From Fragilaria crotonensis (taxonomy: Eukaryota > Bacillariophyta > Fragilariophyceae > Fragilariales > Fragilariaceae): 43,464 nucleotides of DNA. The notes beneath the pieces were generated by a model that saw only the letters and a program-made list of their open reading frames with translations, was not told where the DNA came from and searched no databases. Position 1 is the stretch's first letter. Each line of letters begins with the position of its first letter. This document shows, piece by piece, positions 1 through 43,464 of this stretch. Both the position numbers and the translations under genes were made by a program. The stretch lies in contig JAKSYS010000532.1 in the NCBI GenBank assembly GCA_022925895.1, forward strand, positions 1-43,464, given 5' to 3'.

Positions 1-706
1 GTACAAATGCACTTCAAGCCTACGGCACTCACAAATAGTTTCGTCCGCCAATAAACACGTCCGCTAATAGAAACGTTATATAATAACCGGGCCACAAGCG
101 TCTGGCCGGGATGTCCGTATATGGGCTACGCCAACATTTCGTCCGGACGTACATCCGGGGCTTGCACGACAAAAGTCTGGCTGGGATTTCCATACGTGGG
201 CCACGCCAACATTTCGTCCGTCAGACGTCTGGCGGGTATTTTGGTATATGGGCTACGCCAAGATTTCGTCCGCCGTTGTATGTGTATCGAGGACGGACGG
301 AAAATTAAATTATATATATTACCAGTCTGGGGGGCGGCCATTGGCCGCGGTTGTTGCACGACGGTAGCACCTCCGGCAATCAGTACAAATGCACTTCAAG
401 CCTACGGCACTCAGCACAAATAGTTTCGTCCGCCAATAAACACGTCCGCTAATAGAAACGTTATATAATAACCGGGCCACAAGCGTCTGGCCGGGATGTC
501 CGTATATGGGCTACGCCAACATTTCGTCCGGACGTACATCCGGGGCTTGCACGACAAAAGTCTGGCTGGGATTTCCATACGTGGGCCACGCCAACATTTC
601 GTCCGTCAGACGTCTGGCGGGTATTTTGGTATATGGGCTACGCCAAGATTTCGTCCGCCGTTGTATGTGTATCGAGGACGGACGGAAAATTAAATTATAT
701 ATATTA
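1..706. repeat. Direct duplication of a ~320 bp sequence
   Basis: Copy 1 (1-321) and copy 2 (383-706) are almost identical. The offset is 382 bp at the start and 385 bp after a 3-base indel near 32/414. Similarity stops abruptly at 322/707, and a 61 bp spacer lies between the copies. Inside each copy the phrase ATTTCGTCCG recurs several times next to GGGCTACGCCAA/GGGCCACGCCAA, so the unit itself has internal repeats. Open frames across it are repetitive in parallel with the DNA and show no protein character, so I treat it as non-coding. It may be the end of a longer tandem array that starts before the window. Confidence 0.85.
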
Positions 707-984
707 TAGTAATAGTAATAGTAGGATATGAGCTGCAAGCTGCGAGCTGCGAGCAACAAATCATATGTTCGGTATGTATGCATACGTACCTGGTACACTG
801 GTACTTGTGCCCCGGTACAAGAGTACTTGGAGTACTGGTACTCTGATACTACAACCTCGTACAGTATATATCAAGTGATCTCCCAAAAGGATTCGGACGT
901 GGCATCGCATATCAAGAACCCATGCACAAATTGTCGTGTCTGCAAGGCAACACTTTCAAGTAGCAACAACGAGTACTTCAATAC
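707..984. other. Intergenic, GTAC-rich
   Basis: No gene is supported. The stretch starts with a TAG/TAA trinucleotide run and a short AGCTGCRAGCTGCGAGC repeat. From about 780 to 862 the words GTAC, GGTAC and AGTACT recur every few bases, many of them self-complementary. It is the 3' flank of the minus-strand NADH dehydrogenase gene ending at 985. Confidence 0.5.
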
Positions 985-2407
985 TTAAAAGCGCGAAATG
1001 TCTCTACCAAAGATGTAGGACTTGAACCAATGCATTGGGATGAGGATCTTGTTGGCATAACTTGTCTGGCGCCCCCAGTACGCAAATCGCCAAAGAAACA
1101 ACGCCAGCAAGCCAGTGAATGTTGGCACCTTTGATTCCTTTCCCGGTTCGCCAACCTTGGAGCCATCATAGACCCCTTTCATGTCACCAAGAGCTGCCAT
1201 AGAACCAAGATTGAAGAATGTAAATGGCGCTTCGTCTTCCTTATGTGCACCATTGAAAATCTTGCCCAAGTATATTCCTTGTTGTCGTGCAACTTGCGCC
1301 AGTTGCGGAAGAGCAATGCCTGTTTCTGTCATTGCAGCATCACCAATAGCCCAAATTGAACCTTCGTGGCCACGAACTCGGAGATACTCATCCGTCAGAA
1401 TACGACCGTTGCGCTCATGCCGTGGCAAATCCAGTGCGTGAGTGAACCTTACCGGTGCCAAACCGGCAGACCACACCATCGTTCCAAACTCGATGGACGT
1501 CCCATCCGACAAAATGGCTCTACGGGCCGGATAACGATAGCCCTCGCCTTTAAAATCTTCAACTCCGACCACAGCCGTCCCCAATCGAATATCAATGTCG
1601 CGTTTTTTGAACAGACCCTGCGCATAGGCCTGAAGGGCCTTATCAAAGGGCCCCAGCAAGGCGGGTCCTGCCTCCACCAATGCAATGTTCACAAAGGGCA
1701 ACAAATCCTTGTACAGACGGCTCACGTCGTGCTTGAGAAAATCATGAAGCTCTGCCACAAACTCGCAGGAGGTCGGACCACCGCCAACAACGACAAAGGT
1801 CAGGAGGCGCCGACGCTCGGCATCTGACACGAGCGGGAGAGACGCCTTCTCGAAGGAATCAATCACGTTGTTGCGAATGCCCCGGGCATGGTAGAGGTGC
1901 TTGAGGAAGAAAATTCCGTCGCCTTCTTGAATAGATGGAATGCCAAACGTGTTCGTTTTGACCCCCACGGCAATTACCAGTTTGTCGTAGCCAATTTCGA
2001 ACTCTTGCTTGTCGTGAATTGACTCACAGTATATTGTTTTATGTTCCGTGTCTAACTTTGTTGCCTTTGCTTGGAAATATTCGCCCTTTGGACCCAAGAC
2101 AGTTCTGAGTGTCGTCAAAAATCAGGAGATTGCTCAATCGGTGAGGGGGAAGGGGAGGAATTCATTATGCAAATGTTAAGCGACCTTACCTTACAGGCTC
2201 TTCAATACATCGAAACTCAAGCGTTCCCACGGCCGAAGAAGGTAGAAGGGGTGTAAACAGGAAATGATTGGCGGGGGAAATCACTGTGAGAGGAACATCC
2301 TTGTTGACTGTCAGAGCTATATTAAAGCCACCCCATCCACTGCCAAGGACTACAACTCTGTCTCCGCTGCGTGCCGCTGGAGTCTTTCGTATCAAAGTTC
2401 GAAGCAT
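985..2407 (-). CDS. Type II (alternative, rotenone-insensitive) NADH dehydrogenase, two exons
   Basis: Exon 1 is 2407-2190 and exon 2 is 2104-985; the 85 bp intron (2105-2189) has a GTAAGG donor and a CTCAG acceptor. Joining them continues the frame as EEPVR|TVLGPK and gives about 445 residues, normal for the family. NDH-2 oxidises NAD(P)H with FAD and passes electrons to quinone without pumping protons. The first dinucleotide fold is [10 protein letters not shown] (residues 18-27), the second is GGGPTS (about 180-185). IGDAA (about 326-330) and AQVARQQG (about 342-349) are the conserved FAD/quinone-side motifs. No EF-hand insert is seen. The short basic N-terminus ([16 protein letters not shown]) suits a mitochondrial presequence, but location is inferred. 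The start is the first ATG before the FAD fold. Confidence 0.93.
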
Positions 2408-3031
2408 GGTTAAAAGTTATTGCTGAACTTGAGTGAACTGAAATGAAAGGCGCTCTGTATGGTGAGAATGATGTATTGTCAAATCAAAGACCTCACCGTA
2501 GATACGCAATTTAGTCGCTTCCCGATCAATTTTGAACACAAGCACATGAGAAATACGATGACATCACGAATCCTCGAAGTTCTCACACGCGGGGGGGATG
2601 ACGGATCCAGATTTGAACGTGGCATTCGACTTACCTGGTAGTACGCACGCAGTACGCATCGACCTCAGATCACTTCATATTGAGTAATCCAGGTCCTAAA
2701 TAATGGTAACGTATGAATAACCGATACTGTAATCTACATAATGTACTTGGAGTATGTATGTTAATGTATCATTACAACACTCACAGCATCCAAGAGCAAG
2801 CTAAGTCACGATCCAACTCGGCTAGCATAAGCCTGGGAGAAACATGTATGCTCGTCAAGGATTCACGAGGCGACGAGCAACGAGGAACGTATATATCGTT
2901 CACAAATCAAAGAGAAACATGGCCCGACTCTTAACACAGCTTGAAAAAACTGAACACGCTGATGATCTCAAAGGCAATAGCATCTCTCACATTATCGTGT
3001 ATCAGTAAACAAATAAGAAGCCGTTTCAACC
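2408..3031. other. Intergenic spacer upstream of NDH-2
   Basis: This is the presumed promoter of the NDH-2 gene and the 3' flank of the chitin synthase gene. I see no recognisable gene, TATA element or tandem array. Short open frames lack protein character. Confidence 0.4.
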
Positions 3032-5694
3032 TTAGACTGCGACCTGGTCAGGACCGTAATCGTCATCATACAAATCATCAAACGTCTGGATTTCGTCGTC
3101 GCCGTCAAAGCTCCCGAAAGTTATGGGGTGAACCGGCTTCGTGGGACTGGGAGAGTCATCCAAATCCACAGGGCCGCCACTCTTCACCGCAGTTGGAGTG
3201 GTGGCCTTGGCCTTCACCGCAGTTGGAGTGGTGGCCTTGGCCTGTGATACGCGTTGCTTCTTAATTGCTGCAGATTCTGACGAACTGTTCGTTGATCCAG
3301 TTCGGTACCCCTCCTCCCAAGAGTGTGTTCTTGCGTACACCTGGCCCCCACCCATTGCCTGCATCTTCTTGTTATGGTCCTGTCCCAACACAGGAGGCTC
3401 GGAACGGCGAACGGGTCGAGATCTCTCCTCGCTGACAGATGTCATAACCGGAGGTATTGGTCTTTCTTGCGCTGGCTTCGGTGGTCTAGGCTTCTGAGGA
3501 GGAACAGACGCTTTGGCAGTAGCGGCCTTGCCCTTCTTTCCGGCGGCAACTTGACGCGTCGTTCCCCAAGAAAAATCGTCCATATGCCAGAACGAGTAAA
3601 CCGGCAGGATGAAGTAGAAAACAGGAACACCCAGGATAAGATAAATCAAGAACCAGAGAAGATAATCAAAGCGAGACCGCGCCAAGAAGATGAGCATTTG
3701 CGCTCCAAAGAGGACACCGTACAAAGCTATAGTAACAGTCGACATGCCGGCAGCATCCACGATGGCAGTGTAGGTGTAAGCTGCTCCGTAGATGATCGAC
3801 GCAGGCAGAATCAGCGTGCAAATCGTGTCAACAATGATGATGGTATTCATAGAAATGCAGCAGAAACCACACATGGTGTTTACTTTCATGAGTTCCCACA
3901 TGTTGTGAAAGGTCGAGTTGATCCATCGACGACGTTGACTCAAGAGAACCTTGAATTGGTCTGGCACAATTGTCCAACAGGAGGCAATTGGAACAAACGA
4001 GAGGCTCATATCAGGGAAAAGCTTGAGAAGCAGCGTGGTGAGCATGCGGTCTTCACCCAGGTGGAAAAGGTTCTTTTCGTGCAAGCTGTGAATGTCGTTT
4101 CTCGCGTAGTTTTGGAAAATGGGGTCGGCGGAAATCAAAGCACGGCCATCCTCAGAAGTCATTCGATACATCGTAAAGCATCCAGGCAAACACGTGACAC
4201 AGCCGAAGACGCTTTCGAAACTCTTCTTGAGATGGTGACTAGCAAAGTATCTGCAAAAGAACACATTAGTGATTCTGTGCATGGGAAACACGGATGTTCA
4301 CCCTCGGCAACTTACTCGTATACTTGAATCATGGTCACCCAACTGGAAGTCTTGTTATCCACCTTGGTTTCTCCACAACAGGCAAGAACACCAGGTTTCC
4401 GGTGCATTTTGTATACCATGTGGCAAATCGACGGAACGGAGATTCTTGTGTCGGCATCAATTGCCAGCATGTACTCAATATCCTTGACTGGCACTCCAAG
4501 ACCATCAAATGCTTCAATCAAAGCCTTGTCTAAATCGGATCGCTTGCGATCGTGGTGGACTCGATTGAAAAGACCTAATGCAATGAGCTGGGAGTCGCGC
4601 TTTCCACGGTTGCCGGGTTTGGAAGATTCCTTCTCCGCTGGAGTTCCACGCTTTACAACAACGACGTACTTCAAGAGTTTGCCGTCGCGCTCGTGAATGC
4701 CGGAGTAGACACTGGCACGATTTTCAACCACCTCCCCAATACTCTTGTAGGCGTACGCTTGATCGCGCTTGCTATCGAGCGAAAATCCGAGCAACCTGGC
4801 CAGGGTAGCAGGCGTGTTGAAATACTCGCCTCGACCAGTAATGATTCCATCAGCCACAACCAACAAAACCTTGTGATCTGAAGGGTAGTTTGATTCCAGA
4901 ATGGAATTGATAGTCTTTCCAAGTTCCTTGTCACCTTCGTTGTAGCATGGGACCATTACCATGACGGGGCTTTTGAATTCGCCTGGCTCCCAAGGTCTGT
5001 CAGTCGCAACACGGAAGATAAGCGATTGCACTCCGAGGTACAAGGAACAGATACACTGAAGAGCCAAGAGCGCTGCAACAGTGAAGATAAGGCCGAACGA
5101 TGCATACTTCATGACATCGCAGGTCTCGTCAATAATGGCCTCGTACCAACCATAGTTAGCGAGTGGGTTGTCTTTTACGCGACAAAAGTAGAGAGGAATC
5201 GCTCCGAAGAAGAAAAGAAAGACAATGTTTGAGAAAAGAAAGATCTCGAAGATAGCAATCTTCTCACGCCATGCCTGTTTCGCGGCCTTGTCGGGCCTGC
5301 AGATCAAGCAATCGGGGATCAAACAAGTGACGGCAAGAGTGAAACATTTCCAGTACTTCCCCGATCCAGCATCCTCGTTTTTCGGTTCAGGCAGGTCAGG
5401 GTTGTGACGCTTCTTCATGGGGGCTTTTGGCTTAACGACCTTTTGTTTGACAGATTTCGTATTTCGGCTAAAGGAGACAGTTCGTCTTGACTTGGGCCTA
5501 CTGGCACGTATAGGCAAATGAGGTGTGGCATTCGCGACGGGGTAGCCGTCGGAATTCACTTCAATGCCGTCATTCACTTCGATACCGTCATCACACGAAG
5601 CAGAAGCATATGTTGCTCCCATGCCATAAGAAGCTATCGATGGAGACTCATCGCTCATGAGGCGGGGACGACCGCGATTGTTGGCTTGAGCCAT
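3032..5694 (-). CDS. Chitin synthase (GT2 family), two exons
   Basis: Exon 1 is 5694-4316 and exon 2 is 4250-3032. The 65 bp intron (4251-4315; GTAAGT donor, TTTTGCAG acceptor) joins the frames as QVYE|YFASHH, giving about 865 residues. The product is a plasma-membrane or Golgi processive glycosyltransferase that makes beta-1,4-GlcNAc chains from UDP-GlcNAc. Visible motifs: VPCYNEG (248-254), the metal-binding DAD (413-415), CCGET (439-443), LGEDR (about 524-528, ED catalytic region), QRRRW (about 565-569, product binding) and WGTTR (about 688-692). Two hydrophobic spans (about 146-170 and 197-222) precede the catalytic domain and about three follow QRRRW (about 585-680). The remaining C-terminal tail is Lys/Pro/Ser-rich with two KAKATTPTAV copies encoded by a perfect 30 bp tandem repeat (3182-3241). 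The N-terminal region is basic with a DGIEVN duplication. Confidence 0.95.
3182..3241 (-). repeat. 30 bp perfect tandem repeat inside the chitin synthase tail
   Basis: Two exact copies, 3182-3211 and 3212-3241, each a whole number of codons, duplicate a ten-residue Lys/Ala/Thr/Pro segment in the cytosolic tail. Copy number could vary between alleles without breaking the frame. Confidence 0.9.
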
Positions 5695-7365
5695 GCTGCT
5701 GTTGTTACCGCTGTTGCGAAGTTTGGGTACCGGTGATTTTGTCCTTGTTTTTGTTATGAGGAATGGGGAACAAGCAATGCTACCCCAGGAATTGTTAAAA
5801 TGTAAAATATGCTGAGGCCTGGTTCGGGAAGCACCCTTCAGGGCTTTAGTATATTAGGGAATGAATAAGTATATTAGCGACTCCTATCCACGTCTATACG
5901 CCATTACGTTTGTTATGTATGACTAAAAAATCCATGGATTTTCCTTCACTCATCAGTTGAATATGCAATATAAATATTTATTTCTTCTTCACTCGCCTGC
6001 CCCAATCCCCCACAAGACAGCATTTCCCCTCGAGACGTGAGACGCGAGACGTGATCCGGTTCTGTGACTCGACGACCCCCCCCCCCTCACCCTACTATCG
6101 GCAAGTGGAGTTTTGGAGTACCAGGTACATACGTGGAAAATGATGCTTCTAAATAAAAACAGATTAATACCCCAGTATGTATGTACCTGTGGAGGCTTGA
6201 AAATAGTTGATCAGTTCAGTCCTGTCAAGAAACTTCTTCGTTCAACTGCCATGTATCATGTGTGATGCGACTAAAATCAATCCCTCTAATTGTTCATACC
6301 CGCCATAAATTGGATCGTGGTTAGGCGACAGGCGACATATACATACTGTACTTGAACACTCTACTAGGTACTACTCTCACGTCTTTAGTCTATGAATATA
6401 GTCTATAGTCTATACTCGGTTGCGGACTATGAATCTATGACACTTGGTCGTACTCCACTCAATTGCATCGACGCAATGAATATTTACTCCTACTCCAAGT
6501 ACCAAACATTTTTCGCCGAAGAGGCGGGAGACCGGCTCAGCGCTCAGGCAAGAATGGATGCTGGGTCGTGGATCAGTGCTCAGTGCCGGTGGCAGCGTTG
6601 CACCTTCCAAAGCAGCTTGGGAGCACCAATAACAACGACTACCGGCAGTTCAGGAGTCATCGTCAAAAAAAAGTATCAGCAGCAGCTGCTACAACGTTGA
6701 ATGCCCAATCAATCCATCATCATCTCTTTTATATTGTAGCATTACTCTGTACGTAGTACACCATTTGTCCAACAGCAGCCAATGCCAGTTCGGGATCAAA
6801 AAGCCTCTACTTGCTGTTGGTCGTAGAAATGCAGACTTTACTGCGCTGCCATGATGTCTGTTGCATCGTCCGATTGTGAATTATCGCCGACCATGCGAGC
6901 GAAGAGTAATGCGGAGCTCGTCTATTTCTGTTTTACTAGAACTTGTCGGACGACAAACAGAATTGTACTCCAGTACTGCGGGTCACCGAGTGCGAGACCA
7001 CCGAGTGTTCCATGTCGAATACTCAGTCTTGAATCGGCATACGCAAGAGTTGGGACTAAAGACTAAAGTGATGAACTTGAACTTCACAACATCTCATTCG
7101 TGAATTCAGAACGAATAAAGGTAGAGATGGTGTCCGAGGTTATGCCGCAAGGGATTTTTATCAACACGAGCCACATAGCAGGATATCTGCAAGATTGTAC
7201 TGTGCTTCTGGGCACAGGGACTGTCGTGAGTCAAATGTTACAGGGTGAAAAATGAAAAATGACACGAGACAATGTCAAAAGTCGAATTGCTTGACCTGGG
7301 CATAGATCATAGATCTCTACACTCATAGTACGCATTATTATCAGCTCTTGTGTTTCAAGTCAATC
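5695..7365. other. 1.7 kb divergent intergenic region
   Basis: This region lies between the chitin synthase start (minus, 5694) and the next gene (plus, 7366), so it should contain both promoters. It holds an 11-C homopolymer (6076-6086), short direct repeats such as TATAGTCTATAGTCTATA near 6396-6415, and CGAGACGTGAGACGCGAGACGTGA near 6031-6054. The longest open frames (for example 6392-6700) have composition like their surroundings and match nothing I know. No RNA gene is seen. Confidence 0.45.
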
Positions 7366-8103
7366 ATGAATAAAACACGTCTACTTCGTTTGCTGCTTGT
7401 GCTTGTCATGAGCCCTGCATTAACGCTGCGCTCGCCTGCTGCTCCGCATCGTCGAAAAGTCCTGTCTCTTGGTTCATTCTTTCTCTCAAGTTGTTTCTTG
7501 AAACCAAATCCAAGTCAAGCAGCTTGTCTTCAAGGCGACACCTCACCCGATTGCATTGGAGTTTATAAAGTTCCCTTGGACGATGCCATCTTGCCGTACA
7601 TTCAGACTCCAGAAAAGCTCGCCGAATACGCCCCTGGCGTGCGATGGGTGCCACCGATGCAATATCCGAAGACATACCAAACAGCTGTGGCAGAATTGGT
7701 ACCCTTGAAGGATCGAATTGTCGCCTTGAATGACCTGGTTCTGAAAGGTAATCTGACGCAGGTTGGAGTGGAACTTCTGGACATTTTGCCCCGGGTGGTC
7801 GCATCCGGTCGCGTTGTTGTAACCAGTCTCGCAACAGCAGCAGCAAAGCCTCTCGCCGAACGACAACGTGAGGGATCCATGAGTGATTTGGGACTGAGAT
7901 GTCTTCGGGTCGAAGATGCCCTGACGGAAGTCTCGGCTAAATTGTATTCCGTGGATGTCATGATAGGACAAACTCTGCGGGGCGACATGGGTTCTTTGAC
8001 CGCAGGACAGATACAGATTCTGAACGAACTGCGAGAAGCCGACATTTTGTTTGATGAACTGCTGCAAGCCATTCCTAGCGATTTCAAGGCAAGCCCGGAG
8101 TAG
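7366..8103 (+). CDS. Predicted plastid/thylakoid-lumen or secreted protein, family not identified
   Basis: Single exon, about 245 residues from the ATG at 7366; the open frame reaches back to a TTG at 7348 that is unlikely to be the start. The N-terminus looks two-part. A hydrophobic signal-peptide-like span (LLRLLLVLVMSPALTL) comes first. It is followed by HRRKVLSLGSFFLSSCF and a small-residue site (SQAA) before CLQGD, which resembles a twin-arginine lumen-targeting signal. The mature part of about 190 residues is predicted mainly alpha-helical and starts with two Cys nine residues apart (CLQGDTSPDC). Such an order suits small extrinsic proteins of the diatom thylakoid lumen such as the PsbQ/Psb31 helical-bundle type, but I cannot assign it to one. 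A clear diatom ASAFAP-type plastid motif is absent, so a secretory destination remains possible. Confidence 0.75.
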   Translation: MNKTRLLRLLLVLVMSPALTLRSPAAPHRRKVLSLGSFFLSSCFLKPNPSQAACLQGDTSPDCIGVYKVPLDDAILPYIQTPEKLAEYAPGVRWVPPMQYPKTYQTAVAELVPLKDRIVALNDLVLKGNLTQVGVELLDILPRVVASGRVVVTSLATAAAKPLAERQREGSMSDLGLRCLRVEDALTEVSAKLYSVDVMIGQTLRGDMGSLTAGQIQILNELREADILFDELLQAIPSDFKASPE

Positions 8104-8478
8104 TGCTCAATCTAGACTCCTCAGAGGAAACAAAGATCCATGGCGAGTTTGAAATCGTCATTGGACCGCCTATGGTTGCAACTTTCCTCGGCGCATGTAC
8201 TAACCTTAGATATCTGCTCCGAAAGTTTGCATGTCAGACATTATGGGCCACATCTTGGAGTCCTTATCACATCAACAAGGAGGTTGTCTATCTTTTCTTG
8301 TACCAAATGCAGACTCCGTTTGATCCGCCAACCGATATCATTGACGCAATTCGACAAATAAGTAGGCTCACTAATACCGATCCATCATAAGTTTGGTTCA
8401 GTCAACCGAAGTAGTACGACTGACGAAACTTACCACATGCACACCCGTTTGCACAAGCACCATCCAAAATGCTTCACT
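8104..8478. other. Convergent intergenic spacer
   Basis: 375 bp between a plus-strand stop and a minus-strand stop, probably holding both 3' ends. A 95-codon frame overlaps it but has no ATG at its start and no protein character. Confidence 0.4.
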
Positions 8479-10146
8479 TTAATGCATGATTATAAAAGTA
8501 ATGAGGTCAAGTCTACATAGTTCGTTTCGCTGCGCTCCCAAAGTCCTACTGGACGTTCTGCTTCTCATCAACGCTCTCTCGTCCACGTCAGGGACAACCT
8601 TCTTAACTGTGGCACTCGCAACCAACTTGTCCAAAAGGTCCGAAGGGTCGGCGCTTTCTTCTGAGTCACCTGCGTCGACATTCTCGTCAACCTTCTCGTC
8701 GACATTCTCGTCGACCTGAGCCTCGGTGTCGTTGGACTGATCAACCGAGTCGTCGACGCCGTCATCATCGGCTGAGTCAAAGCTTTGTGTATCCGCCAAG
8801 TATTCGACCCGGTCTGGATTTTCGCGCAAGTTGAAGCTTTCCACTGCTGCAGCATCGTCGTTTCCATTGAGCGGTGGGGGCGTGTACGGTACAACTGAAT
8901 CGTCATCTATTGACAGATCGCCAGTCTTGATTGGCGCCAACGGGTCTGGTCTCAGTGCCAGTTCATCTTTGTTTGCCAACGATCCCGGAATGTCTGCGCC
9001 CTCATCTCCCAGCTGACCTTCCTCAAGAGTACGCTTCCACGCTTGCGCAGTCGCATCGTGAAAAACCATATCGCGTTCCTCCGCGATTTTGCGCTGTCGT
9101 TTCCTTACAAACATGGCAATCAGAGCAACCAGGAGAACACTCCCAACGCATAGGAAAGCAATTCCAATTCCCGAGAGTCCCGCCTTTTCAGTGTTGGCAT
9201 CCGCTGTGCGTACACCGTCTGTTGCAAACCCATTGGATGCGTCTGTTCTCGTTCCAATGAATGACACTTTTTTAATATTTCCCGATACATAAACATCATC
9301 CTGCATTCCCTGACGAACCACTTTCAGTAGTCCCCTCAGGATGCCATCTTGAACAGTGGCATCCGCTGACGAGTTGACTGTGGCTGTAATGTACCCCTTG
9401 ATTGGGACGCATGTACTACCAGAACTGGCAGATGATTCCACCGGTACGATACAATCACCTGCAACGAAGAAATGAGTACAGTATTAGCGCCTACGCAATG
9501 TCAAGCAAAAATTGTCCGATCGGAGCCAAAAGTGTGGGCACGTACTGTGTTCGGGGTCAGGAATGTCCTGAGGATCTGAAGAAATCGCCACCAGAGCATC
9601 CTTTTCAGATGTTGTTAGCAAGTCTACCGTCTGAAGCTTTCGAAAATTACCAGATTCAGTCACAGTAAAGGCTCCGCACTCCAACAAACCAGTCAGTGAT
9701 GCAGCATGCTGTAACTGTGATCCTTCCAAGGCTGCAAGCGTAATGTTAAGGTCAGCGCCAATCTTGAAACGGAGCTCAAAGTCGTAGGAAACTGAAATAT
9801 TATTAGTGGCAGGAACATCGTTGCTGGCAGTGGGGCACTCGTAGTAAGTCAAATTACATGGCACCAACTCTTCGTAAGGAATAGTGGTGAATGGATCATT
9901 CGATATCTCGACCTGGCAAGGACTAATATACAGTGTGGAGAACACGTTACTTTCCTCAAGCACTCGATCTGCGTCGGCTGCAAGCGGCTCAAGGATTCCT
10001 CTCCGGCGAAGGAGTCCCTCGTTGTTATGGCTGACCATAACTCTGATCAGATCGCCAAATGGTTTGACCACAGTATATTGACGGGTCAAGCGATTTGTGA
10101 ATCTCACCAGAAGAAGGACGAGAAACGAGAGAAGGTACTCAATCAC
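8479..10146 (-). CDS. Single-pass type I membrane protein with acidic cytosolic tail, unknown function; 5' end unresolved
   Basis: Two exons are clear: 10146-9546 and 9458-8479. The 87 bp intron (9459-9545; GTACGT donor, TTGCAG acceptor) joins the frame as DPEHS|DCIVPVES. The N-terminal half contains several Cys and Asn-X-Ser/Thr sites, suggesting an extracellular or lumenal domain. A transmembrane helix (GIGIAFLCVGSVLLVALIAM, near 9160-9100) is followed by basic RKRQRK, the expected stop-transfer. The remaining roughly 200 residues are strongly acidic, with repeats of DENVDEKVDENVD. 10146 is only the upstream limit of the conceptual frame (a GTG). The frame stays open to about 10185 without an ATG, and its first residues (IEYLLSFLVLLLV) are hydrophobic. 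A short first exon is likely. One candidate is the signal-peptide-like frame near 10475-10390, but no convincing splice pair was found. Confidence 0.75.
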
Positions 10147-12592
10147 AGCAAGGATAAAATTCCCAGGTATGTAATCTGAACCTCAACTGCAGGCAATCAA
10201 GTTCAAATCACGTGTGAATAGCAATGCGCAATGACTGATGCATGTACGACAGGAAAAAACTCGGAAGAATCTGCGCCTTAGTTGACGTTGTTGTCCTGTC
10301 GTTTGTTGTATGTGCGACGAAATGTTTCTCTCCAAAATCGCCCATCCAGTCGTACGAATAAGTTTTATTGCTCCATATTAATAAAGTAGCATAACATGTA
10401 TACGAAGCGAATACTCTTGATACGGAGAGCAGCATGATCAGCATGATTGTTCGCGTTGTGCATACTGAACCCATATAATCACCAACCCCGGCCAATGAAT
10501 CCGTAAGAATGTGTTGTAGAAAAATATGATATGAATAGTTTGAAATACGTCGGCGACTCGCTTGTCCGGCGCTTAGCCAAAAAAATCTATTTGTTTATGA
10601 ATAATCTATCCCTTTGAGGGGAATGGAGGAGCCGCGCATGTCACCCACTTGGAAAATTCCTCCCCATCGGCATTCGCACAGCCAAATCTTCTGCTGTGCC
10701 AGGTACGTTGTACTCGTACTCCAGGAGATCGAGAGGATCTGCATGTCATAAACATGAAACCAGCCAACATATTCGGAATGGATTGTGGATTGCCCTCCTT
10801 GCCACTGGAAGGCTGTGGGGCATGTCGGGATTGCTCCTCACGATCCCAACAACTTGATCGAATGTGTATCCAATACCGTCGTGCTACCGGTAGTCTACTT
10901 CATGTATTATACTATTATACTACTATCATTCTACTTATGATGCCTGGAATCTGAATCTACTACACCGATGTACAGGAAAGTTATCGTACACAGTATCGTA
11001 CATTCTACGTCTTCAGTTCGTCTTTACCCCAGTATGTGATACGAGTAGATCTGATACAGTATTTGGTGAAACAGTACAACAGTATGGGGTGGGTTATAGG
11101 TTATAGGTTATAGGGTTTGACGTACGGCCTCTACAGAATTCAACTGGTAGCAGTACCTGGTACTGAACACAGTCTGGTCCTTCGGACTCGGGACGCGGGA
11201 CTCATCTCGTTCCATTGATCGCAACTTTTTGCGTTTCCTACCCGCCACAATTGGCACAGCGAGAAGTCAACAATGGGACAATTGACCGTCTACTCCAGTG
11301 TTTTGAATGGCAGTCATACTATGAGCACATGTAGACAGTTGCTGAATGTGAGCCACTAGCAGTAGTATGATGATGGCCATGCCAACTTGGGGATTTCATT
11401 GACCCGGACAAAGCTCGTCATTTTGTCGCTTGTCACCAACACGATCCATTCCAGAATCGATACAGCAAGACCAGATCCTCGCATATAATGCGAGTGGATT
11501 GAGAGAGTATGAATAAGGTACAACAACTACGCAATCAAATTCATTAAGGAGAACACAGCATTTCCATCGGAGGTTCCTCAGCGATTGCACGAGCGATGTA
11601 AATGAGAATGGCTTGTAGTGGGACCAACAGATCCCAGTCATCTGGCTTTAAAGAACCCACTTTGTAACTCTTTCCTTCGGGTTTAGAAGCAACCCCTCAA
11701 GCTTCCTCTATGCCGCTCCTCCAACAGGATTCGAGGCCTCGTTCTGCAGGACATGAACGAGAGGAACGCAATTGACACAGCTGTTGCTTCCGCGTTGGCT
11801 CAAGTTACAGAGCCTCATTTCACTCTGCAACTATGATGAAGATCTACAATTCGGCTTCTGCCGGACTCTCCACCAAGAACGAGGGAACGACAACAGGTAA
11901 GATGCTACCTGATACCCACCCTGAATACAGGCCGCTAAAATCCAGTGTGGTGCTGCAAGTCATTGCGGAAGGAGATAGCAACGAAAGGCAGCAAGAAGAT
12001 TTGATTGTTTGTGCTGTGCAATCAATGCTTCACATCAGATCAATCCAAACTTGACGGCGGATGTGACTGATCATTAATTATGGCTTTCCATAGCATTCAC
12101 ATCCACATCATCGCTCATCAGTCACTCTCTATATTAAAGTGAGTATATTTCCATTTCAAGCAAGTTAATAATACTATTGGTATTGGAGTTAATCATAGTT
12201 TGCAAAAGCGTCCATCTCTGTCGCTTTTCTGTCACTTAGCATACCAGGCGGCATCATATTAGTGGCTACACACGTCAAAGTATCCCTTTCGATTCAGGAC
12301 TCCCGTTTGCAAACGAAAGTTCACACCCGTAGCCCACAGGTTTGCTGATACGTTTGTACACAATTATGGTTGGCCTTCAGTTCAACATTCTGGAGTCAAT
12401 AACGTCAAATGGTCCTTTTTCACCAACAACCGTGAATGCAACCAGCAATCGAGTCCATGTAATTGTGCATCAATGCATGGCTTGTACATGTAGTACATGA
12501 GCCAGCGCCTTCGCGGTTCTCTTCCACGTTTCAGTTTCCTCCTGGTATAGCAGCCAGCGGCGTGACTTGAAGAAGCCCTCTTCAGAAAAGTA
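10147..12592. other. 2.4 kb intergenic region without a supported gene
   Basis: It may contain the first exon and promoter of the membrane-protein gene. The minus frame at about 10474-10390 begins with an ATG and reads MGSVCTTRTIMLIMLLSVS, a possible signal peptide. Elsewhere there are TAC/TACTA-rich simple sequence (10905-10950), several GTAC words, and four copies of GTTATAG (about 11094-11117). Open frames up to 97 codons in 11396-12675 have no recognisable motif. Confidence 0.4.
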
Positions 12593-13939
12593 CTATCGGT
12601 ACTCGGGAACGGACGAGAACTCCATTGGCGGATCGCTGGGATTCCTCTTCTCACGAGGGAGTGCCGCATCCACAATCTGAAGGACAGCCCTCAAACGGCC
12701 GGCAGAGTCGGCCACGTAACGGTGGAAAAAATCGAGGCCTTTCTTTCGCATCAGACACCGAGTTTCGTTAGGAATGGCACGAATCACGTCGAGCGTTTCC
12801 TTGACACGACTCTGTGGTAGCAGAACTGCCAATTCAGACCAATCCACCACATTCTTGTTGTACGGAAGTACCCAGCCGTCACTAAAGACGACTGGTATCG
12901 CGCCAGATGACAGGATCTCGGAGAAGCGCACAGAGTACAAGCAGTCCCCTCTAGGGGCGGCAACAAAGTCGGAATTAATCAACAGCTTGTAAAAGTCGTC
13001 GTTCTTCTGGGTTTTCCGGCGCCACTGGAACCAACACTTTACGACCGGCAGCAGTGCGAGGATGCTTTGACCGCACATAATGTTTCACTTGAAAAACAGC
13101 GTGGACTCCCCCCTGCCCGCGAACAGATTTCATGTAATCAGTGAATTCTGGAAACGGGATTCTGTGCCGCCCGATGAACGAGTACAACAAAGGTCGATTA
13201 TTCTGGCATGTCTCGATCTCGTGAATCTGACTTTGATTCAGGACCACAGTCTTAACTGGCCATGGTGGCATGCCGAAGTCAAGAGGATGCGTGATATTCT
13301 TGTGCGAGCTCATGTGACCCACAACAAGCTTGGAAAAGATTCCCGATACATCACGGTTCGCTCCTAGACAGTAGTCTGCTCCCTCGGGAAAGTCTTTGCA
13401 GCTTTTCACAACCAGACGAGACTCAGGCGACGAAAGAGCTGGAGATCGCAACGCTCGCTCGATCATGGAACTTTCCTCTGACCAATCTGGTCCCGTCCAT
13501 TGCGCCCGTCCGCCTTCCGTATCTGCATTGAATTCATCACCAGCAAACATCGGCCAGTGAATGAGCTGGCAATTTCATAATCCAGAAATGCAATGATCGC
13601 ACGCTCTGGATTTGGATTTTGTTCAAGGTCTTGCCACGCACTCGCGTTGAATCGCTCGTGAGCAAGGATCGCGTCGTTGAAGTGTCTCATAGCCTGGCAT
13701 CTCTTGTGCGTGATCCCGTGGCTGGAATTTGGATGATACCAGCCGAAGTTTGTGATGGTGATTTCTCTATGATTCCATTTCCCTGCCGACTGGCTTAGAT
13801 CGTCAAATTGATCTGATGAAACGCTGGGCAAGTGATCGCGAAAGTTACCCAACATCAACAGGAACACGCACAAGAGAATAGCTACCTGCGGTATCCTGGG
13901 CATACCATGGGACATGGGAAGGACCGATTTCGATGACAT
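12593..13939 (-). CDS. Exostosin-like glycosyltransferase (GT47), type II membrane protein; one exon junction unresolved
   Basis: The N-terminus has a short cytosolic segment and one hydrophobic anchor (QVAILLCVFLLMLGNF), the type II layout of Golgi transferases. The middle part contains RPLLYSFIGR and the C-terminal part contains DFVAAPRGD, RFSEILSSGAIPVVFSD, WVLPY and VDWSEL, which are the exostosin signatures. A 64 bp GT-AG intron (13025-13088; GTGAAA donor, TTCCAG acceptor) links the last two parts in phase as GVHAVFQ|WRRKTQ. An alternative acceptor 18 bp downstream also keeps the frame. Between about 13600 and 13515 the first frame must change to the second: an 80 bp GTGCGA...TGCAG intron is possible, but a one-base indel is equally possible. 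GT47 enzymes transfer sugars in glycosaminoglycan- or hemicellulose-type chains; the acceptor here is unknown. Confidence 0.85.
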
Positions 13940-14180
13940 GACAGCCCTCGTTGCCGCTTGACGTGGTGCTGCTCGGAGTCGTACTCAAGCCGGAGCTCAT
14001 TGTGAGGTAACATGCCCTCCTGTTGATACACAGGAATTCCTGACATCAAAACACTATACAGCATAGAGTGTCTAGAGTCGATGAAGAGTGCCGAGTATCA
14101 AAGTAAACATAGTATCCGGCGATTTCCTGCGTGAAGATGTTAAAACATATCCTACTAGACCTATCCTACTATATTATAAA
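13940..14180. other. Upstream flank of the GT47 gene
   Basis: This is the presumed promoter side of the GT47 gene. It grades into the A/T-rich phrase CTACTATATTATAAATTAAT, which precedes each copy of the repeat family that follows. Confidence 0.35.
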
Positions 14181-15160
14181 TTAATTGTGTGCGTGCGTGC
14201 GTGCGTGCGTGAGTCCGTCTGTTACGGAGTATGACCACTCTGGGGTACTGGATGAAATGAATACTGTCTGAATTTTTTCACTTCGCCAGGGTTGAGTACT
14301 GAAAGTAAACAGTAACAGTAAAAGTAGTGGTACGGAGTACGACCAGGTTGGGGGTACTGTACGTCCAGTTTCCTGTAGTAGACACTCCGATCAAATGTGA
14401 GGTACCCACTAGTTATAAATTAATTGTGTGCGTGCGTGCGTGCGTGCGTGCGTCCGTCTGTTACGGAGTATGACCACTCTGGGGTACTGGATCAAATGAA
14501 TACTGTCTGAATTTTTTCACTGTGCGCAATACTTCTCGATGGAAAGTATAAGACAGTACCATGGTACTGCATACTGTAGGGGAAAAAGTAGTGGTACGGA
14601 GTACGACCAGGTTGGGGGTACTGTACGTCCAGTTTCCTGTAGTAGACACTCCGATCAAATGTGAGGCACCCACTCTAGTATATTATAAATTAATCCTACT
14701 ATATTATAAATTAATTGTGTGCGTGCGTGCGTCCGTCTGTTACGGAGTATGACCACTCTGGGGTACTAGTACTGTTGCACTGTTACGTGGATTACATGTA
14801 CTACAGGTCTACAGTACATAAACGGACGGTAATTTATGTTGAAACGACAGTGTGTTACGTTACTGAACGACAATACTGTACGAATTCAAAGTTACTGGAT
14901 GGAATACTCATTGAATTTGCTGTGAACAGGTTGCTTGACAAATGCTACTGTAAAATATACCGTGCGATGAACTGCAATACTGGGGCATGATAAGTACCTG
15001 GTACTGTACTTCATGAAGTTTCCAACGTTGGTACCATGGTACTGCATACTGTAGGGGAAAAAAGTAGTGGTACGGAGTACGACCAGGTTGGGGGTACTGT
15101 ACGTCCAGTTTCCTGAAGTAGACACTCCGATCAAATGTGAGGTACCCACTAGAGAGTATA
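14181..15160 (+). repeat. Three tandem copies of a modular GTAC-rich repeat family
   Basis: Copies start near 14181, 14411 and 14696. Each begins with TATTATAAATTAATTGTG (shortened in copy 2) and a GTGC microsatellite, and ends with CACTCCGATCAAATGTGAGG and (in copies 1 and 3) TACCCACTAG. Within each copy a ~30 bp core (TACGGAGTAYGACCA...GGGGTACTG) occurs twice: 14221-14250, 14329-14359, 14460-14489, 14593-14623, 14739-14768 and 15069-15099. Copies differ by internal insertions (about 250 to 460 bp). An inverted member is at the right edge of the window. The family is dispersed and non-coding; a non-autonomous transposable element is a reasonable guess, but no terminal inverted repeat or target duplication is proved. 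Confidence 0.75.
14186..14213. repeat. (GTGC)n microsatellite
   Basis: A run of GTGC/GCGT tetranucleotides. Similar runs of different length occur at the same position in the other two family copies (about 14428-14452 and 14718-14732), so they are parts of the family that expand or shrink. Confidence 0.9.
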
Positions 15161-15163
15161 AGA

Positions 15164-15194
15164 TCCGATTAGGTTTCACCAATTTGACGTCAGC
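15164..15194 (-). promoter_or_regulatory. 31 bp CRE-containing repeat, copy 1 (inverted)
   Basis: This repeat contains the palindrome TGACGTCA, the consensus CRE site of bZIP factors. It recurs at 17770-17800, 17831-17861 and 17958-17988 with at most one or two differences. Copies 1 and 4 share about ten further bases carrying a second TGACGT half site. Regulatory action is inferred from the motif only. Confidence 0.6.
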
Positions 15195-15473
15195 ACCCAC
15201 GTCACAGTAATAATCTAGAGTGAGACCTCCTGTAGAAGAATTTTGAAGACATCGGAAATTTGAATGGCTGACAAAACACGGAATCTTTGTTGTTGACTTC
15301 TATCGGTGCTTTTCCTAATGCGCATGCCAAGCCTTTGTCATGTCAGATAGATAACTGCTACTCTTCTCCTTCTATCAGTAATTCATGTGTTTCCCTTTTG
15401 AATCTTCATGTGTTTCCCTTTTGAATCACTTTCAGTACTACACTGTACTGCAACAGTACTACCGTACTCAAAG
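15195..15473. other. Spacer between repeat families
   Basis: No gene is seen. The phrase CATGTGTTTCCCTTTTGAATC is present twice in tandem (about 15384-15426). Confidence 0.5.
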
Positions 15474-16590
15474 GACTATTTGGTGTCAAAATTTTGATCT
15501 TCAAATAGCCTCAAATGAACAAGTAACAGTGCGACAGTACGATGGGGACTATTTGAAGATCAATTTCGATCACCAAATAGTCGCCATTGTACTGTACTAG
15601 TGTTACTCGTACTGTGTGACTATTTGAAGATCAATTTGATCACCAAATAGTCGCCATTATACTGTACTGGTGATACTCGTACTGTGCGACTATTTGAAGA
15701 TCAATTTCGATCACCAAATAGTTGCCATTGTACTGTACTAGTGTTACTCGTACTGTGACGACTATTTGACGATCGAATTTCGATCACCAAATAGTCGCCA
15801 TTGTACTGTACTGGTGATACTCGTACTGTGACGACTATTTGAAGATCGAATTTCGATCACCAAATAGTTGCCATTGTACTGTACTAGTGTTACTCGTACT
15901 GTGACGACTATTTGAAGATCGAATTTCGATCACCAAATAGTCACCATTGTACTGTACTGGTGATACTCGTACTGTGACGACTATTTGAAGATCAATTTCG
16001 ATCACCAAATAGTCGCCATTGTACTGTACTAGTGTTACTCGTACTGTGACGACTATTTGAAGATCAATTTCGATCACCAAATAGTCGCCAATGTACTGTA
16101 CTGGTGATACTCGTACTGTGATGACTATTTGAAGATCAATTTCGATCACCAAATAGTCGCCATTATACTGTACTGGTGATACTCGTACTGTGACGACTAT
16201 TTGAAGTCAATTTCGATCACCAAATAGTCGCCATTGTACTGTACTAGTGTTACTCGTACTGTGACGACTATTTGAAGATCAATTTCGATCACCAAATAGT
16301 CGCCATTATACTGTACTGGTGATACTCGTACTGTGATGACTATTTGAAGATCAAATTTTGATCACCAAATAGTCGCCATTATGCTGTACTGGTGATACTC
16401 GTACTGTGACGACTATTTGAAGATCAATTTCGATCACCAAATAGTCGCCATTGTACTGTACTAGTGTTACTCGTACTGTGACGACTATTTGAAGATCAAT
16501 TTCGATCACCAAATAGTCGCCATTATACTGTACTGGTGATACTCGTACTGTGACGACTATTTGAAGATCAATTTCGATCACCAAATAGTC
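15474..16590 (+). repeat. Satellite array of ~72 bp hairpin units with two alternating spacer types
   Basis: Fifteen direct units (15547-16590) follow one inverted, diverged unit (15474-15510). Each unit is a ~36 bp inverted repeat, GACTATTTGAAGATC...GATCACCAAATAGTC, plus a ~36 bp spacer. Spacers are of two kinds, CTAGTGTTAC (A) and CTGGTGATAC (G). Their order is A-G-A-G-A-G-A-G-G-A-G-G-A-G, which shows growth as dimers followed by some single-unit changes. Most units are 72 bp, a multiple of three, so the minus strand shows artificial repetitive frames (15835-16152, 16351-16584) that should not be called genes. Units differ only by scattered substitutions and 1-2 base indels, which indicates recent expansion or homogenisation. 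Confidence 0.92.
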
Positions 16591-16699
16591 CCCATCCTAC
16601 TCATGATGTCGAACAAGAGCGAAAGTCTAAGTCAACATTGTTATTAATTCTAAATGTACTACTTTTAAAAACTCCATGATGAGACATATGTTTGCACAC

Positions 16700-17340
16700 C
16701 TTGCCAACAGGACACCCGAAACTAGGGACCCTTTGGGTGGTGGTTTCTCAGAAGCCATGTTGGCTTTCTCGGTGAAGATAATCTTGTCAGTGCCTCCTCA
16801 ACAAGAAGACCTCTCTCGTGGGCTTTTGAGGCATCAACAAGACTAACTAGTTCCTTTGCTCTTGGCATAATGCTGTCATATGCATTGTAACGTTCCAATT
16901 CGGGTATGTCTTCATGGTGAAAACACGCGATCCAAAATCAATGCAGACAGTTTCTAAACTTGTAGATTCCATGAGGATGTTGTCATTGTCGTCATTATGG
17001 TATTCGTGTGCTGTACATCAACAAAATTATCAGAAACATCAGTTTCATGTCCAGAACAGAGGTCGTTGAGTGGTGCCTCAGGCAAGTGGATCTCTTGCAA
17101 CATTGATTAGCTAGGACCGAATAATGTGCTTGGAACCTTTGTACATAGAAGTAGTGTACTGAAAGAGGTCATACTTGGTTTCCAATGATGCATTGAAATC
17201 ATCGGTTGCATGACAAACATGACCTTTGAAGGCAAAGAAGCAGTCCATGACATAGCCTTGAGAGCAGATAGAGTCTGATCCACTGGATGTGGATCCTGCA
17301 TCAATGGTCCTTCTTGCTTGTTGTGGATGATCCTAAAGAG
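16700..17340 (-). pseudogene. Decayed unidentified protein-coding sequence
   Basis: On the minus strand, coding-like segments occur in several frames. One segment reads GSDSICSQGYVMDCFFAFKG and later SLETKYDLFQYTTSMYKG (about 17290-17110). A second, after a stop, reads IHLPEAPLNDLCSGHETDVSD (about 17095-17030). A third, about 65 codons long, contains MPRAKELVSLVDASKAHERG and ends LRNHHPKGP (about 16930-16725). Composition and length without stops suggest a real ancestral protein, broken by stops and frameshifts. I do not recognise the family. Its place beside a transposon cluster suggests a transposable element or host gene remnant. Confidence 0.4.
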
Positions 17341-17389
17341 AACAAAACAGGGGTTGGTTACAGAATAATCGGTAGGTGGGTGCTGTAGT

Positions 17390-17515
17390 AACGCAAAATG
17401 GCAACAGACAGAGAGCAAACAAGAGCAAAAACAGAACAACAGCAACAAGAGAAACAAAAGCAGCAAGGAGAGCAAGAACAACAAGAGAAACAAGAATGAC
17501 AGGGAGACAAAGTGC
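17390..17515 (+). repeat. Purine-rich CAA/GAA low-complexity tract
   Basis: A stretch of CAACAG, GAAACAAG and GAGCAAG words. On the plus strand it would encode Gln/Glu/Lys repeats; on the minus strand it makes a false Leu/Phe/Cys-rich 'membrane' frame (17107-17523), which I reject as a gene. Confidence 0.75.
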
Positions 17516-17769
17516 CGTACCATCGTGGTTGTGAAAATATCAAAATTATGAGTTTTGTGTGAGTAAACTTGAATCCACTACTGGTACCCTGTTATATACA
17601 CATCTAGACACGATCATTTTTATTTCTATTCAAACAAATGTGGCGCTGATTTATGTTCCTTATCTAGAACGTAGTTTTGCACAAGAGGTGGTTTGAAAAG
17701 TGGGCGCTGAGAAAATCAAAGATAAAGATTCCGTACAAGTTAAATTCCGCAACAAAAGTGCTGAAAAGT

Positions 17770-17861
17770 GCTGACGTCAAATTGGTGAAACCTAATCGGA
17801 CCCATATGCAAATATATATATCAAATGAGATCCGCTTAGGTTTCACCAATTTGACGTCAGC
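17770..17861. promoter_or_regulatory. CRE-containing repeats 2 and 3 as a head-to-head inverted pair
   Basis: 17770-17800 (plus) and 17831-17861 (minus) are the same 31 bp sequence in opposite directions with one mismatch, separated by 30 bp of A/T-rich DNA containing (AT)n. Each arm carries TGACGTCA. As single-stranded DNA or RNA this would fold into a stem of about 31 bp. It could be a pair of bZIP sites, a small foldback element, or both. Confidence 0.65.
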
Positions 17862-17957
17862 GTGTACCAATCAGGATGCTCTCAGTATGTTACTGTCTTA
17901 CTGTAGTACTGTAAGTCAGTACGTTGAACGTGAAGACATCAGTACTGTGACGTGGGC

Positions 17958-17988
17958 GCTGACGTCAAATTGGTGAAACCTAATCGGA
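17958..17988 (+). promoter_or_regulatory. 31 bp CRE-containing repeat, copy 4
   Basis: Same core as the other three copies, with TGACGTCA at 17960-17967. Upstream, 17947-17957 adds GTGACGTGGGC, which also precedes copy 1 when that is read on its own strand. The core is flanked by GTGGG and CCCAC, which can pair. Confidence 0.6.
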
Positions 17989-18133
17989 CCCACTTACTAC
18001 CACTAGTACTGGTACCGCTGAACACTCAGTATTGGTAGTGCGTGTAGTGTGTAGTGTGTATTTTGTTTGTATGTCATACAGTACATATATGTTCGGCGTG
18101 TGTAAAGTTGGTACTAGTAACTAGTACCAGTAC

Positions 18134-18214
18134 GTTGTTTAGCACACTATTTGTCGAACAAAGCTACGGTAGATTAGGAGTACCAGTACCCTGGTACTGA
18201 AGTAGGCGAACTAA
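18134..18214 (-). repeat. Copia-B left LTR, distal fragment
   Basis: It aligns with 34967-35060 (GTTGTTTAGCACASTATTT, GCTAYGGTAGAT, AAGTAGRC). The left limit is uncertain, because similarity to 34924-34966 is weak. The fragment ends in TAA (18212-18214), the left copy of the Harbinger target duplication. Confidence 0.65.
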
Positions 18215-18235
18215 GAGCATCCTCACTGCTTGAGC
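18215..18235 (+). repeat. Harbinger left terminal inverted repeat
   Basis: Begins GAGCATCCTCAC directly after TAA and pairs with 29480-29503. The first 12 bases match exactly, then a 3-base gap, then GCTTGAGC against GCTGGAGC. Confidence 0.85.
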
Positions 18236-18594
18236 GAAATCTGAGAAATGACCCAAGTAGGACCATTTGTGCCGAAAATTTTGTCCAAAATGCATGGCAC
18301 CACTTGTACCTCATATCATACCTCATACTACCTCATACTTGTACCTCAGATTTTGCGCCCAAGGGCCTCAAAATCTGAACTGGTTGGGCTCGAGAATTCA
18401 GCAAAATCAATGTATTCTCGAGCCGGCTCGAGATTCTCGCGCCCCTCGTTTTGTCCTATTGGACCCATTCGAATAACAAATTAGCCAATAGAATGTTATC
18501 ACGGATGCTGTTGGAATAGACCGTGACTGATGTCATTTTCTCGTGATCAGAATGTTCTCGAGTATCGTGATCATAGAATTTTGATTTCGAAAAA

Positions 18595-20003
18595 TGAACA
18601 TCTGTGACAACAACGACGACATCATGGAGTTCCTCATGCATGATGAGGACAATGATTTCACCGACACTCTTGTACTTATCGCCGAGAATCTCGCGAAGGA
18701 AGATGCAGATGATGGTGATGACACTCTTCTTGTTCCCCCATTTGTTTGGGGAAGTGCTTCTTGAGTTGGGAAAGCTCCAAACATTGAACGTCGTCGTGTT
18801 TTTTTTACTCGCATCTACTTTTCCATGATTTTTGGGCCCTTCTCCGATTTACAATGCAATGTATTTCAAGAAGTTCTTCAAGATACCAATTGGATTGTTC
18901 GATGATATTGTGGCAAAGGTGATAGCAAACAACAACTACTTCAGCCAGAAGACAGACGCGGTAGGTAAGATGGGATTGTCATCGGTTCAGAAGATCTGCT
19001 CAGCTGTCCGTCAGCTCACGTCTTGTGTCAGTTCGGCGGAACACGATGACAAGTTTCTTATGGGAGCCTCCACTGGCCTCCTGGAAGCCATGATGAAACG
19101 CTTTTGCCATTCGGTTATTGAAGTTTATGGAGATGAAGCACTCCTCCGTCACCCACATGCTGTTGACATCGGACAACTTCTGGACAAGGGGTGTGCCGCT
19201 GGCTTTCCCAGTTGCATAGGTTCAATTGACTGTATGCATTGGGAGTGGAAGAACTGTCCCTCCAGTTGGAAAGGGATGTTTCAAGGAAAGTCGGGTGTCC
19301 TGACAGTTGTTTTGGAGGCAATTGCGGAAAATAGTGTCGCATTTGGCATTTCAACTTTGGTTCTCCAGGGGCACCATTGAATGATCTCAGCATCTTGGAC
19401 CGCGCTCCCTTATTCAACAATGTTGTTTGTGGTGAATCTCCTTCTGTCAATTTTGTTGTCAAGAACGGGAATGCATATCAGTATGCGTATTGGCTTGGTG
19501 ACGTAATCTGTCCTCGCTATGCTTGTTTTGTGAAAACATTCTTCGCGAAACCCCAGACTCGGATGCAAAAAAATGTTTGCATCGGCACAGGAGGCAAAGA
19601 GGAAGGACATTGAGCAATCATTCGGAATGCTCCAAGCAAGATTCCATATCCTGACCTCCTGACCTCCGCTTGTCGTCTTTGGGAACGTCATGCAATGAAG
19701 ACAGTCATCAAGACGTGTGTGATTCTTCACAATCTTGTGATTGACTTCGAACGCCAGAATGGAGTTGATACTGACTACATTAATGATGAAATGTACATCC
19801 CGCAGCATCCGTTTGTTGTTATTCCTAGACCGGAAGGACAAACATTTGATACAAGATCCCAAATGATCTCGGCAATGCAGAACTAAGAACTTCACACTCG
19901 ACTTCAGCACGATTTGATGATCGACAGGTGGGAGAAATGGTATGCCAACAGCAATGATGACGACGACGAAGAACAACAACAAGAAGCTCAAGACGATAAC
20001 TAG
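18595..20003 (+). pseudogene. PIF/Harbinger transposase (DDE_Tnp_4 type), broken
   Basis: The transposase cuts and rejoins element ends. The frame starts at the ATG at 18595 (MNICDNNDDIMEF). It shifts near 18765, then runs 18832-19340 with YFKKFFKIPIGLFDDIV and GFPSCIGSIDCMHWEWKNC (first catalytic Asp). A shift near 19337 leads to FGSPGAPLNDLSILDRAPLF (second Asp). A shift in a run of seven A (19566-19572) leads to EAKRKDIEQSFGMLQARF (catalytic Glu). A frame change after a duplicated CCTGACCT (about 19655) gives HAMKTVIKTCVILHNLVIDF. An in-frame TAA at 19884 interrupts the tail, which then runs 39 codons to TAG at 20001-20003. Two of the shifts would be undone by one base in a homopolymer; the nonsense codon would not. 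Confidence 0.9.
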
Positions 20004-20365
20004 TAATCAATAATGCTGTGGCTGGGTGATATTCACGCACCACTGATTAAGGCGAGCCTTCAACGAGCAAGGGGGGCAGCCATCACGGGAATGAGGTCCA
20101 TACGTCAGTATCTTGGCGAACAGTAAAACCACAGCTGCTCCTATAAAAATAATAAAAATAAAATAAAAAGAGCGTGAGTGCGATCTTACTTGGACAAGGT
20201 AAGTTTTCACCGTATGAGTCGAATGCCTCTGGTATGGGCATTGCGGCAGTACGTAAAATAGAGTTCCGGTTTTTTTAGCATAGAAGAGCAGTTTGATAAT
20301 GATGACAACAAAACATTGACGAAGTAGTACTGGAGTAACAAGTAGTAACTATCTAGAAACTAGAA
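20004..20365. other. Harbinger spacer between transposase and copia-A insertion
   Basis: Non-coding; includes an A/T run with AATAAAAATAAAATAAA near 20148-20168. It ends ACTAGAA next to the copia-A LTR; the last four bases AGAA recur directly after the right LTR (27849-27852), a candidate target duplication. Confidence 0.5.
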
Positions 20366-20621
20366 TGAATGAATTCTGCCATGAGTGCGGGATATTCGGA
20401 CACCGGGACAGACCGAAGTATATTGGGCTGACGCGAGACGCGTGCCACGTACGCATGCGCGGATGGGACACTTCATCCGGGGCATGAGGGAACAAGTCTA
20501 GATTAAGCTCACTCTTTTTGTAAATAGTCAAGTTGCATGCTGCTACTAGTTGATTACTACATGTCTTAGAGTCGTCCCTGGCAATGGCGGATGCGCCGCT
20601 CTTGCGAGGGGAATCAACTGA
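20366..20621 (+). repeat. Copia-A 5' LTR
   Basis: 256 bp starting TGAATGAATTC and ending GAATCAACTGA; identical to the 3' LTR but for one extra G at the GAGGGGAATC run near 20611. The exact 3' end may instead be ...GAATCA (20616) if the TG...CA rule holds. Confidence 0.93.
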
Positions 20622-21751
20622 GTTTATCAGACCCAACAGGCATGTAGCTATGTTGTAGACATTAAATGCTTTTGTCAATGGTTGATGAGGAGGCCTGATC
20701 AGCCTCAACAGCAGAAGGAGCGCGGATTCTGCGATAATAGTCCTGTGGTCGTGGTGGTCGAAGATCCAGGCCTGCAGCCGTGGCTCGAAGACGGTAACGC
20801 TACCGTCGGCGTGTCGGTGAACGTCTCCCGAACGCAAAGACCTAACTCCGATGGGGGTTCAATGTGAAGCGCCATTTGGCGCCATCATAAGAGAGGGAAA
20901 GACCGACCATAAGAGGCGTTGTTTCGCTTTCGCCGTAAAGGTGGTGTAGCGCACGTCATGATACTAGTATAGTGGTGTTTATGTGAACACGACACTATTT
21001 GGTACCAATCCATGCCAGGATTGGATCTTGGTTGTCTGTCTAGTACAATTTCTACGAGATTGACTTATACTGGACATTTTCCGAACAGAGTTTGTTGTTT
21101 ACATAACTTGGTAACGAATGGATGCCATAAGTATCCTTCAACCGAGAATTTTGATCGGAATGAGTCACGATTGACATACGCGTAATGCTCACGCGTATGA
21201 ACGTGAAAACCATATGGAAGCGTACGACGTACGTGTGATGGCCACGCATATGAACACGAGAACCGCACGAGCACGACAATGACTGTTGTGAGTACTCGTT
21301 CGGGTTGGTTACCTATTGTTATGGGGTCATAGATGTCCGAGACATGACTGTTACTTCAAGTTGGGCACGCATGCCTCCACAGACACGACTGTTACTTCAA
21401 GTTGGGCACGCATGCCTTCACAGACACGACTGTTTTTGCGTATGCGCGTGGCCGTTTGTGCGTTTGGTCTGCGAGATTCCTAAGTACTCTCATCCGTGTG
21501 ACCAATGCGTGACGCGTATGTCAGCCATTTGTCACGAATGCGTCATCCGCGGCAACGGAGTACTGGGAGTTCTTGTGAATCTACCCGTGTGACTCACAGC
21601 AAACAGGATTGGACGTGTACGTGCAAAGTATTCCTACGTAGGGAACGTACCAGGAACACGTACATGCACCAGGGCCTGGGGCTCACAATTTTGCCAAATT
21701 TGCAAACCACGCGGTTAACCCGGTAACTACCCTCCTGTCTCACTTGTCACC
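20622..21751 (+). other. Copia-A 5' leader
   Basis: 1.1 kb between LTR and gag without a convincing gene. It contains a 41 bp tandem repeat (21341-21381, 21382-21422, partial 21423-21434) carrying ACTGTTACTTCAAGTTGGGC. It also has many ACGCGTATG/CATATG palindromic words (21170-21270). Such a leader would hold packaging or promoter signals. Confidence 0.6.
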
Positions 21752-23179
21752 ATGGCTGATGCCAGATCCTTCACTGCTTGCCTTACCCGCTTGGGTTTTG
21801 ATGTACCTACGCGGGAATTGATTGCAAACCAAGGTATTCGTACCATCAATGATCTAACTGCCTTACCTTTTCCAGAGATTGACACTATGATTCAGCACCT
21901 CTCCAGGTGGAAGCCAAAGGCGGCTGATGTCGATGACGACGATGATCCTGTCGCGTCCCCAACGTTCCCTTACCTTGCGGTTAGGAAGTTTAAGGCCCTA
22001 CGCTCGTGGGCAGATTACTCCCTTCTTCGCGGCGATGCTCCAAACCCCGCTCTTTTCGATGAACGCACCTCGTCGCGCTTTCTCAATCGATTGACTGAGT
22101 TGGAGGAGATTGCTCGAGCAAAGAAGGATGGGGACGATGCAAAGGAACCGCCAAAGTTAATGTTAATGACTGCATGGCCTACTTGGATTGAACTGTTTAT
22201 GACTTACCTTGCTCAGCAGAGGAGTGTCGTGGCGGGGACCCGCTTGTTTATGTCATCCGGGACAATGATGAGGCGGCGCCAGATGATCTTGCGCGCAATA
22301 ATTGGGATTCAGTCGATGATGACTTGATCGCCACTTCCGTCCTCGAGGGTGAAACCTTTTCTCGTGACAACAAGCGTGTGTTTGACATCCTTAAGCCCTT
22401 TGTGATGGAGGGACAGGGATGGCCATTCCTTCAGACATTTAACAAGAAGCGCGATGGTCGTGCAGCTTTCAAGGCTTTGAAGTCGCAGGCAGAGGGCAAG
22501 TCTGCTATTGCCACTAGGAAAGCTAAGGCATATAACATGCTCGCAACAGCTACCTACACTGGCAAGGGCAAGTTCTCATTTGATCAGTATGTTGCACGTC
22601 TTCAACAGGCTCACAATGAATTGTTGTTTTTGAAGAGCCAGTTGCTGAAACCAAGAAGGTTACAGATTTTCTGGCTGGGATCGTGACCCAAAGTTGGAGA
22701 CCGCCATTCAAGGTTGCATGGGCGATGAACTAAAGTTGACCAACTTTGAAGTGTGCCAGCAGTATTTCAAGACGATAGTGGAAAATACCAAGACCAGGAC
22801 CAAGTCACCTTCTGATGTTCGTGAGATCTCTAAGGTTGGAGTCGAAAAGGACAAGAAGAAGGCTAAGCACAAGAAAGACAAGTCGAAGTCCAATGATGAT
22901 GACAAGACACCAAGTGGCATTGCAATTCATTCTGGCCAATACTCGGCCAAAGACTACAACAAATTGAAGCCTTTTGAGAAGGCGAAAGTCAAGCAGCTCC
23001 GTGAGGAAGCAAAGAAGAAGGAGAAGAAGGACAAGTCTGACGCTCGCAGCGTTGCCGTTGTCGCGACTCAGGAGGAGGCACCCCCTGATGACAATGAAGG
23101 CACCAAGACACCTGTGGTTTCCAATGCTGGAAAACAGTTTGGTCGTGCTGCTCATGGTGAGCAGCAGAAGCAGGCTTGA
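21752..23179 (+). pseudogene. Copia-A Gag, three frames
   Basis: Gag forms the particle that packages element RNA. The start MADARSFTACLTRLGFDVPT is the first ATG of the long frame. Frames run 21752 to about 22235, about 22235 to 22640, a short middle piece to 22682, then 22694-23179. Segments such as FDILKPFVMEGQGWPFLQTF and TAIQGCMGDELKL read as one protein across the joins. The C-terminal part is very Lys-rich (KDKKKAKHKKDKSKS), consistent with nucleic-acid binding; no CCHC zinc knuckle is visible. Each frame change corresponds to a missing base in a short G or T run. Confidence 0.85.
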
Positions 23180-26100
23180 TGCCTCGCGCCGGCTCGTTAA
23201 GACAGACGACCTAATGTTAGTCTCCACTTATGTTCGAGAGGCCGGGCCCCTTCTAATCTTTGCTCTCGGTTTGTGAAACATGTCTTTCGCGTATCCGCAT
23301 CGACACCCTCCGGGGACGATGAAGATACACGCACCGAACTCGATTCTCATGCGGATACTTGTGTCGCAGGTCGCAACACTCTGCTTGTCTCTGACGAAGG
23401 TCGTCAGGTCACCGTTCATCCTTACAGCGGTGAATATAAGCCCATACCGGATGTCTCCATCGCCACTGTTGCGACTTTGTGGATTCACCCTACTGACGGG
23501 CAACCATACATCCTCATTATCAACGAGGCTCTGTATTTCGGGGACCGAGTGGATGTCACTCTGCTCAACCCCAACCAACTACGTGCGAATGGAGTCACGG
23601 TTGAGGATGTACCCCGCCAGTTTGATTCCAAGTCTTCGCATTCAATTTATCACCCAACCGCAAAGTTGCGAATTCCTTTATCCCTTGACGGCATCTCTTC
23701 CGGTTTCGTGAGTCGTAAACCCACTTGGGAAGAATACGAACAATACCCCACGTTGAATTGACATCCCCGATGCGCTGGGATCCCTCTTCTGACCAGTTTG
23801 CCAAAAAGGAGGAGACATATGTTTCCAGCGTGAGTGTTGCCGAAACGTTATTGGCAACTGATCATGTGAGGAATGCTTCGAGGTTGGTTTCGGCGGTGAA
23901 ATCTTTAAGCTCGATGAACGCTCCCATCGGTCTGGAGGATGACTCTCTTGGGAACCGGTTGGTGGCTGCAATCAACGTCGCAGTAGATGACATTGTCGGT
24001 GACGGCTTATCCGGGAGAACGGACAATGATGTCTACCCAATGGATGGAGAAAGCCGGAAATTGTTTTCCCTTTCAACTAGTGAGAAACGATCTGCCTTAA
24101 CACCTGAGATTCTTTCCAGAAGATGGGAGTTGGCCTTGACACTGCCAAGAGAACATTGCAAGTGACAACACAATCTGGGATAAGAAATGTCTTGGCACCG
24201 GGTGAAAGGAAGGTACGTCAGAAGCTTGATCATCTCGCTTTCCCAAACCTAAGCGGGCGCTGGTACTCGGATACGATGTTTTCGAAGACACAATCAGTCA
24301 GGGGACACTTGGCTGCACAGGTGTTCACCAATGGTCGTGGGAGTGACCACTTCTACCCCATGAAAAGCAAAGGCTTGGCTGGTCAAAATGCTTTGATGCC
24401 ATTCATTCAAGAGGTTGGGATACCCCAGACTATTGTGACAGACAATGCACCTGAAGAGGTCCACGGTGAGTTTGGAAAGATTTGTAGACGGTTCCGCGTC
24501 AAGCAAGAACAAACTGTCCCATACAGTCCGTGGTCCAACCTGGCTGAGTCAACGATTCGAGAATTGAAGGTCGGGATCCGGAGGACCTTGCGGCGCTCCA
24601 AGGCACCGAAGCGACTTTGGTGTTACTGTGGAAAGTGGGTGGCAGCGATAAGAAGACTGACGGCCCTTGATATACCCCAACTCCAAGGAAGGGTACCAGA
24701 TGAAGACGTGCTGGGATGTACACCCGACATTTCCCAGTATGCCCAGTTTGATTGGTATGAGCCGGTCATGTACTGGGACCCGGTTGGCAGCTTCCCGTTT
24801 GAGCAGAAGTTGTTTGGTCGATGGATTGGTGTTGCCGAGGTTTCAACCGACCTTATGGCGTTTTATATCCTGACCAGATCTGGGAAGGTGATTGTGCGGA
24901 AATCTGTTTGGGGATTGAGTGAGGATGATCTTGCCAACCCAGATATAAAGCTCCGACTATCTGAATTGGATGAAGGTATCCAGTCTAAGATTGGGGATGG
25001 ACTCAAGACAGAGGACATCGACCCAGACCTAATGGACTCCATGCCGGAGGTTCCTGATGATGTCTTCGAAGATGACGAGGACGACGTTCAGTCAGGGACA
25101 GGGGACCTTGATGGCACCGCCAAAGATGTCGAAGACCATACCCCTGAGTCCTATGATGAATACTTAACTGCCCAGGTGCTACTTCCCCAAGGTGGAGAAG
25201 CTAAGAGCAACTGTGATTGGGAGGAAGCGCGACCATGATGGTCGTCCGATTGGGCAGCGCCATGCAAATCCGTTACTGGATTCACGTCTCTATGAGGTGG
25301 AGTTTCCAGACGGATCAACGGAAGCGATTACTGCAAACCTCATTGCCGAAAACATGTTATCCCAGGTCGATGACGAGGGACGAAGTTATGCAGTGATGAG
25401 TGAAATTGTCGATCACCGAACGAACGGACATGCCTTGTCAAAGGATGACGGGTTTGTTGAAGACAAACGGGGACGGAGACATCCACGAATCACTACGCGG
25501 GGATGGGAGTTGCAAGTCGAATGGCGGGATGGCTCAACGACCTGGGTACCATTGTCAGAATTGAAAGAGTCAAATCCGATTCAAGTTGCGGAGTACGCTG
25601 TCGCCAACAAGATCGCTGAAGAACCTGCGTTCGCTTGGTGGGTGCGCAACGTCTTGCGTAAAAGGGATCGGATAATCAAGAAAGTCAAGGCCAGATACTG
25701 GGCGAAGACGCATAAGTTTGGCATTGAGCTCCCAAAGACTGTGGCAGAGGCCCTTAAGATCGATGAGCGAACAGGGACTGATTTTTGGAGGAAGGCAATC
25801 GAATTGGAGATGAAGAACGTCATGCCAGCATTCGAGTTCATTGATGATGATGCAGTGCCAAAATTCTACAAGAAAATTGATTGTCACATGATCTTTGATG
25901 TCAAGATGGACTTGACTAGAAAGGCGCGGTTGGTGGCCGGTGGGCACCAAACGGATCCGCCGAAAGAGTCTACGTACTCGAGTGTGGTGTCACGTGACAG
26001 TATACGAATTGCTTTCACGCTGGCGGCACTGAATGACTTGGATGTCCTTTCTGCCGATGTGCAGGGGCATACCTTAATGCTCCAACGAAGGAGAAGGTTT

Positions 26101-27406
26101 ACGACCGCTGGGTTGGAGTTTGGTGCAGACAAAGTTGGTCGACCGGTCCTAATTGTTCGAGCTCTCTATGGGTTGAAGTCAAGTGGTGCTCGATGGCGAG
26201 ACCACATGGCGGCCACGTTACGGGAAGGAGGCTTTGTAAGTTGCAGAGGTGATCCTGACGTATGGATGCGGCCCAAGGTGAAGACGAATGGGGACAAATA
26301 CTGGGAGTATGTTCTTTGCTATGTGGATGATATTTTGTGCGTGTCGCACGAACCGCAAGTGGTCATGGACTACCTCGCCTCCAAGTATACCTAAAGAAAG
26401 GAAGTGTGAAGGAACCTGACTCATATTTAGGTGCCGAAGTCAAGAAGTGGACAATCGACGGTGCAGACAACCCAAGCAAGGTAAGATGGGCAATGTCTTC
26501 TGACCTTTATGTAAAGCGTGCTGTAACCGAGGTTGAACGTGAACTTGATGAGATTGGTGAACGGCTAAGCACAAAGGTGTCGACGCCTATGAGTCAGGGT
26601 TACCGACCTGAAATTGATACGACCCCGGAACTGGACGCAAAGCGTGCGAACTATTTTCAGGGATTGATCGGGTGCTGCGCTGGATCTGTGAACTTGGGCG
26701 CGTTGATATCCTCGTTGACGTTGCAATGTTGTCGCGTTTTCTTGCTGCACCAAGAAGGGCATCTCGACCAAGCTTTCCACATCTTCGCGTACTTGAAACG
26801 ATACAATCCGGTCAAGCATGGTATTCGATGACACGGAGCCAGTGTTTGATGAGAGTCGCTTTCAGAAGTGTGATTGGACTGAATACTACCCGGGCGCGTG
26901 CGAGTAGAGCCGCCAGGTGCACCCGAATTACAGGGGCAATCGGTATCGATGAGTTGTTTTGTTGATGCGGACCATGCTGGTTGTCGTGTCACACGGCGCT
27001 CTCATACTGGAGTTTTGATTTTTATTAATCGAGCACCTATCCTTTGGTATTCGAAACGGCAAAATACTGTCGAAGCATCGACCTTTGGATCTGAGTTCAT
27101 TGCTGCAAAGGTTGCAGTGGAGATGATTGAAGGACTGCGTTACAAGCTGCGGATGATGGGTGTCAAGTGGATGGGCCAACAAACGTATTTTGTGATAATG
27201 AATCCGTCGTCAAGAATTCGACGAAGCCTGAGTCAACTCTGAAGAAGAAACACAATGCGATTGCTTACCACCGAGTGCGCGAAGCGCAAGCGGCAGGTAT
27301 TGTGCGGATCGCTAAGGAGGACGGAGAAACCAACTTGGCGGATGTCCTAACCAAGTGTCTTCCGGGGCCACGGCTAAGAGAGTTGTGCTCGCGTATACTT
27401 TGGTGA
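23180..27406 (+). pseudogene. Copia-A Pol: protease, integrase, reverse transcriptase, RNase H; several frameshifts
   Basis: Gag and protease are in the same frame, separated by TGA (23177) and TAA (about 23201). Protease has ELDSHADTCVAG (about 23336-23371; DSHAD in place of DSGA). Integrase (24123-25238) shows WYSDTMFS, IVTDNAPEE and LAESTIRELK, the D, D and E positions; the zinc-binding HHCC part is not recognisable. Reverse transcriptase (25192-26394) has KARLVAGG, ALYGLKSSGARW and the active site CYVDDILCVSH (near 26318-26350). RNase H has VDADHAGCRVTRRSHTG (about 26960-27010), STFGSEF and ADVLTKCLPGPRL. Frame changes are near 23745, 24125, 25200, 26065/26100, 26388, 26672, 26815, 26905 and 27165; most equal one base gained or lost in a homopolymer. 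All catalytic motifs themselves are intact. Confidence 0.9.
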
Positions 27407-27581
27407 CTGGTCCAAAAAGGACGCGGTTACGAGTGGAGTACATAATGATTATGGAACCACTAACCCCCAAAACGGATGGGTGGACGTACACGTGATGACA
27501 CGTGGAACCACCACGAACTAGCCGAAGTCGGCCGGCCACTGCATTGACGAATTCGGTCGAACTAGTCGTCTCTGACGGTTA

Positions 27582-27593
27582 GCTCGAGGGGAC
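27582..27593 (+). promoter_or_regulatory. Copia-A polypurine tract
   Basis: GCTCGAGGGGAC directly before the 3' LTR; its GAGGGGA core is the expected primer site for plus-strand DNA synthesis. Assigned by position. Confidence 0.6.
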
Positions 27594-27848
27594 TGAATGA
27601 ATTCTGCCATGAGTGCGGGATATTCGGACACCGGGACAGACCGAAGTATATTGGGCTGACGCGAGACGCGTGCCACGTACGCATGCGCGGATGGGACACT
27701 TCATCCGGGGCATGAGGGAACAAGTCTAGATTAAGCTCACTCTTTTTGTAAATAGTCAAGTTGCATGCTGCTACTAGTTGATTACTACATGTCTTAGAGT
27801 CGTCCCTGGCAATGGCGGATGCGCCGCTCTTGCGAGGGAATCAACTGA
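27594..27848 (+). repeat. Copia-A 3' LTR
   Basis: 255 bp, the same as the 5' LTR except for one fewer G near its end. It is followed by AGAAGATAAC, back in Harbinger sequence. Confidence 0.93.
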
Positions 27849-27864
27849 AGAAGATAACTAACAA

Positions 27865-29218
27865 CTAGGCGTCGAGTGTAGTCCATTGCATTTCCTCCTC
27901 CTCAATTGGCTCAACCTCAACTTTAACCGTCATTGAAATCGAAGCATTGTTTTCCTTTTCGTCGTCAGAAAAATCAGATCTACGGATCATTGTTAAATCA
28001 ATAATTGGAGGCGCATTCAAGTAGCAGGTTTTGTCATACTCCTTTACCCAACAAGCTTCTGCGTGTCTGGTAGAAGTCCAAAATCTGGCTCATCTTCGAG
28101 AACGTTGTCGACAGGGCTGACAGGAATGCTGGTTGTCGTCACGACAACAGGACGTAACGCCAAGTCAGAATACTCTCTAGACTTTGCTTTCGGCAAGGAA
28201 AGCAATCAAGCAAGCAACGGATTGTGGGTTTGCCAACAAGAAGACTTGCATCATCAACTACCCTTTTAGCAATTCCAGCTTGCATCATCAATTGCTCCTT
28301 GGCAATTCCGTTTTCGGTTTCGACGGCCAAAGCCATCCGTTTACCAACTAAGTTCTTGACTTCCGCAGCTGATGCCAAACGCTAAAGAGAAACATTGTTA
28401 GCTATGGTGTTGATGCAAGGGGATGGCAACTGTACCTTCATTTTTTTTCAGCAGCTTTCTGCTGTGCAATGGCTTTTGCTTTCTTCTTCCCAATGGAAGG
28501 GCGTGGTGTCATGGCAAGGTCACAAAAGTACAGCACGATCATGCACACCACTTGCACCAGTGTCGGCAGTCACAAGAACAATAGGTTCCGCCTCTGCTTC
28601 AACGTTGTCAAGGACATTCGAATTGCTGTCTTTATCCACAGAATTCAACAAAGCGGTGATGTTAGCAACAGGGAACATTGCAGCAACACGAATTGCATCA
28701 CGTTCCAGAGCACGTTTGTTGTCGTTGTCAAGGAGGGCCAATGCCCGACCCACTTTTGGATGATGGTGTCAAGCGAAATTTTGTACTTTACCAAAGGACC
28801 TCCTGAGTATGTGTCTCGTATACGATGTTGTGTTTGAAGAACTTGCCATCCTTGGTCTGGAATTCGGATGTTGCCTTCGTGGTGTCGCTGTTCATAGACC
28901 AACCACTATGATATTTACGAAGAGCGGCGTGAAGGTAGCCGACGTACTTGTTGACTTCTGCCTGCAATACTTTGTTGAAACGATTCTTCAATGAGAGAAG
29001 AGTGCGAGTTGCCAAGCCTCCACGCTGCATAAAATTGTCACGAATCTTCTTCCAATATGTTTCGCCATCTTGATCAGTACCGACCGCTGCATTTGTTGTC
29101 ACAAAAACATGCGCAGAAGCCAGCTTCATGTCTTCGTCGATCTTGAAGTACGACTAACTGTGGCGCAGACAATGATGCGATGTGCATCCTGGTGGTTCAG
29201 CACGTCGGCATCTTCCAT
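27865..29218 (-). pseudogene. Harbinger Myb/SANT-like accessory protein, broken
   Basis: In PIF/Harbinger elements this second protein binds DNA and helps the transposase reach the nucleus and the element ends. On the minus strand an ATG at 29218 (MEDADVLNHQ) is followed, after a frame change, by YFKIDEDMKLASAHVFVTTN and DGETYWKKIRDNFM...SLKNRFNKVLQ. This is the trihelix/Myb-like pattern, with spaced aromatic and basic residues (about 29150-28890). A later part has TPRPSIGKKKAKAIAQQKA (about 28513-28450), the typical Arg-Pro...Gly-Lys-Lys-Ala-Lys patch of these proteins. A 54 bp intron (28382-28435; GTACAG donor, CTCTTTAG acceptor) leads to RLASAAEVKNLVGKRM. The C-terminus ends EEEMQWTTLDA at TAG 27865-27867. 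Several frame changes and a stop near 28520 break it. Confidence 0.78.
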
Positions 29219-29479
29219 GGCCTTGAAATCAGCAATCTGCTGAAGAAAGTATAAAGAAGTGACAGAGCTGTAAGCATCAATCAACAACAAACACTCGTTG
29301 ACACCAAACGACGATACTCGAAACGTTATTGAAATTCAAATCTGAGTCTAATTTACGGTATGCCAGTATTTCTAGCCGGAGAAATTGAAAAGGCTCTCAA
29401 CGCAGTGCAAAAAGATACCACCAATATGTCCAAAATAGGTTTCTAAAGGTGCCAGACCAATATGTCCGATTCAGATGTT

Positions 29480-29503
29480 GCTCCAGCGGGTGTGAGGATG
29501 CTC
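29480..29503 (-). repeat. Harbinger right terminal inverted repeat
   Basis: Ends GTGAGGATGCTC, the exact complement of the first 12 bases of the left end, and is followed by TAA (29504-29506), the right target duplication. Confidence 0.85.
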
Positions 29504-29713
29504 TAAAGTTGCTCAAACTTTGCTTCGAATTTAGGATTGTTGCGATTGCGTTGTTCTTCTCCGTACCCGGTGTACGTTTTACCATATCTGCCCAAGATAC
29601 GGTTGCAGTCGAATCAACGTTCTTTACTTCTGCATCAGCACCCTCCTTTGTACTGATTAGGCAGTGAGTTACTAGCACTGTCTGCACTCTGTTTGCCAGG
29701 ACGGATTCCAACA
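29504..29713 (-). repeat. Copia-B left LTR, proximal fragment (3' LTR of the element)
   Basis: Aligns with 35060-35318 in the same orientation. It lacks about 35 bp present in the other copy (35100-35140) and differs at many sites. The end GGATTCCAACA, read on minus, is the TGTTGGAATCC start of a copia LTR. Both copies contain a minus-strand coding-like segment (KNVDSTATVSW) whose meaning is unclear; it may be coincidental or a captured gag/pol end. Confidence 0.75.
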
Positions 29714-32700
29714 CGCTCCTCGGGATGGCTGCAAGGTGGGGCAAACAGTGTGTCGATGTGGTGTGCTCCTATAACAAATTCCCTGAACTTCTGGAAGAGA
29801 TTCCCCTGGAGCGGCTTGGTCAAGAAATCTGCAAGCATCTGGAGGGTTGGACAGTGGCGGACCGAAATGTTGCCAGATGTTGTACGGTCCCAAACCCAGA
29901 AGAAACGGATGTCAATGTGACGAAACTTCGGCCCTGATGATGCACGTCTGTTCTTCTCGAGTCTGATGGCACTTTCGTTGTCCTACTCTAGCCATGTCTC
30001 CATCATTTTGTCTCCCTGTCCTTTGAGGGACATCTTAGCCCAGATTGCATTGGAGAGGTAGTTGCTCACCCCAACCAGTTCCGCCTCTGTGGAGCTCCTT
30101 GTGTTGAGTTTTTGTTTCGTTGACTTACACATGATGCCACCTGTTCTCAATGACATGACACCACCCGTGTGGCTTCGCATGTCGTGATTAACTGCATAGG
30201 ACGCATCGACCCAATAGCCTACCTTCCCGAGATTTTCGGCACCCACTGTGTATTCGAGGTCCAGAGTACTTTTGGCGTACTCGAGAACGCGCTTAAACTT
30301 CGATAGGTCCTGTGTTGTGGCCCTGGATACTTCTCTGGTGCACAGGAAACGGCCAGCAGGAGGTCCATACGTGCCCGGATCGACACGAACAGGAGCCTGG
30401 CAACAATGCTATGGAATTGTATGATTGCTGAAGGGTTAACCCTTAGGCAGACCTGTTGATGTCAAAGAGGGTTCGCATCGCACGTATTGAGTAGTCAAGT
30501 CCCGATTTGTCAATGGCCTCCTTTAGGTAGTCCTTCATCGTTATTGTTGCTGTACGGTCGTCATTCTATTGCACCTTCATCCCAAGGAAGTTGTGCTCCT
30601 GCCCTCTGGTTATACAGACATCTTGCCAAACTTCTCCTCAAGCTTATCAATCATTGTGGTAATCACCCTTGCATCACGGTGGGATAAATTCAGATAGAGT
30701 AAGTACCAAGCAATACTGCACGTCAATCCATCAATGGTGCAGTTTGCAATGCACTGGTTGTATGGGTTCAGTTTAAAACCCAAACCTTTGATGGTGCCTG
30801 TCAGCAGATTGTAACAAAACAATGCCAATTTGACGCTATCATAGAGGGCCTTCTTGTCCAGGACCTCGTATAGATTTTCTGTGGTCACATATTCCCTGTG
30901 AGCGGGGTTCATCTTGCATTAGCTATATTGTGACTGCCTCGCCCGTGATCTTCATGACCACAAAATCGTCCATGTCTGCCTTTATACGCCCTCCTGCAAT
31001 GTCGCCGACCTCTACGTCGGGTCCTCGTATGCGTCCTCTCTCGATGATGGAGATGACGAGGGCATGATTCGAAACCGTTGGCGACGTGGTCTGAGCCATT
31101 TCGTAAAACCTGCGTTGTGGTCTCCCGTCGGCGCAGGTGCGGCCCCTCAGATTGCCGTCTTGCTTTTCCTTGATCAGGAGGTTCACGGCACGCAGGGCCG
31201 TCTTGCGTTGCAAGGGTGTCATGCTCGATGCTTTGACCGAGTGGTAGACATTCAAGACTTCCATCTGGACGAACTCCTTTGTCATGGCGTTCTCCACCCT
31301 CCTTCTGTGCTTCTTGATTCCCGCTATGGTGGTCATTTGTGTCTAGACCAAACCAACCGCAGAATGGAGGGACTCAGGGGTGATCGCAAGTTGCGTCGTC
31401 TGAGTAGGTGGGCAGTACAACTTGCTGCTGTGGGGACTGTCTGCCAATTGCACGCTTGAAAGTGCTCGTGTTCCGCAGGTTGTAGTACGGTCATTGGGTC
31501 TCAGAAGCGCTGTGTTGGTCTCTTCAACAAGCTCAACTCATGCGTGTGTTTCCTTAGTCGGTTCAACCCGGTCATCTGGTTGGATGTCGGTGGCATCATT
31601 GTCAGTATGGCCCTCGGCGTCTTCAGGGTTGCCATGTCCATCGTATGCATCCTGGTATGCGTTGCTTGTCCTCTTGATGGCTCCAATATCGTCGCGGGGG
31701 TTATTTGCGGTCCCGTCGGCGTCGTCGGCATAGGTCTTATCAAGATCATTGTCGTCGTCGCTGACAAGGGGTTCGTGGTACCCATGCTTGTCATTTTCGT
31801 GGTCGTTCTCGTGGGTATGCGCTCCTTGGTTCAGGGGGTAGGGATCGGCTGCTGGGGCAATATCGGGAACGGCGAGGCCGGCGAGTCCATCGGGATCGAT
31901 GGGATCGAAGTCGAGGAGGGGTTCGTCGTAGTCACCGTCGTATTCCGAGTCATCAATCGGATGATCGGGGTGTCACTCGACAACGAGGAGACCTCGGTCC
32001 TGAACGAGAGATTGGCCATCGTGGAGGGCAAGCGCTTCAACGCAAGCGATGGCGGTGTCAGTGAGAGGAAGAAGGGGCCAATTGTCGCGGGAATTGCGAG
32101 CGCCGGTGGTCAGGGAGAGGAAATTGTACGCTCCTTGAGCGTTTTCGATCGGCATCAGGGCAATGGCGCCAAGGGTACAGGCACGGGGCGTGTTAGTCGG
32201 TTAAGTATCCTCAAACACTTGGACATACGAACCGAACTAGAGGCACAAGGTGTTGTTGTCGGGCAGCGCCGCTCCAGTCACGATGGCAGCGGGGCTCAGC
32301 GCGTCAGAGGTGCCGCGGTGGCTGGGAAACATACTACTGAGGCAGCGAACGACGACGTCGACCATGTGACGTATCACCAATTTTGGCACACGTTCTTTGA
32401 AAACGAGGCCATGAACCGTGGAACAGAGGCGCTCCTTGGTCGTACGGATGGACTGCTCGACCTCGCCGACATGGCAGTCAGTGGACATGATTTTCATCAC
32501 CATGGGGAGGATGTCGGTGCGGACATACTCAAATTCGGGGTCGGCGTGGACATCGCAAACGGTGAAACCACAGTGTGGTTCAAAGCAACTGCTGTGGTAA
32601 GCTCGCGGAGGATGGTTTTGTGGGTGCGGTTGGGGGCATACTGCACAGTACGAAAGCCAATGTTGCGGGAAATTGTGTGCAGGAAACAAATGCCTTGGAC

Positions 32701-33400
32701 AAAGAAGAAGTCGGCGCACAGGGTCACGTTTTGATGGTGCGCGAGCACGGGAGGAGGGATGGCAACAGCCTTGAAAGTAGGAGCGCGGCCCGGGGAGGAG
32801 CGAGTCATCTTACCTTTAAGGACCGCTATGTCAGGACCATAGATGAGGAGTGCTTCGTAAGCGTTGTCTTGGGTGACCAGGCAGTTCCTGACGAGCTTAT
32901 TTCGGAGAATGGACTGGAACTCCGTCACTGGGGCGTCCTAATTTGTTCCGATAGATCTCACGCGCTGCGTCGTCGGCTTCCACCTGCCGGTTTGTGAACA
33001 GTTTCTTCTGTCCGGCTACTGTGGACACCATAGTGTACGCGGTGACAGTGGAACGGTGGCGTTGCTATTGTTAGATATTTGAAAGCATAAAGCCCTGAAG
33101 GCTGCTCCACAAATTCCATGATGGAGCCATCCAAATGATGAACGAACATTGAGGATTGTAACTCTGCAGACCTTGCAGACGGCCGCGAGTGATAAGATGC
33201 TGGCAATCGAATCGCGGTTGTACCCAACCTCGCCCAGGTTTGGAAAATCGCCGACCGTCGTTGAATCCTGAAAAACACCGTTGATGATTACGCGAAGAAC
33301 ATTCCGGCTTGGCCAGATGTTTATCAACATGGACAGATTCTTGATGACGGAGATGGTTGACTGTGAGTTGAGTAGGATCCACGATGGATCAATGCCATGA
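29638..33400 (-). pseudogene. Copia-B Pol remnants: protease, integrase, RT, RNase H
   Basis: Order on minus: protease WILLNSQSTISVIKN (about 33387-33343), where the catalytic Asp is Asn (33367-33369). Integrase has CADFFFVQGICFLHTI, CDVHADPEFEYVRTD and VGEVEQSIRTTKERL, supplying D, D and E in shifted frames (32930-32400). A linker includes YNFLSLTTGARNSRDNW (near 32130). RT has CADGRPQRRFYEMAQ (about 31130), then AWYLLYLNLSH (about 30709-30677) in place of the AWYVDD active site, so the metal-binding aspartates are gone. RNase H has GYWVDASYAVNHDMRSHTGG and SSTEAELVGVSNYL (30230-30060). The end MLADFLTKPLQGNLF is at 29838. Many stops and shifts; the element is dead. Confidence 0.85.
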
Positions 33401-34797
33401 GATTGACTTGACTGCGCCATCATCAGACCATGCTGCAAGAGAATGACACCGCCGGCGGGAGTAGCGTTTGCTCCGGCTTTGCTTGTACAGTCTGTCGAAT
33501 AGTTGCCCATTAGGTTGCAGTTGAAACAGGTGATGCCGGGGTTCACAGCTCCGCTGCTGCCAGGCGTGGGTGGCGTGACGCCACATTGCGCAGCCAGAAG
33601 TGAGTGCACTTGACTCAGGGCTGGTGCTGGTGTTCAAGCAACTGCTGTGGAGCAACACTCGCATTCCTGGGGCAGGCATTCTCTGGGGTCTTAAAATTGA
33701 CCAGCATGCTACATGCTGCGGAAAGCACAGTCGGGTATTCGTCTTTACCCATCACTTAAGAATTGGCAAACTCGGTGATGAGTGTGCCGTATCTGTTTGG
33801 GTCTGGGCCCTTGATAAGTGCAATTGCCAAGGTAATGTCACTGGCAATAGTCTGTATTTCCTCATCTGTTTGCTGATGCCCTTGATCGTCGGAATGGGGA
33901 ACCAGCTTGTGGCTCATGGCAATGGTACCGCTGCGATACTCTATAGTGTCACCATCCCTTGAGTTCCTGTCCGAGTTGGGTGTTGTTGGCAGCCAGTTCA
34001 GAAAACCCTTGAGGGCATCCATTGCTGAGATAAAAGGGATTCCTCATCAAACAGCAGTGTGACAGCCTAAATCTGTTGGAGGAGCCATAAGCAGCCAGTC
34101 GTCAGTGTGAGCCTTTCCTTTGGATCCGGAGATGTACTTGATCTTGGACTTCATCGCCTCCTGCCCCCAGATGACGACATGCATCAGTGATGTGGGTGGC
34201 TGCAAGGATGCTTTGTAGAGTGTCGATTTGCTTGGAGTACGTCTTCACTTTTGCGGTCCAGAGGGCTTCTTGTGGTTTGGTTGCATTGTTGCCTGGGTTG
34301 TCGAGTGGGAGTTTTTGTGGCTCAATCATGGGATCGGCAAATAGGTCGGCAAGGTCCTCTGAGAACCTTAAGTTCTTCATGCAATATCCTTGTAATGCAT
34401 CCACTGGTGTCTTGGCAAACTGGTGTCCGTCCGAGTGCTCATCAAAGCACTCAGAGACGATCCCATTCATGGATTTGGTGGCCCCTTTGAAGCTGCTCGT
34501 CCGCGCAACCCGGCGTGCTTGTCTTCGTACACTGCCTGTTCTGTTTTGACTTGCAGGTCCACGACCTCGTCCGGCTCGTCCCGTCCTACAAACTGATGCC
34601 GATGTTTGCGCTCCGGTTGCTGCTTGGAGATCGCTCATGTTGTCCCGCTCTGCTTTCGTTGTCTGTCCAGTTGGTTGGAGCTGAAAGAGTTTTTCGAGGT
34701 TATTCGGTGCTCGCCACGTGTGGGTGCCGTTGTCAGTAATGAAATGGATTTGCGATGGCGTTCGTTCCTTGTTTGCTGAGCGCCTCTTGTTGGTCAC
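33401..34797 (-). pseudogene. Copia-B Gag remnant with damaged zinc knuckle
   Basis: The longest frame (34797-34102) contains FKGATKSMNGIVSECFDEHS and TPVDALQGYCMKNLRFSEDL, a Gag-like core. A second piece (34022-33756) continues with MDALKGFLNWLPT and EIQTIASDITLAIALIKG. The nucleocapsid knuckle CFNCNLMGNYSTDC (33528-33487) has the spacing Cys-X2-Cys-X4-His-X4-Cys, but the His is replaced by Asn. The N-terminal start is uncertain. Confidence 0.75.
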
Positions 34798-34923
34798 TGC
34801 TGGCTCACTCCGGCTTTGCGTTGCGGGCTGCTGAGTGGTGATAGCCTTGATCTGTTTGATTCATAGGTGGAGGTTTGTAGTTCCTGCGTGAGACTGCTGT
34901 CAATGTCGATTGGGTGGTTGTTC

Positions 34924-35318
34924 TGTTAAGAAAAACGTTCAGGAAAGTACTTTCTATTGCAAAAAGGTTGTTTAGCACAGTATTTACCGCAACACAGTAC
35001 TAGGGCTCTTACCCAATGCCCTCAACGCTATGGTAGATGATGAGTAGTCTAATAAAGTAGACAGTAAAGTTGTTCAAACTTTGCTTCAAATTTGGGATTG
35101 ATGTATACGTCGTTTACCTTTCCTGTCGCCTGAGCGACTGCGTAGTTCTTCTTCGCACCCGGTGTACGTTTTACCACATCTGCCGCCCAAGATACGGTTG
35201 CAGTCGAATCCACGTTCTTTAGTTCTGTGTCAGCAGTCAGCACCCTCCTTTGTTCTGATTAGTGAGTTACTAGCACTGTCTGCACCCCGTTTGCCAGGAG
35301 CCAGGACGGATTCCAACG
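34924..35318 (-). repeat. Copia-B right LTR (5' LTR of the element)
   Basis: About 395 bp. The left edge TGTTAAGAAA is the complement of an LTR ending ...AACA. The right edge GGATTCCAACG corresponds to the LTR start with one change. It matches the split copy at 18134-18214 plus 29504-29713. Limits are estimates. Confidence 0.65.
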
Positions 35319-35455
35319 CAGTATACATAGAAGATAGATCCCTTTAACTGGTGGCACTGTAAGAGCATGATCACTGATCACCCGTGGGGCTTTTTAGTTC
35401 GCACACACTGGTCAAGAGGTGGTGGTAGCATTGCAATGGCCACCTTGTGTCATAC
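35319..35455. other. Spacer between copia-B and the next tandem array
   Basis: Non-coding, no motif recognised. It may include the copia-B target duplication, which I could not define because the left boundary is unclear. Confidence 0.35.
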
Positions 35456-36076
35456 ATCACAAAGTGGTGGTTGCGGTTGCGCTTGTGATTGAGGTGCTGA
35501 GTTGTTTTTGTTTAGGACAAACGGCCAGTAAGAATGCTGTGATAGCCACTTCCTGTAGTACTGATACATTAGGAGGAAGTGGTGGATGCGCTTGTGATTC
35601 TGGTGCTGAGTTATTTTTCCAGGACAAACCAGCAATGTTGTGATAGCCACTTCGTGTAATACTAATGCATCATCAGGAAGTGGTGGTTGTGCTCGTGATT
35701 GTGGTGCAGAGGCATTTTGTTTGAACAAAACGCGCCACCTGCAACAGTGCCATGACAGCCACTTCCTCTTATGCATTAGGAAGTGGTGGTTGCTCTTGTG
35801 ATTGCGGTGCTGAGTTGTTTTTCTTTCGGACAAACTGCCAGCAACGCTGTGATAGCCACTTCCTGTAATACTGATACATCAGGAAGTGGCGGTTACACTT
35901 GCGGTGCTGAGATGTTTTTGACTTGGACGAACTGCCAGCAACACTAGCCTTTGTGGCGCTGAGTTGTTATGTTTTGGACAAATTGCCTGCAATGCTGTGA
36001 TAGCCACTCCCTGTAATGCCAATACATCAGGAAGTGGTGGTCGTGGTCGTGGTCGTGATTGCGGTGCTGAATTGTG
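35456..36076 (+). repeat. Tandem array of ~115-130 bp units with an inverted-repeat core
   Basis: About six diverged units. Each has AGCCACTTCCTGTAATACTGATACATCAGGAAGTGGTGGT or a variant (here described by its arms CCACTTCCTG and CAGGAAGTGG, about 13-17 bases apart). The core is followed by TTGTGATTGCGGTGCTGAGTTG and GGACAAACTGCCAGCAA. Cores lie near 35550, 35650, 35755, 35855 and 36005; the unit near 35905-35965 lacks its core. The most distal unit ends in a GTGGTC triplet run (36033-36056). Confidence 0.82.
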
Positions 36077-36351
36077 ATGAATTGGGACCTGTTGCAGTAT
36101 ACTAGTTCTGCCCTTCAAAATGTTCTCAAATCCAGGTATTGACACTGATTGTATGATTCAAAAGAGGAGGACGCCTTGGGTGCAGTTTCATGAGTTTGTC
36201 CCGTGTCCAAAATCTCAAGGAGCGAGGAGCAGGAGATTTTCCTCAAAATAAAATCTTTTTGGAGTGAATAGTAGGCACTAAAAATGCCAAGAATGCCATG
36301 CATTTATGTAACTCTGAGGTATGAATTGGAGCCGGCCGGTAGCGCCAATGG
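36077..36351. other. Non-coding spacer
   Basis: No gene or repeat is recognised. GC content falls from here to the end of the window. Confidence 0.35.
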
Positions 36352-36660
36352 ATGGAGCTGATAGGAAACATGAGTGTCAATTTGGGAAAATCATCACATT
36401 TTGACATCAAGCATGACGTGTCACGGGGTTTTGCTGTGTGCAATGAGGGATATCTGTCCATGGGCTCCAACTGGTATTCTGTAATGTCCGATGTGCATGG
36501 TAGCGAAGCGCATACTGATGGAGAACAAATTTATGGTCTTGTATCAATGCGACTCAATCTCCATGTCCACCAGTTGGGATCATGGTGAAACGGTCGGGAA
36601 AAACCGACAAGAAATTTTCCAAAATAATCTCTTTGAAACCTTCACTTGAGCGAGACAGAT
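36352..36660 (+). pseudogene. Decayed coding fragment, family not identified
   Basis: A 78-codon frame reads GKSSHFDIKHDVSRGFAVCN and later MGSNWYSVMSDVHGSEAHTD, with protein-like composition, then a stop at 36586. Translation past the stop continues NGREKPTRN. No start or partner exon is evident. It may be a remnant of a transposon-carried or virus-like gene; I cannot name it. Confidence 0.3.
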
Positions 36661-38260
36661 AATTTTGGCGGCAGGTAAGGCCCTCAATGCAAATCCTTGA
36701 GCCTCTGAAAATCAAAAGATGGTCAACATTGAACTTAAGCATAGCAAAACAAGGAAATATTGGCAAAAACACATGTTACCTTTCCCAATATACATAATAA
36801 CACTCATTGTCTTTCCCCATATTTTCACTAACACTTGTTATGTTTGACCAACATTTACAGAAATCCTATTAAAAATTGAGTAATCTTCTCCACACGCATT
36901 TTCTCCACACAGGTATCCAAATTTCCTCTTGTGCTCATTCCATAGCTAGTTGTACTGCATGGCTGCGCACCATTTTCCAAATTTCCCCACCAGGTTGGCC
37001 CACTCTAACATGATGATACAATGGTCATATCCCTCGCTGTCCCGAAGGGCCCTAAGAAGCATAATCAAACAGAACTAATTGGAGGGTTTGCACCTTGTAA
37101 AAACCAAACGGGATTCACTGTGTACCCCGGGGCCTTAAGAAGCATATCAACGGCATGAGGTTCTCATTCCACTTCGCAAATGTCCATCTGATCTTCAGCA
37201 CCAGCACGGCTTGCATTCTGAAACCCATAGATGAAGCTAGCGAATCTGACTTCTCGGAATGATACCCACCCACCTTAGGAAAAGTGCTGTATGTTCGCCC
37301 TGCCCACCCTCCCATCATTTGCCTTCTCACATCCAACTGAGACAAGAATGTCCCTCTCAGCCGCATGAATAAGCCGGGTTGTACATAATAGCAAACTCAA
37401 GGCTTTAACTTTTGGGTAGTGTGCATGATGAGCACATCCTGAACCACCGACAAGGTAAAATCCAATGTCATCGACTCGTCGGATGTTGAAGCGGGATGGA
37501 CATGCAACATCCCGGTGGAGTGCACGCCGTGTTGTCCGTGTCTTCCAATGCTGAAGTTTCCCCAAATTTCTTCGAGAATTGTTGCGATCAGACTTGAGGG
37601 GAATCCAATAATTCTGTTTTCTGGGACTATGCTCATCTCATGTCATTTCTTGGTACAGGCAGATTCCTCGAGAAATCATGATATGCTCGTTGCAGTTGCC
37701 ACCATTGCAAAATGCGGACAGGATACTAGAACCCCGCCTACATTCCAGCAATATCATTGTCCTTCTTCAACAGGTTCTTCCAGCCATTCTCTCCACTAAA
37801 CCCGCATGTTGCTGATTGTTACTGTCATACATGGTCTGAGGTATTCCAAAATTTTTGTCACACAGACCCTCTAAAAAGCAATGTAGAAGTCCAAACAATA
37901 TCTCTCCTTCTTGTGGTAAGAAATCACTCTTGCTTCTTTTCAATTTCTGTACTATGAGCGGCCATCATTAGTTGGATCCCCTGTGTCACAAGGTGACAAG
38001 TTCTTCACTTCTGAGTAAGAATGGAGGCACCTCATTCCTTTAAAAAAAATGATTTTGAACATTCAAACGTTCTCACCCAGATTTGATGATATATACTAGA
38101 TGTATAGCTCTCAGTGAGCTCTTCAGTAATGCCTTAAAAAATTCGGAACAAGTTATGCAGGTTTACTCTTTTGGACATGTTTTTGCAAGATCTCACTAGG
38201 TACCCAACCTTGGTGCCTTCTCAATGTTGGAGAGAATGAAGGTTAAGGTTTGGCCAAATA
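36661..38260. other. A/T-rich region with scattered coding-like scraps
   Basis: Most of it is non-coding. One plus-strand segment (about 37755-37957) reads SFFNRFFQPFSPLNPHVADC and CHTWSEVFQNFCHTDPLKS, which looks like former protein sequence. Frames at 37275-37636 on minus are of doubtful value. No complete gene, RNA gene or array is seen. Confidence 0.3.
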
Positions 38261-38261
38261 G

Positions 38262-38325
38262 CTTTCCTGTAGGGTTCAAACCCACGTCCTCACAAAAGTG
38301 CAGGAAAGTTTAGCCACTAGACATC
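38262..38325 (-). ncRNA. tRNA-like / SINE-like sequence
   Basis: Read on minus, TAGTGGCTAAACT resembles a polymerase III A box. About 30 bases further on, GTGGG-TTTGAAC-CCTAC makes a T-arm-like stem and seven-base loop containing a B-box-like GGGTTTGAACC. CTTTCCTG and CAGGAAAG form a perfect 8 bp pair around it. It does not fold as a complete standard cloverleaf, and box A to box B spacing is short. I read it as a tRNA-derived repeat or pseudogene, not a functional tRNA. Confidence 0.35.
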
Positions 38326-38715
38326 AATCACCAATCCGTTCAATAATGACATGATGATGTAGCTAGTGAAAGCCAAAATTTCATCATTCATTGATTGGGA
38401 GCACTTCTATGCAACTTGCTTATTATGAATGCCTGATGTCTGCATTCTGAAGTCTGCCGGTATGCTGCATACCCTTTACTGAAGTACTTCAGAACAAGTA
38501 TGCTACCGGCAAAAGTCGGCCGCCAGCAGAGCAGTCCTCAGAAGTCAGACTGTCAGAATATGCCTGTCGGACCCCCCATATGAGCCAATCAAGCTTAAAC
38601 TTGTGTTGCTTTGACATTAGGACAATGCTCACTGGAACAAAAGAAACAGGATCATCCCATTTGTGTATACTTTTCAAAACTGCCTCTTTACAAGAACATA
38701 ACAAACACAAAATAA
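38326..38715. other. Non-coding region
   Basis: Contains TCTGCATTCTGAAGTCTGCCGG-like and TATGCTACCGGC short repeats (38435-38520) and an inverted GTACTTCAG/CTGAAGTAC pair (38478-38492). No gene is seen. Confidence 0.35.
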
Positions 38716-39979
38716 ATGATACATGTTTTGTTTTCTGACGTGAATAATGTTTTCCACATTGTACAACCACAAGGACTAGGAATTGATTTTGCATGCTACA
38801 CCTCCGGTTCAGTTAGTCAAGGCGGCTCCTCCTCAATGACTGACTCCTCAGTCATGGAGCATTTGATGGCAATGCTTTCTTACGGTGACAAAAATGACAA
38901 CCCTTACGTACTGTGCTACAAAGATCAGTTCCTTGGAGGGCTTAACCCGTTCCAAGGACTATGTACCGATGATGCTGATTCAAGGGTATCTAAATGTGCA
39001 AATCTCTTGACCGTGCTCCCATATCTTCACCAACAGTCATACATCAGCATATTCATGGTGAGAAGGTTGAATTGAGAAGGGTCTTCTCGCAAGGAAGAGC
39101 CTTCTCCATGCTTTGACTACAGCAGTGAGTGGGAGGACCTTAAATGAGTGGTGAAAAAGTGCTTTGCAACTGCAAGAAAATGATGGCACACTTGTGATGA
39201 TGGCGCGGAATTTGCCATATGATGGATCCTTCCCTTCTGGCTTCAATGGGGATGACTATGCAAAGTGGTGTCTTGAAGCATTCCATAGAAGTGAGGTCAG
39301 TGATGTGTATTGAGCAGATACTTTTACTGTGAGTATTATGACTACCTAGTAGTACTTGTACATGCAATGACTGACAGCGGAAGGATCCTCCAGTATCTGG
39401 TGATGCCGGTCAACATGATGTAACAGCACTGACCCTTGGAGAAGAGACAAAGGTGGGACAACTTCCGTAGTAATGATGAAGCTAACAGATCATTGCTTGG
39501 AGAATGTGGGTATCATCAACAATGATATTAACAATGAAGTCAACACTGTTTGGCAGTACACAAGGTTGACAGCGCCCCCGATTTCTTCGGATTTCCCATC
39601 TGAAGTGAGCTGCCTCATTGGTCAATCTAGATGTGGAAGGGCCAACACACCATCACAACAAAACAAAGCGAGTCAAGGCAAGAATACTACAAGAGTTGTT
39701 GGACAAAATTTCAACGACTCATCTTTAAGGGAAGCTTCTCAAAACCATTTTCTCCAAGTGGTAGTTGGTCATGGACAAATTTTAGCCCCGATGAGAAGGT
39801 CGCAATCTTTTGAAGTGCTTCCCAAAAGTTTAGAAATCGCACAATTGCCTCCCAGGTATGATTGTTCCAGTCATGACGTTGTTGTACATATTGATCATGA
39901 TAAACCAGGAATACAGTCATTGTTCTCACTTGTGTCACTTGTGACAGGGATTCCATTGGTAAACAGTGAAACCTGTTGA
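38716..39979 (+). pseudogene. Series of plus-strand decayed coding fragments
   Basis: Three separated stretches look like former coding sequence. 38716-39075 includes MLSYGDKNDNPYVLCYKDQF and LNPFQGLCTDDADSRVSKCA. About 39165-39313 includes DGTLVMMARNLPYDGSFPSG and DDYAKWCLEAFHRSEV. 39473-39979 is a 168-codon frame ending VSLVTGIPLVNSETC. They lie on one strand in order but in different frames with stops between, as in an old gene or transposon. No domain is recognised. Confidence 0.3.
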
Positions 39980-42800
39980 TCCACCTTGTGGTCAATCAAC
40001 TCTAGTGCGCAAAGCTGCCCGCCGTGTTATTGGTATCTTGTTGCCAAGAAATCAGCCTCTATATTCAACAGTGCAGAGAGGCTACTCATCATTGGTCATT
40101 GAGTTGTCTTGATGTGCACGAACCCACTCAGGTTTAAACGGTTCCTCAAGTTTTCTGTGGCGCTGTGAGGTGGTGAAGAAGAGATCTGAATCCGTAGGGA
40201 TTCGGGTTGGACGTTTTCCACGACCACGGTATTTGTGGAACCTGCTGGTGACTGATGTAATGTCTGTTTACCAGCAAAAAACAGTGATGGCGAAATCAAA
40301 AAATCTGATAGCGACAGGAGGAAAACAATTGATGATGCACACCCTCCTAACTCGCTACGAGTTGATGAGTTTGTATCAATGGGGCCATCGATAGGACCAA
40401 AACAGAGAATCTCTTGCCCGTACATAGAATCCAGCCCCAGGCTGCCAAAGTTTCCCTAGTTTACCATCCGAAGCCAAACAATTGGAAAGCTTGGTTAGTG
40501 AAGAGGGTGTTCAAAATGTATCAATTATAGGAAGGCGAAATAGGAAATGGGCCGTTTACAAGATGATTATGATGCCTCATCGGCACTTCACAAACACATC
40601 AAATGGTGGACAGGAGCTCAATGACAAGCAACCATAATCGGGACGTTTAGGATCATTGGTATCCATTCTAGGAAATGCGGAATAACAACTAACATGTCCC
40701 TCTTGTTGGAAGCTGACAGAACACTGGTGGCGATGAGCTAATTCATCATCTGACGAGGCTTCGTGAAGTAGAATACTGGAGGGAACTGACATGGGTAAAG
40801 TACAACTGAATTTCAGTCCATGGGCCTTTAATTCGGGATAATCTGCGAGGAGTACAGACTCGACGAGAAAGGTGCGGGATGCGTAATATCACGTCGTACT
40901 TCACAGGCGGGTTGATAGTTACCGGACTCCATTATGCACGATACTGGCTGATATTGGATGCCGCTTGCACAAAGCAGCCAGTGTTCATGTGGAACAATTT
41001 CTTAGCAGCAAACACATAGCGACAGCAAGTAAAAAACACTTTCGGTTTTTTATGGCACAACAAGCGATTCAAAATGTCTCTGAGATCACCGAGTGGCTGC
41101 AATTGGGCTGAGGCTTTTGCTAGTGATTGTTTCAATTTCTATTTATAGCTACCTGTTCTTGATGGGTCCAAAAAGTGCTTCGGTCTTCAATTTGTTGACT
41201 TCTTGACCCTAGTAGGTGTCTTGGAAAGCTTGTCGACCCAAAATTCTTGCGGTAAAGCAGGTAATAGCTACTGATGTTGGTTTGTCACGTCTTCTTTCTC
41301 CTGTCTTCCAAGGAAGAAGTCCTCCAGAGTTTGCAATGTTCTTGTGACTACTTTTGATTAGTACGACTCCTGCCTAGCAATCCTCACAGTTCTTGCTGTA
41401 TTTCCAATTGAGTTTTCTTCTTTGATTTATTCTTCACCTAAATCCATTCCTCTTCATTGGGTAGACTTCTCATACTGTCGATTCCATTCCTTTTGATTTT
41501 ACAACTTAATCTTGCCTGGTGGGCATTGACCGAAGGAATTTGTATTCCATTCATGAATGCCGAATTGATGTTGTTGTGGAACAAACAACCTTCAACAGAA
41601 GGTGTCATGCATCCTGCACTAGTACCGTTTGTAGTGCTACCGTTTGTAGGCAGTTAACGCTTATCCTCCACATGTGTTTAGGGGTGATCTGACACAATTG
41701 TGTGACCATCTGGCCTTTTTGTGTGGCCCATATCCCATATGTTATCCAGGTTGTTGACAAATGGGATATGCCCACAATGTGTTGTAAAGTAGCAAAAGGA
41801 ACCGGGTTTCACAAATGGGATGGGACACTTGCTTGCTTGTAGAGAGTTCCTGTTTTGTTGTTTACGGTATGTAACCTGTAACCTAACAAAGATATACTGT
41901 ATTTTTGATAGTGTAGTTACAGTGTAAATGATTTCTTGTTTTTGCATTTCTATCATCACTGAGCTCTGCTACAATCATTGAATGGGTCAAATGAATGCTG
42001 GATGACAGAACAAGCAATTGAAAATCATTGCAAACATGGATGAGGTCCCTCATAGTATCATGTAGGAAATAGGAGTCAACTTCCGATAGAACTGTGTCAT
42101 TACTTCAATGATACCACCACAGCTTCCATTTGGAATGGATGATGATACATCTACCATGCTCACACTTTGGTCACACAAAGCAAAACTCCGTCATGTCCCG
42201 TCTACTTTGACCTTTCCAAAACGCAACACAAATGGCCTGTCATCTACAAAACAGAAACTTACATCAGGCATAAATTACTGCTAACAAGCCGGTAGTACTT
42301 AATTATTGAATTAGTAAAAAACAATAATGAAAAACTGAGGCAGCAAAACCTTTCAGTGACAATTGTAGGATCTCAAGAACAATCTTTCATCAGCTCCCTT
42401 GGACTGACATTCATCAAGCTACTCACCCCTACCAATGCATGTTCAGTCTCCCCTACATTTGCATTTACTAAGTAACTGACTTGATGCTACCGGGTACTGT
42501 ACATAATTATACTGTCTGACATTTCCGTTTGTCTGAACTTTCGGAAGAAAGGGTGATGATTGCCCGTCCATCACAGCGTCGATTTACGTATGCCTATACA
42601 AAACGGAGTGTGCGAGGTATCGTACATTTAGCACATACTCTGCATCGTAGAAGTTCCTGAATCGACGTTGGCCTTTAGTTCCACGTGTAATCCATTTCAA
42701 TCGTTTTTCAACGCGTGACGGAATCTTCGCTGCTGCGATTCGAATCTTAATTTGCGATTCAAATCTACGATAGGACCAAAAAATCAACAAGTTTAGCGAG
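39980..42800. other. 2.8 kb A/T-rich region without a supported gene
   Basis: Both strands are full of stops; frames do not exceed about 109 codons (40096-40425, minus) and lack motifs. A short imperfect inverted repeat (CATATCCCAT near 41730 and ATGGGATATG near 41761-41770) may form a hairpin. No tandem array or RNA gene is recognised. Confidence 0.4.
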
Positions 42801-42822
42801 AGCACCATTTCAAATTTACCAT

Positions 42823-42877
42823 ACTTTGGCTCAGAACCAGGCTCAAAACAGGTTCCGATCTGGTTCTGAGCCAAAGT
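42823..42877. repeat. Perfect 18 bp inverted repeat with 19-base loop
   Basis: Arm 42823-42840 (ACTTTGGCTCAGAACCAG) and arm 42860-42877 are exact complements. After a three-base mismatch the pairing resumes with TTTAC (about 42815-42819) and GTAAA, so the stem may reach about 26 to 29 bp. It is unlike the tandem arrays, being single-copy in the window. Confidence 0.85.
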
Positions 42878-43057
42878 GCTGTAAAGTTGCACTCGGAGTA
42901 TCGTTTTTGGAAAAACTTGAACTCTCTTGTTTTGCGAATGTCCCCTGTAAACGGGCAGTTATTTTGCAAATTGGACAGTCCCGTTAGTTCTGTTTGAGTT
43001 TTTTGTGGGACTAAACTATGGGCCTCGCGCTTTCTCCCTTTGTAGGAACATACCAAG

Positions 43058-43119
43058 CACTATGTCTGTTACGGGATGAACAAACACAAACACTATGTCT
43101 GTTACGGGATGAACAAACA
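43058..43119 (+). repeat. 33 bp tandem duplication
   Basis: CACTATGTCTGTTACGGGAT plus nine following bases occur at 43058-43086 and again at 43091-43119. Confidence 0.9.
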
Positions 43120-43294
43120 TGTATTTTGCTCGCCCTAATTTCGGTACGGAGTATTCATACTTGTACTACTACAGGGAGCACTCTATTTGGACACTGAGAA
43201 CTCAGAGGACCAGTGTGAACGTACGAGTAGAGTCCAGGAAGTATGACATACACTGAAAAGGCATTTATTTTCACAAGGTCGATTTATTTATATC

Positions 43295-43457
43295 ATACTA
43301 GTGGGTACCTCCCAATTGGTCGGACTTTTGGAATACGTGTACGGTATGGGTTGTGCACGGTTGTGTGTACTGTTTGTACAGTTCAGTACTATACGCAAGT
43401 AGTGCAGTACCCCAGAGTGGTCATACTCCGTAACAGATGCACGCACTGACGCAACTA
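43295..43457 (-). repeat. Inverted, diverged member of the 14-15 kb modular repeat family
   Basis: On the minus strand it carries the core TACGGAGTATGACCACTCTG (43405-43434 in full) preceded by GTGCGT-type sequence. It ends with GGTACCCACTAG (complement at 43297-43308), as the copies at 14181-15160 do. The interior is different. It is close to the window edge but appears complete to the microsatellite part. Confidence 0.7.
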
Positions 43458-43464
43458 CGTATAT

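What the first reader, a model, noticed from the sequence alone, without database searches (positions are those of the whole stretch)
18134..35318. Three-level nest: copia-A inside Harbinger inside the LTR of copia-B
The interrupted LTR of copia-B (18134-18214 plus 29504-29713) is restored by removing the Harbinger element, whose ends share GAGCATCCTCAC and a TAA duplication. The Harbinger element in turn is restored by removing copia-A. This gives a clear relative order: copia-B oldest, Harbinger next, copia-A last. Decay level agrees: copia-B has lost catalytic residues, Harbinger has a nonsense codon, and copia-A keeps all motifs and near-identical LTRs.
Basis: partly seen in the sequence, partly recalled or inferred. 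Interest (0 to 1): 0.8.

Follow-up and report, generated by a model that had tools for sequence, protein, structure and literature searches.

The report
Four jumping genes nested together
A stretch of what looks like algal DNA holds an old jumping gene that was hit by a second kind, which was itself hit by two more; this is a clear but ordinary genomic fossil record, and its smallest piece led to a folded RNA tag that one group of jumping genes may use to copy itself.

Summary
The nest is real. An old copia-type element (copia-B, 18133-35318, minus strand) has its 3' LTR split by a PIF/Harbinger element (18215-29503). That element is split by a young copia-type element (copia-A, 20366-27848). 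Each junction pair carries a target-site duplication: CAGTA (5 bp), TAA (3 bp), AGAA (4 bp). Uninterrupted relatives of the copia-B LTR and of the Harbinger occur elsewhere in the genome. The weak point, the left LTR piece, passes: 0 of 1000 shuffles and 0 of 619 window pieces score as well.

Corrections: the Harbinger also holds a fourth element, a 5'-truncated LINE tail (about 20013-20278). copia-A has LTRs without substitutions, but its frames are broken by small indels, some probably assembly errors. Nesting alone does not exclude that Harbinger plus copia-A moved as one unit.

Nested transposons of these classes are well known, so the finding itself is ordinary. The LINE tail belongs to a 3'-UTR RNA fold with strong covariation. 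It lies downstream of the reverse transcriptase in 6 of 8 LINE candidates picked by reverse transcriptase match, and on short elements flanked by target-site duplications. That side result is the most interesting part.

The parts
18128..18132 (.). copia-B target-site duplication, left copy (CAGTA)
   Evidence: identical to 35319-35323; edge placed with uninterrupted LTR relatives
18133..18214 (-). copia-B 3' LTR, outer piece, cut off by the Harbinger
   Evidence: aligns with right LTR and with L014-L016; 0 of 1000 shuffles and 0 of 619 window pieces reach the score
18212..18214 (.). Harbinger target-site duplication, left copy (TAA)
18215..29503 (+). PIF/Harbinger element, interrupted by a LINE tail and by copia-A
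   Evidence: imperfect inverted ends of about 26 bp shared with family members; relatives L001-L003 of about 3.7 kb
18579..19955 (+). broken Harbinger transposase gene (Plant_tran / DDE)
   Evidence: Pfam PF04827 on two fragments; tblastn with the L002 transposase shows nonsense codons and frame changes
20013..20278 (+). 5'-truncated LINE copy: last 36-37 codons of the ORF, then the structured 3' UTR; the 5' edge is approximate
   Evidence: not in L001-L003; C-terminal peptide match at 20019-20117; frame read; RNA model 114 bits
20171..20278 (+). LINE 3'-UTR structured RNA module ending in a T run
   Evidence: model R1 match (the window copy is one of the 11 sequences the model was built from); covariation
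20362..20365 (.). copia-A target-site duplication, left copy (AGAA)
20366..20621 (+). copia-A 5' LTR
   Evidence: 0 substitutions against 27594-27848; edges from relatives
20622..27593 (+). copia-A internal region: integrase (24108-25238) before reverse transcriptase (25168-26394), frames broken by small indels
   Evidence: Pfam rve E 0.0035 (under cut-off) and RVT_2 7e-9; frames; comparison of 8 copies
27594..27848 (+). copia-A 3' LTR
27849..27852 (.). copia-A target-site duplication, right copy (AGAA)
28788..29153 (-). second Harbinger reading frame, possibly the Myb/SANT-like DNA-binding protein
   Evidence: like the L002 frame 2883-3734 in sequence, place and strand; no Pfam match, so the name is inference
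29504..29506 (.). Harbinger target-site duplication, right copy (TAA)
29507..29713 (-). copia-B 3' LTR, inner piece
29714..34965 (-). copia-B internal region, decayed; reverse transcriptase VDD motif lost, stop codons
   Evidence: tblastn with copia relative L090 against the window alone, E 1.8e-67 (reverse transcriptase) and 2.1e-41 (integrase)
34966..35318 (-). copia-B 5' LTR
35319..35323 (.). copia-B target-site duplication, right copy (CAGTA)

Best explanation
Successive, independent transposon insertions. copia-B entered by reverse transcription and integrase, duplicating CAGTA, and then decayed. A PIF/Harbinger element entered its 3' LTR at a TAA by cut-and-paste, duplicating TAA. A truncated LINE copy and later a young copia-A entered the Harbinger between its two genes; copia-A duplicated AGAA. 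Shown: the anatomy, the three duplications, uninterrupted relatives of the LTR and of the Harbinger, and the divergence ranking. Inferred: that each insertion happened at this locus and in this order, and that the LINE came before copia-A.
For: Target-site duplications at all three pairs of junctions. Family members follow the same rules. Of 15 Harbinger-family elements with both ends in hand, the window's included, 14 have matching 3-bp duplicates, 13 of them TAA or TTA and one TCA; L019 does not match (L001 counted after shifting its printed left edge by 7 bases by eye). Of 9 pairs of copia-A relatives' ends that were fetched, 7 could be read, and all 7 have 4-bp duplicates. Uninterrupted copia-B LTR relatives L014-L016 run through the Harbinger site. 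Harbinger relatives L001-L003 lack copia-A and the LINE tail. Divergence: copia-B LTR pair K2P 0.14, copia-A LTR pair 0 substitutions. Harbinger and copia-B genes are decayed.
Against: No allele or strain with an empty site was found; the right flank of copia-B has no full-length match elsewhere in the assembly. The Harbinger relatives are only about 75-82% identical and do not align clearly across the exact copia-A site. The terminal bases of the copia-B LTRs differ between the two copies, so the LTR edge, and with it CAGTA, rests on relatives. The contig may carry indel errors.
Confidence: 0.9

Rival explanations
1. Composite move: copia-A entered the Harbinger at another locus, and the 11.3-kb Harbinger with copia-A inside was later moved as one unit into the copia-B LTR by a transposase supplied from elsewhere.
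For: Nesting and duplications would look the same. A family member on C429 has its two ends about 9.6 kb apart (not fetched), so long members exist, whether or not they moved as such.
Against: The Harbinger is diverged, with imperfect inverted ends and several lesions, whereas copia-A has no LTR substitution, so a move after copia-A entered would have to be very recent and by a degraded element.
Confidence: 0.07
2. Assembly artefact: the contig was joined wrongly at repeats, and the nest does not exist as one molecule.
For: copia-A is a multi-copy family with near-identical copies, and the contig shows private small indels.
Against: A false join would not be expected to give matching target-site duplications at all three pairs of junctions, nor to restore an LTR that aligns with relatives through the site.
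Confidence: 0.03
3. The left LTR piece (18133-18214) is unrelated GTAC-rich DNA, and copia-B is a truncated or one-LTR element.
For: A strict local alignment gave a score hardly above controls (36 against 32).
Against: Gap-tolerant alignment to four LTRs: 0 of 1000 shuffles and 0 of 619 window pieces as good for each; LTR edge and CAGTA duplication where relatives predict them.
Confidence: 0.01

Closest known systems
Nested retrotransposons, as in maize intergenic DNA (recalled, no paper read)
   Same: Elements inserted into elements; LTR divergence and target-site duplications give the order.
   Different: Here the nest mixes LTR elements, a DNA transposon and a LINE tail in a small genome (62 Mb assembled).
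Diatom Copia elements CoDi1-7; PtC25/PtC75 beside split CoDi5.3 in Phaeodactylum (PMC2806351; passages and section 18 read)
   Same: Ty1/copia-like elements; a case of a Copia element inserted into another with a target-site duplication; 3 of 26 families lack TG/CA ends.
   Different: That case was followed by recombination between chromosomes; here both parts of the host element lie around the insert. Membership of copia-A or copia-B in a CoDi group was not tested.
PIF/Harbinger DNA transposons with MITE derivatives (family traits recalled)
   Same: Plant_tran/DDE transposase, shared inverted ends, TAA/TTA duplications, copies of about 770-820 bp that share both ends.
   Different: The second (Myb/SANT-like) protein was not recognised by Pfam.
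Stringent-type LINEs whose 3' tail stem-loop is bound by ORF2 protein (PMC4176376; abstract and outline read)
   Same: A folded RNA at the 3' end of a LINE; here short elements share only this tail.
   Different: The fold here has a variable first hairpin plus a closing helix over a second hairpin, and ends in a T run. Binding by the LINE protein is untested.

Membership tests
PIF/Harbinger | 3-bp TWA target-site duplication | tested here: met
   TAA/TAA in the window; 14 of 15 family elements with both ends (window included) have matching 3-bp duplicates, 13 TWA and one TCA
PIF/Harbinger | terminal inverted repeats shared with family | tested here: met
   about 26 bp, imperfect in the window copy
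PIF/Harbinger | DDE transposase of the Harbinger type | tested here: met
   PF04827 E 1.4e-19 and 3.8e-5 in window fragments; E 1.1e-79 in relative L002, plus DDE_Tnp_4 6e-11
PIF/Harbinger | second protein with Myb/SANT-like domain | tested here: inconclusive
   conserved convergent frame at 28788-29153, no Pfam match at E 0.1
Ty1/Copia (copia-A) | integrase before reverse transcriptase; RVT_2-type RT | tested here: met
   rve (E 0.0035, under cut-off) at 24108-25238, then RVT_2 (7e-9, over cut-off) at 25168-26394
Ty1/Copia (copia-A) | LTR pair with a target-site duplication (5 bp usual, recalled) | tested here: met
   4 bp in the window and in all 7 of 9 fetched pairs that could be read: a departure in length
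Ty1/Copia (copia-A) | TG...CA LTR ends | tested here: not met
   ends are TGAA...CTGA; 3 of 26 CoDi families also lack TG/CA (PMC2806351, section 18), so this does not exclude the superfamily
Ty1/Copia (copia-B) | copia-type integrase, RT and RNase H in order | tested here: met
   tblastn with copia relative L090 (RVT_2 2.3e-14): integrase upstream, RT/RNase H downstream on the minus strand; no direct Pfam match over cut-off
Ty1/Copia (copia-B) | catalytic VDD-type motif of the RT | tested here: not met
   motif lost in the window copy; decayed element
LINE (fourth insert) | tail of a LINE ORF followed by 3' UTR, 5' truncation, target-site duplication | tested here: inconclusive
   ORF tail and 3' UTR found; no target-site duplication of 10 bp or more found for the window copy
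Stringent-type LINE tail | conserved 3'-UTR RNA structure shared by LINE and short partner elements | tested here: met
   covariation; downstream of the RT in 6 of 8 candidates picked by RT match; on short elements with flanking duplications
Stringent-type LINE tail | tail bound by the LINE protein and needed for copying | not testable with these tools
   needs binding and copying assays

The most novel reading that the evidence does not exclude
The smallest piece of the nest is the tail of a LINE group whose 3' UTR carries a conserved, covarying RNA fold that acts as the tag by which the LINE's reverse transcriptase picks its template. At least two kinds of short element in which no LINE protein tail was matched (about 215 bp and about 830-860 bp) have taken over this tag to be copied. 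This would be a stringent-type LINE/partner system in a diatom-like alga, with a tag fold that gave no Rfam match.
Probability: 0.55. Interest if true: 0.5.

Novelty: new member of a known kind. Interest (0 to 1): 0.32.

Why it matters
The nest gives a clean relative chronology of different transposon classes at one locus and defines ends and target-site rules of families in this genome: 4-bp duplications for copia-A, TAA/TTA for Harbinger and its short derivatives. The LINE tail found inside it points to a folded RNA tag shared by full and partner elements. This can be tested directly by structure probing and binding assays, and such a tag could be used to find transposon ends in related genomes.

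Tried and rejected
Chance LTR match: rejected. Assembly chimera: unlikely because of the three duplications. Empty allele: none found. The left-flank search was swamped by a repeat with 39 other places among the 40 candidates scored (of 284). The right flank gave only partial matches: three of 68-70% identity over up to about 270 bases and one of 80% over about 50. The 250-bp insert was first taken for a possible solo LTR, then a Pol III small RNA or SINE. Rfam gave no match for 11 relatives (E up to 1) or for the window (gathering cut-offs); later loci were not put to Rfam. The peptide match and RVT_1-based sampling settled on a LINE tail.

Against the LINE-tail reading: RT-side frames of L088 gave no Pfam match at 0.1, and its 181-residue frame no Protein Data Bank sequence match at E 10. 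2 of 8 RVT_1 candidates (L098, L099) have no such tail. RVT_1 scores of the two long LINE frames are under the curated cut-off (22.1 and 25.1 against 29.6). One measure of the covariation test, the number of further pair types, was reached by 27 of 500 shuffles in the first alignment and 5 of 500 in the second. In the flanking-repeat test, 14 of 25 loci count at 12 bp or more; L066 and L067 overlap in one tandem region and L074's repeat may be chance, so about 11 of 25 is safer; permuted control 4 of 600. An earlier version of that test with shifted windows as control was spoilt, because the shifted windows reached the repeats of longer elements. Short contigs tend to have more private indels, but not strictly. 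A Protein Data Bank search to name the host by the 251-aa frame at 7348-8103 found nothing.
Full report
What was checked. Of six frames outside the nest put to Pfam, four matched: an NDH2-type oxidoreductase, two parts of a chitin synthase and an exostosin domain. I infer a diatom or similar alga; this was not tested further.

Level 1, copia-B. The right LTR (34966-35318) and the two left pieces (18133-18214, 29507-29713) belong to one family with three uninterrupted relatives on C273 and C578. The relatives run through the Harbinger site and fix the LTR edges, which places a 5-bp duplication, CAGTA, on both sides of the element. The terminal bases themselves differ between the two LTRs. The outer left piece was the doubtful part. 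A strict local alignment barely beat controls (36 against 32, 297 controls). Gap-tolerant alignment beats 1000 of 1000 shuffles and 619 of 619 window pieces against each of four LTRs, two of them alike. The LTR pair differs at 35 of 274 aligned columns (K2P 0.14); the outer piece alone is more diverged (17 of 71) than the inner one (18 of 203). The coding region lies on the minus strand, matches a copia relative (RVT_2 2.3e-14) at E 1.8e-67 and 2.1e-41 in a search of the window alone, and has stop codons and no VDD motif.

Level 2, Harbinger. 18215-29503 is bounded by TAA/TAA and by inverted ends shared with a family. Of 15 elements with both ends read, the window's included, 14 have matching 3-bp duplicates, 13 of them TAA or TTA and one TCA; L019 does not match, and L018 and L019 share a flank and may be one locus. 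L001's left edge was read by eye 7 bases to the left of the printed one. Three relatives of about 3.7 kb align over most of the length, in pieces of about 75-82% identity in the main, and copies of about 770-820 bp share both ends. The relative L002 has a 478-residue frame with Plant_tran at E 1.1e-79; the window copy has nonsense codons and frame changes.

Level 3a, copia-A. LTRs 20366-20621 and 27594-27848 have no substitution in 255 columns and one 1-base indel. Its family has LTR ends TGAA...CTGA and a 4-bp duplication, seen in all 7 of 9 fetched pairs whose ends could be read; the window has AGAA/AGAA. Eight copies differ pairwise by 0.33-1.12% in substitutions and by 11-38 indels, nearly all of 1-2 bases (28 pairs). 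The window copy has 12 private indels (11 deletions, 1 insertion) and 7 private substitutions, all 7 of C>T or G>A type. Its coding region is in about nine open pieces. So many small deletions in so young a copy suggest assembly error in part, so lesion counts in this contig are a weak clock; LTR substitutions are the better one.

Level 3b, a fourth element. 20013-20278 is not found in Harbinger relatives L001-L003 and has relatives elsewhere. The 5' part encodes the last 36-37 residues of a LINE ORF (frame; tblastn 60.6% identity over 33 residues, E 2.5e-8 in a small set of loci). The 3' part is a 108-base module ending in a T run.

The module. In 11 aligned copies, 16 of 28 pairs have changes on both sides and 0 of 500 shuffles reach this; slid structures give 2-7; the count of further pair types is less clear (27 of 500 shuffles reach it). 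In 35 copies, 21 of 28 pairs and 181 of 978 cells have changes on both sides, 0 of 500 shuffles for each (this alignment was fitted to the model, includes sequences it was built from, and leans towards it). A pattern of 21-22 places for the core finds 92 places in the genome, and its reversed control 0. From 111 RVT_1 matches I picked eight of the weaker group that begins near profile position 34 and fetched the DNA downstream. Six of the eight (L092-L097) carry the module, none of them among the 92 places. In five it begins 17-21 bases after the stop of a frame; in L096 the frame ends about 130 bases earlier. L098 and L099 have none. Two more loci, L091 and L100, were picked because an RVT_1 match lay 3-4 kb upstream of a core match. 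They carry the module 26 and 19 bases after frames of 1637 and 1234 residues (the second cut by the edge of the fetched piece), with RVT_1 at E 1.4e-4 and 1.6e-5, under the curated cut-off; L100 also has zf-RVT, under cut-off. In L100 the module after the frame is not the core match that led there, which lies further on. A control of 15 other transposon loci gave one hit, in L062. Of 24 loci cut (the first 24 of 92 listed) plus the window, 14 have an exact flanking repeat of 12 bp or more, against 4 of 600 permuted pairs; about 11 if tandem and doubtful cases are dropped; the window copy has none. Element lengths between the repeats cluster near 215 bp (L073, L078, L084) and 825-860 bp (L070, L071, L077, L079, L080), with others of 127, 983 and 1242 bp (L065, L072, L063). 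No LINE ORF tail was matched just upstream of the module in those eight (three query tails). In L070 and L071 another module lies a little upstream of the longer element; this was not followed. This is the pattern of a LINE tail shared with short partner elements. Rfam had no match for 11 relatives or for the window.

Order. Divergence and nesting agree on copia-B, then Harbinger, then copia-A. The LINE tail's place relative to copia-A is not fixed; its 79% identity to its nearest copy suggests that it is older.

Known or new. Nested transposons are familiar (recalled), and a Copia element inside another is described for a diatom (PMC2806351, passages and section 18 read). Another paper, of which I saw passages, reports most diatom CoDi insertions in a single haplotype (PMC8147415), so an empty allele here would be no surprise. 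Searches for diatom Copia, Harbinger/MITE, nested elements, SINE and non-LTR elements listed no paper whose title or abstract opening describes the LINE tail fold; a search without the diatom term for covarying LINE 3'-UTR structures listed none. Only open-licence full texts are held, and nearly all listed papers were not opened. Stem-loop recognition of LINE tails is known from zebrafish (PMC4176376, abstract and outline read).

Noticed in passing
window 20171-20278; loci L048-L058, L063-L086, L088, L090-L097, L100: Covarying RNA fold (three helices, T-run end) at the 3' end of a LINE group and of short partner elements; 92 core matches in the genome against 0 for the reversed pattern.
   Followed up: yes
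window 40795-41054: A second, decayed LINE tail: C-terminal peptide match at 40795-40911 (E 0.004) and RNA-model match at 40952-41054 (28.3 bits, E 1.4e-4).
   Followed up: partly
window 15162-17804: A 2.64-kb element with about 35-bp inverted ends and an inner array of about 15 copies of a 72-bp repeat; its last 405 bases recur at 93-100% identity in at least 39 other places.
   Followed up: partly
window 17828-18003: A short piece with the same inverted ends beside that element; part matches L062 at 97%.
   Followed up: no
loci L003 (258-1039), L004 to L008: Derivatives of about 770-820 bp of the Harbinger family that share both ends, with TAA or TTA duplications; MITE-like.
   Followed up: partly
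copia-A copies L041-L047 and window: Many 1-2-base indels between near-identical copies, from about a fifth of the number of substitutions to more than that number in the two closest window pairs; the three shortest contigs have 8-12 private ones, the others 1-10: a possible sign of assembly errors.
   Followed up: partly
window 18180-18198: GTACCAGTACCCTGGTACT, with an 8-bp inverted repeat, sits in the left copia-B LTR and is missing from the right LTR and relatives; the only match in the window.
   Followed up: no
C295:165094-165127 (L008) and C429:12665-12698: Harbinger-type elements begin 12 bases after a LINE-tail core at two places, possibly one duplicated locus. The C429 element has its ends about 9.6 kb apart and may hold an insert of its own.
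   Followed up: no
C142:47241-69476: copia-A type LTRs in the order plus, minus, minus, plus (47241, 48347, 55584, 69220): perhaps one copia-A inside another.
   Followed up: no
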